Shown piece by piece: positions 1 to 64,000 of a DNA stretch of 64,000 bases. Source of the DNA: Thermoflexibacter ruber (lineage in GTDB: Bacteria; Bacteroidota; Bacteroidia; Cytophagales; Thermoflexibacteraceae). How positions within the stretch are numbered: position 1 is the first letter of the stretch; each line of letters opens with the position of its first letter. The stretch covers positions 1-64,000 of the forward strand of contig NZ_FONY01000026.1 in NCBI RefSeq assembly GCF_900113045.1, written 5' to 3'. The notes below the pieces were generated by a model. That model did no database searches, had not been told where the DNA came from, and saw only the letters and a program-made list of their open reading frames with translations. The position numbers and the translations under genes are program-made.

Positions 1-272
1 CTACGTTCCAAAAGTTTAGGAAATAATGCTAAGTAGTTCTTCTTGACTATTTTATACCAAGCCTTCTCAGAATCGCAAACCATTTGACCGACAAGATTTA
101 GACAAATCACTTCACTATCCGAAAAAGTTGGTTTAGGTCCCGAACGTTCAACTAACTGACCGACTTCTTTGTAAATTTCATCTATAATGAAAAAAGTAAG
201 GGTCAGAAAATCTGATAAATTTAACTCTTTTATATTATCTTTGAATACTGAATCAATTGCGATTTGGTGCAT
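1..272 (-). CDS. IS982-like transposase, N-terminal part (cut by window edge)
   Basis: Reading the minus strand from the ATG at 272 to the window edge gives about 90 codons without a stop. The product has the segment GPKPTFSDSEVICLNLVGQM followed by a region ending in LFPKLLER, which resembles the N-terminal part of IS982-type DDE transposases. Transposases of this kind cut and rejoin insertion-sequence ends. The catalytic DDE residues would lie beyond the window, so intactness cannot be judged. A strong hairpin ends one base before the start codon. The neighbouring gene at 524 runs the other way. The family name is from memory of the sequence pattern, not a search. Confidence 0.6.
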   Translation of the reverse strand, partial: MHQIAIDSVFKDNIKELNLSDFLTLTFFIIDEIYKEVGQLVERSGPKPTFSDSEVICLNLVGQMVCDSEKAWYKIVKKNYLALFPKLLER

Positions 273-311
273 AGGTTATCTCTTTTTATGGTTGCACCTT
301 AGAGATAACCT
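273..311. promoter_or_regulatory. 11-bp inverted repeat abutting the transposase start codon
   Basis: AGGTTATCTCT at 273-283 is perfectly complementary to AGAGATAACCT at 301-311, with a 17-base loop. In the transposase mRNA this stem ends directly before the ATG. A second, competing pairing is possible: GGTGCA at 266-271, which covers part of the start codon, with TGCACC at 293-298 in the loop. Such structures often limit translation of insertion-sequence transposases by read-through mRNA. It could also be part of the element's terminal repeat. Confidence 0.55.
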
Positions 312-523
312 TTTTTACTGAAAATTCCAAACTAGCACAATCGGTTAAGTCAATAATAGTGATTCAAGAGCAAATTTAAGTATATATTCCAAATAAATAG
401 CATTACTTTGACGTAAGTATATTCGATAGCGTTGCAATCAGAGGAAAAATTTAATATGTTTTAAACTTTTATAAATCCATAAAAAAATTATTACCTTAGC
501 AGAATGTAGTAAAAATCGCCTTC

Positions 524-3500
524 ATGTCGGAAGTTGTAGAAAAAACAAAAGAAGAAATCTTAAAAGAAATAGCACGCTTAGAGGAGCAACTACACCAGTT
601 AGAGTTGGCAATGCCTACTCCTGTTTTTTCTTTGCCTCAAAAAAAAGCAAAGCTAAACTATACGACTAATGATGGACTGAGTACGACTGAATTGATTTGC
701 TTGCACGACCTCTCAGGGAAAATCATTAGGGTCAATGAGGAAGTCGAGGATATATTTGAAGTATATACTAAAGACGGGGCAACTCATAATATTAAGAATT
801 TTCTTGCCCCAGAAGTAAGGCATCTTTTCCAAGAATATATCCAAAATGTGCTTATAGAACGGGCTACCGAAGGGAAATTGAAACTCATTGATAAGCAAGG
901 GCGAGTTCGCCTTTTCAAATATCATGCTTTCTTAGAGGACAAAGACCAGCAAAACCCCTATATCCGTTGCCATGCTTGGGAGCTAATCTCTAAAGTAAAT
1001 GCACAGTTCAGTGAAAGCAATGAGTTCTACAAAAGTTTGTATGAGCATAATATCTCTTCCATTTTTTTACTCAATCCTGATGGCATGGTATTAGATGCCA
1101 ACGAAACCGCTCTACAACGCTTTGGCTTAAGCAAAGAAGATGTCATAGACACAGATTTTTATAACATACTCGCAGATACGGAGATAGATATTGAGATAGA
1201 AAAATTAGAAGATATTTTCCAAGAAGTCTGGTTTGGTCGCAATGTAAAAATGCAGGTCAACGGGAAAGACTTAAAAGGCAATGCTTTTACTTTGGAAATG
1301 ACTTTTAAAAAAGGAAAATTTTACAAAAAAGATATTATCATTTGCTTTGGCGATGACATCACTAAGGAACAGGACAACGAGCAAGAGATTATAGCTAAGT
1401 TCAATGAGTTGCGTATCATCAAGGAAACTATGCGGTATATTTCTGGGCAGTATCGCATCAATGATGTGTTGATGATGACTTTGGAGAAGCTCTATGAGTT
1501 GGACTATATCAACTCTGCGGGTATTTACCAAATGGGACGCAATCACCTCCAAGCACGTCTAAGATTTCATCTAAACATAGAAGGAGCAATCTTGGAGCAT
1601 TTATTGGAGATTAACGTAGAGGACTATCTCATACTTTTTTCAGAAAAACAATCGCTGGAGTTGTCGCCTTATACAGTTTGTCCAGAGCAGACGCAATCGC
1701 TGATTTTTATTCCTATTGCAGTAGAAAATCGGGTAAACTATGTTCTTTTGTTCAAATTAGCCGATAAGAACAAGGAAAGTACAAGCCTGCTACTCAACCT
1801 CTTAGGTATAGAACTGAGTAGTTACCTGACCCAGACCCAACTCAATAACAAGTTAGTACAAAGTGAAAATCGCTTTAGGGTGATTGCTGATAACTCGCCT
1901 TCCCTGCTCCGAATGACCGACATCAGAAATGAGTTTACTTTTTTTAGCCAGCCTTGGTTTACTTTTACAGGAAAGAGTAGCGAGCGACAGTTGAGAGAAA
2001 ACTGGCTGGAGTTAGTACATGAGGAAGATATCGAGTCCTTGAAAAATCAACTTAAAGCTGATTTTGCCGCAAGAGAAAGTTTTGAGCTTAGCTATCGCTT
2101 GCGTAGGGCAGATGGTAGCTACCGTTGGATGCAAGAGAATGGTACGCCTTACTACGACCAAGAAGGAGAATTTAAGGGCTACGTTTGCTCCGCAGTGGAT
2201 ATTACCGAACGCAGGCAAAAGGAAAAAGAAAGAAGTCAAGAAGATGCAATTAGGTACTCCAAAGAAAGACTACAAAAAGGGCTGAGCCAAGCCAATATTT
2301 TCGCAATTTCTGTGGAAAAAGACGGTATCATTTCTTTCTGCAATGAGTTTTTCTTGAAAAAAACAGGCTGGAGCGAACAAGAAATTATAGGCAGGTATCT
2401 ATTTGATATTTTTGAGCCAGACTTAGAAGAAAGCAGTACACAACTTTCGCAGGTAGATGGTTTCCTAAATACTTTTGAAGGGAAATTACAGACCGCAAAA
2501 GAGCATAGGCTTCAAATCCGCTTCAATACCATAGTGCTGAATGATAAAACAGGGAATATTGCCTCTGTAACCATTGTAGGGGAGGATATTTCCGAGAAAA
2601 TCCGTTTCCAAGAGGCTCTCAAAGAAAGCAATATGCGCCTCCAAGACTTATTTGACAATGCCAATGACCTCATTCAAGTTACAGGAGCTAATGGCAAGAT
2701 TTTATTCGCTAATAAGGCATGGAAACAAACTTTGGGCTATACAGATGAGGAATTGGAAAACCTAAAAATCATGGACATTCTCCATCCTGATTATGCCGTA
2801 GAAACCTATAAGACTTTTGGAAAGGTCAAGAAAACAGCACAAGTAACCAACGCACGTACAGCTTTGGTAGCAAAAAATGGGAAAAGAATAGATTTGGCAG
2901 GGAATTTTAGCTATGATGAAAAGGACAATGAGTTTAGAGCGTATCTATACGACATTACTGAAAAGGTACGCGCAGAAAAAGCCCAAAAACTGTATTATGA
3001 CATTGCCACACTTACGCTCAATAGTACTAACTTAGAAAATCTTTATGAAGGCTTTTATAATACTTTGAAGCGTGTCATAGAGGTAGATAGTTTTTTGATT
3101 GCGCTCAAAGACAGATATGACGACCGCAAGATTTATTTTCCTTATTATGTCAATTCACAATTTGCTCCCAAAGAAGGCATACAAGGAGTAAACTTTGCCA
3201 AGTATGCAGTAGAAAAATTTGAAAGACCTATTTTTTTGTACGAAGAGGTAATCAAACAAATTATCTTAAAGAAAAAAATCATGCCTGATACAGTCATACC
3301 AAAAGTCTGGCTGGGCGTTCCGCTTAAATTGGGAGAAAAAATTATTGGTATGATAGTCTTGCAGTCTTTCAAAGATTACAAATTATACACTAAGAAAGAT
3401 TTGGAGTTGCTTTCTTTTATCTCTGGACAGTTGGCTATAGCTATCAAACGCAGCCAGAACCAAGAAGAAATCAGTCATCAAGCCGCAAGGCTCAAAGCTG

Positions 3501-5482
3501 TATTTGACAGTGGGTCACACCTCATGTGGACGGTCAATCGCCAAATGATTATTACTCGCTTCAATCAAAAGGCTTCCTCTGCCAATAACATCTTGGGGAG
3601 AAATAGCATCGTCCCAGACGAACTAATAGGAGTCAATGACCAAAAAGACCAAACTACACAAGGGGAGTTCCTTTATTTTTGGCTGAACAAATACAGAAAA
3701 ACTTTTGAAGGCAAACAACAACACTTTGAAAGCAAAATCATTGATGAAAAAGGCAATGAAATCTGGTATGAGATATTTCTCAATCCTGTAAAAATACCAG
3801 GTGTAGAGGTATTGGAAGAAATCTCGGGGGTAGCACACAATATCACCACGAAGAAAAAATACGAATTGGCTTTGGCAGAGGCAAAAGAAATAGCAGAAAA
3901 GTCATTAGAAGTAAAAAAACGCTTCCTCTCCAATATGAGCCACGAGATTCGTACTCCTATGAATGGTATTATTGGCATGATAGAACTGCTGGCAGACTCA
4001 CACCTGGACGAGGAGCAGCAAAGTTGGATTTCGACCATGCGTAAGTCTTCTGAAACCTTGCTCAATATTTTGAATGATATTTTAGACTTATCTAAGATAG
4101 AAGCAGGAAAAATGGAACTCCGAAAAACGCCACTTTCTTTGCAAGCTATCATAGACAAGCTTTTTGCCCTCTTTGCCCAAAGAGCCTTGTCCAAAGATAT
4201 TACTATGTCGTATCGCTTTGATAGCCAAGTGCCTATATTTGTTCATGCAGATGAAACTCGCTTGCTACAAATTCTTTCTAACTTAACTTCTAATGGCTTA
4301 AAGTTTACAGAACACGGCGAAATTAACCTTAGGTTTTCTCATGTATGGCAAAAGGAAAAATGGCACAAAATCAAGGTAGAAGTCCAAGACACAGGTATCG
4401 GGATTCCTGAAGAGAAACTCAACGTACTTTTCAAAGCCTTTAGCCAAGCTGACAATTCTTACACCAAATCTTATGGTGGTACAGGTTTAGGTTTAGTCAT
4501 TTCACAAGAACTTTGTAAGCTAATGAACGGAGAAATTGGAGTATTCTCCGAAGTAGGCAAAGGCAGTACATTTTGGTTTACTTTTGAGGCAGAGGAATGT
4601 AAGGAGGAGGATGTACCCAAAGAGGAAATCATCATCAACAAGGAAGGAAGTGTCATTGAGAGAATCAATAGTTCTATCAAACTTTTGGTAGTAGATGACA
4701 ATGCCGTAAACCTCAAAGTAGCCAAAAGTATCTTGCAAAAAGCAGGCTGTAAAGTAGAAACAGCCCAAAGTGGGCAATCTGCCATCAACTTAGTGCAGCA
4801 AAACAGCTATGACTTGATTTTTATGGATATACAAATGCCTGTGATGAATGGAGTAATGACTACGGAACGCATCAAAACCTTAGGACTTCCTTATGTACCG
4901 CCTATTATTGCAATGACTGCTTTTTCTATGCAAGAGGAAAGACAAAGTTTTTTAGAGGCGGGCATGGACGATTATGTTTCTAAACCCATTAAGGCTCAAA
5001 TACTTATCAATAAGGTCAAAGAATGGATAGTAAAACTTGGACTACCATCTAAGATAGAGGAAACGCTTGTAGAGGAGAATACACCCAATATCAAAGAAAA
5101 GCAAGACAGCGAAAGCAAAGCCGAGCTATATACTCAAAAGCTCATTGTCAATAAAAGTGTAGCAGACCAACTCAAAAAGTATGGTGATGAGGAGATGGTA
5201 GCCGCTACTTATCAGGAATTTGAGGAAGAAACCACTCAAATTATTAATGGCTTGACAGAGGCGATTCAAATGCAAGATTTCAAAGAAGCTATGGGGTATG
5301 CCCATACTATCAAAGGAAGTGCAGGTACACTGGGCATAGAACGGCTCTCTATTCATGCCGCCAAAATGGAAAAAGAATTTAGAGAGAACATTCAAGAGAA
5401 TGCTATTAAAGACTTGCAAATTACTATTGCTCTTTTCGAGGAGTTTAAAGATAATTATAAGCAGATATTAGGGTTAGACTAA
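524..5482 (+). CDS. Giant cytoplasmic hybrid sensor histidine kinase (multi-PAS/GAF, REC, Hpt)
   Basis: A 1652-residue signalling protein without a signal peptide or membrane segment, so probably a cytoplasmic sensor. Order seen: PAS-like modules at about 50-150 and 165-275, GAF-like 295-440, three PAS/PAC modules between 447 and 815 (one ends SAVDITERR), GAF-like 825-985, another PAS to about 1110, a helical linker, HisKA with SHEIRTPMNG and the phosphoacceptor His1140, HATPase with DTGIGIP near 1287 and GGTGLGL near 1317, a receiver with VVDDN and acceptor Asp1435, and a C-terminal Hpt with HTIKGSAG (His1594). All phosphorelay residues are present, so an internal His-Asp-His relay is expected. 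The final acceptor would be a separate regulator not found nearby. The signal sensed is unknown. The ATG at 524 is preceded by a weak TACCTTAG box at 491-498. Confidence 0.93.
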   Translation: MSEVVEKTKEEILKEIARLEEQLHQLELAMPTPVFSLPQKKAKLNYTTNDGLSTTELICLHDLSGKIIRVNEEVEDIFEVYTKDGATHNIKNFLAPEVRHLFQEYIQNVLIERATEGKLKLIDKQGRVRLFKYHAFLEDKDQQNPYIRCHAWELISKVNAQFSESNEFYKSLYEHNISSIFLLNPDGMVLDANETALQRFGLSKEDVIDTDFYNILADTEIDIEIEKLEDIFQEVWFGRNVKMQVNGKDLKGNAFTLEMTFKKGKFYKKDIIICFGDDITKEQDNEQEIIAKFNELRIIKETMRYISGQYRINDVLMMTLEKLYELDYINSAGIYQMGRNHLQARLRFHLNIEGAILEHLLEINVEDYLILFSEKQSLELSPYTVCPEQTQSLIFIPIAVENRVNYVLLFKLADKNKESTSLLLNLLGIELSSYLTQTQLNNKLVQSENRFRVIADNSPSLLRMTDIRNEFTFFSQPWFTFTGKSSERQLRENWLELVHEEDIESLKNQLKADFAARESFELSYRLRRADGSYRWMQENGTPYYDQEGEFKGYVCSAVDITERRQKEKERSQEDAIRYSKERLQKGLSQANIFAISVEKDGIISFCNEFFLKKTGWSEQEIIGRYLFDIFEPDLEESSTQLSQVDGFLNTFEGKLQTAKEHRLQIRFNTIVLNDKTGNIASVTIVGEDISEKIRFQEALKESNMRLQDLFDNANDLIQVTGANGKILFANKAWKQTLGYTDEELENLKIMDILHPDYAVETYKTFGKVKKTAQVTNARTALVAKNGKRIDLAGNFSYDEKDNEFRAYLYDITEKVRAEKAQKLYYDIATLTLNSTNLENLYEGFYNTLKRVIEVDSFLIALKDRYDDRKIYFPYYVNSQFAPKEGIQGVNFAKYAVEKFERPIFLYEEVIKQIILKKKIMPDTVIPKVWLGVPLKLGEKIIGMIVLQSFKDYKLYTKKDLELLSFISGQLAIAIKRSQNQEEISHQAARLKAVFDSGSHLMWTVNRQMIITRFNQKASSANNILGRNSIVPDELIGVNDQKDQTTQGEFLYFWLNKYRKTFEGKQQHFESKIIDEKGNEIWYEIFLNPVKIPGVEVLEEISGVAHNITTKKKYELALAEAKEIAEKSLEVKKRFLSNMSHEIRTPMNGIIGMIELLADSHLDEEQQSWISTMRKSSETLLNILNDILDLSKIEAGKMELRKTPLSLQAIIDKLFALFAQRALSKDITMSYRFDSQVPIFVHADETRLLQILSNLTSNGLKFTEHGEINLRFSHVWQKEKWHKIKVEVQDTGIGIPEEKLNVLFKAFSQADNSYTKSYGGTGLGLVISQELCKLMNGEIGVFSEVGKGSTFWFTFEAEECKEEDVPKEEIIINKEGSVIERINSSIKLLVVDDNAVNLKVAKSILQKAGCKVETAQSGQSAINLVQQNSYDLIFMDIQMPVMNGVMTTERIKTLGLPYVPPIIAMTAFSMQEERQSFLEAGMDDYVSKPIKAQILINKVKEWIVKLGLPSKIEETLVEENTPNIKEKQDSESKAELYTQKLIVNKSVADQLKKYGDEEMVAATYQEFEEETTQIINGLTEAIQMQDFKEAMGYAHTIKGSAGTLGIERLSIHAAKMEKEFRENIQENAIKDLQITIALFEEFKDNYKQILGLD

Positions 5483-5594
5483 ACTACACAAAAAAAGTTT
5501 TTGAAAAAGTTTATACTAAATGCTTTTCTTTATTTTTATATCCAAATTTGTCTTTTGGCTATTAAGTAACCTACATACTAACCTTTTAAAATCA

Positions 5595-7781
5595 ATGAAT
5601 AAAAATCTAATTTTATACACTATTGCGGTTTCTCTATTTTTAGGTGTGATTTGGATAGTTATTCAACAAGGGCAGTTATTAGAGGTTGATAAAATAAGCC
5701 AAATAATTGAAAATAAAGACAGCATAGCTGACAGTAAGAGTAGCTTTAGTAATATATTTCATGATTTAAGCCAAAATTTTCATCACCCCCTTGCCTTACT
5801 TATCTTACAAATTATCTCTATTATTGTGGTTGCTCGCCTGTTTGCCATAGCGATTAGCAAAATCAAACAACCTACCGTCATAGGAGAAATCATAGCAGGT
5901 ATTGTTTTAGGAAAATCTTTTTTAGGACTGTTCTTACCAGAAGTATCTAATTTCCTATTTCCTGCTCAGTCCCTACCAGCCTTGCAGTTTTTAAGCCAGA
6001 TAGGTTTGATTCTCTTTATGTTTATTATAGGGATAGAGTTAGATGTCAATGTATTGCGTCAGAAAGTCCAAGAGGCAGTGGTGATTAGTCATGCAAGCAT
6101 TGTGATTCCTTTTGCTTTGGGCGTCATCTTGTCTTATTTTATTTATAGCACCTACGCTCCTAATGATGTCAAGTTTATATCATTTAGTCTATTCATGGGT
6201 ATTGCCATGAGTATTACTGCTTTTCCTGTGCTTGCGCGCATTATCCAAGAGCGTGGACTTACCAAATCCAAACTTGGAGCGATAGTGATTACCTGCGCTG
6301 CAGCTGATGACATCACTGCTTGGTGTCTTTTGGCAGTAGTAATTGCTATTGTAAAGGCTGGAACTATCTATACCGCCTTGCTTACTGTAGTCCTTTCAGT
6401 AGTGTATGTGGTGTTTATGCTTTATGTGGTAAGACCTCTACTACTCAACGTAAGTAGGGTATATGCCTCAAAAGAAGCTCTCAACAAAAATGTGGTTGCT
6501 TTTATCTTCATCGTTTTGTTAGCATCAGCTTATATCACAGAAATTATAGGTATTCACGCACTCTTTGGGGCTTTTTTAGCAGGAGCAGTTATCCCTAACG
6601 ATATTCGCTTCAAGGAAATCTTAACAGAAAAAATAGAAGATGTGAGTTTAGTCCTGCTTCTCCCTTTATTTTTTGTTTTTACAGGTTTAAGAACAGAAAT
6701 AGGATTATTAAAAGATGCTTCCTTATTGCTTACTTGTATAATTGTTATTATTACTGCCATAGTAGGCAAGTTAGCAGGTGCGGCGGTGATTGCTAAATTG
6801 GTGGGAATGTCGTGGAAAGATAGCTTAACAATAGGTATATTTATGAATACCAGAGGCTTAATGGAATTGGTCATTTTGAATATCGGCTATGACTTAGGCG
6901 TACTTAGTCCAGAGATTTTTTCTATGATGGTATTGATGGCGTTAGTAACGACTTTTATGACAGGGCCCTGTTTGAATTTACTAAACTATGTTGCAGATAA
7001 GTATAGCCATAAAACAAAAAGTAAAGAATTTAAAAATACTTTCCAAATTATTATCTCTTTCGGACCTCCACAGATGGGTAGTAAGTTATTAGAATTGGTT
7101 TCTCAGTTTACCTATAAAATCAGTAAGCAGGTCAATATCACTGCTTTGCACCTTACGCCAAGTACCCAACTGAGCCAAATAGATGCCCTGACTTTTGAAA
7201 GAGAGGCTTTTGAGCCTGTGAAAGAAACTGCTGAGCAGATGGGCTTGCACATAGAAACCAAGTACAAGGTAAGCGAAGACGTAGGGCGTGAGGTAGCTAA
7301 CACGGCTAATAAAGGAGGCTACGATATGCTCATCGTGGGAAGTGCCAAATCCCTTTTTTCTAAAGACAAATTAGGTGGAACAGTTCGCAATATTCTCTAT
7401 TATGCAGAGTGCCCTGTGGCAGTTTTTATTGAGAGGGGTTTTCAAACTGCCAATAAAATTGTACTTTTTTTAGATAATGAACATGATATTCCGCTTTTAA
7501 ATTTGACTAAAAAATTCTTAGATAATGTTACTTTTTTGGTCAGAATAGTCTATCATGGAGATTTATACAAAGAAGTTGCTAAGTTTCTGACCGACCCAGA
7601 GATTCCTCCACAATCAGTATCTATCATTCACAAGGAGAATTTTCATGTTGGCGTATTTGAGGAAACAGACTTGGTGATTATGAGTTTGACCTATTGGCAA
7701 CACATAGATGAGGAGGAGGTAAATTGGATAGAACAGATGTCTTCGGTGCTGATAGTCAAAGAATATCAAGTAAATTTGTAA
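5595..7781 (+). CDS. CPA2-type cation/proton antiporter with cytoplasmic stress-domain tail
   Basis: An integral membrane protein of the Kef/NapA (CPA2) monovalent cation:proton antiporter family. After a short N-terminal hydrophobic helix come about a dozen membrane segments carrying VIGEIIAGIVLG, the GIELD stretch and the paired acidic motif in TCAAADDITAW, then NTRGLMELV near the end of the membrane domain. The C-terminal 250 residues resemble universal stress protein domains (DMLIVGSAKS, then GTVRNILYYAECPVAVF), likely a regulatory nucleotide-binding module. I place the start at the ATG at 5595 (MNKNLILY); an in-frame ATG at 5520 would add 25 residues. The 3' end overlaps the convergent mcrC by 26 bp. 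Ion specificity cannot be read from sequence. Confidence 0.88.
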   Translation: MNKNLILYTIAVSLFLGVIWIVIQQGQLLEVDKISQIIENKDSIADSKSSFSNIFHDLSQNFHHPLALLILQIISIIVVARLFAIAISKIKQPTVIGEIIAGIVLGKSFLGLFLPEVSNFLFPAQSLPALQFLSQIGLILFMFIIGIELDVNVLRQKVQEAVVISHASIVIPFALGVILSYFIYSTYAPNDVKFISFSLFMGIAMSITAFPVLARIIQERGLTKSKLGAIVITCAAADDITAWCLLAVVIAIVKAGTIYTALLTVVLSVVYVVFMLYVVRPLLLNVSRVYASKEALNKNVVAFIFIVLLASAYITEIIGIHALFGAFLAGAVIPNDIRFKEILTEKIEDVSLVLLLPLFFVFTGLRTEIGLLKDASLLLTCIIVIITAIVGKLAGAAVIAKLVGMSWKDSLTIGIFMNTRGLMELVILNIGYDLGVLSPEIFSMMVLMALVTTFMTGPCLNLLNYVADKYSHKTKSKEFKNTFQIIISFGPPQMGSKLLELVSQFTYKISKQVNITALHLTPSTQLSQIDALTFEREAFEPVKETAEQMGLHIETKYKVSEDVGREVANTANKGGYDMLIVGSAKSLFSKDKLGGTVRNILYYAECPVAVFIERGFQTANKIVLFLDNEHDIPLLNLTKKFLDNVTFLVRIVYHGDLYKEVAKFLTDPEIPPQSVSIIHKENFHVGVFEETDLVIMSLTYWQHIDEEEVNWIEQMSSVLIVKEYQVNL

Positions 7782-9024
7782 GATTGTTTTCCTGCCATTT
7801 CCAAGAGAAAATGGTTAATTTTTTTGTTTGGTTCTCCTCGAGAAATAGTATTTTATGTTCTTGAAAGTCTGAATTTTGTGGATAGATTAAGACAAGGTTT
7901 TCGCAATCATACTTTTGCCCATACACATAAATTTGATACATGTCCTGCTCGTCTATGCCCATGTTCCTCTTTTTTTCATCAATAATCTTCCATTTAATAT
8001 CTATGAGCATTACTACTTTTTCATTCTTGTCTTTAATAAGTATATCAGGCTGTAAACCAAACTGTTGAATGGGAAAAACAATCAAATACTTACTTTTTTC
8101 TTGGCTGATGACTTGGTAGTTTTCCTGGAAAATGACATTGATTTGTTGGCTGATATATCTCTCAAATACCTGTTGCATAGGAAAAAGTAGGGCAAGTCCA
8201 AAATAATCCCCTGCCCAATTTGTCCACGCACTTTCTTGTAAAAAAAGCTGAATCCAAAGGAAAATTTTTTCATAAGATTTTGAATGATAAGACCTTATGT
8301 CTTTCTCCATTGCGATTAAGTCGGCAAGTGGAGTCTTGGACAGACTGATTTGCTCAAAAGCTATCAGCAAATTGTTGATTGGGGGTTGGAGTGACGGTCG
8401 CCTGCTGAGTTGATGTAAGACTGTTTTAATCAGACGATTAGGAATAGTATCCGCCACAAATGCCTGAAATTGTGTATAAAACAAGTGTGGCTGAGTGAGT
8501 TTTTGCTTGATGTCTTGGCTGACAATGACCTTGCCGCTCAGGTAAGGCTGGGCTTCTTCTTTGAGTATATAGTCATGTTGCAAGCCTTGTTGTAATAGCT
8601 TTTCTACTTCTTTTAAAAACTGATGAATAAAAATTTCTAATAAAAATGATTGATTATCTATTTGTAAATGAGATTCTTGTAAAGTAATAAAGGGCAAATT
8701 AGGTAAAGTTTTTAACATATTAATCAGCATTTTTTTACTCTCCACACTGCTGGCATAGGGATAGATTTTAGGGAGAATCTCTATTTGCGTATCGTCTGCT
8801 AACTCGATAACTCCTACGAAGTTTTTTACTTTCATCAATTCCTTTCCTTGCTGATACTGGAGGCTAATTACCTGATTTACTTTTCTTTCTTGATATTCTA
8901 AGGCTAAAGTTTTGAGCAGATGAAAAGTCGATAAGGGTAAAAAAATTTCCTCAAAGCTATTTTCCTCAGTCGAGTTGTCATCTTGGGGATAGATAGTTCC
9001 ATATTCGCAAATCGTATAGTGCAT
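7756..9024 (-). CDS. mcrC: McrC-type restriction nuclease subunit (no McrB nearby)
   Basis: 422 residues resembling McrC, the nuclease subunit of McrBC modification-dependent restriction systems, which cut methylated DNA when driven by the McrB GTPase. The N-terminal half has the family pattern VGVIELADDTQIEILPKI. The C-terminal half has a PD-(D/E)xK nuclease core: PD at 326-327, then IDIKWK with D342 and K344, followed by DMYQIYVYG. These residues look intact. No McrB-type AAA+ GTPase gene is visible anywhere in the window. The gene follows the GldN-like gene by 6 bp, so the two are probably cotranscribed. Its 3' end overlaps the antiporter gene tail to tail. Confidence 0.85.
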   Translation of the reverse strand: MHYTICEYGTIYPQDDNSTEENSFEEIFLPLSTFHLLKTLALEYQERKVNQVISLQYQQGKELMKVKNFVGVIELADDTQIEILPKIYPYASSVESKKMLINMLKTLPNLPFITLQESHLQIDNQSFLLEIFIHQFLKEVEKLLQQGLQHDYILKEEAQPYLSGKVIVSQDIKQKLTQPHLFYTQFQAFVADTIPNRLIKTVLHQLSRRPSLQPPINNLLIAFEQISLSKTPLADLIAMEKDIRSYHSKSYEKIFLWIQLFLQESAWTNWAGDYFGLALLFPMQQVFERYISQQINVIFQENYQVISQEKSKYLIVFPIQQFGLQPDILIKDKNEKVVMLIDIKWKIIDEKKRNMGIDEQDMYQIYVYGQKYDCENLVLIYPQNSDFQEHKILFLEENQTKKLTIFSWKWQENNLTNLLDIL

Positions 9025-9030
9025 AAGTCA

Positions 9031-10488
9031 TCATTTATAGCTTATTGGCGAGGAGTAAATAGGAATAGCCTTATATTTTCTTTGCTCAAACACAGCAAGC
9101 ATTTCTCTTAATTTTTTCTTTTTCAATAACTTAATTACATCTTTATAAGCAAAATAAACCAACGGCTCGTCTATTCCTTTTTCGTTTTCTGAAAAGGGAA
9201 ATATTATGGCGATTGATTTGCTCTCGTAGGTTTTTTGTTTACCCTCGGAGTCAAATGTGATTTCTTCTACTAAATGAAGTTTATATAACATTTGGATAGG
9301 TATGGTAGGGGGTTCCAAAATAGAATCTGAGCCTGATGATGCCGCATAGGGAAAAAAAAAGTTGTCTTCAAATTCAGCAATAGATAATTTTTTTGTTAAG
9401 GAATCATTATCAAAAATAGAGATTTGCTTTTTTTCCACTGCTTCTTTTAGAATCTCGACCAATTCATTTCCTTCTGAGTAAAATGCTTCATTCTGCTTAT
9501 CTTTTAGGTTTATATCACTGATTATGCGTTTCTTAAAGCGTTTACTTGTCTTGTTGGTAAGTCGGGTAGTGGGCAAAGCAGGTTGTAAGTTACTGATAAA
9601 AAGTTTTTGCTTGATAGCTTCTGCATAAGGAAGCAAGAGGTTTGTGGCAGTAGGCATAAGTAGGTTTTTGATGCTTTCATACGGAAAACGAGCAATAAAA
9701 TGACAACCACGAGCGTCCTCATAATATACGTCTAAATCAGTGATTTGATAAGCATTTTGTTTTTCTTTTTTTTCTAACGGGCGAACGAGCCACTGATAGC
9801 TAAATGATTCTTTTTCTATACTTCTTGCCAAGCGATTAGTTTTTAGTGAGATATTGATAGGCTGCCCATCAGTAGAAAAAGCGGTGATTTTGTCATCAAA
9901 TGCAGAATTGAGTAAGGTTTTGGCTATGTGATAGGCTGAGCCGTCATCTATATCTAAGTGCAAGACTTCTCGCAGATGATTTTGCTGATACCAAAGTGCT
10001 GATTTACTATTTTTTAGTATTTTTTCTACATCTTTGACCTTGAAATTGGCGATAAAAATGCTATCTTCTTCCCTTGGTACATAAAGCGCAAGGTATTCTA
10101 TCTGCTGTCCTTGCGATTCATAAACAGCAAATAAGGAAAGCTCATAGGCAAGCCACTGCTGAGTCGTTGTTTCCAATATTCCTGTATCATTTTCAAAGGT
10201 AATAAGTCCACCTTGGGGCAGAGGTCTGGTCATATTTCTCTTAAAACCTTGTTCATCAAGGATTTGTAAGGGTTGGTTTGCTTGTGGGAGCTGGTAGGGA
10301 AGGAGTTTTTTTGCTTTGACAGCCTTCAAAAGCAAGTCAGGGAGGGATTTGTTTTTTTCAAAATAAACAGGATTCTGCTTCTTACTTACCCAATGGATAC
10401 GCCAAGCAGAGGGCTGAGCAAAGTTGATAGTACTCGCACATACTAAAACACACAAAAAGAAAGATTGGATAGGAATTATTGTTCGCAT
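9031..10488 (-). CDS. Secreted GldN-like protein with three internal repeats
   Basis: 485 residues with a likely signal peptide (to about residue 24, ending NFAQ). The rest is built of three similar modules. Each opens with a helix such as LLLKAVKAKKLLPY, AKTLLNSAFDDKITAF or EILKEAVEKKQISIF. Each then has a tyrosine-led strand pair (YELSLFAVYES, YQITDLDVYYED, YKLHLVEEITFD) and closes with a [KY]-D/S-[VI] helix (VKDVEKILK, YESIKNLL, YKDVIKLLK). The pattern resembles the gliding and type IX secretion protein GldN, which normally has fewer such units. The function is unknown. It is the first gene of a two-gene unit with mcrC. The family link is an inference from pattern, not a search. Confidence 0.6.
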   Translation of the reverse strand: MRTIIPIQSFFLCVLVCASTINFAQPSAWRIHWVSKKQNPVYFEKNKSLPDLLLKAVKAKKLLPYQLPQANQPLQILDEQGFKRNMTRPLPQGGLITFENDTGILETTTQQWLAYELSLFAVYESQGQQIEYLALYVPREEDSIFIANFKVKDVEKILKNSKSALWYQQNHLREVLHLDIDDGSAYHIAKTLLNSAFDDKITAFSTDGQPINISLKTNRLARSIEKESFSYQWLVRPLEKKEKQNAYQITDLDVYYEDARGCHFIARFPYESIKNLLMPTATNLLLPYAEAIKQKLFISNLQPALPTTRLTNKTSKRFKKRIISDINLKDKQNEAFYSEGNELVEILKEAVEKKQISIFDNDSLTKKLSIAEFEDNFFFPYAASSGSDSILEPPTIPIQMLYKLHLVEEITFDSEGKQKTYESKSIAIIFPFSENEKGIDEPLVYFAYKDVIKLLKKKKLREMLAVFEQRKYKAIPIYSSPISYK

Positions 10489-10668
10489 AAGTTACAGGGA
10501 ATAGATACAATACAAAGTTATGAATAAATCAGGGAGTATTATGCAAAATTATTTGCTACTTTGCAAAGGTGATACTTTAATAGAAAATGGGTTCTGTTAG
10601 CCTTTTGACCCACAAAAACAAGAAGGGCAGATTTTATTTGATAAGACCATGATACTTTTTGAAAGATA

Positions 10669-11688
10669 ATGAAAGCAATAGTTTTAGAAACTCCACAGCA
10701 GTTTAAAAAGATAGAGAAACCCTATCCTCACGCTCCTGCACCTCAGGAAGTTTTGTTAAAGGTCAGGCGATTGGGTATTTGTGGGACAGACCTCCATGCC
10801 TATCGAGGCAATCAACCTTTTTTTACCTATCCAAGAATCTTAGGGCATGAAATTGCGGCGGAAGTAGTAGCATTAGGCGAAGGAGTAAAGCACTTAGAAG
10901 TGGGGGACATATGTGCCGTGATGCCGTATAGGAATAAAGAAGAAGACCAAGCGGTGCGGCGTGGAAAAACCAATTGTGGCAGTACACTGAGCGTTTTAGG
11001 AGTGCATGAAGACGGGGCTATGCAAGAGTTTATCTTATATCCTGCCAGCCAAGTTTTCCCTGCCAATGAACTCTCCCTTGACCAAATAGCAATGATTGAG
11101 CCGTTGGCGATAGGTAGCCATGCCGTAGAAAGGGCTGATATCCAAGCTGATGATATAGTTTTGGTGGTAGGAGCGGGACCTATCGGCATAGGAACCGTGG
11201 CGATGGCATTGCTCAAAGCCGCTAAGGTGATGGTCTTGGACGTAAATGCAAATCGCCTGGCGTACATTGCCCATAAGTTTCCTTCGGTAGAGTGTGTCCA
11301 ACTTAGTGATTCAGTGGAGGAATCGCTCAGAGATTTGCTTAGTGGCGAGCTACCTACAGTAGTTTTGGACGCAACGGGCAACAAAGAATCCATGCAAAAA
11401 TGTTTTGAATATGTAGCGGCAGGTGGGACTATTGTCTATATTGGGCTTTTTATTGGAGAAATTACTTTTCAAGACCCTCTTTTTCATAGGAAAGAAATTA
11501 CCTTAAAAGCATCAAGAAATGCACTTGCCAGTGATTTTACTAAATTGATTCGCTTGCTAAAGGCAGGATTGGTCGATATTGAGGGGTATATCACGCACCG
11601 ATTAGCCTTTGATACGCTCCATGAAACATTTACCAAACTCTATCTACCAGAGGAAAACGTCATCAAGGCGGTAGTCGAGTTTGAGTGA
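10669..11688 (+). CDS. Zinc-type medium-chain alcohol/polyol dehydrogenase lacking the structural-zinc cysteines
   Basis: A 339-residue NAD(P)-dependent medium-chain dehydrogenase. Catalytic-zinc residues are visible as Cys38 (GICGTD) and His60-Glu61 (GHE). The Rossmann motif is VGAGPIGIG near 170. The overall pattern, including RRGKTNC and VLGVHEDGAMQEF, resembles L-gulonate/L-galactonate 5-dehydrogenases and related sugar-acid dehydrogenases. The lobe that usually carries four structural-zinc cysteines reads PYRNKEEDQAVRRGKTNCGS, keeping only one cysteine (103). The substrate is not determined. It stands alone between divergent and convergent neighbours. Confidence 0.82.
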   Translation: MKAIVLETPQQFKKIEKPYPHAPAPQEVLLKVRRLGICGTDLHAYRGNQPFFTYPRILGHEIAAEVVALGEGVKHLEVGDICAVMPYRNKEEDQAVRRGKTNCGSTLSVLGVHEDGAMQEFILYPASQVFPANELSLDQIAMIEPLAIGSHAVERADIQADDIVLVVGAGPIGIGTVAMALLKAAKVMVLDVNANRLAYIAHKFPSVECVQLSDSVEESLRDLLSGELPTVVLDATGNKESMQKCFEYVAAGGTIVYIGLFIGEITFQDPLFHRKEITLKASRNALASDFTKLIRLLKAGLVDIEGYITHRLAFDTLHETFTKLYLPEENVIKAVVEFE

Positions 11689-11808
11689 AATATGCCACCG
11701 CTTACATAGTTTTATTCAGAAAGTGTCAGAGAATCGCGACTTTTGAGTAAAGAAAATTTCAACACCACTTTTGATTGAGTATAAATTGCTTTACTGACTA
11801 TTAATAGA

Positions 11809-11883
11809 ACACAGATAATACTGATTCTACTGGTAAGATTTTTAAGTAATTCAAATTCATCAGTGAAAATCTATTTAATCTGT
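11809..11883. repeat. Dispersed element with ACAGAT...ATCTGT ends
   Basis: Starts ACAGATAATACTGATT and ends TCTATTTAATCTGT, so the ends are imperfect inverted repeats. A related element lies at 49389-49448 (CTGTGTCATCAG ... CTGATAAACACAG). The two share the CAGTATT/AATACTG core in opposite orientation. Elements of this look are common in Bacteroidota intergenic DNA; the function is unknown. Confidence 0.45.
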
Positions 11884-11962
11884 AAAATCTCAGACAATAG
11901 TCAGACAATTTTGCTTACTTACTTATTATTAGGTTGTAACAGTTAAGAGGTCTTTCATAGGA

Positions 11963-11984
11963 GTCCGATTTGGAGAAATCGGAC
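11963..11984. terminator. Hairpin after the kinase-like gene, possible terminator
   Basis: GTCCGATTT (11963-11971) and AAATCGGAC (11976-11984) form a perfect 9-bp stem with a 4-base loop, 18 bases past the stop of the minus-strand gene at 12002. There is no clear T-run, so it may be a dispersed repeat rather than an intrinsic terminator. Confidence 0.4.
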
Positions 11985-12001
11985 ATATCTGACTCAGAGA
12001 T

Positions 12002-12523
12002 TCATCTTGCTAACACAAACTGCCTAAACTCCTCTAATTCTTTGATTTCCTGCTCGACAAATCGTTGGAATAGTCGCTCACCTACTTGGCTCTGAAGAGC
12101 AGAAATCCCTACATCTATGAGGCGAAAGCCCTGCGGTGTAAGCAAGATATTGTCATAGGGCAAACCTACTATATCAGAGGGGCGGCGCAAATCTCTATGC
12201 ACAAAGCCAGCCCGATGTAGTGCTTTTAGCTCATCTTCTAATACCTCAAGCCAAAGTTCCCGTTTTTCGTATTCATAAGCCCGCAAATCCATAGGGTATA
12301 GCCGCTCCATGACTAACATTTCTGCTTCTTCATTTAGCACATCTAAACGAATAAAACGCACCACCAAGCCGTTAATTTGGTTAGCAAACTTCATTTTCTC
12401 TGCCTCTGAGCCTATGTCTGACCTTGTATCTCCTGTAAAGATTTTCCCTACTTCGCTTTCTGTCAAGGCTATTACTGTATTATTTGTTCCAGAGGAAAGA
12501 GTATGTGGGTAGCGTTTTTTCAT
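12002..12523 (-). CDS. Small protein-kinase-fold protein
   Basis: 173 residues from the ATG at 12523 (an upstream in-frame TTG at 12535 would add four). It has a compact kinase-like pattern: a possible glycine-loop region SSGTNNTVIAL, a Lys in VGKIF, a hinge-like MERLYPMDLRAYE, then FVHRDLRRP, NILL and LIDVG, which match the HRD, catalytic Asn and DFG-like positions of eukaryotic-type, RIO or lipopolysaccharide kinases. Eight or nine extra residues (SDIVGLPYD) separate HRD from the catalytic Asn. The substrate is unknown. It lies 79 bases downstream of the sugar nucleotidyltransferase gene, with a strong hairpin between them. Confidence 0.65.
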   Translation of the reverse strand: MKKRYPHTLSSGTNNTVIALTESEVGKIFTGDTRSDIGSEAEKMKFANQINGLVVRFIRLDVLNEEAEMLVMERLYPMDLRAYEYEKRELWLEVLEDELKALHRAGFVHRDLRRPSDIVGLPYDNILLTPQGFRLIDVGISALQSQVGERLFQRFVEQEIKELEEFRQFVLAR

Positions 12524-12552
12524 AAATTTTAACAATCTATTGATAGCAAAAA

Positions 12553-12583
12553 ACCTGCAAGGTACTCTGAAAACCTTGCAGGT
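12553..12583. repeat. Perfect 11-bp hairpin (ACCTGCAAGGT / ACCTTGCAGGT)
   Basis: ACCTGCAAGGT at 12553-12563 pairs perfectly with ACCTTGCAGGT at 12573-12583, loop 9. It sits just past the stop codon of the nucleotidyltransferase gene (12603) on the minus strand. It may end or process that transcript. The same palindrome is a familiar dispersed repeat in Bacteroidota genomes. Confidence 0.6.
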
Positions 12584-12602
12584 CTAATAAAGAAGCAAAA
12601 CT

Positions 12603-13610
12603 TTATTTAATCACGTTGTAATCGCCTACGCTCAAATCTGCCTGACTGCCATGATATTTGGCGTGATTGCCAATCATGGAATTGGTAATGTTAGCATTGT
12701 CAATGTGTGCGCTTTCCTGAACTATGGAGTTGCTGATGACTGTATTTTTGATTTTGGTATTGGCACTGATGCTGACATGAGGTCCTACCACAGAGTTGTG
12801 AATCTCTACATTTTCCCCAATATACACAGGCTCAATCAGTACAGAATTGACCACTTTGGCAGAATCAGCTACTAATTTTTCTTTTCTATCTTTGAGGTAT
12901 TCTAAGTAACGTTGGTTGGTGAAAACGGTAGAGTCTTTGTTCCCGCAGTCGAGCCATTCGGAAATCTGCTCAGGAACAAACTTTACTCCCTTGCGTTTCA
13001 TATTTTCCAAAGCATTGGTGAGTTGGAACTCGCCCTTGTCTTTGATGTTGTTATCCAAGAGATATTGCATTTCATCTCTGAGAAACGCTCCGTCTTTTAC
13101 GTAGTAAATCCCAATGATTGCTAAGTCAGATACAAATTCGGTAGGTTTTTCTACAAAATTGGTAATGTAGCCGTCTTTGTCGAACTCTACTACGCCAAAG
13201 GAAGAAGGGTTATCTACTTTTTGCACCCAAATAGTCCCGTCTTTGCTTTTGTCTAAGGTAAAATCTGCTTTGAAAAGCGTATCGGCAAAGGCAATGACCA
13301 ACTCGCCCTCCAAAGAAGGTTTGGCACAGAGCAAGGCATGGGCAGTGCCAAGCGGCTTGTCTTGGTAATAGATTTTTCCTTTTGCTCCTAAACTTTCTGC
13401 AATTTGGATAAGTCTTTTTTCTACTTCTGCCCCAAAATCACCAATGATAAAAGCGATTTCTTCCACAGGCTCGTTGCATACTGCAACGATGTCTTCCATG
13501 AGGCGATGAACGATTGCTTTCCCTGCGATAGGCACTAAGGGCTTGGGGATTGTGAGGGTATGAGGTCGCATACGTGTTCCTCTACCCGCCATAGGTACGA
13601 TAATTTTCAT
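12603..13610 (-). CDS. Sugar-phosphate nucleotidyltransferase with beta-helix tail
   Basis: 335 residues. The N-terminal nucleotidyltransferase domain begins MKIIVPMAGRGTRMRPHTLT with IPKPLVPIAGK, the signature of glucose-1-phosphate thymidylyl- or uridylyltransferases that make NDP-sugars for polysaccharides. FADTLF near residue 90 supplies a metal-binding Asp. From about 245 on the protein has isoleucine/valine-rich hexapeptide repeats (VLIEPVYIGENVEIHNSVVG), typical of a left-handed beta-helix as in GlmU-like or archaeal-type enzymes. The nucleotide and sugar used cannot be fixed from sequence. It probably shares a transcript with the kinase-like gene downstream. Confidence 0.85.
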   Translation of the reverse strand: MKIIVPMAGRGTRMRPHTLTIPKPLVPIAGKAIVHRLMEDIVAVCNEPVEEIAFIIGDFGAEVEKRLIQIAESLGAKGKIYYQDKPLGTAHALLCAKPSLEGELVIAFADTLFKADFTLDKSKDGTIWVQKVDNPSSFGVVEFDKDGYITNFVEKPTEFVSDLAIIGIYYVKDGAFLRDEMQYLLDNNIKDKGEFQLTNALENMKRKGVKFVPEQISEWLDCGNKDSTVFTNQRYLEYLKDRKEKLVADSAKVVNSVLIEPVYIGENVEIHNSVVGPHVSISANTKIKNTVISNSIVQESAHIDNANITNSMIGNHAKYHGSQADLSVGDYNVIK

Positions 13611-13742
13611 ATTTGAAGTTTATAGTTTCTGATTTTTGGTTTACAGTTTTGTATATTTTAGGACTTCAGTTTTGCAGACATTACACACAAGGTTCAAAAC
13701 ACGTACAAAAATAATTATCAATGTTAAAACATTTAAAATCAA

Positions 13743-13795
13743 CTTTTCACATGATAACACGTGAAAAGCAAAAATCCTGAAAATAAAAGGATTTT
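13743..13795 (-). terminator. Terminator-like double hairpin after the muramidase-like gene
   Basis: On the minus strand AAAATCCT and AGGATTTT (13771-13778 / 13788-13795) form an 8-bp stem followed by T-rich sequence. A second stem, CTTTTCAC / GTGAAAAG (13743-13750 / 13761-13768), follows. They lie 84 bases past the stop at 13879. TCACGTGAAAAA also recurs at 61876-61887. Confidence 0.55.
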
Positions 13796-13878
13796 CTACA
13801 ATCCATAGCTTTTGAACAATATTAAGGATTTATTTGAAATCTTGGTAAAACTATGCAAGAATTTTATAAAAACAAATC

Positions 13879-14496
13879 TCAATTCCATTCTAAGCTGAGA
13901 GCATTGGCATAAGCCAAGCCCTTGTTTACATAAAGAGGGTCGTGGGTTTGGGGAAACCAAAAGGAAGGGTGAGGCTTGCCTGTGTTGTGGATATGGAAGG
14001 CGTTTTTAAAATCTCTTTTCTCAAGATATTTGCCATAGTTGATTTTGCACCAATGGATTCCATGCCGCAGGGAGTTTGCTCCTTTGAGTTCGTCAATACT
14101 GATTTTCAAAGAAATGCAGTTGTAGCCCATGATTTGCAAGGCACCCCAAGAGGTAGCTAAGAGTTTTAAAGTAGCTTCGTTGTAGGTCTGTAAGTCGGCT
14201 TTGGTAAGTCCAGAATAGCTGGCTAATTTTCCATTTTTTACCGCTTTTAGTTTTTCAAAAACATGAGGCTCGTAACGACTTGGAGGATTTTTCCTTGCCG
14301 AACATTCTAAAATGATAAGTGCCAAAAAATATTCAGAGGGCAGGTTTAGCTCTTGGCAAATCTGCTGTACCTGCGCCTCATAGTTTGCTTTTACTTTTTC
14401 TATCACTTCCCGATTAGCAGTTACTACACAAGAGCGACCGCCTATCCAAGCAAGCCATACCAAAGCGATAATGATGATGTATTTTCTAAAATCCAA
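13879..14496 (-). CDS. Membrane-anchored N-acetylmuramidase-like protein
   Basis: 205 residues with an N-terminal membrane anchor (YIIIIALVWLAWIGG). The body has a lysozyme-like pattern: LIILECSARKNPPSRYEPHVFEKL with a candidate catalytic Glu, and SWGALQIMGYN, the [SG]WGxxQIMG motif of N-acetylmuramidase domains (PF11860-like). It would cleave the glycan strands of peptidoglycan in the periplasm. No binding domain is present. Neighbours upstream are a TPR protein and a DUF6090-like membrane protein on the same strand. The family assignment is inferred from motifs. Confidence 0.7.
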   Translation of the reverse strand: MDFRKYIIIIALVWLAWIGGRSCVVTANREVIEKVKANYEAQVQQICQELNLPSEYFLALIILECSARKNPPSRYEPHVFEKLKAVKNGKLASYSGLTKADLQTYNEATLKLLATSWGALQIMGYNCISLKISIDELKGANSLRHGIHWCKINYGKYLEKRDFKNAFHIHNTGKPHPSFWFPQTHDPLYVNKGLAYANALSLEWN

Positions 14497-14592
14497 TATG
14501 ATGCACTAATTTTATTTTTGAGTTGCATTTTATAAGTCATGCTAAAACGCTGTTGCATTGTGTTTTTACCTGCAACACAAAATTAGCATCAC

Positions 14593-15450
14593 CTACTTTT
14601 GAACGTCTTTTAAAAACATATCTATTTTTTGCTTAATTTCTGTATCTATGGGCGAATTGGTCAGGTTTGCTTTGAACTTTTCCATTTTTTCTATTGCTTC
14701 TTTGGTCTTATTCAGGTTTACTAAACTCTGCCCCAAAAGTAAACAAGCATTGACATCTCTGGGATTGATAGCAATTAGTTTTTCAAACCTTTCTACAGCT
14801 TTATCGTACTGCCCTGACTGCATGGAAAGCAAGCCTAAGTTAAACAAAGCCAACTGATTATCAGGTTCTTTGTTCAGAACTTCACGAATTATTTGAATCC
14901 CTTGCATAGGGGTAGCCGTAATGGTGTAAGTAACGCCTAACTTTACTTTTACGTCTGAGTTGTCTGGCTCTTGGGCTAAGATTTTTTCGTAGTAATTGCG
15001 AGCCTTTTCTGCTGCTTGCTTAATTTTCTGCTCGCTCATCGCAAAGCTAAAAACTTCGTAGTAAGCATCGGCAGTAGCCAAAAAAGTACGCGTATTGGGA
15101 AATTGATTGGCTAAATTTTCTGCATAAAAAGCAAGACTATCCATCAGATTAGCAGGGCGATAAACGAGGCTAAGGCTATCGAAGTAAAGGCTTTTTTCCT
15201 GCTCTGTTTGTGCTTTGAAAAATTGCGGTCTTAGCCTGTCTAACAAGATACTCTGCTCCTGAGTAAGTTTATTGGAGTGCATTTCGCTTGTGGCATTTTG
15301 GGCAGTTTCTTCTTGGCTGTCTGTAGGTTTTTCGCTTTCGGTTTGTTCTACATTTTTATTTTTATTACTTACCACTGATTTGGGCAACATAAAAAGCCCT
15401 ACAACAAGAAAAACCCCGATAGCAATAATGATATATTGAGATTTGAGCAT
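14593..15450 (-). CDS. Membrane-anchored TPR protein
   Basis: 285 residues. An N-terminal membrane helix (YIIIAIGVFLVVGLFML) is followed by a charged low-complexity linker (residues 30-60) and then TPR repeats. Clear ones are LALFNLGLLSMQSGQYDKAVERFEKLIAINPRD and the following VNACLLLGQSLVNLNKTKEAIEKMEKF. TPR arrays act as protein-binding scaffolds, here probably facing the periplasm. Partners are unknown. The gene starts 43 bp after the DUF6090-like gene, suggesting cotranscription. Confidence 0.8.
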   Translation of the reverse strand: MLKSQYIIIAIGVFLVVGLFMLPKSVVSNKNKNVEQTESEKPTDSQEETAQNATSEMHSNKLTQEQSILLDRLRPQFFKAQTEQEKSLYFDSLSLVYRPANLMDSLAFYAENLANQFPNTRTFLATADAYYEVFSFAMSEQKIKQAAEKARNYYEKILAQEPDNSDVKVKLGVTYTITATPMQGIQIIREVLNKEPDNQLALFNLGLLSMQSGQYDKAVERFEKLIAINPRDVNACLLLGQSLVNLNKTKEAIEKMEKFKANLTNSPIDTEIKQKIDMFLKDVQK

Positions 15451-15493
15451 GATTTTTATTTTTTCTGCAAAAGTAGAAAAATTTTACCAATTT

Positions 15494-16231
15494 TTAGTTA
15501 GGCAACTGCTTGATTCTTGTTTTAATCTCCTCGCACTTGGCGGTTGCTTCTCGGTAATATTTCAAGTTATTAGAGAGGTCAGAAATGAGTTGTTGAATCA
15601 AGTTAGCGAACTGATAGTTAAAAATCGGTTCTTTGTTGATAGCCCGAAACTCTATCATGTCGTAGTTTTGCACGATAAAAGGCTCTATATCTCGCCTCAC
15701 TACTTCCAAAATTAAGTTTTCATTGATTCTAATTTGCTCGTATTGAAAGTCATAGAGAAAAATAAGACTGTTTTTTAATTTGATATTTTTAATCACGTTG
15801 ATGTGTCCGCCTTGTTTGATAGATTCGTAGGTAGTTTTAGAAGGATAGAAAAAGATAACATTTTGAAAAGCTTGCTTTACTAAGCTGTCTATCATTTCCA
15901 TTTGCTCGTAGTCATTGGTTTTGAGCAAACCTACCAGCATGACCATACTTTCAATTTTTAGGAGCGTAATGCTGTCGTTGCGTTGCAAGTTCTGAATGTC
16001 GTTGTCCAAGTCAGATTGCAAGCTTTGCATATACTCGTTGATGAGTTTTTTTTCTTTGTTGTCATCAGCCCAATTACTCAGGGCAAAACCCGCTGCTACC
16101 CCTATGAAAACTACTATTGTTTCTATGGCATAGACCAAAATATAAATTCTCCAACGCCGACTCATCTTAATCTTAGGTCGGGGAATCTGAATAGATTGCT
16201 TGAGAGAGCGTAAGCGACGAATGATTCTCAT
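15494..16231 (-). CDS. DUF6090-like single-pass membrane protein
   Basis: 245 residues. A basic N-terminus (RIIRRLRSLKQS) precedes one membrane helix (IYILVYAIETIVVFIGVAAGFAL) with NWADDNKEKK directly after it. A helical region with LQSDLDNDIQNL follows. This is the layout of the Bacteroidota DUF6090 family (a NW[NA]-x-K motif just after the helix). The function is unknown. It is the first of two closely spaced minus-strand genes (TPR gene downstream). Confidence 0.65.
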   Translation of the reverse strand: MRIIRRLRSLKQSIQIPRPKIKMSRRWRIYILVYAIETIVVFIGVAAGFALSNWADDNKEKKLINEYMQSLQSDLDNDIQNLQRNDSITLLKIESMVMLVGLLKTNDYEQMEMIDSLVKQAFQNVIFFYPSKTTYESIKQGGHINVIKNIKLKNSLIFLYDFQYEQIRINENLILEVVRRDIEPFIVQNYDMIEFRAINKEPIFNYQFANLIQQLISDLSNNLKYYREATAKCEEIKTRIKQLPN

Positions 16232-16282
16232 TATGAAAAGTAGTTTAACTTCTTGAGCTAATATCTAATCAAATTTCTTCTT

Positions 16283-17530
16283 TTATAAGATAATATTCTT
16301 GGGATAGCACAAGTAATATTTTTTCACCATTTTGGTCAAGGCTTTGATATTGGGCAAATCTGAGGCATGGGCAACATCTAATATTTGTCCATTTTTTTTC
16401 AAAATAAGTATTTTTTGCTCATCAGAAAAATAAGCGGAGTTAGTGATTACTCCATAAGATAGGAAGTAATCTATTTCATTTTCTTTCACTGCTCTATCCG
16501 ATAACTTTAGCTGACTTTTTATCTGTTCGTAGGCTTGCTTTTTCAAGTCCAAAGGAATACGCTCGTTCTCTAATTTTACTCTGAACAATTTTCTATTAAT
16601 GAGCATTTTACTGAGTTCTGAAAGTACCTTATCCTCATGTTCTGTCCATATCTTGATAGCTCCCCAAACGTCATAATCATCTAAGCGTACAAATGCTTTT
16701 AAAAAGGTTTTGTCATTTTTAAATAAAGATAAGTTCACCTCATTTTTTAAAAACAAAGAGAGGGCAGGCGAGGCAAATACCTCTGTGCCTATTTGGGCTA
16801 AAAAGCGCGCCCTGCGAATAGCTTGGGTAAGCATCTGCTCTGTACTAACAGTAGTTTTGTGCAAATATACCTGCCAATACATCAGGCGGCGTGTATTCAA
16901 AAAGTTTTCTATGCTGTAAATGCCTTTTTCCTCTACCACAATTTGGTCGTTCTTGATTTCCAACATTTTAATAATTCTATCTGCCCCTATCTTGCCTTCG
17001 GAAACCCCGGTAAAGAAGCTATCTCTTTGCAAGTAATCCATTCTATCCATGTCCAGTTGGCTAGCAACTAACTGATGAAAAAATTTTCTTTCGTATTGGT
17101 TATTGAATATGCGAATTGCTAAGTCCAATGCCCCCCCAAACTCTTGATTTAGAAATTCCATGATGAGTGCAGAAATCTCTTCGTGAGGCACATTGCTCAA
17201 AACTGTATTTTCCAAGGCATGAGAAAAAGGTCCATGCCCGATGTCATGCAACAAAATCGCTATCAGTGCGGCTTCGTATTCTGCTTCGGAGATTTCATGC
17301 GATTTAGAGCGAAGCGTATGAAGCGAAACAGACATCAAGTGCATCGCTCCAAGTGCATGATGAAAGCGAGTGTGGATAGCCCCCGGATAGACAAACTCTG
17401 TTAGCCCCAACTGCCTTATTCGTCTAAGCCTTTGGAAATAAGAATGATTGATAATATCAAAAATCAGTTCACTTTGGATAGTGATAAAGCCGTGTACGGG
17501 GTCGTTAATGATTTTTTTCTTATTGAGCAT
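16283..17530 (-). CDS. HD-domain phosphohydrolase (dGTPase-like)
   Basis: 415 residues beginning NDPVHGFITIQSELIFDIIN, then RLRRIRQLGLTEFVYPGAIHTRF and LLHDIGHGPFSHALE, which give the H...HD...D metal site of the HD superfamily. LDMDRMDYLQRDSFFTG follows near residue 185. This is the YdhJ/SAMHD1-like group related to dNTP triphosphohydrolases. It probably hydrolyses a nucleotide phosphate, but the substrate is not shown by the sequence. It is separated by 51 bp from the DUF6090-like gene. Confidence 0.82.
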   Translation of the reverse strand: MLNKKKIINDPVHGFITIQSELIFDIINHSYFQRLRRIRQLGLTEFVYPGAIHTRFHHALGAMHLMSVSLHTLRSKSHEISEAEYEAALIAILLHDIGHGPFSHALENTVLSNVPHEEISALIMEFLNQEFGGALDLAIRIFNNQYERKFFHQLVASQLDMDRMDYLQRDSFFTGVSEGKIGADRIIKMLEIKNDQIVVEEKGIYSIENFLNTRRLMYWQVYLHKTTVSTEQMLTQAIRRARFLAQIGTEVFASPALSLFLKNEVNLSLFKNDKTFLKAFVRLDDYDVWGAIKIWTEHEDKVLSELSKMLINRKLFRVKLENERIPLDLKKQAYEQIKSQLKLSDRAVKENEIDYFLSYGVITNSAYFSDEQKILILKKNGQILDVAHASDLPNIKALTKMVKKYYLCYPKNIIL

Positions 17531-17605
17531 CAGAGCAAAGCATTGAACATTTTACTCTCAAATATGAGAAAATTTTAATCAACTATAGCTGCGCAATGTA
17601 CTTTA

Positions 17606-18586
17606 TTAGCGTATTTTCAGGACAATTTTTCCTGCATTTTGATTGGATTCCATATAGCGGTGTGCTTCTTGGACTTTTTCCCATTCAAAAATACTATCTA
17701 TGATTGGTTTGAATTTCCCTGTGAGAAAATTGGCAGCAGCAAATTGCCAAAATTCTTGGGTTAGGCGTATTTGGTAATCTAAACTGCGAGAACGCAAGGT
17801 AGAACCTATGACCTGTAAGCGTTTCATCAGTATTTTAGCCAAATTCACCTGACTGACTTCTGAGCCGCCGAGCAGGGCTAATAAGACCAAGCGACCGTCC
17901 ATACTTAAACTATTGATATTTTTTTGAAAATAAGATGCCGCTAAAAAATCTATGATAACGTTTACTCCTTGCCCGTGGGTGAGTTGAGCAATTTCCTGTT
18001 CAAAATCTTGATTTTTATAGTCTATGACGGCTTCTGCGCCTAACTCCAAACAAAGAGCATGTTTGGTAGTGGAAGCCGTTACGAATACCTCTGCCCCCAT
18101 TTCCTTGGCAATTTGGATGGCGGCAGTGCCTACCCCGCTTGCTCCCGCATGAATCAAGAGAGTTTCTTGGGGCTGGAGTTTAGCTAACCAAATCAATGCC
18201 TGATAGGCTGTTAAAAAAACTTCGGGGATAGCGGCGGCTGTTTCAAAGGTCATATTTTCGGGGATTTCAATAGCCATGTCTTCGTGAATTTTGGCGTATT
18301 GGGCATATCCTCCACCGGGGACTAAGCCAAAAACTTTATCGCCTATTTTCCAACGACTTACTTCCACTCCTAAGGCGACTACCTCTCCTGAAATTTCTAA
18401 GCCTAAGACAGGACTTGCGCCTGTAGGAGGAGGATATTTTCCTTCCCTTTGCAAGAGGTCTGCACGATTCAAGGCAGTAGCATATACTTTTACTAAGACT
18501 TCATATTCTTGTAGTTGCGGAGTTTCCCAATTCCCTATTTTCAAGTTTTCTGCTGAACCAAATTTTTCTATTAAAACTGCTTTCAT
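17606..18586 (-). CDS. NAD(P)H quinone oxidoreductase (PIG3/QOR-like)
   Basis: 326 residues from the ATG at 18586 (MKAVLIEKFGSAENLKIG). An upstream ATG at 18637 would overlap the preceding gene. It is a zinc-free medium-chain reductase: NRADLLQREGKYPPPTGASPVLGLEISG is the quinone-oxidoreductase signature, and LLIHAGASGVGTAAIQIAK is the NADPH-binding loop. It reduces quinones or related electrophiles in the cytoplasm. It begins 25 bp after the sialate acetylesterase gene, so the two are likely cotranscribed although no functional link is evident. Confidence 0.87.
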   Translation of the reverse strand: MKAVLIEKFGSAENLKIGNWETPQLQEYEVLVKVYATALNRADLLQREGKYPPPTGASPVLGLEISGEVVALGVEVSRWKIGDKVFGLVPGGGYAQYAKIHEDMAIEIPENMTFETAAAIPEVFLTAYQALIWLAKLQPQETLLIHAGASGVGTAAIQIAKEMGAEVFVTASTTKHALCLELGAEAVIDYKNQDFEQEIAQLTHGQGVNVIIDFLAASYFQKNINSLSMDGRLVLLALLGGSEVSQVNLAKILMKRLQVIGSTLRSRSLDYQIRLTQEFWQFAAANFLTGKFKPIIDSIFEWEKVQEAHRYMESNQNAGKIVLKIR

Positions 18587-18611
18587 AAGATAAATAAAAA
18601 GAAGTTGATTA

Positions 18612-20696
18612 TTACTCATCTTGGAAAGAGGAGGCACTGCTCGCTGGGGGAGGAGTACTTGTATTGCGTGAGTCAGTGCGAAAAGGCTGGGCAGGAAAGC
18701 CGTCCTTGTTAAATAGACTTACGTCAGGATTATCCGACCATGCGTAGCGGACATGAGCAGGATACTTGATGTTGTCATGGTAAACTATTACGGTGTTGTA
18801 TCCTGTAATCTGTGCGTTCGCCCACTGGAACTTGCCAAACTCATCTGCAATAGCAAAACCTTCTAAGTACCCGTATTGATTTTTTGCTACTAAGCCATTC
18901 CCAGCCATTTTAAAAGTTAGTTTGAGTTTGTTCCCATCAACGGATACTGACTCCAACACGGGACCTGAATGGATGATGTTGCTGCGACCATAACACATTT
19001 TGAGGGCTTGGGCGGCTAACCTTCTGCCTACTTCATTTTTGCTTTTTGCCAAAGTATTATCCCCTTCACTCAAATCAATCATAACCGCCATTGCGGTATT
19101 TTTCGTTTTGCTCAAAGAGGCTTGCACCTCGCGCATCTCTGCCCAAGTACTTTCTGTGGGCTGTGGGTTCTTTTTGCCATGACGCTCCAATTGGGTGTAA
19201 AGGAAAGGAAGGTCATCAAGTATGCCTGCTTTCCTCCATTTCAATCTCCAATCTTGTACCAAAGACTGGAAAAGTTCTTGATAATTTCTTGCTTTGCCGA
19301 TTCCTACATTGGCTTCGCCTTGCGACCAAATAATGCCTCGAATAGCAAATTTGTGTAGAGGAGCAATCATCGCATTGTAGAGCAAAGTAGGTTCGTTGCG
19401 CTCCCCGCGAAATACAGGGTAAGAAGGAATCTTTTTTGTATTGAGAAGTTGAAAGCCCACTTTAAATTTCCAATTCCCTGCTAATGAATATCTTATAGGG
19501 TCATCTTTGTCTGCACTTCTGATATAGACTTGGTCGGCTATTCCGCTAAATCCTCCTTCTCCTCCAAAGTGAATAGAGAAAACTACAATTTCATTTTCGC
19601 CGTCTTTTAGATACTCTTGGGGGATTTTATACAGCCGATTCGCCGTTTCGCTATAAGTTTGTCCTATTTTTTTTCCATTGATATAGGTGAAATCGTAATC
19701 ATGGATAGGTCCTAAACTAAGCATTAAATCCTTCCCCTTGAAAAAGGGAGGGATAGTAAATTTCTTACGAAACCACACAGAACCACTGTAATCCGCCAAT
19801 TCATGCCCTCTGGCAGACCAAACTCTTGGCTGGTACATCTCAGACCAATCTTTGGTATTCAAGTTGGGGGACTCCCAGCCTTCGCCTATTCCTTCTTTTA
19901 GCCCTTCGTCTAATACTTCTATGTATTCCAACCATTTTTTTTGATTCAACTCCTCAAATTCTTGTTTTTTTTCTGCCAAATAGTTGGGATTGTTTTGAAT
20001 TACCTCTACTTTGTCTTTGAGGTCGGGAAAAGTTTTCAGTACATCAGCACTAAGCCAAGACTCGATGCGAGAACCATTAAAAGTAGCTTGTATCAAGCCA
20101 ATAGGAACTTTAGTTTGATTAAAAATTTCTTTGGCAAAAAAATAACTAATAGCGGAAAAATGGGCAACAGTTTCTATATCGCAAGGCTGCCAGCTTGTTT
20201 CACTTTCAATATCTTCTAAGGGAAGGTGGCTATATTTCTTTTTTACTGAAAAGAGACGAATCAAGGGATACTCTGCCTTTAGCAATTCTTTGTAGCCATC
20301 TATTGTCCTATTCAGAGGGAAATCCATCGTATTTTGCCCACTACACAGCCAAATATCTCCATACATTACATTGCGAAAAGTAACCTTATTGTCCGCCGCA
20401 ATTTCTAAGGTATAGGGACCGCTTGCTTGCATAGGTGGGAGTGTTACAAGCCAAGTACTATCTTCCAAAGCACGCGTACGATAGACCCTACCTGCAATCC
20501 TCACAGCAATTTTCTCTCCTTTGTTTGTTGCCCTCCCCCATATAACTACTTGTCTATCACGTTGTAAGACCATATTATCTCCAAAAATATGGGGCATAAT
20601 GACATCAGCATAACTTGGACAAGCACCAATAATAAAAGAGGTAACAAAAAAGAAAGTCAATGTCTTAGAAAATATACTTAGTAAAATAGGTTTCAT
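18612..20696 (-). CDS. Secreted sialate O-acetylesterase-like SGNH hydrolase
   Basis: 694 residues with a signal peptide (about 1-30, ending CPSYADV). It resembles bacterial sialic acid O-acetylesterases: MPHIFGDNMVLQRDRQVVIWGRA near the N-terminus, LCSGQNTMDFPLNRT carrying the nucleophile Ser in a GQSNM-like block (here SGQNTM), GLIQATFNGSRIESWL, and IIWSQGEANVG. A beta-sandwich insertion with WFRKKFTIP lies mid-protein. It probably removes O-acetyl groups from sugars outside the cell. In the usual GQSNM block the serine follows Q; here the order is S-G-Q-N, so the catalytic serine deserves checking. The C-terminus is Ser/Pro rich. Confidence 0.83.
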   Translation of the reverse strand: MKPILLSIFSKTLTFFFVTSFIIGACPSYADVIMPHIFGDNMVLQRDRQVVIWGRATNKGEKIAVRIAGRVYRTRALEDSTWLVTLPPMQASGPYTLEIAADNKVTFRNVMYGDIWLCSGQNTMDFPLNRTIDGYKELLKAEYPLIRLFSVKKKYSHLPLEDIESETSWQPCDIETVAHFSAISYFFAKEIFNQTKVPIGLIQATFNGSRIESWLSADVLKTFPDLKDKVEVIQNNPNYLAEKKQEFEELNQKKWLEYIEVLDEGLKEGIGEGWESPNLNTKDWSEMYQPRVWSARGHELADYSGSVWFRKKFTIPPFFKGKDLMLSLGPIHDYDFTYINGKKIGQTYSETANRLYKIPQEYLKDGENEIVVFSIHFGGEGGFSGIADQVYIRSADKDDPIRYSLAGNWKFKVGFQLLNTKKIPSYPVFRGERNEPTLLYNAMIAPLHKFAIRGIIWSQGEANVGIGKARNYQELFQSLVQDWRLKWRKAGILDDLPFLYTQLERHGKKNPQPTESTWAEMREVQASLSKTKNTAMAVMIDLSEGDNTLAKSKNEVGRRLAAQALKMCYGRSNIIHSGPVLESVSVDGNKLKLTFKMAGNGLVAKNQYGYLEGFAIADEFGKFQWANAQITGYNTVIVYHDNIKYPAHVRYAWSDNPDVSLFNKDGFPAQPFRTDSRNTSTPPPASSASSFQDE

Positions 20697-20818
20697 ATTG
20701 CTATATGTACAGCGTTATAGATAAGATTTAAAATCCCTAAATTTAGTATTTTAGAATAGAATTGCAAAATATCTTACAAAAATACATGAAATACTATTTT
20801 AATTTGAAACATACCTCT

Positions 20819-20826
20819 TAAATTTG
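20819..20826 (+). promoter_or_regulatory. Candidate -7 promoter box (TAAATTTG)
   Basis: TAAATTTG matches the Bacteroidota -7 consensus TAnnTTTG exactly and lies 50 bases before the ATG at 20876. A -33 TTTG is not found at the usual spacing, so this is tentative. Confidence 0.35.
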
Positions 20827-20875
20827 CGGTTTTTGCTTAAAAATCTCAATATTGACCATTCAATTATTAGATTCA

Positions 20876-21925
20876 ATGAAAACGTATAGCCTCAAAATCA
20901 AAGAGATAACCCGAGAAACATCTGATACCATTACTATTCATTTTAAACAGCCCTTATTTTCTAAAATCAAATATAAATCTGGACAATTTCTGACTATCAT
21001 CGTTCCCATAAACGGGAAGAATGAAAGACGAGCCTACTCGCTTAGTAGCGCACCCAATATAGACGAAAATCTTTCTATCACTATCAAAATGATAGAGAAT
21101 GGCTTAGTTTCCAACTATGTAGATAAGCACTTCAAAGCAGGAGATAAAATGGAAGTGGTAGAGCCTATGGGACATTTCTGCTTAGAACCAGATAAAAACT
21201 TAGAACGCCACATTGTCCTATTTGCTGCGGGAAGTGGCATCACTCCGCTTATTTCTATGGCAAAGAGCGTTTTAGTATTCGAGCCTAAGAGTACTGTTTC
21301 TTTGATTTATGGAAATAGAAGTATGCAAAGTATTATCTTTAAGCAGACCATAGAGGAAATGCAGAAAAAATATGGCACAAGGTTCAATGTAGTTCATGTC
21401 CTTAGCCGAGCAGAGGAGGACTGGATAGGTTATAAGGGTAGGATAGATAAAACGCTTACTATCAATGTATTAAACTTACTTCCTAAGTTTGATAACGATA
21501 AAACAGAATACTTTTTGTGCGGTCCCGAGGGCATGATGACTGCCGTTACAGAAGCCCTTGTCTATCTACAAACACCTAAGGAGAAAATTCATCACGAAAG
21601 CTTTTTCAGTGCTTCTGTCAAAGAAGAAGCCAACAATGCTACCGATAATGTATCAAGAACAGTTACTATCATCTTGGACAATGAGGAATATCAAATTAGC
21701 GTAAAGCCTAATAAAACCATACTGGAAGCAGGATTAGATGCTGGCTTGGATATGCCCTACTCTTGCCAAAGCGGGCTTTGTACTGCTTGCAGGGGTAAGA
21801 AAAAATCTGGTGAAGTAAAAATGGACGAAGATGAAGGGCTTTCTGAAATGGAAATCAAAGAAGGCTATGTGCTTACATGCGTAGGGCATCCTATGAGCGA
21901 GGATGTAGTCATTGAGATTGGTTGA
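20876..21925 (+). CDS. PaaE-like flavin/2Fe-2S oxidoreductase
   Basis: 349 residues from the ATG at 20876 (a TTG at 20852 would add eight). Three parts are visible. An FAD-binding barrel has RRAYSLSSAP. An NAD(P)-binding domain has FAAGSGITPLISM and FLCGPEGMM. A C-terminal plant-type ferredoxin has SCQSGLCTACRGKKKSG plus a later Cys in LTCVGHP. This is the layout of phenylacetyl-CoA epoxygenase reductase PaaE and HCP/VanB-type reductases. It would pass electrons from NAD(P)H to a partner oxygenase. No paaABC genes are nearby, so its partner is unknown. Confidence 0.85.
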   Translation: MKTYSLKIKEITRETSDTITIHFKQPLFSKIKYKSGQFLTIIVPINGKNERRAYSLSSAPNIDENLSITIKMIENGLVSNYVDKHFKAGDKMEVVEPMGHFCLEPDKNLERHIVLFAAGSGITPLISMAKSVLVFEPKSTVSLIYGNRSMQSIIFKQTIEEMQKKYGTRFNVVHVLSRAEEDWIGYKGRIDKTLTINVLNLLPKFDNDKTEYFLCGPEGMMTAVTEALVYLQTPKEKIHHESFFSASVKEEANNATDNVSRTVTIILDNEEYQISVKPNKTILEAGLDAGLDMPYSCQSGLCTACRGKKKSGEVKMDEDEGLSEMEIKEGYVLTCVGHPMSEDVVIEIG

Positions 21926-22066
21926 TTAACAACAAGAAGCATCGTTTTTAGTAGAAAACTAACCGCTATGATTCAGAAGGATTGGATAAATTTTTTTAAA
22001 TTGAATGATTTTTTCCACTAAAAATTAGTATATTGGTCTTATGAAGAACACCATAACAACTCATAG

Positions 22067-24109
22067 ATGCTATTTGCAAAAAAATTCTATATATTCTTTG
22101 TCATTTTTTCTATAGTTCTAACAAGTTACTGCGCAGCACAAAATCTTGCTTTGATAGATAGCTTAGAAAAACAGCTAAATCTGCCTATTCATGATACTAT
22201 CAAAGGGCAAGTATTAGTAAACTTGGCAAGGGAACTCTATGCTTTTGACCCTCCCCGAGCCACTCAGTATGCCAAGCAAGGAATAGAATGGAGCAGGAAA
22301 ATCAAGTATGCCTGGGGCGAAGCGATGTCAATAAACTATTTAGGATTGATGGCTTATTTTAGAGGGGATAACGTAGAGGCGACTGACCTACACTTGTCTG
22401 CGTTAAAGATAGCAGAAAAAGAGCAACTCCAAGACGTAATCGGGTTCACTTTTATCCGCTTAGGTACAATCAATAAAGACGAAGGCAACTACGATAAAGC
22501 CAAAGAATATTATACCCAAGCCATTGCGCATCTAAGAGCCATAAATCATGCTCTTTACCTTAGCTATGCTCTTAACCAAATGGGCTTGTTTTTAAATATT
22601 CAAGGCAAGTACGAGGAAGCCCTTGCACATTTTCAAGAGGCTTTGGCTATCTCCAAAGGCATCAAAGATGAAAGGCATATTGCTGTTTGCCTATATTATA
22701 TTGCTGAGGTATATCTAAAAAAAGGAGATGACGATACTGCACTATCCTATTACAAAGAGAGTTTCCAATTCAACAAGAAAATCAACAATCTTCTTTTGTA
22801 TGCAAGCACGATGAATAACATAGCAAAAATTTATCTGAACAAGAACCAAATAGAAGAAGCGATTATTCATAGCAGAGTTGCCCTAAAAAAAGCCCAGCAG
22901 GTAAACCTAAAACATGAAATAGAAGGTGCTTATCATAACCTTTATCTTGCTTACCTAAAAAAAAACCTGACAGACAGCACTCTAAAATACCAAACTTTGT
23001 GGATTGCAGTAAAAGATAGCATATTTAACGAGCAGAAAAACAGACAAATTATTCAACTCCAAAACACCTACGCCCAAGAAAAGCAACGAATAGAGATAGA
23101 AAAACAAAAAGTAGAGTTAGCCACAAGAAATATTATTATTTATGCCTTGGGGAGCATTTTTATACTGCTTAGCCTCATGGCTTTTATTTTGTATAGAAAT
23201 AATCTTATAAAACATCGCAACAATCTGAGACTACAAAAACAAAAAGAAGAAATCCTGCAACAAAAACGACATATTGAGGAACAGAACGCTAACTTACAGC
23301 TTTTAAATGAAGAAATTACCCAACAAAAAGAAGAAATCGAGTCCTTAAACAATCACTTAGAAGATTTAATCGAACACCGTACACTTGAACTAAAAAAAGC
23401 TGTAGATGAACTTTCCAAACAAAATCAAGACTTACAGCAATTCTCTTACATCGTTTCCCACAACCTTCGCTCTCCCGTAGCACGCATATTAGGTTTAGTC
23501 AATATTTTAGATTACAAGCAAATTAAAGACGAATACAATCAGCAAGTTCTTTCCCACCTATCTGATGTATCTAATAGCTTAGACACCATTATCAAAGACC
23601 TTACCCAAGTCATAGCGATTCGGAATAGCTTGGACAAAACAAAGGAAACAGTAAACTTAGAAGAAATTACGCATTTGGTACTTCATCACCTTTCCAATGA
23701 AATTGAAAGTACAGACGCTTGTCTAAAAATTAATTTTTTGCAAGCTAAAGAAATACTTTTTATCAAAGCCTATGCTCAGAGTATTATTTACAATTTGATT
23801 TCCAATGCTATCAAGTACCGTTCCCATAAAAGGAAGCCTCTTATAGAGATTTGCACTTATGTTTCAGACCCATACATTATCCTTGCAGTCAAAGATAACG
23901 GCATAGGCATAGATTTAAAAAATGTGGGGACTTACAAAATCTTTGGGCTTTATCAGCGCATCGCTACGCACATTGAGGGCAAAGGCATAGGACTTTATCT
24001 CACTAAAACTCAAGTAGAAACCTTAGGCGGTAAAATAGAAGTAGAAAGTGAGCCAGACAAAGGAAGCACCTTCCGCGTATTTTTTCCGTCAGCTATACAA
24101 AATAACTAA
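22067..24109 (+). CDS. TPR-containing sensor histidine kinase
   Basis: 680 residues: a signal peptide (to about 25, ending CAAQN), five or six TPR repeats at about 40-330 (for example ALNQMGLFLNIQGKYEEALAHFQEALAI), one membrane helix near 350-370 (IYALGSIFILLSLMAFILYR), a long glutamine-rich coiled coil, then HisKA with YIVSHNLRSPVARILG (His465) and HATPase with DNGIGID and GKGIGLYL. The receptor part is periplasmic and the kinase cytoplasmic. The kinase residues are intact. No response regulator is adjacent. This class is abundant in Cytophagales. Confidence 0.92.
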   Translation: MLFAKKFYIFFVIFSIVLTSYCAAQNLALIDSLEKQLNLPIHDTIKGQVLVNLARELYAFDPPRATQYAKQGIEWSRKIKYAWGEAMSINYLGLMAYFRGDNVEATDLHLSALKIAEKEQLQDVIGFTFIRLGTINKDEGNYDKAKEYYTQAIAHLRAINHALYLSYALNQMGLFLNIQGKYEEALAHFQEALAISKGIKDERHIAVCLYYIAEVYLKKGDDDTALSYYKESFQFNKKINNLLLYASTMNNIAKIYLNKNQIEEAIIHSRVALKKAQQVNLKHEIEGAYHNLYLAYLKKNLTDSTLKYQTLWIAVKDSIFNEQKNRQIIQLQNTYAQEKQRIEIEKQKVELATRNIIIYALGSIFILLSLMAFILYRNNLIKHRNNLRLQKQKEEILQQKRHIEEQNANLQLLNEEITQQKEEIESLNNHLEDLIEHRTLELKKAVDELSKQNQDLQQFSYIVSHNLRSPVARILGLVNILDYKQIKDEYNQQVLSHLSDVSNSLDTIIKDLTQVIAIRNSLDKTKETVNLEEITHLVLHHLSNEIESTDACLKINFLQAKEILFIKAYAQSIIYNLISNAIKYRSHKRKPLIEICTYVSDPYIILAVKDNGIGIDLKNVGTYKIFGLYQRIATHIEGKGIGLYLTKTQVETLGGKIEVESEPDKGSTFRVFFPSAIQNN

Positions 24110-24115
24110 TAGCAT

Positions 24116-25000
24116 CTAATCTTTGAGATAAGTACTACCCTTAGGGAGCAGATCTGCTAAGTCTTTGATAGCTACTTTCCCTACTACAAAAGGAGGGAGA
24201 TTGCATTCATTACCAAGAGTATAAGAGAAAGCCAAGCTATCCTTAAAAACACCCATATAAGCCTCTTTTAAAAAACTAATATTAGCAAACTTCTGCTTGT
24301 AAGCATTGATAGACTCCTCCGCAGGTTTAGCATAGGCATTTTCTGCATAGTTATCTATCTCTTTTAAAAACTTAGCCTGTAATTTTTCGCCAATAATTTT
24401 CTGTGCCTGACCTGTTTTAGCTCCAAATATATCCTTTAAGCCAATCACGTCTTTCTTAGCAATAGAGTATGTTACCAGTTTATTTTCTTTGTTTTCACAT
24501 TCCATACCACTTGCCATATACTGATAGTTAAACTCTACGGTAATCAAATCCTGATTGATGAAATACACAGAGTCTATGCGTTGTGTACTTTCATAGCTTG
24601 TTTCTTCGTCTTCTAAGGGACTTTTTCCTGCAATTTTGATAGAATCTAAGCGGGCAATGTTAGCAAACTCAGTCGTGATTTCATTGAGCTTAGCAAACTT
24701 ACTACGGTCTGCAAAAAAAGTGTAGTAGATATGCTCCTCTATTTGTCCTTGTTTGATGAAAACGTGATGACGAGTAAAATTAATATTGTTTACAGCAAAA
24801 TTTTGTTGTTTTCTAAAAATACCATTTTCGCTGGCATTTTCCTCATCTGTGATAGCCCTGTTCCGACCCTCACCATCAATTTCATACGTAGAATCTTGCA
24901 GTTTAGTTTGTTCATTTTTAGTATTTTGACCCATGTCACACCCAGTAAGCAAAGACATAATGACAAGCAAACAACAAATAGCAAACAATCGGTTTTTCAT
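24116..25000 (-). CDS. Lipoprotein with DUF3298-type domain
   Basis: 294 residues. A lipoprotein signal (CCLLVIMSLLTGC, lipidation Cys about 21) is followed by a polar linker. The body ends with a DUF3298/RsiV-like pattern: LVTYSIAKKDVIGLKDIFG, a helical stretch, LAFSYTLGNECNLPPFVVGKVAIKDLADLL. Related domains occur in anti-sigma factor RsiV and lysozyme-binding proteins. The function here is unknown. It is convergent with the TPR kinase gene, with only 6 bp between the two stops. Confidence 0.7.
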   Translation of the reverse strand: MKNRLFAICCLLVIMSLLTGCDMGQNTKNEQTKLQDSTYEIDGEGRNRAITDEENASENGIFRKQQNFAVNNINFTRHHVFIKQGQIEEHIYYTFFADRSKFAKLNEITTEFANIARLDSIKIAGKSPLEDEETSYESTQRIDSVYFINQDLITVEFNYQYMASGMECENKENKLVTYSIAKKDVIGLKDIFGAKTGQAQKIIGEKLQAKFLKEIDNYAENAYAKPAEESINAYKQKFANISFLKEAYMGVFKDSLAFSYTLGNECNLPPFVVGKVAIKDLADLLPKGSTYLKD

Positions 25001-25183
25001 ATCTCAAAAATATATTAAAATCTTATGTACTATTCCTGCAAAATTATAATATAGTTTTGAGATTCACAGATTTTATCTTTACCTCATCTGCAGAAAACAT
25101 CGATAAAGACCGATTAAAATTACATTCATTTCACTTATTTGTGTTTTTTTGTTAAAAAGTCATCAATATTGAAATTTGTTTAT

Positions 25184-25191
25184 TACATTTG
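25184..25191 (+). promoter_or_regulatory. Candidate -7 promoter box for tatA (TACATTTG)
   Basis: TACATTTG matches TAnnTTTG exactly, 33 bases before the ATG at 25225. TTTG-like upstream boxes exist but not at the preferred spacing. Confidence 0.4.
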
Positions 25192-25224
25192 CATAATAAG
25201 TACATTTTATTTTTAAACCCAACG

Positions 25225-25437
25225 ATGACTATGGCACAAATATTTGCTTTCATTGGCGGTTTGGGAGGGACAGAAATCCTAATGATTCTGTTTATTATCT
25301 TGTTGCTTTTTGGAGCAAAAAAGATTCCTGAATTGGCGAGAGGCTTAGGTAGAGGCATTAGAGAGTTCAAAGATGCTACCAAAGAAATCAAAAATGAACT
25401 GGAAGAAAGCGTAAAAGATGACTCTAAGAAGTCTTAA
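25225..25437 (+). CDS. tatA: Sec-independent translocase subunit TatA
   Basis: 70 residues from the ATG at 25225 (a second ATG is at 25231). It has one N-terminal membrane helix ([14 protein letters not shown]), the [21 protein letters not shown] motif with the Phe-Gly hinge, and a charged amphipathic tail, as in TatA/TatE. TatA oligomers form the pore through which folded twin-arginine proteins cross the inner membrane. No tatC is adjacent. A likely client, the protein at 35720-36577 with an NRRTFLKK signal, is in this window. Confidence 0.93.
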
Positions 25438-25463
25438 TCCTTGTTTTGCGTTCTCATAGATAA

Positions 25464-25505
25464 AAAGATGATGCCCTTTTGGTAAAAAGGTATCATCTTT
25501 TTGTG
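25464..25505 (+). terminator. Rho-independent terminator after tatA
   Basis: AAAAAGATGATGCC and GGTATCATCTTTTT form a long stem (one G-T pair) enclosing an inner CTTTT/AAAAG pairing, followed by TTTTTG. It lies 26 bases past the tatA stop and before the gatA start. Confidence 0.75.
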
Positions 25506-25535
25506 TTTAAAAAACTTGTTAATTTTACTTACTCC

Positions 25536-26963
25536 ATGTTTACTTCACTCAAACAAATTCGACAGTCAATCCAAGAACAAAAAATTTCGTGCAAAGAAGT
25601 TGTTTCCAGCTACTTAGCTACCATCCAAGCCAAAAAACACCTCAACGCTTTTTTGGAAGTCTATCAGGACGAAGCCTTAGCCAAAGCAGAGGAAATCGAT
25701 AAAAAAATTCAAACAGGAAAAGCTGGCAAGCTGGCAGGAATGGTCATAGGGCTAAAAGACGTAATATGCTACGAAAACCACAGCCTACAAGCCTCAAGCC
25801 GTATTTTAGAGGGCTTTAAATCCCAATTTTCTGCGACAGTAGTAGAAAAACTCTTAGCCGAAGATGCCATCATCATCGGGAGGCAGAACTGCGATGAGTT
25901 TGCGATGGGGTCTTCCAATGAAAATTCCGCTTTTGGTGCAGTACTCAATGAAATAGACAATACAAGGGTTTGTGGAGGCTCCTCGGGAGGCTCGGCAGTA
26001 GCCGTACAGGCAAATATGTGCTTGGCTTCTCTCGGCTCAGATACAGGAGGCTCAGTACGCCAACCTGCCTCTTTTTGTGGTATTATTGGGCTGAAGCCCA
26101 CTTATTCAAGAGTTTCAAGACATGGACTCATCGCTTATGCCTCCTCTTTTGACATCATCGGTACGCTTTCTAAGTCCATAGAAGATACAGCCTTGCTCTT
26201 AGAAGTCATTGCAGGAGAGGATAATTTTGACAGCACAGTTTCTAAGCGTACTGTACCTACCTACTCCCAAATGCTTGATTTAGATTATAAACCTAAAATC
26301 GCCTACCTAAAAGAAACCATTGAAAATGAAGGGCTTGAGCCTGATGTAAAAAATAATATTCTCCAGACCATAGAAAAACTCAGGAGTTTAGGGCATGAGG
26401 TCGAGGCAGTGCAGTTTCCTTTATTAGAGTATATTTTGCCTACTTATTATATTTTAACTACGGCAGAGGCAAGTACCAACCTTTCCCGCTATGACGGGGT
26501 GCGCTATGGCTATCGTAGCCCTAACGGAACGGACTTAGTTTCTATGTATAAGCGCAGTCGCTCAGAAGGATTTGGAGAAGAAGTAAAAAGACGTATCCTG
26601 TTGGGTACGTTTGTGTTAAGTGCAAGCTATTACGATGCCTACTTTACTAAAGCCCAAAAAGTAAGAAGACTCATAGCCAATAAAACCAAAGAAATTCTCT
26701 CCCAATATGATTTTATTATTTCCCCTACTGCCCCTACAACTGCCTTCAAAATCGGAGAAAATACCAATGACCCTTTGGCGATGTACTTAGCCGATATATT
26801 TTCCGTTCAGGCAAACGTAGCGGGAGGGCTTCCTGCAATTTCTATTCCTAATGGATTTGACCAAAAAGGCTTGCCTATTGGCTTGCAAATCATGGCAAAT
26901 AGCTTTGAAGAAGCTAAGCTATTGGCATTTAGCAAGTATTGGTTAGCACAAAAAGGAGGATAA
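25536..26963 (+). CDS. gatA: Asp-tRNA(Asn)/Glu-tRNA(Gln) amidotransferase subunit A
   Basis: 475 residues from the ATG at 25536 (MFTSLKQIRQS), chosen because the longer frame starts inside the tatA terminator. It is an amidase-signature enzyme with the Lys-cisSer-Ser triad in place: K74 (GLKDV), S149 (GGSSGGSAV) and nucleophile S173 (DTGGSVRQPASF). It releases ammonia from glutamine for transamidation of mischarged Glu-tRNA(Gln) and/or Asp-tRNA(Asn), together with GatB and GatC, which are encoded elsewhere. Spacing of the triad matches characterised GatA proteins. Confidence 0.94.
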   Translation: MFTSLKQIRQSIQEQKISCKEVVSSYLATIQAKKHLNAFLEVYQDEALAKAEEIDKKIQTGKAGKLAGMVIGLKDVICYENHSLQASSRILEGFKSQFSATVVEKLLAEDAIIIGRQNCDEFAMGSSNENSAFGAVLNEIDNTRVCGGSSGGSAVAVQANMCLASLGSDTGGSVRQPASFCGIIGLKPTYSRVSRHGLIAYASSFDIIGTLSKSIEDTALLLEVIAGEDNFDSTVSKRTVPTYSQMLDLDYKPKIAYLKETIENEGLEPDVKNNILQTIEKLRSLGHEVEAVQFPLLEYILPTYYILTTAEASTNLSRYDGVRYGYRSPNGTDLVSMYKRSRSEGFGEEVKRRILLGTFVLSASYYDAYFTKAQKVRRLIANKTKEILSQYDFIISPTAPTTAFKIGENTNDPLAMYLADIFSVQANVAGGLPAISIPNGFDQKGLPIGLQIMANSFEEAKLLAFSKYWLAQKGG

Positions 26964-27016
26964 AGACTGCTAAACACGAAATATTGGTTTTTTTATACGA
27001 TTTTTTACTTTACCTA

Positions 27017-27048
27017 TTGACATTTTCATTGCAATTTTGTTATTTTTG
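27017..27048 (+). promoter_or_regulatory. Bacteroidota-type promoter before siaB
   Basis: TTGACA at 27017-27022 and TATTTTTG (27041-27048, matching TAnnTTTG) are separated by about 20 bases, the spacing expected for the Bacteroidota primary sigma factor. Transcription would begin near 27055, about 85 bases before the siaB ATG. Confidence 0.55.
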
Positions 27049-27138
27049 ACGCATTAAAGTTTTTAATAAAGGTTCATTGGTTTTAAAATTTATACCCAAA
27101 GTTAAGTTTTCTAATTATCATGCTTGAGAGCATTTTTT

Positions 27139-27699
27139 ATGGAAGAAAAATTCAGTAATTATAATTTTTATTCAAGTTTTAGAGAAAATAAAATTTCTCT
27201 GGCTTTTCAAGGAATGATTTCCCAAGATTTGCTTTCTTTGATTGGGTTGAGCCTACGCAGGAAAAATGACAATGAAATGGTAGCCAGAAGGTTATTTGGC
27301 TTGGTAATAGAGTTGGCACAAAATATTTATCATTACTCCACAGAGAAAGCCTACTCAGAAAAAGATAAAAAAGAAGTGGGGGTAGGAATTATTGCGATTG
27401 GGGAAACCAATGAGCATTATATTGTCTGTTCGGGCAATAGAATGGACAGTAGAAAAATCAAACTCATTAGTGAGCGTTGCGACTACATCAATCAGTTAGA
27501 TGAGGAGGGGTTGAAAATGTATTACAAAGACCAACGCCGCAATCCAAGTGTAGAAGATAGCAAAGGAGCAGGTTTAGGACTGATAGACATGGTGAGAAAG
27601 TCAGGCAATCCGCTTACTTACATTATCAACGACAGCGATAAACCCAATGCTTTCTTGACCCTTGCTGTAAAAATAAACAAAACATTAGCCACAACTTAA
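27139..27699 (+). CDS. siaB: SiaB-type protein kinase
   Basis: 186 residues from the ATG at 27139; a TTG at 27124 would add five. It has a GHKL-type ATP-binding fold pattern: VIELAQNIYHYS as N-box, then SKGAGLGLIDM as the ATP-lid glycine box. It lacks a histidine phosphoacceptor domain. This matches SiaB, the kinase that phosphorylates SiaC and switches off a partner-controlled output in Pseudomonas. Five bases separate it from siaC, indicating an operon. Confidence 0.82.
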   Translation: MEEKFSNYNFYSSFRENKISLAFQGMISQDLLSLIGLSLRRKNDNEMVARRLFGLVIELAQNIYHYSTEKAYSEKDKKEVGVGIIAIGETNEHYIVCSGNRMDSRKIKLISERCDYINQLDEEGLKMYYKDQRRNPSVEDSKGAGLGLIDMVRKSGNPLTYIINDSDKPNAFLTLAVKINKTLATT

Positions 27700-27704
27700 T
27701 AATA

Positions 27705-28091
27705 ATGATGGAAGATTTTTACAACCCTCCAGACCATTTTATACCCGAGATACGTTTTAAAGCAGCTACTGGTGAACTGAATATTTCTGGTGAGTCTTTC
27801 CACGAATATTCTGTAGAGTTTTACCAGCCTGTTTTTGACTGGCTTCATAGGTTCTTAGAAATTCCTAACAAAACAATCACTATGAATTTTAAGATGACCT
27901 ATTTTAACACCAATACTTCGCGCCGCTTTTTAGAAATATTTGATTTATTAGAAGATTATGAAAAAAATAAGGGTGGGCGTGTAACGGTAAACTGGTACTA
28001 TAAGGCTCATGATGTAGATATGAAAGAGAGTGGAGAAGAATACATGGCAGATACTAACCTGACAATCAACTTGATTCCCTACGTAAGTTAG
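27705..28091 (+). CDS. siaC: SiaC-type regulatory phosphoprotein (DUF1987)
   Basis: 128 residues. FKAATGELNISGESFHEY near the start and MTYFNTNTSRRFLEIFDLLE near 64-83 are the SiaC/DUF1987 pattern. The phosphoacceptor threonine of this family should be one of T69/T71 in the NTNTS segment. In Pseudomonas, unphosphorylated SiaC activates the diguanylate cyclase SiaD and the phosphatase SiaA resets it. Neither SiaA nor SiaD is adjacent here, so the output must be elsewhere or different. Confidence 0.85.
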   Translation: MMEDFYNPPDHFIPEIRFKAATGELNISGESFHEYSVEFYQPVFDWLHRFLEIPNKTITMNFKMTYFNTNTSRRFLEIFDLLEDYEKNKGGRVTVNWYYKAHDVDMKESGEEYMADTNLTINLIPYVS

Positions 28092-28114
28092 TATATATCA
28101 TTTCCCAATCACAG

Positions 28115-28146
28115 GCAAGGTCTATTAGGCTTTGCTTTTTGTTTTT
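28115..28146 (+). terminator. Probable terminator after siaC
   Basis: GCAAGG and CTTTGC form a short stem (one G-T pair) followed by TTTTTGTTTTTT, 24 bases past the siaC stop. Confidence 0.5.
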
Positions 28147-28322
28147 TGCAAATTATCCTACATTTTTCGTATTTCTTTTTTTCTTGCTTTGATATTTTGC
28201 ATTAAAAATTTCTTTACTTTGGCGACAAAATCAATTCACATTATCTAACCTATATCTTCATCTCATATTTGTTTTTTATTTTATCTATTTTATTTCATTT
28301 ACCAATTAATTATCAGTATTTT

Positions 28323-30890
28323 ATGAAAAAACGACTTAAACTAAGTGCGATACTATTTTCTTTGTTTGCTTGCTTTGTTCTTGCAAAATCAGAAAATATT
28401 TTTGCTCAAAGACGAGGACAAGATGCCGACAAGCCAGCTACGACTACCTCTACCACCACTACCCCGCCTCCACCTGCCAAAGGAGGTATCAAGCCCTACA
28501 AAGAGGTCATCACCAGTAAGGCTATTACCAGCAAAGGTTTGATGACGGTTCACAAAGTAGAGGATAAGTGGTATTTTGAACTTCCTGATAGTGTATTTGA
28601 GCGAGAAATCATGGCTATTACGCGCTATACCCGAGTACCTGCTGGTGGGGGCAGATACGGAGGCGAAGAGGAAAATAGGCAGGTAATCAAATGGGAGAAA
28701 GCGCCTGACAATAAGATATTTTTGCGTTCTATCACTTATGTATTTGTCAGCCCTGATAGTACTAAGCCAATTTTCAAGGCAGTCAAAAACTCTACCGCAG
28801 ACCCCATCATTGGTTCTTTTGAAATCAAAGCTATTCGCAAAGATACTTCGGTGGTGATAGACGTTTCGGATTATTTCAAAGGAGATAACCAAGTATTTTC
28901 ACTTAGCCCGTTTAGGAAGCAACTTTTCAAAATCTCTTCGTTCCAAGCTGACCGCTCCTATATCCAAAGCATCAAAAGCTATCCTATCAATACAGAAATT
29001 CGTACAGTAAAAACTTTTGCCACCCAAGCTCCACCGCTTACTCCTCCGCCAGTCCCACAACCGGGAGTATATATCCCTGCAGGTTTAGATGCAGGAGTAA
29101 TTACGATAGAAATGAATACTTCTATGATTGCCTTACCCAAAGTGCCTATGCGTAAGCGTTATTTTGACCCCAGAGTAGGCTATTTTGCCAATGGCTACGG
29201 TACTTTTGAGGAAGAATCCCAAAAAGCAGACGAGGAGGTTTTTGCTGTAAGGTGGAGATTAGAGCCTAAAAATGCAGAAGATGCTCAAAGACAAAAAAGA
29301 GGCGAACTCATAGAACCCGCCAAACCTATCGTGTTTTACATAGACCCTGCCACCCCAGAGAGATGGAGAAAATATTTGAAGCAAGGCGTAGACGATTGGC
29401 AAGTAGCTTTTGAGAAAGCAGGTTGGAAAAATGCTATTCGTGGCGAATATTGGGACGAGAAAGACACCACCAAAAGTCTGGAAGATGCTCGCTTTTCTGT
29501 CATTCGCTACTTTGCCTCTGATATACAAAATGCTTACGGTCCTAACGTACATGACCCCCGTACAGGTGAAATTTTAGAAAGCCATATCGGCTGGTATCAC
29601 AACGTCATGCGTCTGCTAAGAAATTGGTACATGATTCAAACTGCGGCTGTCGACCCACGAGCGCGCAACAAAAAGTTTGATGATGCACTTATGGGAGAGC
29701 TTGTTCGCTTTGTTTCTTCTCACGAAGTAGGGCATACGCTTGGGCTAAGGCACAATATGGGGGCAAGCTCGGCTACGCCTGTGGAAAAACTCAGAGATAA
29801 GGAGTTTATCAAGCAAAATGGACATACTTCTTCTATCATGGATTATGCGCGTTTTAACTACGTAGCCCAGCCAGAGGATGGCATTACAGACCTATTCCCA
29901 AGAATTGGCGACTACGATATTTGGGCGATTGAGTGGGGCTACAAGTACTTTGCTGATGCCAAAAGTGCAGAAGAAGAAAAAAAATTACTTAACAGCATTA
30001 CCAAAGAAAAAGTAAAAAATCCTCGCTTGGCTTTTGGCTCGGAAGTAAGTCCACACGACCCCCGCTATCAGACGGAAGACTTAGGGGACGATGCTATGAA
30101 AGCCTCCGAATATGGTATTAAAAATCTAAAACGCATTTTACCAAACTTACCTGCTTGGTCAAAAGAAGACGGGGAAAGCTATACGGAATTAGTAGAACTC
30201 TATGACAACGTAGTAGGGCAATTCCGCCGCTATGTAGGTCATGTAGCAAAAAATGTAGGTGGGATTTATGACACACCTAAAACCTATGATATGCAAGGTG
30301 ATGTCTATGAGGTAGTTCCCAAAGCCAAGCAAAAAGAGGCAATCGCTTTCCTCAACAAACATCTTTTTGAAACGCCTACTTGGTTGCTTGACCCAAATGT
30401 ACTCAACAAAATTCGCCCTGAGCAAGGCATAGAAGCGATTAAAAGTATGCAAGATTTTGCACTAAGTAACTTGCTTTCAGGAGATAAGATGATACGCCTC
30501 ATGGAAACAGGGGGAAAAAATGCAGCGAACTATAACTTAGATGAACTCATGACGGATTTGCGCACAGGAATATGGTCAGAGCTGAGAACTAAAAAGCCTA
30601 TAGACATTCACCGCCGTAACTTGCAAAAGGTTTTTGTAGAAAAGGTAATTGCAGCACTGAATCCTACTCAGCCCGCTACCTTAGCCTATGTGCCTGTGGG
30701 AGGAGCGTATGGTTTTAATACGCGTAGAGTAGATTTGAAAACTACCGACTTGCCTTCTATTGCTCGTGGACATTTAGAGGCATTGCTTGGAGAAATTAGG
30801 GCTTCGCTTCCTCTGATAACTGACAAAATGAGCCGCTATCACTTGCAAGATGTAGTTAAACGCATAGACAATGCACTGAATCCTAAATAG
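28323..30890 (+). CDS. Secreted zinc metalloprotease (DUF5117/DUF5118 type)
   Basis: 855 residues from the ATG at 28323 (MKKRLKLSAILF), chosen for its clean signal peptide ending IFAQ. A short Thr/Pro-rich linker follows. The zinc motif SSHEVGHTLGLRHNMGAS (His467 first ligand; HExxHxxGxxH) identifies a metzincin-like peptidase. The preceding VIRYFASDIQNAYGPNVHDPRTGEIL and the following SSIMDYARFNY are typical of the large Bacteroidota family with DUF5117 and DUF4953-like regions. It probably acts in the periplasm or outside the cell. The substrate is unknown. Confidence 0.9.
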   Translation: MKKRLKLSAILFSLFACFVLAKSENIFAQRRGQDADKPATTTSTTTTPPPPAKGGIKPYKEVITSKAITSKGLMTVHKVEDKWYFELPDSVFEREIMAITRYTRVPAGGGRYGGEEENRQVIKWEKAPDNKIFLRSITYVFVSPDSTKPIFKAVKNSTADPIIGSFEIKAIRKDTSVVIDVSDYFKGDNQVFSLSPFRKQLFKISSFQADRSYIQSIKSYPINTEIRTVKTFATQAPPLTPPPVPQPGVYIPAGLDAGVITIEMNTSMIALPKVPMRKRYFDPRVGYFANGYGTFEEESQKADEEVFAVRWRLEPKNAEDAQRQKRGELIEPAKPIVFYIDPATPERWRKYLKQGVDDWQVAFEKAGWKNAIRGEYWDEKDTTKSLEDARFSVIRYFASDIQNAYGPNVHDPRTGEILESHIGWYHNVMRLLRNWYMIQTAAVDPRARNKKFDDALMGELVRFVSSHEVGHTLGLRHNMGASSATPVEKLRDKEFIKQNGHTSSIMDYARFNYVAQPEDGITDLFPRIGDYDIWAIEWGYKYFADAKSAEEEKKLLNSITKEKVKNPRLAFGSEVSPHDPRYQTEDLGDDAMKASEYGIKNLKRILPNLPAWSKEDGESYTELVELYDNVVGQFRRYVGHVAKNVGGIYDTPKTYDMQGDVYEVVPKAKQKEAIAFLNKHLFETPTWLLDPNVLNKIRPEQGIEAIKSMQDFALSNLLSGDKMIRLMETGGKNAANYNLDELMTDLRTGIWSELRTKKPIDIHRRNLQKVFVEKVIAALNPTQPATLAYVPVGGAYGFNTRRVDLKTTDLPSIARGHLEALLGEIRASLPLITDKMSRYHLQDVVKRIDNALNPK

Positions 30891-30915
30891 TAGCAAATTG
30901 ATAGTATAAAAAATC

Positions 30916-30961
30916 ATCAAAAGCTATTCTATTTAAGCATGGAATAGCTTTTGATTTTTCG
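30916..30961 (+). terminator. Rho-independent terminator after the metalloprotease gene
   Basis: ATCAAAAGCTATTC (30916-30929) pairs perfectly with GAATAGCTTTTGAT (30942-30955), followed by TTTTC. It lies 25 bases past the stop. Confidence 0.8.
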
Positions 30962-31125
30962 TTGTAATTCCCTCCTCAGTTCCATTTGACACCATCGCTC
31001 AATATTTTTTATTCAAACAGTGATTTATATCATTTTTACTTATCATTCAATCGCTTAAAATTGTATAAAAAATTTTAATTTTAACAAGTTCATAATAAGC
31101 AAGGTAAATCTAAATTTCAAAAATC

Positions 31126-32970
31126 ATGCTCGTATCAAAATATCCTAACAATCTAAGCCACCAAGAAATCATTGCTTGGGTGCAGCAAACTGCCGAGTAT
31201 TGTCAACCTAAAGAAGTATATTGGTGTGATGGCTCTGAGCAAGAATATCAGCAAATGTGTCAAAAATTGGTTGATAAAGGTACTTTTATCAAACTCAATG
31301 AACAGAAAAGACCCAATAGCTACGCCTGCTTTTCTGACCCAAGCGATGTAGCACGCGTAGAAGATAAAACTTTTATATGTAGCTTACGAAAACAAGATGC
31401 AGGTCCGACCAACAACTGGGTTGCTCCTAAACAAATGAAAGCAACCCTGCAAGCACTCTTTAAGGATTGCATGAAAGGACGCACTATGTATGTCATTCCT
31501 TTTAGTATGGGTCCCATAGGCTCGCCTTTGGCAAAAATCGGCATTCAAATTACTGACTCTGAGTACGTAGTTGTAAATATGAAAATTATGACTCGCATGA
31601 GTCCAAAGATATGGGATATTTTAGGGACAAGTGGAGATTTTGTGAAGTGCTTACATTCGGTAGGTGCGCCTCTCCAAGAGGGACAGCAAGATGCTAAGTG
31701 GCCTTGTAATCCTACGGTCAAATACATTGTTCACTTTCCAGAGGAGCGTGCTATCGTTTCTTATGGCTCAGGCTATGGAGGAAATGCTCTTTTAGGCAAA
31801 AAATGCTTGGCTTTGCGTATCGCATCTGCTATAGGAAGGGAAGAAGGGTGGTTAGCAGAACACATGCTCATCTTAGGTGTCAAAAGCCCTCAGGGAGAGA
31901 AAACTTATGTTGCTGCTGCTTTCCCAAGTGCTTGCGGAAAGACAAACTTTGCTATGCTCATACCTCCAAAAGAGATGGAAGGCTGGGAAATAACTACCGT
32001 AGGGGACGATATCGCTTGGATACACCCAGACGAGGAAGGTAACTTATATGCGATTAATCCTGAGGCAGGTTATTTTGGCGTTGCACCCGGCACCAATGAG
32101 AAAACTAATCCTAATGCGATGGCAACTATCGCTAAAAATACCATTTTTACTAATGTAGGCATTACGCCCGACGGCGATGTGTGGTGGGAAGGCATGAGCA
32201 AAGAAGCCCCTGAAGGTTTGATAGATTGGACAGGTAAACCCTATGACCCTAAAAGCGGAAAGCCTGCTGCACACCCCAACGCCCGCTTTACTACACCTGC
32301 TTCCCAATGCCCAAGCATAGACCCCGACTGGGAAAACCCTAACGGAGTACTGATTAGTGCATTTATTTTTGGAGGTAGGCGAAGCACTACTATACCTCTT
32401 GTTTATCAGGCATTTAATTGGAATTTTGGTGTTTACTTAGCCTCTACTATGGGTTCTGAAATGACTGCGGCTGCCTTTGGTGAGATTGGCAAAGTGCGTC
32501 GCGACCCTTTTGCAATGTTGCCTTTTTGTGGGTATCACATGGCAGATTATTTCAATCATTGGCTGCAACTGGGACGCAATCTCAAACGCCCTCCACGTAT
32601 TTTTGGAGTCAATTGGTTTAGAAAACACAAAGACGGCAAATTTTTATGGAACGGCTTTGGGGACAACATGCGCATACTCAAATGGGTGATAGACCGCGTC
32701 AAAGGGAGAGCATCTGCCCAAGAAAGTGCCATAGGTTGGATGCCTCTATACGAGGACATAGATTGGAGAGGCTATGAGTTTAGCCGTGAGGATTTTGAGA
32801 AAATCAATAGCATAGATAACGAAGCATGGAAAGCTGAACTATTGGCTCATGAAGAGCTTTTTGAAAAAATGTATGACAAATTGCCAAAGGAATATGTAGC
32901 TATGCGCGAATTGTTACTTTCGGCTTTATGGCGTTCTCCTGAGAAAACAGAATTAGCAGGCGAGGTATAA
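31126..32970 (+). CDS. pckG: Phosphoenolpyruvate carboxykinase (GTP)
   Basis: 614 residues, the length of the GTP-dependent family. It converts oxaloacetate and GTP to PEP, GDP and CO2 (gluconeogenesis), or the reverse. Key blocks seen: [16 protein letters not shown], the kinase-1 loop [12 protein letters not shown] (266-277, reactive Cys270 and Lys272), GDDIAW metal-binding block, and [33 protein letters not shown] near the C-terminus binds the nucleotide. Most Bacteroidota use the ATP enzyme, so the GTP type narrows the host. No regulatory site is evident in the 155 bases between the upstream terminator and the ATG. Confidence 0.96.
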
Positions 32971-32987
32971 AATACGAATAGCAGGTT

Positions 32988-33989
32988 TCAATTTGAAATT
33001 ACGGGCTTAGAGGCACTCAAGTCAAAAGAGATTTCCGTGCCTTTGCCCTGCTCGCTCCAGATTTGGATGGGGCTTTGATGTAGGTCAAGGATAGCTTTGG
33101 CGGTAATCATGCCCAAACCCAAGCCACTCTCGTTGGCTGTGCCTTTTTGTGTACTTTTGCGACTTGGATTGAATAGGTTTTGGATTTTAGCCTTTCCCAT
33201 ACCTATTCCTGTGTCTTTTATATGCACGCTTATCTTGCTGTCAATTACCTTTGCACCCAGCACGACTGCATCGCCTTTTCTACAAAACTTTACTGCATTG
33301 GACACAAAGTTGCTAATCGCTTGCTGAATCATGCGTTTATCGCCCTGAGCGAGAGGCATATTAGCTTCATGGATTTCCTTAGATATACTGACTCCTTTTT
33401 GTATGGCTTGTTTTTCGTAAAATGCAAGGACTTCATCTATAACTTTTTGTATGTCAAAGTCATCTATTTTCAAAGAAAAATTTTTGACTTGTAGGCTTGA
33501 CCATTCTAATAAGTTACTCATCTGAAAAAGCAACTTCTCCATTTGCAGATTGAGATAGCTTACAGATTCAGAAACCAATGGATTCTCAATATTTTCCACA
33601 TCTAATTGGACTAAATCAATCATGCTTTTTAGGCTTTTGAGAGGGCTTCCCAAATCAAAAGAGATGATGCTATAGAGTTTATCTAATTGTTCTTTCAGGT
33701 CTTGTACTTGTTTTTGACTATCTGCTAAGTGCTGAAAAACGTGCTTTTGCCCATTAATCGCACCTTCCATATCTAAAAGATATTTAGACAGTAAGTTTTC
33801 ATCTTCTATTTGTCTAATCAGTTCTATAAGTTGAGATTGAAGCATATCACTTTGATTTTGTTTATAGACTTTTTCCCGAAGTTCAAACGGATAAATCATC
33901 TCGAGGGGCTTACCCTTGAAATCAAACTTCCGTAAGACTCCTAAGCACTTGTGCCAACAAAGATAACACATTTTCGCCTTTGCAAGCAT
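32988..33989 (-). CDS. Sensor histidine kinase-like protein without the phosphoacceptor His
   Basis: 333 residues, soluble. The N-terminus has a Cys/His cluster (MCYLCWHKCLG). A long helix leads to a HisKA-like region, SIISFDLGSPLKSLKSM, where the usual HDLRSPL block has Phe for the His and Gly for the Arg. The ATPase domain looks intact: QAISNFVSNAVKF (N-box), DTGIGMGKAK, and SGLGLGMITAKAI. It may therefore bind ATP without accepting phosphate itself, acting as a regulator or heterodimer partner, or phosphorylate another protein. The start at 33989 is an ATG; a later ATG at 33899 would remove the Cys cluster. It converges on pckG with 17 bp between. Confidence 0.8.
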   Translation of the reverse strand: MLAKAKMCYLCWHKCLGVLRKFDFKGKPLEMIYPFELREKVYKQNQSDMLQSQLIELIRQIEDENLLSKYLLDMEGAINGQKHVFQHLADSQKQVQDLKEQLDKLYSIISFDLGSPLKSLKSMIDLVQLDVENIENPLVSESVSYLNLQMEKLLFQMSNLLEWSSLQVKNFSLKIDDFDIQKVIDEVLAFYEKQAIQKGVSISKEIHEANMPLAQGDKRMIQQAISNFVSNAVKFCRKGDAVVLGAKVIDSKISVHIKDTGIGMGKAKIQNLFNPSRKSTQKGTANESGLGLGMITAKAILDLHQSPIQIWSEQGKGTEISFDLSASKPVISN

Positions 33990-34367
33990 ATTATAGAAGG
34001 TTTCAGGAAAACGGAATAAGATTTTGTAAAATGTATGAATTTAGTTTTTTGTACCTCATGACCGCTATTAGGTTTGCTTTTGGCAATAAATGTTAAAAAG
34101 GTAACAGATAAGGCTTTTTTGCATAAAATTCCTTAGATTTACTTTCATTTATGTCCAAAAGGCAAATGCCATCTGTGATAATCCTTGGACTGAAGTAAAA
34201 TCTTTACAGTTAAGATGGTATTAACTAAGTGCCTTTACTTACATCAGCAAGTATATAAATAAAAAATACACATTCATTTCAACTCATAGCAAACAAGCAA
34301 GCATGTTTTTAGTTATAGTGTTATCTTAACCAAGTTGCCAAAATAGAATCTTAATCACCATTTCCTT
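33990..34367. other. 378-base divergent intergenic region
   Basis: No gene is seen. It must hold promoters for both the kinase-like gene (minus) and crtB (plus), but no clear TTTG/TAnnTTTG pair was found. A possible folded structure is GTCCAA (34153) pairing with TTGGAC (34188), enclosing GGCAAATGCC. Confidence 0.5.
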
Positions 34368-35204
34368 ATGATGGAACTTTTTAACCTAACTACTTTCAAG
34401 TGTAGTGAAATTGTTACTAAAAGTTATAGCACCTCTTTCTCTTTAGGAATCAGGATGTTTGACCGTAAGTTACATGCACCTATTTACGGGATATACGGTT
34501 TTGTTCGCTATGCTGATGAAATTGTAGATACCTTTCATGGCTACAACAAGAAAAGACTGTTGGACGATTTCAAAAAAGATACTTTCCAAGCCATAGAGGA
34601 CAAGATTAGCCTCAATCCTATTCTGCACTCTTTCCAAATAGTAGTAAATAAATATAATATTGAACATGAGTTAATTACTGCTTTTTTGCATAGTATGGAA
34701 ATGGATTTGTACTTCAATGAGTACAATCAAACGCATTACGAGGAGTACATTTACGGCTCTGCAGAAGTAGTCGGGTTGATGTGTTTACGAGTATTCTGTG
34801 AAGGCAACGAAGAAGCCTATCAGCGTTTGAAGCCTGCGGCGCGTAGTTTAGGTTCTGCGTTTCAAAAAGTAAACTTTTTGAGAGATATGAAAAGTGATTA
34901 TTTTGAAAGAGGACGTACTTACTTCCCCAATGTAGATTTCAAGAGATTTGACTACCAAGCAAAAAAAGAAATAGAAGCAGACATTCAGCGAGATTTTGAC
35001 CATGCCTATACAGGTATCTTGCAGTTGCCTAAATCGGCTCGCTTAGGGGTTTATTTGGCTTACATCTATTACTTAAAACTATTTAGAAAAATACAAGAAA
35101 CCGCTCCTACCAAAGTAATGAATGAGCGCATCAGAGTTCCTGATACAAAAAAGTTTACGCTTTTGGTCAAGAGCTATGTTAAACATCAACTTAACTACAT
35201 CTAA
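34368..35204 (+). CDS. crtB: Phytoene/squalene synthase family protein
   Basis: 278 residues of the trans-isoprenyl diphosphate synthase head-to-head family. Both Asp-rich metal motifs are present: RYADEIVDTF near 45 and LRDMKSDYFERGRTYFP near 170. KSYSTSFSLGIRMF near residue 20 is the substrate-binding block. It probably condenses two geranylgeranyl diphosphates to phytoene, the first step to carotenoid pigments; squalene synthase activity is not excluded. No crtI or crtZ is next to it. The downstream small gene starts 3 bp later and is likely cotranscribed. Confidence 0.88.
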   Translation: MMELFNLTTFKCSEIVTKSYSTSFSLGIRMFDRKLHAPIYGIYGFVRYADEIVDTFHGYNKKRLLDDFKKDTFQAIEDKISLNPILHSFQIVVNKYNIEHELITAFLHSMEMDLYFNEYNQTHYEEYIYGSAEVVGLMCLRVFCEGNEEAYQRLKPAARSLGSAFQKVNFLRDMKSDYFERGRTYFPNVDFKRFDYQAKKEIEADIQRDFDHAYTGILQLPKSARLGVYLAYIYYLKLFRKIQETAPTKVMNERIRVPDTKKFTLLVKSYVKHQLNYI

Positions 35205-35207
35205 AGT

Positions 35208-35702
35208 ATGCCTTTACCGCAACTTGTGAAAAATGGAGAAATCGATATTAGCATTTTGCGAAAGGAGTACTTAAAAGCAGTAGAAGATAGCAAAGGCATT
35301 GATTTCTTACTTCATACGCTCAAGAAAGTAAATTCTCAAAATGGGTTGGTAGTAGCTTATCAAGCCTGTTTAGAAACTCTAAAAGCAAAATCTCTGTGGA
35401 ATCCTTTAGAAAAATTAGCCCTTGCCAAGCAGTCCCAAGACACTTTTGCAAGAGCAGTTGCACTCAATCCACATCATTTAGAAATCCGATTTTTACGTTA
35501 CTCTATCCAACTCTCTCTCCCTTCGTACCTATATTTGAGCAATCATTTGGAAGAGGACAAACAAGTAATTTTAAGTCTTTTGCAAAAAAAAGATTTCCAA
35601 GACATAGACAAGGAAAGTTTGCAAATCATCACAGATTTTCTCCTTCGTCAAGGGCAACTGCAAGCCTCTGAAAAAGAAATAGTGCAAAAACTTTCCTTGT
35701 GA
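35208..35702 (+). CDS. Hypothetical helical protein linked to crtB
   Basis: 164 residues, no signal peptide or membrane helix, mostly alpha-helical with TPR-like character (AFQ-type packing such as SQDTFARAVALNPHHLEIRFLRYSIQ). Its 3-bp gap from crtB suggests translational coupling. Similar small proteins accompany crtB in other Bacteroidota as I recall, but no function is known to me. A role with the synthase or in pigment regulation is conjecture. Confidence 0.75.
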   Translation: MPLPQLVKNGEIDISILRKEYLKAVEDSKGIDFLLHTLKKVNSQNGLVVAYQACLETLKAKSLWNPLEKLALAKQSQDTFARAVALNPHHLEIRFLRYSIQLSLPSYLYLSNHLEEDKQVILSLLQKKDFQDIDKESLQIITDFLLRQGQLQASEKEIVQKLSL

Positions 35703-35719
35703 GATAAGAGATGGGTTAA

Positions 35720-36577
35720 TTAATACTTCAACTTTTTCAAATAATCAAAACTCATTTTAATACTCTCCAGCGGAGGGCGTTTGCAAACATCTTGCTCTAC
35801 AAAAAAGTGCTTCATGCCCGCTTTGCCCGCATTTTGAAAAATCTTTTTAAAATCAATCACTCCTTGTCCTACTTCTGTAAATTCTTTTTTCTCCGTCTTG
35901 TCCATGTCTTTGACGTGCCAAAGAGCAAATCTATTAGGATATTTCTCAAAATAAGCAACTGGGTCTTGCCCTGCCTTCACTGTCCAGAAAATATCCATTT
36001 CCATGGTCATTAGGTCGTTGGGAATATTCTGTAACAGATAGTCAAATAGCATCTGCCCTTCGACAAGGTCAAACTCAAAGGCGTGGTTGTGGTAAGCAAA
36101 TTGGATTCCTGCCTTTTTGCAGGCTTCGCCCGTTTTTGAGAAAAGCTCAACCAAAGTTTTGAAGTCATCTAAACTTTTACGTTCTTGAGGAGCAGTAAAA
36201 GGGCAAACGATAAATTTTTGACCAATGGTGGCAGAGGCTTCTATCATCTCATTTAAGCCATTTTTCAAAACAGCAGTACTTACGTGTCCGCTGATAGCTT
36301 TTAGCCCGTTATCACCTAAGAGTTTTCTGAACTCCGCAGGTGTTTTCCCATAAAACTTGCCTTCTCTATATCCTGCCAGCTCTACTTCCTTATAGCCGAT
36401 AGCAGCCACCTTTTGCAAGGTAGCAGTTGGGTCTTTGTCCATATCAGACCTGACTGTATAGAGTTGAACTCCTTGAGTTTTGATGCGAGCCGCTTGCATA
36501 GCTTGTGGCAAGAGAGCCATTGCAGTAGCACCAACTAATGATTTTTTTAAAAAAGTTCTACGATTTTCCATTTTCAT
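35720..36577 (-). CDS. Tat-exported sugar phosphate isomerase/epimerase-like TIM barrel
   Basis: 285 residues. The N-terminus has a twin-arginine signal (NRRTFLKKSLVGATAMALLP, cleavage about residue 30 at MQAA). The body is a xylose-isomerase-like TIM barrel: GVQLYTVRSDM, GYKEVELAGY, FAYHNHAFEFD, MTMEMDIFWTVKAGQDP, and LWHVKDMD, with His/Glu/Asp residues for a metal site. Enzymes of this group isomerise or epimerise sugars and are often exported in Bacteroidota. The substrate is unknown. It converges on the crtB operon with 17 bp between. Confidence 0.87.
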   Translation of the reverse strand: MKMENRRTFLKKSLVGATAMALLPQAMQAARIKTQGVQLYTVRSDMDKDPTATLQKVAAIGYKEVELAGYREGKFYGKTPAEFRKLLGDNGLKAISGHVSTAVLKNGLNEMIEASATIGQKFIVCPFTAPQERKSLDDFKTLVELFSKTGEACKKAGIQFAYHNHAFEFDLVEGQMLFDYLLQNIPNDLMTMEMDIFWTVKAGQDPVAYFEKYPNRFALWHVKDMDKTEKKEFTEVGQGVIDFKKIFQNAGKAGMKHFFVEQDVCKRPPLESIKMSFDYLKKLKY

Positions 36578-36788
36578 CGTTATTATGAGTAAACTAAAAA
36601 TAGTACAGTAAAAGTGAGGTATTGATATGTATTATGGTATGAAAATTATTACTTTTTTGTAAAAAAATATGTTTGTCTAAATGATTTTTTTGCAAAATCC
36701 TGAGATTTTATTTTATTTAAGACTGATTCTTTGTTAGTTATGATTTTTTACGTATTTTCACAAAAATTATTTTAATCAACCAATTTTT

Positions 36789-38513
36789 ATGATTTTCAAA
36801 TTAAGCCGATTTACCCTTTTTACTTTTTTTCACTTATCTTTTACTATATTTTTACTTGCTCAAGAAAAAAAGAAGCAAGTATTTGTTATTCAATTAGGTA
36901 GCTTTAAGACTCCTGATGAAACCAGATTTACCTCTCTTGCGGATTTGGGCGAAATCTATACAGAGTATGTCCCCAGCATAGGATTTACTCGTATCAAACT
37001 TGGATATTATGAAACACGCAAGAAGGCAGAGGAAATATTGAAAATAGTACATTTGCGAGGTTATACAAAAGCACAAATAGTTACAGACTTTATTGTTGAA
37101 AAGACTAATTATCCTATTACTAAGGTAGAAAGTAACTCTTCTGTTATCTCACCAAGCAAGCAAGATACTACCCCAACGGAAGGACGCAAACTTGGAAGAC
37201 CACCTATGGCGCGCCCTCCCGCTTATTCTATTCAAGTAGAAGTCAATGAAAAGAAGATAGGAAAGACAAATATTGATGACTTGAATCAAATTGGGAGAGT
37301 ATTTGAAGTAGAGCAGGATTCCATTAAAAAATTATCAGTTGGTATTTTTGCTAATAAAGACTCCGCAGAAGTAAACTTAGCCAAAGTACGCCGAATGGGT
37401 TATAGAGATGCTTTTATAGTGGAAACCAACTTACAAAATGTGCTGACTACCCTCCCAAGCAGTTCTATGAGCGAAGGTTTAGCACAAACTTATCGCCCTA
37501 TTCGCAACTTAGAAACGGCAAGTTTCTACAAACGTATGGAAGGCAAACTGAACAATACTTATGACGTAATTGTTCATGCTTATTTCTCGAACAATTCTAT
37601 TACAGGATTTTACGATGACCCAAGAAGTAAATTGCGCAAAAAATTTGTGTACTATGGCTATCGCGCAGGTACAAATAACCTCCCTGAAACACAGTTTTCT
37701 TCTGAAAATGGCTTGATGGTGAAAGCCTCTGCAAGCCCTAAAAATGAAGGTGTTAAACTTTCTTTTGCTGTAAAAGATATAGAAACAGGAGAAAACCTTA
37801 ACTTCTCATTAAGAGAAACCTATCCCGCAGGAAGTGCGCAATTTGATGTTATTAATATTTATAAGAAAAAAAGCTACAATAAAGCAGGGGAGAAAGAGGT
37901 AGGGGTGGACTTGTACATAGAGTATCCTGCAATTATTGGGCTTGGCTCGCGGGCGATAGAAAATAAAATCAACATGGCAGCAAGCCAGTTATCTGACCAA
38001 AGTGGCGAAACTATGATGGGCAAAGTAGATGCCTACCTAAAAGAAGGTTTAGAAAAAGTAAGCAAAGAAAATCAACAATATCAATGGCTATCGCAGACCT
38101 ATGAAACAAAAATTTTAGAAAATACAAAAAATCTACTTAGCCTCAGAATGAGCAGCGAACTGATTTTGGCAGAGCCAGAAAGCAGGGTACTGCATAAATC
38201 CTTTAATATGTCAAACGGTTCAGAAATTACGCTCAAAGATGTACTTAATGTGGGATTTGAAACTACGCTAAACCTCATACTGAAAGATAAGATAAGCAAG
38301 CAGTATGCTAAACTTCGTCCAACCCCTGCTGAAGTAAAAACAACGGTAGAAGAAATGATAAAAAACTACTACTTTACTACACAAAGCATTGTGTTTTTCA
38401 GAGATTATCGAAAAAATCAAACCATAGCTGAAGCCGTAGAAATTACTGTTCCTTATAGCGATATTAAGTGGCTTATCAATAAAAATGGTTTTTTAAGTAG
38501 CTTTGTAAAATAG
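36789..38513 (+). CDS. Two SPOR-like domains fused to a DUF3298-like domain
   Basis: 574 residues with an N-terminal signal peptide (to about residue 24, FLLAQ). Two SPOR-like segments follow: FVIQLGSFKTPDETRFTSL to VHLRGYTKAQIVTDF (about 30-100) and SIQVEVNEKKIG to VRRMGYRDAFIVETN (about 145-220). SPOR domains bind denuded peptidoglycan glycan strands at division sites. The C-terminal half (about 250-574) ends NGSEITLKDVLNVGFE...SIVFFRDY...AEAVEITVPYSDIKWLI, resembling DUF3298. The combination suggests a periplasmic wall-sensing or wall-binding protein; this is inference. Start chosen for the signal peptide. Confidence 0.65.
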   Translation: MIFKLSRFTLFTFFHLSFTIFLLAQEKKKQVFVIQLGSFKTPDETRFTSLADLGEIYTEYVPSIGFTRIKLGYYETRKKAEEILKIVHLRGYTKAQIVTDFIVEKTNYPITKVESNSSVISPSKQDTTPTEGRKLGRPPMARPPAYSIQVEVNEKKIGKTNIDDLNQIGRVFEVEQDSIKKLSVGIFANKDSAEVNLAKVRRMGYRDAFIVETNLQNVLTTLPSSSMSEGLAQTYRPIRNLETASFYKRMEGKLNNTYDVIVHAYFSNNSITGFYDDPRSKLRKKFVYYGYRAGTNNLPETQFSSENGLMVKASASPKNEGVKLSFAVKDIETGENLNFSLRETYPAGSAQFDVINIYKKKSYNKAGEKEVGVDLYIEYPAIIGLGSRAIENKINMAASQLSDQSGETMMGKVDAYLKEGLEKVSKENQQYQWLSQTYETKILENTKNLLSLRMSSELILAEPESRVLHKSFNMSNGSEITLKDVLNVGFETTLNLILKDKISKQYAKLRPTPAEVKTTVEEMIKNYYFTTQSIVFFRDYRKNQTIAEAVEITVPYSDIKWLINKNGFLSSFVK

Positions 38514-38654
38514 TCAATCATAAGGAAAATCTATTAGGTTTGACGATTTAAACTTTACAGAGCATTTTTTATTAGGTACTTTTAATTGTTTTGCGTAAAA
38601 TTGCAAATCAATCTTAATCATCTCATAATCTTATATACCTCATTTCCTTTTACC

Positions 38655-40211
38655 ATGACAAAAGCAGAAAAATTAGCACTTTTAGAAAAGAAAAATGCAG
38701 AAGCATTGCTTGGAGGGGGACAGCAACGCATAGATGCACAGCATAAAAAAGGCAAACTTACCGCAAGAGAACGCATAGACCTACTCTTAGATGCAGGGTC
38801 GTTTGAGGAAATTGGTAAATTTGTCATGCACCGTTGCAAAGATTTTGGCTTGGACAAGGAGTATTATTTAGGCGATGGGGTAGTTACAGGCTACGGTACT
38901 ATTCATGGGCGTTTAGTCTATGTTTTTTCGCAAGATTTTACAGTATTTGGAGGTTCTCTTTCAGAAACTCATGCAGAGAAAATCTGTAAAATCATGGATT
39001 TAGCCATGAAAAACGGAGCGCCAGTCATCGGATTGAATGATTCGGGAGGGGCAAGGATTCAAGAAGGTGTAATGTCCTTAGGCGGATATGCAGATATTTT
39101 TTACAGAAATACAAGGGCTTCGGGAGTGATTCCGCAAATCTCCGCTATTATGGGACCTTGTGCGGGGGGGGCAGTGTACTCTCCTGCCATCACTGATTTT
39201 ATTTTCATGGTAGAAAATACCTCCTATATGTTTGTTACAGGTCCCAACGTAGTCAAAACAGTTACGCATGAGGAAGTAACCTCTGAGGAGTTAGGTGGAG
39301 CGAGTACGCATAGCACCAAGAGTGGAGTTACGCATTTTTCGTGTGCCAACGAGGTAGCCTGTATCAACGACATCAAAAGACTATTGAGTTTTATCCCACA
39401 AAACTGCGAAGATGAACCACCTATGCTTCCTTACCAAAGTGAAGATAACGAGATTAGACCTCAACTTAATGACATTGTACCAGAAAATCCCAATCAGCCT
39501 TACGACATGAAAGAGGTGATTTATGGCATCATAGACGAGGGCGAGGAGGGCTTTTTTGAAGTACATAAAAACTTTGCGGAAAACATCATCGTAGGTTTTG
39601 CCCGAGTAGCAGGACGAAGCATCGGAGTTGTTGGCAATCAACCTGCGGTCTTGGCAGGGGTATTAGACATCAACTCAAGCGTAAAAGCGGCGAGGTTTGT
39701 TCGTTTTTGTGATTCTTTCAATATCCCGCTGTTAGTGTTAGTTGACGTGCCGGGCTTCTTACCGGGAACTGACCAAGAATGGCATGGCATCATTACCAAT
39801 GGAGCAAAACTATTGTATGCCTTTTGCGAAGCTACCGTTCCAAGAGTAACAGTCATTACGCGCAAGGCTTATGGAGGGGCTTACGATGTGATGAATTCTA
39901 AGCACATAGGGGCGGACATGAACTTTGCTTGGTACTCAGCAGAGATAGCTGTCATGGGAGCGAAAGGGGCAGCAGAAATCATTTTCAAAAAAGAAATCAG
40001 TGAAGCTGAAGACCCTGAGGCAAAACTCCAAGAAAAAGTAGAGGAATATACTCATAAATTTGCTACCCCTTACAGAGCGGCACATCGAGGGTTCATAGAC
40101 GAGGTCATCAAGCCCGAAGTTACGCGCAAAAAATTAATTTCTGCTTTTCAAATGCTTGAAAACAAAGTAGATACCTTGCCGAGAAAAAAACATGGGAATA
40201 TCCCTTTGTAA
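38655..40211 (+). CDS. Acyl-CoA carboxylase beta subunit (propionyl-CoA type)
   Basis: 518 residues from the ATG at 38655 ([14 protein letters not shown]); the frame extends to 38586 but homology starts here. It is a carboxyltransferase with both CoA- and carboxybiotin-binding halves: [76 protein letters not shown], and [18 protein letters not shown]. It transfers CO2 to propionyl-CoA or a related acyl-CoA to make methylmalonyl-CoA. The biotin carboxylase and carrier subunits are not nearby. A decarboxylase complex alpha subunit is an alternative reading. Confidence 0.92.
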
Positions 40212-40252
40212 AAGAAAAAGTTAGAAAAAATAACATCAAACTTTTTAAATGT

Positions 40253-40561
40253 ATGCTGAAACCTATTAGCATAACGCATAGAGCAGTACAAGAAATTAAG
40301 CACATCATGACCAATAAAAATATCCCCGAAGGCTATGGACTAAGGGTATTGGTGCAAGGTGGGGGAGGCTGTGGAGGTGCTAAGTTTCGCTTAGGCTTCG
40401 ACAAACTCAAAGAGGGAGATATGCAGTATGAGATTGAGGACATTCCTATTTACTATGAAAAAAAACAATTAATGTATCTCATGGGTTTGGAAATAGATTT
40501 TGAGGAAAGAGCCGATGCCAGAGGCTTTGTGTTTAATCCTACCCCACTCACAGTAGAATAA
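40253..40561 (+). CDS. IscA/HesB-like protein lacking the C-terminal cysteines
   Basis: 102 residues of the A-type Fe-S carrier fold: ITHRAVQEIKHIM at the start, LRVLVQGGGGCGGAKFRLGF, and GFVFNPTP at the end. Normal IscA/ErpA proteins have three conserved cysteines, one mid-protein and a C-terminal CxC (usually CGCG). Only the first is present here, and the tail ends PTPLTVE. It may not carry clusters in the usual way. It lies 41 bp after the carboxylase gene and 24 bp before ung, all on the plus strand. Confidence 0.75.
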   Translation: MLKPISITHRAVQEIKHIMTNKNIPEGYGLRVLVQGGGGCGGAKFRLGFDKLKEGDMQYEIEDIPIYYEKKQLMYLMGLEIDFEERADARGFVFNPTPLTVE

Positions 40562-40585
40562 GTAAAAACTTTAAATATCTTCTTC

Positions 40586-41251
40586 ATGGACGTTAAAATC
40601 GCACCTTCTTGGAAAGAAAGATTGGCAGGAGAGTTTGAAAAAGAATATTTTAAAAATTTAGTAGAGTTTGTCAAGCAGGAGTATCGCACCCAGACCATTT
40701 ACCCACCGGGTAAGCTGATTTTCAATGCTTTTGACAAATGTAGTTTTGAAGATGTCAAAGTCGTCATTATTGGACAAGACCCCTATCACGGAGCAGGACA
40801 AGCCAACGGGCTTTGCTTTTCGGTAAATGACGGGGTAAAAAGTCCTCCTTCTCTACTCAATATTTTCAAGGAAATAAACCAAGACTTAGGCAAGCCTATG
40901 CCCAACTCAGGCAATTTAGAGCGATGGGCGGTGCAAGGAGTGCTGTTGCTCAACGCTACTCTGACCGTAAGAGCGGGACAGGCTGGCTCGCACCAAAACA
41001 AAGGCTGGGAAACTTTTACCGATTCAGTTATCAGAGTAATTGCTGAGCAAAAAGAAGGCATTGTGTTTATGCTCTGGGGAAAATACGCTCAAGACAAAGG
41101 CAAAATAATAGATACCCAAAAACACTGCATACTGAAAGCCCCACATCCTTCGCCTATGGTACAAAAACCACCTTTTTTTGTAGGAAGCAAATGCTTCAGC
41201 CAAGCCAATGAGTATCTGAGAAAGAGAGGCTTGAAGGAAATAGACTGGTAG
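40586..41251 (+). CDS. ung: Uracil-DNA glycosylase
   Basis: 221 residues of family-1 UDG, which removes uracil from DNA at the start of base excision repair. The water-activating block GQDPYHG (Asp65), the uracil pocket GLCFSV and LLLNATLTVRAGQAGSH, and the leucine loop HPSPM (His187) are all present. Length and motif spacing match the family. It follows the IscA-like gene by 24 bp and is closed by a hairpin shared with sodA. Confidence 0.96.
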   Translation: MDVKIAPSWKERLAGEFEKEYFKNLVEFVKQEYRTQTIYPPGKLIFNAFDKCSFEDVKVVIIGQDPYHGAGQANGLCFSVNDGVKSPPSLLNIFKEINQDLGKPMPNSGNLERWAVQGVLLLNATLTVRAGQAGSHQNKGWETFTDSVIRVIAEQKEGIVFMLWGKYAQDKGKIIDTQKHCILKAPHPSPMVQKPPFFVGSKCFSQANEYLRKRGLKEIDW

Positions 41252-41262
41252 AACAAAACTTT

Positions 41263-41296
41263 AAACTTTCCGAAAGTTTTAAACTTTCGGAAAGCT
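41263..41296. terminator. Bidirectional hairpin between ung and sodA
   Basis: AAACTTTCCGAAAGTTT is a near-perfect palindrome, and CTTTCCG also pairs with CGGAAAG at the far end. It lies 12 bases past the ung stop and 16 before the sodA stop, where convergent transcripts should end. The motif is also a known type of dispersed Bacteroidota palindrome. Confidence 0.6.
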
Positions 41297-41311
41297 GTTA
41301 AAGCATAGTTT

Positions 41312-41917
41312 TTACTTCGCTTGTGCGTATCTCTTGGCTACCTCCGCCCAGTTTACTACATTCCAAAAAGCAGTGATGTAGTCTGGTCTTTTATTTTGAT
41401 ATTTGAGGTAGTAAGCGTGTTCCCAAACGTCCAAGCCTAAGATAGGTGTACCTTTATCGGAGTTCAAGTCCATCAATGGATTGTCTTGGTTAGGGGTAGA
41501 GCAGATTTTTAACTCTCCATTATCTACAATGAGCCATGCCCAACCAGAGCCAAATCTGCCTACTGCTGCTTTGGCAAACTCCTCTTTGAAGGAAGCATAA
41601 GAACCAAACTTAGCATTGATGGCTGCCGCAAGGTCGCCTGTAGGTTCTCCACCACCATTGGGGGACATAATCTGCCAAAACAAGGAGTGATTGTAATGAC
41701 CTCCTCCGTTGTTGCGAACTGCCACAGGATATTTGCTGATATTTTTCATCAAGTCCTCAATGGACATATTTTCCATTTCTGTACCTTTTACCGCATTGTT
41801 CAGATTGGTAACGTAGGTATTATGATGTCTGCCGTGGTGAATTTCCATCGTCATTGCGTCGATGTGAGGTTCTAATGCCGCCTTGTCATAAGGCAATGCA
41901 GGTAACTCAAATGCCAT
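41312..41917 (-). CDS. sodA: Fe/Mn superoxide dismutase
   Basis: 201 residues. It begins [20 protein letters not shown], with metal ligands in [10 protein letters not shown] (first His), NHSLFW (second), and DVWEHAYYL (Asp and His). It converts superoxide to oxygen and hydrogen peroxide in the cytoplasm; there is no signal peptide. Whether iron or manganese is used cannot be decided reliably. A longer AT-rich upstream region (41918-42100) has no recognised operator. Confidence 0.95.
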
Positions 41918-42110
41918 AATTTATTGATTTTTAAGTTTAAAAAAATAAATTGAAATTTTAATTAAAAAAACAGATACACGACTGCCGCAATATGCTTCAT
42001 GTTTAGAATGAGTAATTTCATCATTTTATGAAAAATAAAAAGCTGCATACTGCCTTAGTCTATACAAAAATAAACTTTTGAAGGTTCGTTTTGTTTACGA
42101 ATTTTAGTAA

Positions 42111-42593
42111 TTAGCTCGTATGGTCGACTACAATTAGCCACTTGCCTTTGATTTTCCTAAAAATAAGAGAAAAGAAGCCTCCTATATCCCCTTTGTCCTC
42201 TGAGCGTTTCAAATGCCACTTTCCTATGACAAAATACACTTTTTTATCCATCTGTTCGTGATGCACAATATCAAATTTGAGTGTACCCATAGTAGCCCTG
42301 TCAGGATAGGTTTTCAGGTATCTTTCATAAGTGCTTTTCCAGCCTTGCGTTACTCCATTTTTACCTATAAACTTCAAACTATCTGATTTCCAATAACCTT
42401 GCATGAATACCTCTATATTTCCTTCGTTCCATGCCTTTTCCTGAGCAGAAAGTAGGCGTTGGATTTCCTCCCATGCTTGATTTTTTTGGGCAAACGTAGA
42501 GAAAGAAACAAGCAAGCTAAGCCATAATAGATAAAAAAATTTAACAGATACGAAATTGTTAATGCCATTCAGGATTGAGGTATGATTTGTCAT
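42111..42593 (-). CDS. DUF4440/SnoaL-like secreted protein
   Basis: 160 residues. A hydrophobic segment at 20-33 (FFYLLWLSLLVSFSTFA) acts as a signal peptide. The mature part has the NTF2-like pattern ILRLLSAQEKAWNEGNIEVFMQGYW at the start and GKWHLKRSEDKGDIGGFFSLIFRKIKGKWLIVVDHTS at the end, typical of DUF4440 proteins. The fold binds small ligands; no catalytic residues can be assigned. The long N-terminus before the signal (19 residues) suggests the true start may be internal. Confidence 0.78.
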   Translation of the reverse strand: MTNHTSILNGINNFVSVKFFYLLWLSLLVSFSTFAQKNQAWEEIQRLLSAQEKAWNEGNIEVFMQGYWKSDSLKFIGKNGVTQGWKSTYERYLKTYPDRATMGTLKFDIVHHEQMDKKVYFVIGKWHLKRSEDKGDIGGFFSLIFRKIKGKWLIVVDHTS

Positions 42594-42598
42594 AAGTC

Positions 42599-42754
42599 TT
42601 ATATTTGTAGAGGTATATTACTTAGTACAAAGTAAGGTATTTCTTCCCGAATAGTCAAGTTGGTTTGAGCAATGTAACCAGCCTCCCTAAAAATAAAAGA
42701 GGTTATTAAGAGAATAATCGCGCCTAAGTCAATTAAAGCAAAAGTCATAGCCAT
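42599..42754 (-). CDS. Possible 51-residue membrane peptide
   Basis: A minus-strand frame from ATG at 42754 (another in frame at 42748) to TAA at 42599, reading MAMTFALIDLGAIILLITSF and then a polar tail ending SNIPLQI. One membrane helix is likely. Its stop is 5 bases before the DUF4440 start. Its start lies inside the hairpin at 42741-42789, which argues against translation. It may be chance. I report it as doubtful. Confidence 0.25.
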   Translation of the reverse strand: MAMTFALIDLGAIILLITSFIFREAGYIAQTNLTIREEIPYFVLSNIPLQI

Positions 42755-42789
42755 TCCACCCAACTGCAAAATAGAATAGCTATGACTTT
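42741..42789 (-). terminator. Strong hairpin terminator after the DUF4920 gene
   Basis: AAAGTCATAGCCATTC (42741-42756) pairs with GAATAGCTATGACTTT (42774-42789) with one mismatch. T-runs flank both sides, so it could end transcription in either direction. It is 39 bases past the DUF4920 stop. Confidence 0.7.
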
Positions 42790-42827
42790 TTTTGATAATG
42801 TATTCTTTAACTTACTGCAAAAAATGA

Positions 42828-43289
42828 TTATTTTTTCTTTATAATTACGCCTTTTGCCTCAAAAGTAAGTTCCTCTTTGGGCTTATTGATTTTCTCTATT
42901 TCTTCCTTAGATTTTCCTGCATCTTCCGCATAGTGCTTCAAAGTAGCTACGTCTGTTACTTCTTTTTGAGCTACTCCTTCTATGACTACTTTTTGCCCGT
43001 TAGCATCTTTGGGGACAAAGAAAGCATAATCCTTGAAAGTTACGCGCATTTTTTGGTTATTCCCTATATCAACGGTCATCCAGCAACCTTTTTTCTTGCA
43101 GACTTCTACGATTGTACCTGTTACCTTCGCTTCCATAGTCTTTTTATCTTTCATTTTTTCAGATAGCTTGGTAGCTTCAATAGCCCCTGATTCTGTGATT
43201 TTTTCACCAAAATAGCTCACCTCTTGGGCATTGGCTTGATGAAAGATAAGTATGAACGCACAAGCGATTAGATAAATTAACTTTTTCAT
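42828..43289 (-). CDS. Secreted DUF4920 protein
   Basis: 153 residues with a signal peptide (to about 21, HQANA). The mature part has SYFGEKITESGAIEATKL, KVTGTIVEVCKKKGCWMTVDIGNNQKMRVTFKDYAFFVPKD, and VVIEGVAQKEVT, the full DUF4920 pattern with the conserved KGCWM. The fold is OB-like and the two cysteines bracket KKKG. Function unknown; a metal or redox role has been suggested for the KKKGCWM block only by its conservation. Single gene unit. Confidence 0.82.
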   Translation of the reverse strand: MKKLIYLIACAFILIFHQANAQEVSYFGEKITESGAIEATKLSEKMKDKKTMEAKVTGTIVEVCKKKGCWMTVDIGNNQKMRVTFKDYAFFVPKDANGQKVVIEGVAQKEVTDVATLKHYAEDAGKSKEEIEKINKPKEELTFEAKGVIIKKK

Positions 43290-43363
43290 AAATATTAAAA
43301 TAATTAAGTGATTAAAAATTAGATGCTTCTAAGTAATATGACAAAAAATCATTGTATTGGGTT

Positions 43364-45652
43364 TCAAAAATCATTCCGCAATGGGTCTCCTTTGGGAATA
43401 GTATATTCAGTAGAATCTCGAGTCATTTGCATATATTGAGAACAATCCAACTCTACTTTCAAAGTTTCTGGTCTTGGGAATCTACCTTTGCTGTAAGCTC
43501 TCTCTTCGCAGAGTTGCTTATCCTGATAGACCTGCTCCATGAATTTGGCAAAAATAGGCAAGGACATATACGCACCTGACCCCATCGTTAAATTTCTGAA
43601 GTGGATACTTCGGTCATCGCCTCCTGTCCAGACACCTACCGACAAATCCTTGCTCATGCCCATAAACCAGCCGTCTGAATAATTAGAAGTTGTACCTGTT
43701 TTGGCGGCGATTTCATTCTCGCGTCTAAACTGATAACGTGCTATTCCCCATGCAGTTCCATTATTCTCTTCGTTAGAACCTCTCAAAAGGTGGGTCATAA
43801 TGTAAGCTGTCTGCTCACTTAGTACTTCTTTTTTCTGAGGAATTTTTCTAAAAATTACTTTACCATTTTTGTCTTTGATTTCTACCAAAAAATTAGGCTC
43901 TGTCCACGTTCCCTTATTGGCAAAGGTTGCATAAGCCCCTACCATGTCAAATACTGAAACTTCGCTTGAACCTAAGCAAAGAGCAGGCACAGGGTCTAAG
44001 GGGGTAGTAATTCCTAAGCGTTGGGCATAGCTTACTAATACTTTGGGGTCTTTGAGCTTTTCCATGAGGTAAGCGGCTATGGAGTTGATAGAACCTGCCA
44101 AAGCACGACGTAGGGTATAAGGTTTCTGAGAGTATGAGCCTGTGGCATTTTTGGCTGTCCAAGTCCCTCCTGCTGGCAGTGGGAAAACTCGTGGAATATC
44201 AAGCACCTGCTCGCATGGGGAGTAGCCTTGTTCCTCAATAGAGGCAGCATATACAAAAGGCTTAAAAGTAGAACCCGGCTGCCTTGTGCCTTGCTTGACA
44301 TGGTCGTATTTAAAATACTTAAAATTGATGCCCCCTACCCATGCCTTAATATGTCCTGTTTTTACTTCCATAGCCATCATTCCTGTTTGTAGAAAATGTT
44401 TGTAGTAGCGTATGGAATCTACAGGACTAAGCATCGTGTCTTTTTCATGCTTAGGGTTATCCCAAGTAAACACTTTCATTTTTACTGGGGTATTCATGAT
44501 TTTTTTGATATGGAGAGAGTCATCGCCAAACATTCTTTTTAGTTCCCTGTAACGCTCCGTTCTCACTTGTACTTTCTCTATAAAGTTGGGGATTTCTCGT
44601 CCATTTTCATCTATCCATGGATTGCGACCCTTCCAATGGGTAATAAAATCCTTTTGCAATTTAACCATGTGCGTATCTACCGCCGCTTCTGCATACCTTT
44701 GCATTCTGGAGTCTATGGTGGTGTAAATTTTTAGTCCATCAGAGTACAAATCGTACCCGTTTTTCTTGCACCAAGACTGTAGGTAGCGGGCGATGTAAGC
44801 CCTAAAATAAGGAGCCAAACCCGCATTATGGTCGCCTGCATCGCCCAAGTTGAGTTTTAAATCTTGAGTTTTTAAGTTTTCGGCTTCTTCTGAGGAAATA
44901 AAATCATATTTTTCTAATTGCTCTATCACTGTATTGCGTCTGAGCAAGGCTCTTTCTGGTCTTTTAACAGGATTAAAAAGAGTTGGATTTTTCAACATTC
45001 CTACCAAAAGAGAGGATTGCAAGAGGTTTAAACTATCAGGAGAAGTATTAAAATACGTTTTTGCCGCAACTTTGATACCGTAAGCGTTCTGACTGAACTC
45101 AACGGTATTGAGGTACATTGTTACGATTTCTTTTTTGGTGTAGGCACGCTCTAACTGCACTGCCAAAATCCATTCTTTAGTTTTACTAATCAACAGGCGA
45201 AGTAGTGGTACATCAGAGAGTTTGCCCTCTAACTCTTCTGATGTACGCGTGCTAAAAAGGTTTTTAGCCAACTGTTGGGTGATTGTACTTGAACCTCTGC
45301 GTTTGCCCATGAGCAAAGTGGGAATCACAGCAAAAGTACCTTTGACATCTATGCCTGAGTGGCTCTCGAAGCGTATATCTTCTGTAGCATATAGGGCTTT
45401 TAGCAATTGGGGGGAAATTTTTTCATACTCTACAGGGCTTCGATTTTCTCTAAAATACTTTCCTAATAGCACTCCATCAGCAGAGTACAATTCAGAAGCT
45501 ATCTCACTTTGGGGGTTTTCCAGTTTGGTCAGGTCAGGCATACCGCCAAATAAGCCCATGAAGTCCACACTCACTAAGATAAACCATAGCAAAGCACTCC
45601 CTAAACCTACTAAAAATAATATCCAAGCCGCTTTGATATATTTTAAATACAT
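43364..45652 (-). CDS. mrcA: Class A penicillin-binding protein 1A
   Basis: 762 residues. After a cytoplasmic stub and one membrane anchor (AWILFLVGLGSALLWFILV), the glycosyltransferase domain shows EDIRFESHSGID (catalytic Glu) and KRRGSSTITQQLAKNLFSTR. The transpeptidase domain has GSTFKPFVYA (nucleophile Ser461), AGSINS, and AAKTGTTSNYSDGWF. It polymerises lipid II and crosslinks stem peptides outside the inner membrane. It lies outside the mur/fts cluster, 75 bp upstream of nothing operonic; DUF4920 downstream has its own context. Symbol by homology. Confidence 0.93.
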   Translation of the reverse strand: MYLKYIKAAWILFLVGLGSALLWFILVSVDFMGLFGGMPDLTKLENPQSEIASELYSADGVLLGKYFRENRSPVEYEKISPQLLKALYATEDIRFESHSGIDVKGTFAVIPTLLMGKRRGSSTITQQLAKNLFSTRTSEELEGKLSDVPLLRLLISKTKEWILAVQLERAYTKKEIVTMYLNTVEFSQNAYGIKVAAKTYFNTSPDSLNLLQSSLLVGMLKNPTLFNPVKRPERALLRRNTVIEQLEKYDFISSEEAENLKTQDLKLNLGDAGDHNAGLAPYFRAYIARYLQSWCKKNGYDLYSDGLKIYTTIDSRMQRYAEAAVDTHMVKLQKDFITHWKGRNPWIDENGREIPNFIEKVQVRTERYRELKRMFGDDSLHIKKIMNTPVKMKVFTWDNPKHEKDTMLSPVDSIRYYKHFLQTGMMAMEVKTGHIKAWVGGINFKYFKYDHVKQGTRQPGSTFKPFVYAASIEEQGYSPCEQVLDIPRVFPLPAGGTWTAKNATGSYSQKPYTLRRALAGSINSIAAYLMEKLKDPKVLVSYAQRLGITTPLDPVPALCLGSSEVSVFDMVGAYATFANKGTWTEPNFLVEIKDKNGKVIFRKIPQKKEVLSEQTAYIMTHLLRGSNEENNGTAWGIARYQFRRENEIAAKTGTTSNYSDGWFMGMSKDLSVGVWTGGDDRSIHFRNLTMGSGAYMSLPIFAKFMEQVYQDKQLCEERAYSKGRFPRPETLKVELDCSQYMQMTRDSTEYTIPKGDPLRNDF

Positions 45653-45836
45653 ATCTTGATTTAAGCCTAACTAAACAAAATGGATTTGATGTAGAAAACT
45701 ATACTCACTGAACTATACAATTATAACCCCACAAATATAATAAATGTAAAATAAGTACATGACAAAAAAGCCAAAGTAAATTTTACAAACATGCTTACTA
45801 AAAGCGCTTAGAGATAGCAAAACCTCTTTTGGTGTT

Positions 45837-47468
45837 CTATTCTTCTCCCAAAAACGGATAGCGATAGTCTGTAGGAGGCACGAAAGTTTCTTTGATGGTG
45901 CGAGTAGAAACCCAACGCAAGAGGTTATACATCGCTCCTGCTTTGTCGTTTGTACCAGAAGCACGCCCCCCACCAAAAGGTTGCTGCCCTACTACCGCTC
46001 CCGTAGGTTTATCGTTGATATAAAAGTTTCCAGCGGAATGGAGCAGTTTTTTAGAAGCAAGTTCAATCGCATAGCGGTCTTGGGCAAAAATAGAGCCTGT
46101 GAGCGCATAGGGCGAGGTCATATCCGCCATTTCCAATACCTCTTCGAAAAGTTCAGGCTGATAGACATAAATCGTCAGAACAGGTCCGAAGATTTCCTCG
46201 CACATAGTAACGAATTGGTTATCATCTACTCGGAAAACCGTTGGCTCGATGAAGTAACCCACCGACTTATCGTAGTTACCCCCAGCGATGAGTTCTACGC
46301 CTCTTGCTTTTTTGGCTTCGTCTATGTATTTGGTGATTTTATCAAAAGCCCTTTCATCTATAACCGCATTAACGAAATTGCTGAAATCTTCGGGCGAACC
46401 CATTTTTATGCTTTTCAAGTCCTCTACCAAGTAGTTTTTCACTTCTTCCCATAAGTTAGCAGGGATATAAGCACGAGAAGCCGCAGAGCATTTTTGTCCT
46501 TGGTATTCAAAAGCCCCTCTTACTAAGGCAGTAGCTAAGGCTTTGGCATCGGCTGACTTGTGGGCAATGACAAAATCTTTCCCTCCTGTTTCTCCTACGA
46601 TTCTTGGATAAGACTTGTATTTGTGTATATTATTCCCAATCGTTTTCCATAAATGTTGGAAAACGCCAGTACTCCCTGTAAAGTGTAAACCTGCAAAATC
46701 AGGGTGATTGAAAATTACGTCCCCTGCATCGGGTCCTTCGGTATAAATCAAGTTAATTACTCCATCAGGTAAGCCCGCTTCTATCAAAACTTCCATAAAA
46801 ACCTGAGCAGAATAGATTTGAGTAAAAGCTGGTTTCCAAACAACAGTATTGCCCATGAGTGCGGGCGCGGTAGGCAAGTTGCCTCCGATAGCAGTAAAAT
46901 TAAAAGGGGTAATGGCAAAAACGAAACCTTCCAAAGGTCTTTGCTCTATGCGATTCCAGATTCCTGATGAGGAAATAACCTGCTGGCTATAAATTTCGGT
47001 CATAAAATACACATTGAAACGCAAAAAGTCGATGATTTCGCAAGCCGAGTCTATCTCTGCTTGGTACACATTTTTAGACTGCCCAAGCATCGTTGCTGCA
47101 TTCATTTTAGCCCTGTATTTGGTGGCTATCAAATCAGCCGCTTTCAAGAAAATGCTTGCTCTGTGTTCCCAACTTAGGTTTGCCCAAGCGTATTTTGCCC
47201 CTAAAGAGGCTCTTACGGCTTGCTCTACATGCAGGCTATCGCCCATGTTGAAATAGCCCAAAGTATGCTGATGCTCGTGAGGGGGAGAAATACGGACTTT
47301 TTGCTCGGTATAAACTCGCTCACTCCCAATATACATGGGAATATCCACTACTTCAGACTTCATTTTCGCAAGCATTGCCTTGAGTTCTTTTTTCTCAGGC
47401 GAATTGGGTGCGTAACTTTTTACAGGTTCGTTTATTGGTGTCGGTACTTTAAAATTTCCAAAATTCAT
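45837..47468 (-). CDS. pruA: L-glutamate gamma-semialdehyde (P5C) dehydrogenase
   Basis: 543 residues, the length of the single-function proline catabolic P5C dehydrogenase (ALDH4 type). It oxidises glutamate semialdehyde to glutamate with NAD. Seen: ITPFNFTAIGGNL (NAD-binding), GLHFTGSTGVFQHLWKTIG, VGETGGKDFVIAH (catalytic Glu), FEYQGQKCSAASRAYIP (catalytic Cys), and EEIFGPVLTIYVY. It begins VPTPINEPVKSYAPNSPEK as in ALDH4. No proline dehydrogenase gene is near. Confidence 0.93.
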   Translation of the reverse strand: MNFGNFKVPTPINEPVKSYAPNSPEKKELKAMLAKMKSEVVDIPMYIGSERVYTEQKVRISPPHEHQHTLGYFNMGDSLHVEQAVRASLGAKYAWANLSWEHRASIFLKAADLIATKYRAKMNAATMLGQSKNVYQAEIDSACEIIDFLRFNVYFMTEIYSQQVISSSGIWNRIEQRPLEGFVFAITPFNFTAIGGNLPTAPALMGNTVVWKPAFTQIYSAQVFMEVLIEAGLPDGVINLIYTEGPDAGDVIFNHPDFAGLHFTGSTGVFQHLWKTIGNNIHKYKSYPRIVGETGGKDFVIAHKSADAKALATALVRGAFEYQGQKCSAASRAYIPANLWEEVKNYLVEDLKSIKMGSPEDFSNFVNAVIDERAFDKITKYIDEAKKARGVELIAGGNYDKSVGYFIEPTVFRVDDNQFVTMCEEIFGPVLTIYVYQPELFEEVLEMADMTSPYALTGSIFAQDRYAIELASKKLLHSAGNFYINDKPTGAVVGQQPFGGGRASGTNDKAGAMYNLLRWVSTRTIKETFVPPTDYRYPFLGEE

Positions 47469-47589
47469 GGTTAATTAATTGATTTTTATGCGTATCAAGG
47501 GGATATTAAAGGACAATATCCATGTTACTAATATTTTTAAAATCTAATCTTTAACAAATTCTGTTTTGCTACCTCATATAACTAAGAAC

Positions 47590-47670
47590 ACCATAGGCGT
47601 GCGATATTAATAGAAAATTGATATTTTGCCGTCAATATATAAAACCTCGTAGAGGTGGCATTTTTGGCAT
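47590..47670. repeat. Dispersed hairpin repeat (ATATT-x-x-TAG family, diverged copy)
   Basis: CACCATAGGCGTG, then CGATATTAATAGAAAA, and ACCTCGTAGAGGT form two small hairpins around a linker. The linker resembles the AATATTGGTAGCA linkers at 54407 and 61750. This copy is more distant. Confidence 0.4.
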
Positions 47671-47873
47671 ACAGAGAAACTAACTCTTATAAAGACAGGC
47701 ATAAATAGATAATATTTTTCTACTAAAATGAAAGCCCTAATAAGCATATAAGTATTGTAAAATACGGTAGTACTTACAATCAAATTGCAAATATGTAGAA
47801 AATCATCTTTTTTGCAGTCATTGCTTGCTAATTATTTTGGTAAAAAAACTTGGAAGTTTATTATTTTTGATTT

Positions 47874-47897
47874 TACTTTGTATTTCAAAGTACTTTG
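47874..47897 (+). promoter_or_regulatory. Operator/promoter with inverted TACTTTG sites
   Basis: TACTTTG (47874-47880) and CAAAGTA (47886-47892) form a perfect 7-bp inverted repeat with a 5-base spacer. A third TACTTTG copy (47891-47897) follows, 6 bases before the ATG at 47904. TACTTTG also resembles the promoter -7 element, so a bound repressor would block transcription. The winged-helix protein at 48516-48809 is the obvious candidate regulator. Confidence 0.5.
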
Positions 47898-47903
47898 TGT
47901 AAA

Positions 47904-48515
47904 ATGGACAAAGAAAAATACATAGAAGATTTAAAGGAGATTAAAGACATCATGCACCGCTCTAAGCGGTTCATTTCCCTTAGCGGGCTTTCAGGTGTTT
48001 CTACAGGAGTAGTAGCCCTAATAGGGGTTTTTCTTGCTTATCAAATAGTTTTTAAAGGCAATGACTACTTGGTGCATCATGCCGTAGGAATAAGTAATGA
48101 ACATCTTAGCTACTTACTTTTAATTGCGACGGGAACGTTAGTTTTATCAGTATGGAATGCCATTTTTTTTACACATAGAAAAACAAAAAAGCAAAATCAA
48201 AGCGTTTGGAATATACAAACAAAGCAACTACTGTTGAACTTACTGATTCCACTTATCACAGGCGGCATACTTTGCTTGCTATTTTTAGCCAAAGGTTTTG
48301 TAGGGGTCTTACCGCCGCTGACTTTACTGTTTTATGGGCTTGCCCTTGTGAATGGGAGCAAATATACCTTACCCGAGATACGCAACTTAGGCTTAATAGA
48401 GATTTTGGTAGGGCTAATTGCATTTCATCTGGTGGAATACGGCTTGTTTTTTTGGGCATTGGGCTTTGGTTTGGTGCAGATTATTTACGGTTTAATTATT
48501 CAAAGAAAATATTAG
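47904..48515 (+). CDS. Four-to-five-pass membrane protein of a winged-helix operon
   Basis: 203 residues from the ATG at 47904 (MDKEKYIEDLKEIKDIMHRS); the frame opens three codons earlier with a TTG-type start. Membrane segments lie at about 30-50, 75-95, 115-160 (two) and 170-200. No known family motif is recognised. Its stop codon is directly followed by the GTG of the winged-helix gene, so the pair is translationally coupled. It may be controlled by that regulator. Confidence 0.8.
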   Translation: MDKEKYIEDLKEIKDIMHRSKRFISLSGLSGVSTGVVALIGVFLAYQIVFKGNDYLVHHAVGISNEHLSYLLLIATGTLVLSVWNAIFFTHRKTKKQNQSVWNIQTKQLLLNLLIPLITGGILCLLFLAKGFVGVLPPLTLLFYGLALVNGSKYTLPEIRNLGLIEILVGLIAFHLVEYGLFFWALGFGLVQIIYGLIIQRKY

Positions 48516-48809
48516 GTGGTGAAAGAAATTCTCAAAGACTTAGACAAAGCATTCGAGAATAGGATACGCCTGGGCATTATGTCGGCATTAGTAGTAAACG
48601 ACTACTTGGACTTCAATGCTTTGAAGGAACTGCTGGAAGTTACTGATGGCAACTTGGCGAGCCACCTAAAAGCATTAGAAAAAAGCGAATACATTACCTA
48701 TAAAAAGGAGTTTTTAGACCGAAAGCCAAACACCAATTACTCAGCAACTGACAAAGGGAAAGAGGCTTTCAAGAAACATATCAACGCAATAGAGCAACTG
48801 CTGAAATAA
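48516..48809 (+). CDS. Winged-helix transcriptional regulator
   Basis: 97 residues starting at GTG 48516 or the adjacent GTG 48519, immediately after the previous stop. The pattern is that of the small HTH_34/ArsR-like winged helix: NRIRLGIMSALVVNDYLDFNALKELLEVTDGNLASHLKALEKSEYI, a wing with KKEFLDRKPNTNYSATDKGKEAFKKHI. It probably binds as a dimer to the TACTTTG repeats before its operon and regulates the membrane genes around it. No ligand-binding domain is present. Confidence 0.87.
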   Translation: MVKEILKDLDKAFENRIRLGIMSALVVNDYLDFNALKELLEVTDGNLASHLKALEKSEYITYKKEFLDRKPNTNYSATDKGKEAFKKHINAIEQLLK

Positions 48810-48853
48810 AATATTTTAGGAAAAATGATTTGCAAAAAAAACTTCTTCCTCAA

Positions 48854-48877
48854 CCCTTTTCTCCAAAAGAGAAAGGG
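48854..48877. repeat. CCCTTTTCTC/GAGAAAGGG palindrome (family F copy)
   Basis: CCCTTTTCTC and GAGAAAGGG pair with a short AAA loop. It is followed by GACTTTTGAAAGGGTGTGG. A copy at 53480-53545 has the same layout (CTTTCCCC..GGGAAAGGACTTTTCTG..GGGGTGTG). Confidence 0.5.
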
Positions 48878-48934
48878 ACTTTTGAAAGGGTGTGGTTTAC
48901 TTATTTTTTAATATAAACATAAAGCGCAAAAAGT

Positions 48935-49219
48935 ATGAAAAACAAAAGGTTGGTTATCATCTTAGCTGTAGCTGGTTCTCTGCTACTTGTCCCGCTTGTT
49001 GCCATGCAATTTACCAATGAAGTGGATTGGAAAGTTTCAGACTTTGCTATCATGGGAGTTTTATTACTTAGTACGGGTTTGCTATGCGAACTCATCATGC
49101 GGAAAATACAAAGTATGCAAAGAAGGATTATTCTTTGTGGTTTTATTTTATTGATTTTCTTACTTATTTGGGCAGAACTTGCCGTTGGGATATTTGGGAC
49201 ACCTTTTGCGGGTTCTTAG
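48935..49219 (+). CDS. Small three-helix membrane protein
   Basis: 94 residues with three membrane helices: VIILAVAGSLLLVPLVAM, FAIMGVLLLSTGLLCELIM, and IILCGFILLIFLLIWAELAVGIF, ending FGTPFAGS. Small proteins with the C-terminal WAELAVGIFGTPFAGS are frequent beside such winged-helix genes in Bacteroidota as I recall. It follows the regulator by 125 bp, with a palindrome between. Function unknown. Confidence 0.75.
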   Translation: MKNKRLVIILAVAGSLLLVPLVAMQFTNEVDWKVSDFAIMGVLLLSTGLLCELIMRKIQSMQRRIILCGFILLIFLLIWAELAVGIFGTPFAGS

Positions 49220-49624
49220 ACAAAGGAAAAAATAAGCATAAACTTATTCCAAATGGAATAAAATTATTCATTTTGGAATAGTTTTTCACAAAAATTCCCC
49301 CGAACTTTGGTCTAAGTAAAACGACGGTGGTACTTTCAAATGTATGATAATTTTAGGTGTTAAAAAAATCCGTTCCCATCGGTACAATCTGTGTCATCAG
49401 TATTCCAAAATAGAACATCGATAATACGGATTTGGCTGATAAACACAGAATTAAAATTGCTACACCTCAGTTTTGTACTAAAATCGTCCAAACTTTCGGG
49501 TACGCCATAGTGGTATCTTTACATACCAAATAAGCAAAATCAATTGATATGATTACTTATTGACAAGGTGTATCAGTGGCGGACTAAGAATTAAATGTAT
49601 TTATCTACAAATGAATGAACTGTA
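49220..49624. other. 405-base intergenic region with a hairpin and a dispersed repeat
   Basis: No gene is seen. Near 49248-49281 there are two TTATTCCAAATGGAATAA-like palindromic stretches that could end transcription of the membrane gene. The ACAGAT/CTGTGT repeat is at 49389-49448. A mildly repeat-like GGGTACGCCATAGTGGTATC follows at 49498. Confidence 0.5.
49389..49448. repeat. Dispersed element with CTGTGT...ACACAG ends
   Basis: CTGTGTCATCAG at the left and CTGATAAACACAG at the right are imperfect inverted repeats. It is a relative of the element at 11809-11883. Confidence 0.4.
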
Positions 49625-50251
49625 TCAAAGCATGAACTTCAAATACGCTATTTTTTTTGTTTCAAAAAACTCCTCCTCAAAAAAATCTTTCAGTGCATAA
49701 AACTTAAAATATCCTTTTACATTAGCAAATTCCTCTAACAAATCGCCGCCTTTGAGCATAAGAAATCCATTAGATAACTCATTATGACCTTCTTTTTTTA
49801 ACAAGTGTTTGGTCTGTTGGTAAAAAGTACTGACCTCTGCCACCGCCCTGCTCACAACAAAATCGTATTTGTTTTTTAAATCTTCTGAGCGAATCTGCTC
49901 ACAAGTAGCATTAGTCAGCCCCAGATGCCTGATTACTTCGCTTACTACTTTTATCTTCTTTCCTATGGAATCTATGAGATGAAATTTTACTTCGGGGAAA
50001 AAAATAGCCAAAGGGATAGCTGGGAAACCTCCACCAGTGCCTACATCTACTACCCTTGTCCCTGTTTGAAAATGGATAACCTTAGCAATGCTCAAAGAAT
50101 GAAGCACATGGCGTTCATAAAAATTATCCATATCTTTGCGAGAAATGACATTGATTTTTTCATTCCAATCATAGTAAATAGGCTGGAGTTGGGCAAAATG
50201 CTTTAGTTGCTGTTGCGTCAAATCAGAAAAGTATTTTAAAATTATCTCCAT
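49625..50251 (-). CDS. rsmG: 16S rRNA (guanine527-N7)-methyltransferase
   Basis: 208 residues from the ATG at 50251 (MEIILKYFSDLTQQQ); a TTG at 50278 would add nine. The SAM-dependent methyltransferase core shows VVDVGTGGGFPAIPLAIFFPEVKFHLIDSIGKKI and FVVSRAVAEV, the RsmG signature. It also has NVISRKDMDNFYERHVLHSL near the N-terminus. It methylates G527 in the 530 loop of 16S rRNA. Loss gives low-level streptomycin resistance in other bacteria. It is separated from ftsZ by a terminator. Confidence 0.94.
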   Translation of the reverse strand: MEIILKYFSDLTQQQLKHFAQLQPIYYDWNEKINVISRKDMDNFYERHVLHSLSIAKVIHFQTGTRVVDVGTGGGFPAIPLAIFFPEVKFHLIDSIGKKIKVVSEVIRHLGLTNATCEQIRSEDLKNKYDFVVSRAVAEVSTFYQQTKHLLKKEGHNELSNGFLMLKGGDLLEEFANVKGYFKFYALKDFFEEEFFETKKIAYLKFML

Positions 50252-50337
50252 TTTTTCAATTGTAAAAAGGAAAGACAAAGATAAAGCGAAAAATGAAAAG
50301 GCAAACGATGTGTCATGAATAAGTCAAAGGAAAGGAT

Positions 50338-50373
50338 AAAAAAACTTGCCCCACTCAAAAAGCAAAGCAAGTT
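50338..50373 (-). terminator. Rho-independent terminator of the mur/fts cluster, after ftsZ
   Basis: On the minus strand AACTTGC (50367-50373) pairs with GCAAGTT (50343-50349) and is followed by a seven-base T-run (50338-50344). It lies about 115 bases past the ftsZ stop. Confidence 0.65.
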
Positions 50374-50488
50374 CCAAATTCATTCATTATGCTTCAAATT
50401 CGAAAAATTGTAGTAAAAATCTCTTTATAATGGTTAAATAGGTAATAGTTAAATAGTTATTAAACCAATTTAATTCTCAAACTATTCA

Positions 50489-51934
50489 TTAATCCACATT
50501 ATCATGCAAAAATCTATTTCCTCCAAGCAGTCCGTTATCTTCCCCAATTTTGAGGCGCGAAAGATGATTTTCAGAAGAGTGAGGCACTTCTTTGAGTTCT
50601 ACTTTCTTGCGTAAGTAGGCAGGGATTTCCTTTTTCTCATTAAACTCCTCATTGCTTAGTTCGCTGAAGGAGCGTAAGTTATTGAGCTGTTTTTGACGTA
50701 TCTGAATGCTTACGTCCACCTCATCTTTTTTTTTTGCATCTTCGTACCCCTTCAGGCTTTTGTAGTCATCAGTTTCCAATTGGAAAACTACTTTTTCAGG
50801 CTTTTTCGCAGGAGTTACCATTTCCTTTTTCAGAGGTTTGACCTCCTCGTCTCCCTTGTCAAAAAAGTCCATGCTGTCCTCCAATTCCAACTTGATTTTG
50901 GGTGTAAGGATTTTATTTGACGGCAAATCATATACTACTCGTTTCTGTTCTATGTTCCTCTTGCTTTCAAAACCCGTAGCAATAATAGTTACAGTGATAG
51001 ATTCTCCCAAAGTTTCGTCTATTGCCTGCCCTAAAATTATCTCGGCTTCTTCTCCCGCTTTTTCTTGAACATACTCATTAATTTCTTCTAACTCACTCAT
51101 CTTGAAGTTGTCCAAATCTGAAACAGTGATACTGACCAAGATATGCCTTGCGCCAAAAATATCTGTATCGTTAAGGAGTGGCGAATTAATTGCCATCTCG
51201 ACAGCACGCTTGGCTCTATTTTCGCCGTCCACCGTAGCAGAACCCATTACGGCAGCTCCAGAGTCTTTGAGTACGGTTTTTACATCTTCAAAATCAACGT
51301 TTACCAAACCAGAAACAGTGATGATTTCTGCGATAGATTTTGCAGCCTTAGTCAAAACTTCATCAGCTTGATTAAATGCTTCTTTGACAGAAGTATTGCC
51401 ATAGATTTCTTTTAGACGATTGTTCAGAATCACAATGACTGCATCACAGTTGGCTCTGAGTTCTGCCAAGCCTTCCTCGGCTCGCTTGTATTTGGGTTTT
51501 CCCTCAAACATAAAAGGGAAAGTTACAATACCTACGGTCAAAATGCCCATTTCTTTGGCGATTTGAGCAATGACAGGAGCCGCACCCGTACCTGTTCCTC
51601 CGCCCATACCTGCGGTGATAAAAACCATTTTGGTATTGCTTGCCAAGATGTTACGGATTTCGTCTTTGCTTTCCATAGCAGCAGTTTTGCCTCTTTCGGG
51701 GTTCGCCCCTGCGCCCAAGCCTTTGGTAGAGTTTAGCCCAATTTGGATTTTATTAGGCACAGGACTCATTTGCAAAGCCTGAATATCGGTGTTGGCAACA
51801 TAAAATTCTACGCCTCGAATACCTTGGCGAAACATGTGGTTTACGGCATTGCTTCCGCCGCCGCCTACGCCAATCACCTTGATAATAGAGGTTTCATTGG
51901 CAGGATAATCAAATTCGTAAGTGCGCTCTTTCAT
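50489..51934 (-). CDS. ftsZ: Cell division protein FtsZ
   Basis: 481 residues, a tubulin-like GTPase that forms the Z-ring. The GTPase domain has VIGVGGGGSNAVNHMF, NTDIQAL, the tubulin signature GGGTGTGAAPVIAQIAKEMG, and NADEVL-type NQADEVLTKA. A long variable linker (about 340-430) leads to the C-terminal peptide IPAYLRKKV (about 438-446), the Bacteroidota version of the FtsA-binding tail. Unusually another 35 residues follow that peptide. It is the last gene of the dcw cluster, followed by a terminator. 172 bp separate it from ftsA, with AT-rich repeats between. Confidence 0.97.
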   Translation of the reverse strand: MKERTYEFDYPANETSIIKVIGVGGGGSNAVNHMFRQGIRGVEFYVANTDIQALQMSPVPNKIQIGLNSTKGLGAGANPERGKTAAMESKDEIRNILASNTKMVFITAGMGGGTGTGAAPVIAQIAKEMGILTVGIVTFPFMFEGKPKYKRAEEGLAELRANCDAVIVILNNRLKEIYGNTSVKEAFNQADEVLTKAAKSIAEIITVSGLVNVDFEDVKTVLKDSGAAVMGSATVDGENRAKRAVEMAINSPLLNDTDIFGARHILVSITVSDLDNFKMSELEEINEYVQEKAGEEAEIILGQAIDETLGESITVTIIATGFESKRNIEQKRVVYDLPSNKILTPKIKLELEDSMDFFDKGDEEVKPLKKEMVTPAKKPEKVVFQLETDDYKSLKGYEDAKKKDEVDVSIQIRQKQLNNLRSFSELSNEEFNEKKEIPAYLRKKVELKEVPHSSENHLSRLKIGEDNGLLGGNRFLHDNVD

Positions 51935-51945
51935 AGGTCTTTCAA

Positions 51946-51980
51946 AATTATGAATTATATATTAGGAATTAGGAATTATT
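51946..51980. repeat. AATTATGAATTAT-type simple repeat before ftsZ
   Basis: AATTATGAATTATATATTAG followed by GAATTAGGAATTATT is an array of near-identical GAATTA units, matching units at 54320-54350 and the reversed units at 52082-52108. Confidence 0.45.
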
Positions 51981-52091
51981 TTTAAAAATTTGATTATCAA
52001 ACACTTGTATTAATCCCTTATTCCCTTATGGTGTTTTATTTCATTTAAAATTTGATTTTATGAACGAGATTAAAAATTAAAGAAATTCATC

Positions 52092-52108
52092 ATTCATCAT
52101 TTATAATT
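52092..52108. repeat. 17-bp arm matching the arm before ftsQ (inverted)
   Basis: ATTCATCATTTATAATT is the exact reverse complement of AATTATAAATGATGAAT at 54327-54343. The two arms enclose ftsA and ftsQ. The left arm overlaps the ftsA stop codon (52107-52109). Confidence 0.55.
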
Positions 52109-53420
52109 AGTAGTTGTTTTCCCCAAAATCATCAATGAGTAGCTCTTTGGTTTTGCGGACAATTGTGCTAAAGAAGTCCCCTTTGGCTTGTTGCTTGGTG
52201 CTTTGCTTGCCTGTATGAGAAGGTGCATACGCCTGATGTGCATTCTTGAGGTAGTTTTCCTCTCTCTCATCTATGGTTTTGAAGCCCGCTAAGACCAATC
52301 CCATAGTGGTTGCAAACATGGGGAGTTTTACTTTCTCGTCCTTGCTTTTGCCTAAGTATTCGTTAGGGTAGCCGATTCGAGTGTCCAAGCCTGTTTTTAA
52401 CTCAAACAGAGACTGTATATTCAATAGTTGCGCCCCTCCTCCTGTAATCACAATGCCTCCTGCCAAGCGGTTGGCATAGCCAGAGCGTATGATTTCTGAG
52501 TGAACCAACTCGATAATCTCTTCCATTCTTGCTTCTATGATTCGTGCCAAATTTTTAATAGAAATTTCCTTGGGTGTTCTTCCCCTAATTCCGGGGATAG
52601 AAACAACCTCATTTTCTGTGGCTTCTTCTGATAGGGAATTTCCAAATTTGATTTTTAATAACTCTGCCTGATTATCAAGCACTTGACAGCCATGTTTGAT
52701 GTCAGAAGTAATAATATCACCTCCAAAGGGAATGACCGCCGTGTGGCGAATGATGCCATCATAGAAAATCGCAATGTCCGTAGTTCCACCGCCAATGTCG
52801 ACCAAAGCAATGCCTGCTTCTTTTTCCTCATCACTCAGTACAGCCAGACTGGAGGCTAAGGGTTCTAAAATCAAGTTCTCGATGTGCAAACCTGCTCTCT
52901 CTACTGCCCGTTTGATATTTTTAATAGCATTGGTTTGGGCTGTAATGATGTGAAAATCAGCCTCTAACTTTACGCCAGCCATGCCTACGGGGTCTTTGAT
53001 GTTCTCCTCATAGTCCACGATGTAGTGCTGTGGCATGACGTGAATAATCTCTGTACCGGGTTCTGTAACAATTCGATACATGTCATTGGTCAGGCGATTC
53101 AAGTCTTCCAACGTAATTTCATCATTATCAGAACTGCGGGTGATACTGCCGCGGTGTCTGAAACTCTTGATATGTTTCCCAGCAATCCCCACATTGACCA
53201 CGTTGATGTCAATGCCAGAGGTTTTTTCTGCTTCCTCTATGGCTTGGGTAATGCTGTCTGTCGTCTTATGGATATTGGAAACAATGCCCTCTTTCACTCC
53301 GTCAGAGTTAGCCTTGCCCACACCCAGAATTTCTAACTTTCCGTACTCATTTATGCGACCAACCATCGCACAAATCTTTGTCGTACCAATGTCGAGTCCT
53401 ACTACAATCTTTTCGTTCAT
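52107..53420 (-). CDS. ftsA: Cell division protein FtsA
   Basis: 437 residues of the actin-like ATPase that tethers FtsZ to the membrane. It begins KIVVGLDIGTTKICAMVGRI (phosphate-1) and has VDIGGGTTDIAIFYDG (phosphate-2) and GGIVITGGGAQLLN (adenosine). NVGIAGKHIKSFRHRG is the FtsA-specific subdomain. The C-terminal FFSTIVRKTKELLIDDFG is an amphipathic membrane-targeting helix. It lies between ftsQ and ftsZ, the usual order. Confidence 0.96.
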   Translation of the reverse strand: MNEKIVVGLDIGTTKICAMVGRINEYGKLEILGVGKANSDGVKEGIVSNIHKTTDSITQAIEEAEKTSGIDINVVNVGIAGKHIKSFRHRGSITRSSDNDEITLEDLNRLTNDMYRIVTEPGTEIIHVMPQHYIVDYEENIKDPVGMAGVKLEADFHIITAQTNAIKNIKRAVERAGLHIENLILEPLASSLAVLSDEEKEAGIALVDIGGGTTDIAIFYDGIIRHTAVIPFGGDIITSDIKHGCQVLDNQAELLKIKFGNSLSEEATENEVVSIPGIRGRTPKEISIKNLARIIEARMEEIIELVHSEIIRSGYANRLAGGIVITGGGAQLLNIQSLFELKTGLDTRIGYPNEYLGKSKDEKVKLPMFATTMGLVLAGFKTIDEREENYLKNAHQAYAPSHTGKQSTKQQAKGDFFSTIVRKTKELLIDDFGENNY

Positions 53421-53479
53421 TTTGTGTTACTTATTTGCATTTTATATTTTTTAGTTTTGCTTTTGCCCCTATCCTAAAT

Positions 53480-53545
53480 CCTTTCCCCTTCTGGGAAAGG
53501 ACTTTTCTGATATTTTCCCCTCTCCTTTGGGTAGGGGTGGGGTGT
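53480..53545. repeat. Family-F palindromes between ftsQ and ftsA
   Basis: CCTTTCCC/GGGAAAGG (53480-53500) and CCCCT/AGGGG (about 53517-53537) form two hairpins joined by ACTTTTCTGATATTTT. A shorter relative is at 48854 and a third is embedded in murE (63119-63155). Confidence 0.55.
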
Positions 53546-53548
53546 GCA

Positions 53549-54310
53549 TTACTCACAAACTATCTGATTATCAAAACCTAACTTAACTTTCTTGTACTTG
53601 TTCCAACCTTTCGCAGGGACTACTTGGCTGTAAAAAAGTCTTAATTTTTCCAATTTAGCTGAGTAGTCATCTACCAAGCCAAACTCAATTGCATGATTCC
53701 CTATTTGTGGATATATAGTTAAGTTATTGTATTCATCAATGTCAATTTCAGTGATTTGTGCCTTCCAGAAAGGGTCATTTTCAATGTGTTTCAAAAATTC
53801 AAACAAAGGCTTACCAAAATTTTTAGTGAGTTTGTTCTCCTTATCATAAATATGTTCCATTCCCTTTCCTGTGAGCAAAACCACTCTTGGCGTATAGTCC
53901 TCAGAAAGAGGCAGATATTCTCCATCTTTCCCTATGTAGTTGCCTTTTCCGTCATTTTTCAATATCCTTGCGATAGGCTGGGAAGGAATGATTTTTACTA
54001 CCAAATTCCCTTTTAAGTCCCTTGAAACCTCACAGTTAGACACAAAACCTGCTTCCTCCTCAATTTTTTTCTCAATTTCTGCTAAATCCGCATTGAGCAG
54101 TTTGCCATCTGCGGTTTGCTGAATCCCTTGACCGTCAATGATGCTACGCACCCGATTTTCATTAATCAGGTTTGGGGCGGTTGCTTCCTCAATCTTGACG
54201 ACTACGTTGCTGTAAGGCTTGTCGCCATAGCTAAACAAACTCGCAAAAGCCACTGCCGTTAAGACTGCCATAGACCCTAAAAATATTTTTACCCAAAGTT
54301 TTAGTTTCAT
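53549..54310 (-). CDS. ftsQ: Cell division protein FtsQ
   Basis: 253 residues: a short cytoplasmic tail, one membrane helix (VKIFLGSMAVLTAVAFASLF), a POTRA-like domain (VVVKIEEATAPNLINENRVRSII), then CEVSRDLKGNLVVKIIPSQPIARI and a beta domain ending FYSQVVPAKGWNKYKKVKLGFDNQIVC. FtsQ links early and late divisome proteins in the periplasm. Sequence is diverged as usual; position before ftsA supports the call. The upstream 290 bp lacks murC and holds repeats. Confidence 0.88.
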   Translation of the reverse strand: MKLKLWVKIFLGSMAVLTAVAFASLFSYGDKPYSNVVVKIEEATAPNLINENRVRSIIDGQGIQQTADGKLLNADLAEIEKKIEEEAGFVSNCEVSRDLKGNLVVKIIPSQPIARILKNDGKGNYIGKDGEYLPLSEDYTPRVVLLTGKGMEHIYDKENKLTKNFGKPLFEFLKHIENDPFWKAQITEIDIDEYNNLTIYPQIGNHAIEFGLVDDYSAKLEKLRLFYSQVVPAKGWNKYKKVKLGFDNQIVCE

Positions 54311-54601
54311 CTTTTTACTAATTATGAATTATAAATGATGAATTATGAATATTTTTCAAATTATAAATCACTGATAATCAATGTTTTTTTATTCCATAGG
54401 AATTTAATATTGGTAGCACTTAATTTATTTTTTCTATTAATGAACTCTGTTAGGAGTTCAATTCTTTTATTTTATATTCAACTCCTAACGGAGTTGGGAG
54501 GTTTTACTTGCTTTTTTCTACCACCAATATTGAATCCCTAACGGGATTTTCAAACAATTTCTAATTATGTATTCATTCCAGATTTGGTATTCCATTCCAT
54601 A
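54311..54601. repeat. Composite repeat block in the slot where murC is expected
   Basis: Three kinds of element sit side by side. AATTATGAATTATAAATGATG units lie at 54320-54350. A large near-palindrome at about 54391-54560 has ATTCCATAGGAAT, AATATTGGTAGCA, GAACTCTGTTAGGAGTTC, then the reverse set CAACTCCTAACGGAGTTG, CTACCACCAATATTG, AATCCCTAACGGGATT. The arm TCATTCCAGATTTGGTATTCC of the GGAATCTGGAAT family is at 54573. No coding sequence was seen. Confidence 0.65.
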
Positions 54602-55351
54602 TTAAACAACTCCTAACTTAAAAAGGTCTGCCTCCCTTTTCTCCTCATCACTCTTGCAAAGGCGTTTGAGCAACTCGTTATCTGCGTTCCATTTTGCTCC
54701 ATCAAAAAACTCAGTTCCCTTGTGGTCACGTACCTTGTAAAGAGCCTTTTCTTTGTAGCAAGTTCCTAAATAACAGTAGTTTAATCCATTGTCTTTTGCC
54801 CAGTGAATCACTCTCCACATCATCCATTTTCCCAAAGAATATTTCATGTATGCTATATCATAAAATGAAAACCAATAATGCAAAATTCCATTTTCTAAGG
54901 CTGTAAAAACATAGCCAAGTATCTGATTATCAGTTTTAAAAGCAAAAATATGCGTCAATAATTCTCTGCTCAATACATAGTCTAACCTATCGCTTGCCAT
55001 ACTACCCCCGCTAAATCTTTCCTCTGCATATTCAGTACAAAATCTCTGAAATTCAGGATTTTGTAAATCAAACTTACTTTTTTCTGTGATTTCTAATTGA
55101 ATATTTAACTCTGCTATTTTTCTATCCACTCGCCTATTTTCTGAACTGTCCTCAAAGTTTGCTAAGTTTACTCTTAGGCTACGAGCCATGTAAAATATAT
55201 CGCTCTTTATCTGATAGTTACCTGTATAAGGCAAAAACCCTTTTTCATAGATTGCTGGCAGTTCACTATTACTTTCTTTGATGCAATAAACCGCATAAGA
55301 AAATGTATAAGTGGTATAATCTATCTGATATTCTGAGTAAAAGATTTTCAT
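54602..55351 (-). CDS. Ate1/GNAT-like acyl- or aminoacyl-transferase
   Basis: 249 residues. The C-terminal half has IFAFKTDNQILGYVFTALENGILHYWFSFYDIAYMKYSLGKWMMWRVIHWAKDNGLNYCYLGTCY and LYKVRDHKGTEFFDGAKWNAD. This resembles the GNAT-fold C-terminal half of arginyl/leucyl-tRNA-protein transferases (Ate1/Bpt), which tag protein N-termini for degradation. The N-terminal Cys-rich part of classical Ate1 is not evident. A general acetyltransferase is the alternative. It starts 6 bases from the 24-bp inverted repeat of the neighbouring cassette, in the murG-ftsQ gap where murC is expected. Confidence 0.6.
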   Translation of the reverse strand: MKIFYSEYQIDYTTYTFSYAVYCIKESNSELPAIYEKGFLPYTGNYQIKSDIFYMARSLRVNLANFEDSSENRRVDRKIAELNIQLEITEKSKFDLQNPEFQRFCTEYAEERFSGGSMASDRLDYVLSRELLTHIFAFKTDNQILGYVFTALENGILHYWFSFYDIAYMKYSLGKWMMWRVIHWAKDNGLNYCYLGTCYKEKALYKVRDHKGTEFFDGAKWNADNELLKRLCKSDEEKREADLFKLGVV

Positions 55352-55356
55352 TGGTC

Positions 55357-55824
55357 AAATAGTTGAATAGTTTGATAGTTAAAGTTATTCTGACAATTTT
55401 TGTTTTGTTATCTTTATCAAATAATTTATCTGTCTGGGTAAATCATTCAGTTGTGAAAAGACATATTTGTATTTATTTTCATCCATTAGTTTTCTAACTT
55501 TTGCTTTTTCATTCCAATCTAAACATTCTTTTGCAGAGGCTCTTGCAATGATAAAAAACCTGATTTTATCTTTTTTATGATGCCTGCCTACTCCTTCTGC
55601 TATGTTTGCTGAAATGCTATCAACTGCCCTAACAAACTGCTTTCCAATAGTATCTTTTGAAAAGTTTTGCCATTCAACTACCAAATTCCACACATAATTA
55701 CTCAAATGAAAAGCTGTCTTATAAGCCTCAACATCATTCAGTTTAAGGTATCTTTTTTCTTCATTATTATCTTGTTTTTCCATCAGACTGATTTATTAAA
55801 AACTATCAAACTATTCAACTATTT
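55357..55824. mobile_element. 468-bp cassette: four-helix gene inside a perfect 24-bp inverted repeat
   Basis: The segments 55357-55380 and 55801-55824 are exact reverse complements over 24 bases. Each consists of three ATAGTT units (ATAGTTGAATAGTTTGATAG core). They enclose only the four-helix-bundle gene at 55385-55783, with 4 bp on its 3' side and 17 bp on its 5' side. The right arm covers the murG stop codon. Transcribed, the arms would pair and place the gene in a closed loop, like a 23S rRNA intervening sequence. Related ATAGTT arrays lie at 50443-50458 and 57325-57341. Mobility is inferred. Confidence 0.6.
55385..55783 (-). CDS. Four-helix-bundle protein (23S rRNA intervening-sequence type)
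   Basis: 132 residues of the S23/Avd-like four-helix-bundle family: LNDVEAYKTAFHLSNYVWNLV, then the signature KQFVRAVDSISANIAEGVGRHHKKDKIRFFIIARASAKECLDW, and helices to the end. Relatives are encoded in intervening sequences of 23S rRNA genes, and Avd is the accessory protein of diversity-generating reverse transcriptases, but no reverse transcriptase is here. The fold makes basic pentamers that bind nucleic acid. It sits between murG and an Ate1-like gene, enclosed by the 24-bp inverted repeat. Confidence 0.88.
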   Translation of the reverse strand: MEKQDNNEEKRYLKLNDVEAYKTAFHLSNYVWNLVVEWQNFSKDTIGKQFVRAVDSISANIAEGVGRHHKKDKIRFFIIARASAKECLDWNEKAKVRKLMDENKYKYVFSQLNDLPRQINYLIKITKQKLSE

Positions 55825-56902
55825 TAACTATCTCGTTTACAATCTCCCTTGAAGCATTTGGCTTTGCTAACTTCATAATGTTTTCTGCTAACTCTTTCTG
55901 CCTTTTTTCATCTTTTAGTAGCTCTATGGTTTTTGTAATCAGGGTATTGCTTGCCTCTCCATCTCTTACTAACACTGCTGCATTTTCATTGACCAAAGCC
56001 ATAGCATTTTTAGTTTGGTGGTCTTCAGCTACGTTGGGCGAAGGGACTAATATTGTTGGCTTCCCTGCCAAGCAAAGCTCCGAAACTGACAGCGCACCTG
56101 CTCTGGAAATCACAACATCTGCACAAGCATAGGCGTAATTCATTTTGTAGATAAAATCTTTAATATATAAATCTTTACTGTTTAGTGTATTAGCAAAGGC
56201 TTTCATTTCTTCAAAGTAGATTTTTCCTGTCTGCCAAATTACTTGATAGCCTTGTGTAAGTAGCTCATTCACACCATTTTTGAGGCAGTTGTTAATCGTT
56301 CTTGCTCCGAGGCTACCGCCTAAGACCAGTACTGTTTTCTTATTTTCCGATAAGTCAAAGAACTTAAATGCTTCACTTCTAATGCTTTCCAAATCTGTAA
56401 TGTCCTTGCGAACAGGATTTCCACAAAAGACGATTTTCTCTTTGGGGAAATAACGTTCCATATTTGGGTACGCCACACAAATCTTGTTTACTGACTTCGC
56501 TACTAACTTGTTGGTCAGTCCTGCATAACTATTTTGCTCTTGAATTAGCGTTTTAATTCCCTGCCAAACAGCTACTTGCATAACTGCTCCACTTGCATAT
56601 CCGCCTACGCCAATTACCGCATCTGGTTTAAAATCTTTTACTATTTTCCATGCCTTCCACAAACTTTGCAACAGTTTGAAAGGGAAAGCCAAATTTTCTA
56701 CTGTCAATTTCCTTTGCAAACCCCGAATTGGCAATCCTACGATTTTAAAACCTGCTTTAGGTACTTTTTCCATTTCCATTTTTCCTTCCGCCCCTACAAA
56801 AAGTATCTCACAATCAGGAATTTGTGCCTTTAGTTCTTGGGCTATTGCTATTGCGGGGTAAATATGTCCGCCTGTACCACCGCCACTAATTATAAACTTC
56901 AT
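55811..56902 (-). CDS. murG: UDP-GlcNAc:lipid I N-acetylglucosaminyltransferase
   Basis: 363 residues of GT28. It adds GlcNAc to lipid I to give lipid II at the inner face of the membrane. Seen: the N-terminal SGGGTGGHIYPAIAIAQEL, PDAVIGVGGYASGAVM, LIQEQNSYAGLTNK, VLVLGGSLGARTIN, and the donor site VISRAGALSVSELCLAGKPTILVPSP with DHQTKNA. The ATG at 56902 overlaps the stop of the HD gene (ATGA), so translation is coupled. The stop lies inside the inverted-repeat arm of the next cassette. Confidence 0.97.
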   Translation of the reverse strand: MKFIISGGGTGGHIYPAIAIAQELKAQIPDCEILFVGAEGKMEMEKVPKAGFKIVGLPIRGLQRKLTVENLAFPFKLLQSLWKAWKIVKDFKPDAVIGVGGYASGAVMQVAVWQGIKTLIQEQNSYAGLTNKLVAKSVNKICVAYPNMERYFPKEKIVFCGNPVRKDITDLESIRSEAFKFFDLSENKKTVLVLGGSLGARTINNCLKNGVNELLTQGYQVIWQTGKIYFEEMKAFANTLNSKDLYIKDFIYKMNYAYACADVVISRAGALSVSELCLAGKPTILVPSPNVAEDHQTKNAMALVNENAAVLVRDGEASNTLITKTIELLKDEKRQKELAENIMKLAKPNASREIVNEIVKIVE

Positions 56903-57318
56903 AACCCAACTAATTCTCGATAAGCCTTCAAATACTTATTCAGTCGTTCTGTATCTGTATCAGATACTTGGCGAAGTCTGCGAATATCCATATTGTCCTC
57001 TAAGTCATTGATTTTGACTTTTATTGCCAATGGATTGGTTTTCACTCTCTCGATAAATTCCTCATAGCTTTCGCCTTCTCGCTTTGTTAAGCAGTCTAAT
57101 GCCTCAATGATTTTATGAGAAAAGCCTTCTGCCTTTAATTTGTCCAATGTCCAAGATGTATCTTCCACAGTATCGTGCAGTAAAGCAGTGATTTTCTCAT
57201 CTTCACTTTTCCCTTTCGCCATCACTTGAAAAATATGCAAGATGTAAGGCTTGCCTGCTTTGTCCGTCTGCCCCTTGTGCGCCTCTATTGCTATCTCGAT
57301 TGCACGTTGTAAATTCAT
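56899..57318 (-). CDS. Small HD-domain hydrolase (alarmone hydrolase-like)
   Basis: 139 residues from the ATG at 57318; a GTG at 57324 is in frame. The pattern IAIEAHKGQTDKAGKPYILHIFQVM, ALLHDTVEDTSWTLDKL and VKINDLEDNMDIRRL is the Mn-dependent (p)ppGpp hydrolase HD domain of SpoT/Mesh1. No synthetase, TGS or ACT domain follows. It may degrade (p)ppGpp or NADPH-like nucleotides. Its 4-bp overlap with murG ties its translation to that of murG. It is not a usual dcw cluster gene. Confidence 0.85.
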   Translation of the reverse strand: MNLQRAIEIAIEAHKGQTDKAGKPYILHIFQVMAKGKSEDEKITALLHDTVEDTSWTLDKLKAEGFSHKIIEALDCLTKREGESYEEFIERVKTNPLAIKVKINDLEDNMDIRRLRQVSDTDTERLNKYLKAYRELVGL

Positions 57319-57433
57319 AAACACAATAGTTAAAATAGTTAATTATTAGATGGTTACTACAAGGGTAAATTTGAAACTTTGTTAATTATTGCTGGTTGTT
57401 AGTTGTTTATCAAGTATTTATCTCTCTAAATCC

Positions 57434-57601
57434 TTATCGAAGCACAAACTTTTCGTATTCTTCTTCAAACTTCACTTTCTGATGATGTTCTTGTTGTTTA
57501 TAAATGTATTTTCTAACTCTTTGAATCATGGATTCACTAATAGAAACCGCAAAATACTCATCTATCCATTTCAATTTTCTTTTAAATATTGAAAAACCAC
57601 C
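57434..57601 (-). pseudogene. C-terminal scrap of an IS200/RAYT-type transposase
   Basis: In the gap between ftsW and the HD gene, the minus strand reads WIDEYFAVSISESMIQRVRK then YIYKQQEHHQKVKFEEEY EKFVLR and a stop at 57434, open for 55 codons with no usable start and a TGA at 57602. The pattern (EYF-V-S, YI-x-Q-x-EHH, FEEEY) matches the C-terminus of Y1 (tyrosine) transposases of IS200/IS605 and RAYT type. The catalytic HUH and Tyr regions are gone, so it is a remnant. Similarity is from memory. Confidence 0.7.
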
Positions 57602-57613
57602 TCAAACAAAACC

Positions 57614-58783
57614 CTACGCCCTCGCCACTTTCCTATCCCTATTAAAAATCTTCTCCTTCGCACTTTGCAAAATCGGTTTGTACGTATTGCTACGACTTAC
57701 GCTGATAATGATGCCAATAGACGCACCTGTCAAAAGCAAAGACGTTCCTCCCATACTCACCAGAGGTAATTGCAAGCCTGTAACGGGCAGGATTCCTGTT
57801 GCTACCCCCATATTTATCATAGCTTGGAAAACTACACTAAAACTCAGCCCTGCCGAGAGCAATCCACCAAAGGCATTTTCACTTTGATTGACCGCCAACA
57901 TTCCCCGATACAAGAGCGTAAGGAACAGACCTATGACTACCACTGCTCCTAAGAAGCCATATTCCTCTACCAAAATTGCAAAGATAAAATCTGAATAAGG
58001 GTGTGGTAAAAAGTTCCGCTGATGGCTTTGTCCTGGTCCCTTGCCTGCAAAGCCTCCAGTCGCTATGGCAATATAAGACTGCTCTGTTTGGAAAGGCAGG
58101 TGATTAGGGTCAAGGTACGAACTCATACGATTTTTTACCGTTCCACCTCTCTGTCCTACTGCCAAAGCCAATGCGCCTACTACTACTCCCACAGCCACCA
58201 TGCCCGCCAAGTATCTCAAAGGCATTCTACCAATAAACATTATGAGCATACAAGTCAAGAACAGAATGATTGCCCCAGAGAAATCGCTCAAAGCAATTAG
58301 CCCGCAAATCAAACCGCACCAAAACAAAATCGGTATCAAGGTTTTCTCAATATTCCTAATGTTTTGCTGACGCTTAGAAAGCATACTCGCCACATTTGCA
58401 ATCAATGCCAACTTTGCCAAATCCGCAGGTTGGAAAGTATGATTGAGATAAGGAATTGTAATCCAGCGAGTTGCATCATTTATCGTAGTTCCATAGCCCC
58501 AAGTAAAAATCAGCATGGGCACAGAAAACAGCAGTGCTAAGCGTGAAATCCTTGAAAAATACTTGTAGTCCACTTTGTGGCAAACCCACATGACAACAAA
58601 ACTCAACACAAACAACAAGGAATGTTTGAGCAAATAAGATTCGCTGTCTTTGCCCATTTTGAAGGCAAGCGTACCTGTAGCACTGTAAACCAACAAGATA
58701 CTGATAAGTGCCAAGATAAAAACTACCCCCCATATAATTGGGTCGCCTTCTAATAATTTGCGCTCTTTAAGTGCGTTTGTCAT
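57614..58783 (-). CDS. ftsW: Cell division glycosyltransferase FtsW (SEDS)
   Basis: 389 residues with about ten membrane helices. SEDS motifs: FVVMWVCHKVDYKYF early, TFQPADLAKLALIANVASML, LIALSDFSGAIILFLTC, the extracellular loop with SYLDPNHLPFQTEQSYIAIATGGFAGKGPGQSHQRNFLPHPYSDFIFAIL including the catalytic region Glu, and LPLVSMGGTSLL. FtsW polymerises lipid II at the septum with its partner class B PBP, which is not in this window. Where murD would be expected upstream, a four-helix gene and repeats are found. Confidence 0.95.
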   Translation of the reverse strand: MTNALKERKLLEGDPIIWGVVFILALISILLVYSATGTLAFKMGKDSESYLLKHSLLFVLSFVVMWVCHKVDYKYFSRISRLALLFSVPMLIFTWGYGTTINDATRWITIPYLNHTFQPADLAKLALIANVASMLSKRQQNIRNIEKTLIPILFWCGLICGLIALSDFSGAIILFLTCMLIMFIGRMPLRYLAGMVAVGVVVGALALAVGQRGGTVKNRMSSYLDPNHLPFQTEQSYIAIATGGFAGKGPGQSHQRNFLPHPYSDFIFAILVEEYGFLGAVVVIGLFLTLLYRGMLAVNQSENAFGGLLSAGLSFSVVFQAMINMGVATGILPVTGLQLPLVSMGGTSLLLTGASIGIIISVSRSNTYKPILQSAKEKIFNRDRKVARA

Positions 58784-58800
58784 ATAATTAAAAATCTTTT

Positions 58801-58896
58801 AATTTGGAATCTGGAATAATTAAAACAGAGCCAATTAACTAATTTGGAATCTGGAATAATTTTTAATTCTTAATTTTATATTTCTCATTCCAGATT
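58801..58896. repeat. GGAATCTGGAAT-family element after the second four-helix gene
   Basis: Two direct copies of AATTTGGAATCTGGAATAAT (58801-58820, 58841-58860) are followed after an AT-rich loop by ATTTCTCATTCCAGATT (58880-58896), whose ATTCCAGATT pairs with AATCTGGAAT. TGTATTTCATT follows, with TCA at 58911-58913 being the stop of the adjacent gene. Family members are also at 54573, 59364, 60647, 63403 and 63981. Confidence 0.7.
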
Positions 58897-58910
58897 TGTA
58901 ATTTTGTATT

Positions 58911-59315
58911 TCATTCTGTATTCTTTGTGTTTTTCTTCTTTTCTTCATCTGCTATTTTTTGTTTTGTAGTACGTAAAATAGCACCGATTAACCTTATCAA
59001 TTCTTCACAATCATTGATTCTTGTATTTGCTATTTCTGGCTTCAAATAATTGCTATCTCTCAATAACCTTAACCAATACTTTGATTCTCTTGCCTCTTTA
59101 TATGCAATAGAAAATTTTGCGGCAAAATCTCTCAAAGTATGTCCCCCAATTCCTTCTTCTACATTTGCACCTATCGAAGTTCCACTTCTTAAAACTTGTT
59201 TTGAAAGAACATACTCCTTATTATCAGATAAAATTTTATACACTTCAATAATTTTCAAGGCAAAATCATAACTTTTAGTAAGCACAGGGTTATTTTCATC
59301 ACTTTGCCTTTTCAT
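58911..59315 (-). CDS. Second four-helix-bundle protein (23S rRNA intervening-sequence type)
   Basis: 134 residues. The core KEYVLSKQVLRSGTSIGANVEEGIGGHTLRDFAAKFSIAYKEARESKYWLRLLRDSNYL is the four-helix-bundle signature, from a different subgroup than the first copy at 55385 (low similarity). The tail is Lys-rich and helical. It fills the slot between mraY and ftsW where murD normally lies. A 17-base direct repeat, ATTTCTCATTCCAGATT, flanks it at 58880-58896 and 59364-59380. The same comments on nucleic-acid binding apply; function unknown. Confidence 0.87.
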   Translation of the reverse strand: MKRQSDENNPVLTKSYDFALKIIEVYKILSDNKEYVLSKQVLRSGTSIGANVEEGIGGHTLRDFAAKFSIAYKEARESKYWLRLLRDSNYLKPEIANTRINDCEELIRLIGAILRTTKQKIADEEKKKNTKNTE

Positions 59316-59363
59316 ATTCTATAAAAATTTAAAATTTGATTTCATTAAACATTCCGTATTGGC

Positions 59364-59397
59364 ATTTCTCATTCCAGATTAATCAATTCCAAATTTT
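59364..59397. repeat. GGAATCTGGAAT-family arm between mraY and the four-helix gene
   Basis: ATTTCTCATTCCAGATT (59364-59380), then AATCA and ATTCCAAATT. Read in reverse complement this is AATTTGGAAT..AATCTGGAAT, so it can pair with the left-hand copies at 58801 and 58841 across the gene. Confidence 0.6.
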
Positions 59398-59400
59398 GCA

Positions 59401-60615
59401 TTACCTAATTTTCAAACTCACCAAGCAAAAAATCGCCAGCATAATCCCTACTATCCAAAACCTCGTAACAATCTTTACCTCATGGATTTGTTTTTTCTGA
59501 AAATGATGATGCAAAGGCGACATCAAAAATATCCTTCTGCCTTCTCCATATTTCTTTTTTGTATATTTGAAATAAGCCACCTGAATCATTACAGAGAGGT
59601 TTTCCACCAAAAATATCCCGCATAAAATTGGAATCATTACCTCTTTTCGCACCATAATCGCCAAAGTTGCTATCAATGCTCCCAAAGTCAAACTCCCCGT
59701 ATCTCCCATAAAAACTTGGGCGGGATAGGAGTTGTACCAAAGAAAACCGATACACGCACCTACAAAAACTGTTGCGAAGATTGCTAACTCGCCTGTATGA
59801 GGTATAAACATCACATTCAAATAGTTAGCAAAAATTGCATTGCCCGAAACGTAGGCAAAAACTGCCAATACTACCCCAATAATTGCTGAAGTTCCCGCCG
59901 CCAAACCGTCCAAACCGTCAGTAATATTTGCCCCATTGGAAACGGCAGTGATAATAAAAATCACAAAAGGAATATAAATGACCCAAGTCCATTCACTATC
60001 TAAGAAAAATACTAAATCATGGTAATCAAATTCATTGAACTTAAAAAATGGAATGGTAGTAATACTTGATTTAACATCTTGATAATACCCTTTTTGCAAA
60101 AGTTCTACGACATTATTTCCTTTGCTTTTGTCAAACTGTCGAACCACCACATTATCGTTTACGTACAAAGTTATCCCTACAACCAAGCCCAAAATTATCT
60201 GCCCTATGACTTTGAATCTACCTTTTAATCCTTCCTTGTCTTTTTTGAAAACTTTGATGTAATCATCTACAAAACCAATGAAGCCTGCAAAGAGTAATGT
60301 AATGATTAACAGCACAATATACACATTGGTCAAGCGAGTAAAGAGCAAAGTTGGAATCAAAATCGCAATGATGATAATGATGCCACCCATCGTAGGCGTT
60401 CCCTTTTTTTGCATTTGCCCTTCCAAGCCCAAATCTCTGATGACCTCTCCGACTTGCTGTTTTTGTAAGTAATTGATAATTTTTCTACCAAAAATCGCTA
60501 CTATCAGTAAGGACAACACCGCCGCCATACTTGCCCGAAAGGTGATGTACTGAAACAAACCTGCCCCCGGTAGATTAAATTGCTCGTCTAAATATTGAAA
60601 TAAGTAGTAAAGCAC
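59401..60615 (-). CDS. mraY: Phospho-N-acetylmuramoyl-pentapeptide transferase
   Basis: 404 residues with about ten membrane helices. It joins UDP-MurNAc-pentapeptide to undecaprenyl phosphate (lipid I). Seen: [13 protein letters not shown], the Asp motif [34 protein letters not shown], and [12 protein letters not shown], then [11 protein letters not shown] roughly 40-residue insertion with [19 protein letters not shown] is typical for Bacteroidota. The start is a GTG at 60615 ([14 protein letters not shown]). It is isolated from murE by a toxin-like pair and from ftsW by a four-helix gene. Confidence 0.97.
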
Positions 60616-60646
60616 TGTTTTTTGAATTTTAAATTAGAAATCATTT

Positions 60647-60733
60647 AATTTGGAATCTGGAATAAAAGTCAAATTTTTTAATCTTTTAATTATTTTCATT
60701 CCTAATTCCTCATTCCAGATTTTGTATTTCATT
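60647..60733. repeat. GGAATCTGGAAT-family hairpin after the DUF6922 gene
   Basis: AATTTGGAATCTGGAATAA (60647-60665) and TCATTCCAGATTTTGTATTT (60710-60729) with CATT after form a stem of about ten base pairs around an AT-rich loop. The DUF6922 stop (60734) follows at once. Confidence 0.65.
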
Positions 60734-61012
60734 TCATTGTTCTTCAATAAATCTTTCAAAAAGCTCGTCCCAAGAATTGCATTTTTCAAAGTAAGGGAGT
60801 AAAGCCTGAAACAATAAAATTCTTTTCTCACTTGTACGTAACTTCTTGAAATCTATATATTTGATATTTTCTTTAAATTCTTCGTAAGGATACCTCAGAA
60901 TATCGGGAAACCAAGCGTATTCCAAAATTCTCTGTACTCTGAATTTGGATTCATCATTCATAGTGTAATCCCAAAAATAGGGTTTAAAATAGTCGCTTAC
61001 TGTTTTTTGCAT
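60734..61012 (-). CDS. DUF6922-like partner of the AbiEii-type toxin
   Basis: 92 residues: VSDYFKPYFWDYTMNDESKFRVQRILEYAWFPDILRY, then YIDFKKLRTSEKRILLFQALLPYFEKCNSWDELFERF. The YF-pyFWD start and W-x-D helix pattern resemble DUF6922 proteins, which commonly accompany AbiEii-type nucleotidyltransferases and may be the antitoxin. Here it lies after the toxin-like gene and overlaps it by 29 bp, whereas antitoxin-first order is more usual. It is inserted between murE and mraY. Confidence 0.65.
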   Translation of the reverse strand: MQKTVSDYFKPYFWDYTMNDESKFRVQRILEYAWFPDILRYPYEEFKENIKYIDFKKLRTSEKRILLFQALLPYFEKCNSWDELFERFIEEQ

Positions 61013-61673
61013 TGGTCAAAATCCTCTTTTTCAAATCTTTAATAAAATTATCATATTGTATTCCATCAAAAGTTTCACTCACAAGCACTGTCCCTGCTAT
61101 TTTTTCCCCTGTCAGAGCCATCAATGTTCCCTCATAATCCCAAGGCACCATTTTTAATTCGGTCAATTTGCTCATTTCATCTAAGTCAAACTCTTTGAGT
61201 AAATACATTAAATCAAAAAAATCTTTATTTGCTTTTCTGTCATCTACAGCTGTTAGTTTATTTACAACTATATTTTCCTTGCTATCTATCAGGTAATTAT
61301 CTATTTTTCTTAATACTCCAATATGTTTAAAATTTTCATAAATAAATTCCAATTTTAGGGTAGTTCCGCTCTCATTGACCATTATTCTTTTGAAATAATC
61401 TGCATTTACCGTAGTTTGTAAGAGGAATCTATTGCTTATCAAATTTGCAAGCCTAACAAACTCATTTTCAAAAGCATCTTTACTATATTTTTCTCCCAAA
61501 AAGAAAAAATCCAAGTCATCAGAATAGCGGTAATGGTAATAGTATCTTGCTAAACAAGTGCCTCCCGTCAAGTAAAACTTATCTGAGTCCATGATTGCCA
61601 ACGCCTTGTCCATGAGTGGATAAAGTCTGTTTTCATAATATGTCTTTTCTTCTATGGTGGCTTGGCGAATCAT
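60984..61673 (-). CDS. AbiEii/AbiGii-type nucleotidyltransferase (toxin-like)
   Basis: 229 residues with the nucleotidyltransferase pattern KFYLTGGTCLARYYYHYRYSDDLDFFFLG: GG-T, then DDLD as metal-binding Asp pair. Further blocks include NKLTAVDDRKANKDFFDLMYLL. AbiEii-type enzymes (MenT-like) stop growth by adding nucleotides to tRNA acceptors, and act as toxins or phage abortive-infection factors. It is coupled by a 29-bp overlap to the DUF6922-like gene. Its place inside a wall-synthesis cluster is unusual. Confidence 0.8.
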   Translation of the reverse strand: MIRQATIEEKTYYENRLYPLMDKALAIMDSDKFYLTGGTCLARYYYHYRYSDDLDFFFLGEKYSKDAFENEFVRLANLISNRFLLQTTVNADYFKRIMVNESGTTLKLEFIYENFKHIGVLRKIDNYLIDSKENIVVNKLTAVDDRKANKDFFDLMYLLKEFDLDEMSKLTELKMVPWDYEGTLMALTGEKIAGTVLVSETFDGIQYDNFIKDLKKRILTNAKNSKRLF

Positions 61674-61748
61674 TGTTTTAATGAATTATAAATTTTTGTA
61701 ATTTCAAATTTCAATGATGCTATTGTATTCTTTATTCTGTTAAGAATC

Positions 61749-61850
61749 TAATATTGGTAGCAAGTTCGTTTTCCCTCTCATTCTTACCCATAGAGGTTTT
61801 ATCTTTTTCTACAAAACGGTCATTCCTAACAGAGTTTTAGATTTCCATTT
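61749..61850. repeat. Dispersed AATATTGGTAGCA repeat, between murE and the toxin pair
   Basis: CTAATATTGGTAGCAAG, ACCCATAGAGGT, a TTTTTCTACA linker, and ATTCCTAACAGAGTTTTAG are in the same order as in the block at 54391-54560, but decayed. It lies just past the murE stop (61896) in the 222-base gap. Confidence 0.55.
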
Positions 61851-61895
61851 TTTAAGTGTTGCACACCGCTTGTTATCACGTGAAAAACCAAACTA

Positions 61896-63326
61896 CTAAC
61901 TTTCCAACAACTCACTCATTATCTTCTTATCATCAAAAGGATACTTTATTCCCTTGATTTCCTGATAGTTCTCGTGCCCTTTGCCAGCGACCAAGATGAT
62001 GTCGTTTGGTTGTGCCATTTTTACTGCTTCTGCTAAGGCTTCTTTTCTATCTGTCATTACAAGCGTCTTATCTTCAGCGTCTTGTGGCACTCCTTTTTTC
62101 ATGTCTTCTAATATCGCTTCGGGTTCTTCAAATCGTGGGTTGTCCGAAGTAAGTATCACTTTATCAGAGAGTTCACAAGCTATTTTTGCCATGATAGGTC
62201 GTTTGGTCGCATCTCTATTTCCGCCACAACCCACTACAGTAATGACTTTTTCCTTTCCTGTTCTCGTTTTTTGTATATTTTCCAACACATTTTTCAGTGC
62301 GTCAGGTGTATGAGCATAGTCAATGATAGCAAACACCTTATTTTTGCCTATCACCTTGTCAAATCGCCCTGCCGCAGGTTCTATGTTAGACAAGATTTCT
62401 AAGACTTTACTTTTCTCTTCGCCCAATAAAACTGCCGCCGCATAAATGCCAAGCAAATTGTAAGCATTGAAGCTACCAGAAAGTTTGAACCAAACTCTTT
62501 GATTGTCAATTTCTAATTCAAGTCCTTCAAAGGTATTGGCAATAATTTTTGCTTTGAAATCTGCCATAGAGTTCAGTGCAAAAGTATGGTGTTTGCCTTT
62601 GCAGTTTTGCAACATGACTAAGCCATTTTTATCGTCTTTATTGACTAAGGCAAAGGCATTTTCCTCCAAATTGTCAAAGAACATCTTTTTGGCTTTCAAA
62701 TACTCTGCAAAGGTTTTGTGAAAATCCAAGTGGTCATGCGTAATATTAGAAAACATTGCACCTGAGTACTTTATACCTGCAACTCTGTGCTGGGCTAAGG
62801 CATGAGAGCTGACTTCCATGAATACATGAGTACATTTTCTTTCTGCCATCAATGCCAGCAACTTATTCAGTTCCAAAGCGTCAGGGGTGGTATAGTTAGT
62901 TGGGATAACTTCCTCATCTATACGGTTTTCAATCGTAGAAATCAAACCTACCTTGTATCCCAACTCCCTAAATAAGCGGTAAAGAAGTGTTACAGTCGTC
63001 GTTTTTCCATTTGTCCCCGTGATACCCACCAATTTGAGTTTTTCAGAGGGATTGTCGTAAAAATTGCTTGCCATCATGCCCAAAGCAGCAGCAGAATTTT
63101 GGACTTTTATTATTACCGCCCCACCGAAACCTTCTCCCTCGGGGAGGGTTTTAAGGGCATTTTGTTCTTCTAAAACTATGGCTACTGCTCCACTCTCTAT
63201 TGCTTTGCTGATGAACTGGTGCCCGTCAGACTGCAAACCTTTGACAGCGACAAACACATCTCCCTGCTGAACTTTGCGTGAATCAAACCGTACCTGATTG
63301 ATTACTAAGTCCGTGGCTCCCTGCAA
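61896..63326 (-). CDS. murE: UDP-MurNAc-tripeptide (mDAP) ligase MurE, non-standard start
   Basis: 476 residues from the TTG at 63326. It adds the third stem residue to UDP-MurNAc-L-Ala-D-Glu. Motifs: DSRKVQQGDVFVAVKG, GTNGKTTTVTLL (ATP loop), MEVSSHALAQHRVAGIKY, NITHDHLDFH, and DNPRFEEP, the motif for meso-diaminopimelate. Homology-like sequence continues upstream of the TTG (NLKNILTNIPHQVLQGATD) for 18 codons to a TAA at 63381, with no ATG, GTG or TTG there, so the start is unclear. The segment KTLPEGEGFGG (59-69) is encoded by a palindromic repeat. A toxin pair follows. Confidence 0.93.
   Translation of the reverse strand: MQGATDLVINQVRFDSRKVQQGDVFVAVKGLQSDGHQFISKAIESGAVAIVLEEQNALKTLPEGEGFGGAVIIKVQNSAAALGMMASNFYDNPSEKLKLVGITGTNGKTTTVTLLYRLFRELGYKVGLISTIENRIDEEVIPTNYTTPDALELNKLLALMAERKCTHVFMEVSSHALAQHRVAGIKYSGAMFSNITHDHLDFHKTFAEYLKAKKMFFDNLEENAFALVNKDDKNGLVMLQNCKGKHHTFALNSMADFKAKIIANTFEGLELEIDNQRVWFKLSGSFNAYNLLGIYAAAVLLGEEKSKVLEILSNIEPAAGRFDKVIGKNKVFAIIDYAHTPDALKNVLENIQKTRTGKEKVITVVGCGGNRDATKRPIMAKIACELSDKVILTSDNPRFEEPEAILEDMKKGVPQDAEDKTLVMTDRKEALAEAVKMAQPNDIILVAGKGHENYQEIKGIKYPFDDKKIMSELLES
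63119..63155. repeat. Palindromic repeat embedded in frame inside murE
   Basis: The strand reads AAAACCCTCCCCGAGGGAGA and continues AGGTTTCGGTGGGG on the minus strand: CCCTC/GAGGG is a tight hairpin. It resembles the family-F palindromes at 53480 and 48854, and encodes residues KTLPEGEGFGG of MurE. Confidence 0.5.
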
Positions 63327-63402
63327 AACTTGGTGAGGGATATTAGTTAATATGTTTTTTAAATTTTGAATAACTAATTTTTAATTACAAATGACTAATC
63401 TT

Positions 63403-63495
63403 AATCTGGAATCTTTAAATGTGGAATCTGAAATTATTTTAATTCTTAATTTTTCATTCCAGATTCCAGATTATGTATTTCATTCCAGATTTTTA
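63403..63495. repeat. GGAATCTGGAAT-family element before murE
   Basis: AATCTGGAATC (63403-63413) and GTGGAATCTGAAATT lead to TTTTCATTCCAGATTCCAG at about 63451, then TGTATTTCATTCCAGATT (63474-63491). It lies between murE's start region and the stop (63500) of the upstream gene. Confidence 0.6.
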
Positions 63496-63499
63496 AACT

Positions 63500-63886
63500 T
63501 TAAAGAGCATATTTGCCAACTAAGTAAAATATCAGACCCAAAACCAAAGCACCGCCACCAGAGATATAGCCTACACCAATACCTAAGATGCCCAAAACTA
63601 TCGCTACTAAGCCTACAATAATGAGAATCAAGCCGATAGTGGTAAATAAGCCAGCAATATCACCTGCATTTTTAGCTTTTGCATCTTTGATTTTTTTGCT
63701 TATTTTAGCAAGTTTACTTTTAAACTTATTAATCGCTTTTTGCTCTTTGGCATTTTGGGCTTGATAAGTACCGTTCACAATGCTTTCCAGCTTTTGCTGT
63801 GCCGCTACTGTTTCAGGATTTGTTGCGCTTGCAAAAGCAGTGAAATTCAATAAGATACATAAAAGAAAACCAATTATTTTTCTCAT
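63500..63886 (-). CDS. Small secreted/membrane protein of unknown function
   Basis: 128 residues. A signal peptide (to about 20, AFASA) is followed by a charged coiled coil (QNAKEQKAINKFKSKLAKISKKIKDAKAK) and two glycine-rich membrane helices (LFTTIGLILIIVGLVAIVLGILGIGVGYI and ALVLGLIFYLVGKYAL). Not a dcw cluster protein that I recognise; ftsI is expected here upstream of murE. Similar short proteins occur in Bacteroidota. Function unknown. Confidence 0.75.
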   Translation of the reverse strand: MRKIIGFLLCILLNFTAFASATNPETVAAQQKLESIVNGTYQAQNAKEQKAINKFKSKLAKISKKIKDAKAKNAGDIAGLFTTIGLILIIVGLVAIVLGILGIGVGYISGGGALVLGLIFYLVGKYAL

Positions 63887-64000
63887 ACTGTTAAGTGTTT
63901 AATGATTAATAATGAATTATTGTTGAAAGCAAAAGTGAATTACTATTCTTAATTTGAAATTTGATTTTTAAAACTTTTTGTTCCAGATTTTCTTACCCCA

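Follow-up and report, generated by a model that had tools for sequence, protein, structure and literature searches.

An S23-type gene framed by inverted word arrays in the mur cluster of Thermoflexibacter ruber: a candidate intervening element between cistrons

In this study, we explored the surroundings of a small four-helix-bundle gene in a 64,000-nt stretch of Thermoflexibacter ruber DNA (contig NZ_FONY01000026.1, positions 1 to 64,000), hereafter the window. The unit that holds this gene and the neighbouring mur genes all lie on the minus strand, in the transcription order mraY, a PF05635 gene, ftsW, an HD/RelA-like gene, murG, the unit itself and a GNAT/ATE_C-like gene:

59401-60615, minus strand: mraY
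58911-59315, minus strand: the other PF05635 gene of the window, flanked by mraY and ftsW (L001; inverted flanks not significant; outside the arm-bearing set)
57614-58783, minus strand: ftsW
57325-57355, minus strand: scar, a right-arm-like remnant at the ftsW-HD junction (from the alignment and the end of a BLASTN block)
56899-57324, minus strand: small HD/RelA-like gene (HD_4 score slightly below the cut-off)
55811-56902, minus strand: murG, the upstream host cistron (open reading frame)
55801-55824, minus strand: 5' arm in the sense of transcription, with three octamer-like words and the murG stop codon inside
55385-55783, minus strand: cargo gene for a 132-aa four-helix-bundle protein (PF05635/TIGR02436), the sole open reading frame between the arms
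55357-55380, minus strand: 3' arm, starting 4 nt past the cargo stop, with the next ATG 5 nt beyond its end
54602-55351, minus strand: downstream host cistron, GNAT/ATE_C-like (open reading frame and profile match)

The frame at 55811-56902 we take to be murG from its sequence; murG matches occur in 12 of the 13 family genomes, the window genome included, and that of the congener is 93% identical. By eye and by repeat search, the arms are exact reverse complements over 24 nt, as a previous sequence-only reading had described, with mismatches at the first bases both outside and inside; the repeat search lengthens them to 31 nt at 90% (55350-55380 and 55801-55831), and the whole unit measures 468 nt. 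The same reading correctly placed the murG stop in the right arm and a single S23-type gene between the arms, the cargo protein matching PF05635 at E 6.5e-24 (84.6 bits, curated cut-off 33.8) and TIGR02436 at E 6.9e-25 (87.4 bits, cut-off 24). Its murG-ftsQ junction has to be corrected: the next gene downstream is the GNAT/ATE_C-like one, and the frame at 53549-54310, ftsQ-like by position only, has no Pfam match. In the PDB, the cargo protein matches 2gsc (E 0.00027) and, weakly, 2rld (E 0.029), each with five chains. Avd of diversity-generating retroelements has a related pentameric four-helix fold. Unlike Avd, the window's cargo gene has no adjoining reverse transcriptase; the two reverse transcriptase matches of the genome (PF00078) lie on contigs C59 and C77 and the window on C33, so a system of that kind is rejected. 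Phage or plasmid cargo is rejected as well, given no phage match and a single plasmid match of 36% identity (Pseudanabaena), as is a known RNA family, since a comparison of 49000-64000 with Rfam at E values up to 0.5 gave no match. Inside the unit there is no transposase.

Against dinucleotide shuffles of its 150-nt flanks, the unit reaches an inverted local score of 48, and its inverted arms are not due to chance. The three PF05635 genes of the window genome, namely that of the unit (L002), L001 and L003, have inverted z values of 14.7, 0.7 and 12.2 and direct ones of 0.1, 5.2 and 10.9, respectively. In the predicted RNA fold the arms pair as a closing stem (24-bp duplex, -30.3 kcal/mol), A/U-rich; for the complete element, the gain in folding over shuffled sequences is modest (z -2.95). 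The window arm is composed of a word close to ATAGTT plus 2 nt, which is also present elsewhere: with up to three mismatches, the 24-mer is found at seven genome sites, two of them the window arms, and a backwards-read control pattern at 0. Near copies of the arm lie at the centres of L006, L007, L008 and L009, within spacers of the window genome; as judged by eye, some of these face an inverted partner with no gene between, possibly as solo hairpins. Further degenerate word tracts without a cargo gene are seen in the window at 50428-50459, 51946-51979 and 54320-54350 (AATAGTTA, AATTATG).

Intervening sequences (IVSs) of 23S rRNA are thought to spread horizontally. That of Coxiella burnetii is 428-444 nt long, holds an S23 ORF and ends in a 28-bp stem within which RNase III cuts in vitro; a Xanthomonas protein is termed a homopentamer in the same paper (PMC4990558). 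The IVS-like build proposed in the sequence-only reading holds on this comparison, the window unit likewise having a single S23-type ORF within a loop that its complementary ends close (stem 24 bp, length 468 nt) and a sporadic distribution, PF05635 genes being patchy at two junctions surveyed below; the Coxiella IVS is its closest match in build. Unlike 23S rRNA IVSs, the window unit lies between cistrons of a protein operon (murG and the GNAT-like gene) and not in an rRNA gene, its type of arm is a word array that varies by locus, and cutting is here only presumed. PF05635 ORFs also occur in rRNA insertions of candidate phyla, in 16S as well as 23S genes, and thus share the cargo family; the available portions of that account concern rRNA only, mention neither operon-junction copies nor word arms, and call the family functionally uncharacterised (PMC11270868). 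The TAACTGA heptamer repeats, intergenic in Beggiatoaceae, Cyanobacteria and Bacteroidetes, resemble window-type arms as 7-nt tandem words, mostly intergenic and near start codons, but they are one fixed word, direct (with one inverted case), and in the available text show no link to PF05635, the terms S23, 23S and four helix having 0 occurrences there (PMC4679880). In a fish-pathogen genome, a four-helix gene between guanylate kinase and nicotinate-nucleotide adenylyltransferase is filed under phage items, and its placement fits the operon-junction pattern (PMC5524665). Among the matches listed in the open-access literature (titles and starts of abstracts), there is no account of PF05635 operon-junction genes with word arms, which is no proof of absence; GxxExxY occurs in two papers, one of which gives it a passing mention.

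Inverted arms recur with the gene family. We compared the 150 nt upstream of each start with the reverse complement of the 150 nt downstream of the stop, with a threshold of z>4. Other S23-type genes with flanking repeats, which the sequence-only reading had proposed to seek, were found: flanks were inverted at 38 and direct at 13 of 58 PF05635 loci (mostly best-scoring matches, no random draw), and at 14 and 4 of 24 further loci. In 20 stretches of 19.5 kb, inverted flanks enclosed 17 of the 23 PF05635 genes and direct ones 1, against 7 and 10 of the 284 other genes (Fisher p 9e-18 for 17/23 vs 7/284); the 58-locus and 20-stretch counts are not independent, because 15 of the 23 genes occur in both. 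Arms at z>4 are missing in 20/58, 10/24 and 6/23 cases, among them the window's second gene and L032, and direct repeats equal or exceed the inverted ones in strength at some loci (e.g. L027, L028, L036, L070). The 58-locus test omitted six partial or split matches (L029, L030, L034, L035, L040, L041) and retained L071 and L091, with broken or short reading frames; L071 was dropped from the period, word-sharing, cross-locus and orientation counts. Overall, PF05635 matches are present in 211 of 291 sampled genomes of the order, often in several copies.

The arms are built of short words that differ between loci (e.g. GTACCAA, AGACATA, ATTGTTAA, TTATAAG, AGGGCTT), a feature absent from the sequence-only reading, as are the tie of these degenerate 7-8-nt words to protein subfamily and a second, similar gene family (both below). 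Clear arms were present at 48 of the 81 loci, and their best period was 7 (19 loci), 14 (13), 8 (13) or other (3). In-register identity between arms has a median of 0.86 at these 48 loci, versus 0.66 after a shift of one or two words; the test is biased because the best register was picked, and for the period, too, the best value between 4 and 14 was taken. On this biased comparison, pure word tracts without true pairing were set aside. For compensatory changes, two related pairs were compared (L056/L073 and L051/L053), too few for a claim. Inverted scores of at least 30 were reached within the locus in 39/81 cases (direct, 15/81) and across loci in 22 of 810 pairings; the shared ends of a transposon or MITE are therefore not seen, arm ends being common only within protein subfamilies. 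A classical transposon with fixed ends is rejected, since the arms differ between loci.

In a congener (G011), the orthologous PF05635 gene is flanked by ftsW and the HD gene, whereas in the window genome it follows murG; the BLASTN block between the two runs from window 55364 to 55819, almost arm to arm, at 81% identity. The murG-GNAT junction of G011 retains a scar, formed by the final codons of the cargo gene and an arm, and a right-arm fragment persists in the window genome between ftsW and HD. With each genome keeping a scar at the site that is filled in the other, the two junctions were once occupied by one subfamily, which was lost reciprocally or moved, histories that are here indistinguishable. 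Thus, of the movable cassette of the sequence-only reading, what stands is the different place in the congener and the absence of PF05635 from most relatives at two other junctions, and what does not is a choice of movement over loss. Another PF05635 gene of G011 sits exactly at what is in the window genome the 4-nt HD/murG overlap, and by eye a different type of word flanks it on either side (L032; inverted z 0.8, direct 5.1). A possible 4-nt ATGA at this junction is the one target duplication seen, and the requirement for a stop codon and a start codon also accounts for it. Window 57424-57583 matches part of an IS200-like Y1 transposase gene; this gene (PF01797) is intact in G011 (L042, 7906-8337), at the same ftsW-HD junction and 1.2 kb before the relocated copy.

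Taken with the surveys, we consider it rather probable that the window unit is a small mobile element of IVS-like build set between mRNA cistrons. Alternatively, although this seems unlikely to us, it could be a DNA element moved in trans, whose arms serve as terminal hairpins for an IS200-like (Y1) or another transposase, as in MITEs or REP/RAYT, any sense bias then reflecting selection in operons. Hairpin ends are typical of Y1 elements, and the intact transposase gene and its remnant suit this explanation; yet the Y1 linkage is seen at one locus only, and a transposase would be expected to need common ends, whereas the arms differ by locus, as the cross-locus pairings illustrate.

The mobile-element reading gains from the match between words and proteins, compared among 47 clear-arm loci only (loci without arms do not count). 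Words are shared in sense by 60 of the 64 protein pairs at least 60% identical and in antisense by 2; at 50-60% identity (n=67) the shares are 27% and 0%, and below 30% they are 4/600 each. Within the window subfamily fall 42 of the 64 pairs, 39 sharing in sense and 0 in antisense, while many of the other 22 are not independent, because their scores exceed 100 and they probably represent one site in related genomes. The cleanest subset is the cross-phylum one, with four candidate-phyla loci (L080, L081, L082, L086) sharing words with seven Bacteroidota loci in 20/28 pairs in sense and 0 in antisense, although the bins may contain foreign contigs. A single protein search (13 loci) supplied the relatives of the window protein, which is 52-61% identical to 11 of them (L079-L089) and 20-21% to the two others of its own genome. 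Arms at z>4 are present in 10 of these 11 (the exception is L087, z 0.2), their flanking ORFs vary between loci by eye, and the nearest relatives are found in other phyla. Many forks are unresolved in the protein tree (79 rows, 123 columns), which is alone no proof of transfer.

Arms also occur by themselves. Inverted repeats are present in 38 of 185 intergenic regions, three of them by eye clear gene-less word hairpins (L098 8495, L101 5381, L108 7288), and with such hairpins in the same genomes, the arms need no cargo. The sequence-only reading had named two outcomes that would count against it, relatives that all lack arms and arms that are widespread without the gene; since arms recur with the PF05635 family the first does not apply, and the second is partly true. 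It might be argued that the arrays are ordinary intergenic hairpins in which PF05635 genes merely survive best, gene and arms being separate entities. The gene-less hairpins favour this, as do the near copies of the window 24-mer at five other genome sites, but only the 7/284 other genes are enclosed, three of the five listed among them adjoining a PF05635 gene (L092, L101, L102), and the words go with subfamily across phyla and differing sites; we find this explanation quite unlikely.

The orientation of the genes is strongly biased. At the 81 loci, both neighbours lie on the gene's strand in 71, both on the opposite strand in 3, with 3 mixed cases and 4 without a usable neighbour. Among the 23 PF05635 genes of the 20 stretches, 21 are in sense and 2 in antisense, with 0 at divergent or convergent joints, which account for 53/242 of the background joints. 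Such a preference for sense suggests that the transcript plays a part, although counter-selection of genes in antisense could also produce it. Empty sites were surveyed in one other genus, at two junctions (61 genomes and 30 inspected loci per junction; genes named by eye), and the PF05635 gene is present in 3/30 loci at the pepA-pdxA joint and in 1/30 at the SDR-ABC joint. It is absent from the sister of the filled SDR-ABC locus (neighbour 98% identical), and two of the 29 gene-less SDR-ABC loci have a longer spacer with other content (639 and 770 nt). In the filled loci that were read, the unit takes the place of the spacer found in relatives, starting at the stop codon of the host gene and reaching the following ATG; L163, closest to the filled L162, lacks the gene and keeps a right-arm-like piece. 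At pepA-pdxA, the three filled loci have genes of 68-73% identity that are mutual best matches, so old orthologous insertions with repeated loss could cause part of the patchiness; their main words are AGGGCTT in one unit and AGTGCTT in two, which suggests that words change jointly along both arms. Gene-less junctions with another kind of G+C-rich palindrome were noted by eye (L163, L194, L195, L198, L200). It is very unlikely that the arms are a processing or termination stem isolating a useful resident gene, subject to loss only and without mobility: the related genes at the filled pepA-pdxA loci of three species and the scars of loss agree with it, but the gene is missing in 27/30 and 29/30 loci at the two junctions, and members of a subfamily have differing neighbour genes in different phyla.

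How might such an IVS-like mobile element work? It would consist of one PF05635 gene inside inverted arrays of degenerate 7-8-nt words, fitting flush from the stop codon of one cistron to the start codon of the next, in the operon sense. Once transcribed, the arms would form a stem that closes a gene-bearing loop, like the ends of 23S rRNA IVSs, and RNase III or a like enzyme may cut this stem, freeing the cargo mRNA and leaving both neighbours whole. Because the unit sits between cistrons, it could be excised without a broken host frame, and insertion would therefore be nearly neutral. The cargo protein is probably a pentamer and, since words go with protein subfamily, it is likely to recognise the word-arms of its own unit; set against arrays of 7-8-nt words, its five subunits would make an attractive, if putative, picture. 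Movement itself would depend on RNA or on the hairpin.

PF13366 (PD-(D/E)XK-like) was taken up as a second candidate family. Inverted flanks are seen at 18 of 27 PF13366 loci and direct ones at 11 (z>4), and 20/25 lie in sense between two co-directional genes. Their words are of a different sort (ACACAGAG, ACAGGATT, CGCAAAG) and a period of 7-8 is not dominant; word sharing between PF05635 and PF13366 arms at a score of at least 30 occurs in 0.1% of 705 pairings, and among PF13366 loci antisense sharing (7.6% of 105) is about as frequent as sense (8.6%). Loci at contig edges (L112, L130, L134) were skipped, and the broken loci L131 and L138 were kept in the flank count and dropped from the period, word and orientation counts. 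The arrangement looks similar to that of PF05635 but is less clean. Two PF13366 genes, L121 and L141, have very long arms (53 nt, 92%, and 52 nt, 100%, respectively).

More tentatively, and falling somewhat short of an even chance, there may be an unnamed, widespread class of operon-junction elements, with PF05635 or, separately, PF13366 as cargo inside inverted arrays of degenerate 7-9-nt words that co-evolve between the two arms and correspond to the cargo protein; these elements would spread across phyla in sense via mRNAs, the classical 23S rRNA IVS being the special rRNA case. If PF05635 genes are the cargo of mRNA-borne intervening elements, their scatter would be explained, the puzzling 23S rRNA insertions would gain a wider family, a testable pairing of protein and word would be on offer, and a selfish element could persist nearly cost-free within essential operons, the mur cluster being an example. 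Elsewhere inside this cluster, window 60734-61673 holds an AbiEii-type nucleotidyltransferase gene with a small overlapping ORF, and the congener seemingly holds a different small gene in the same interval.
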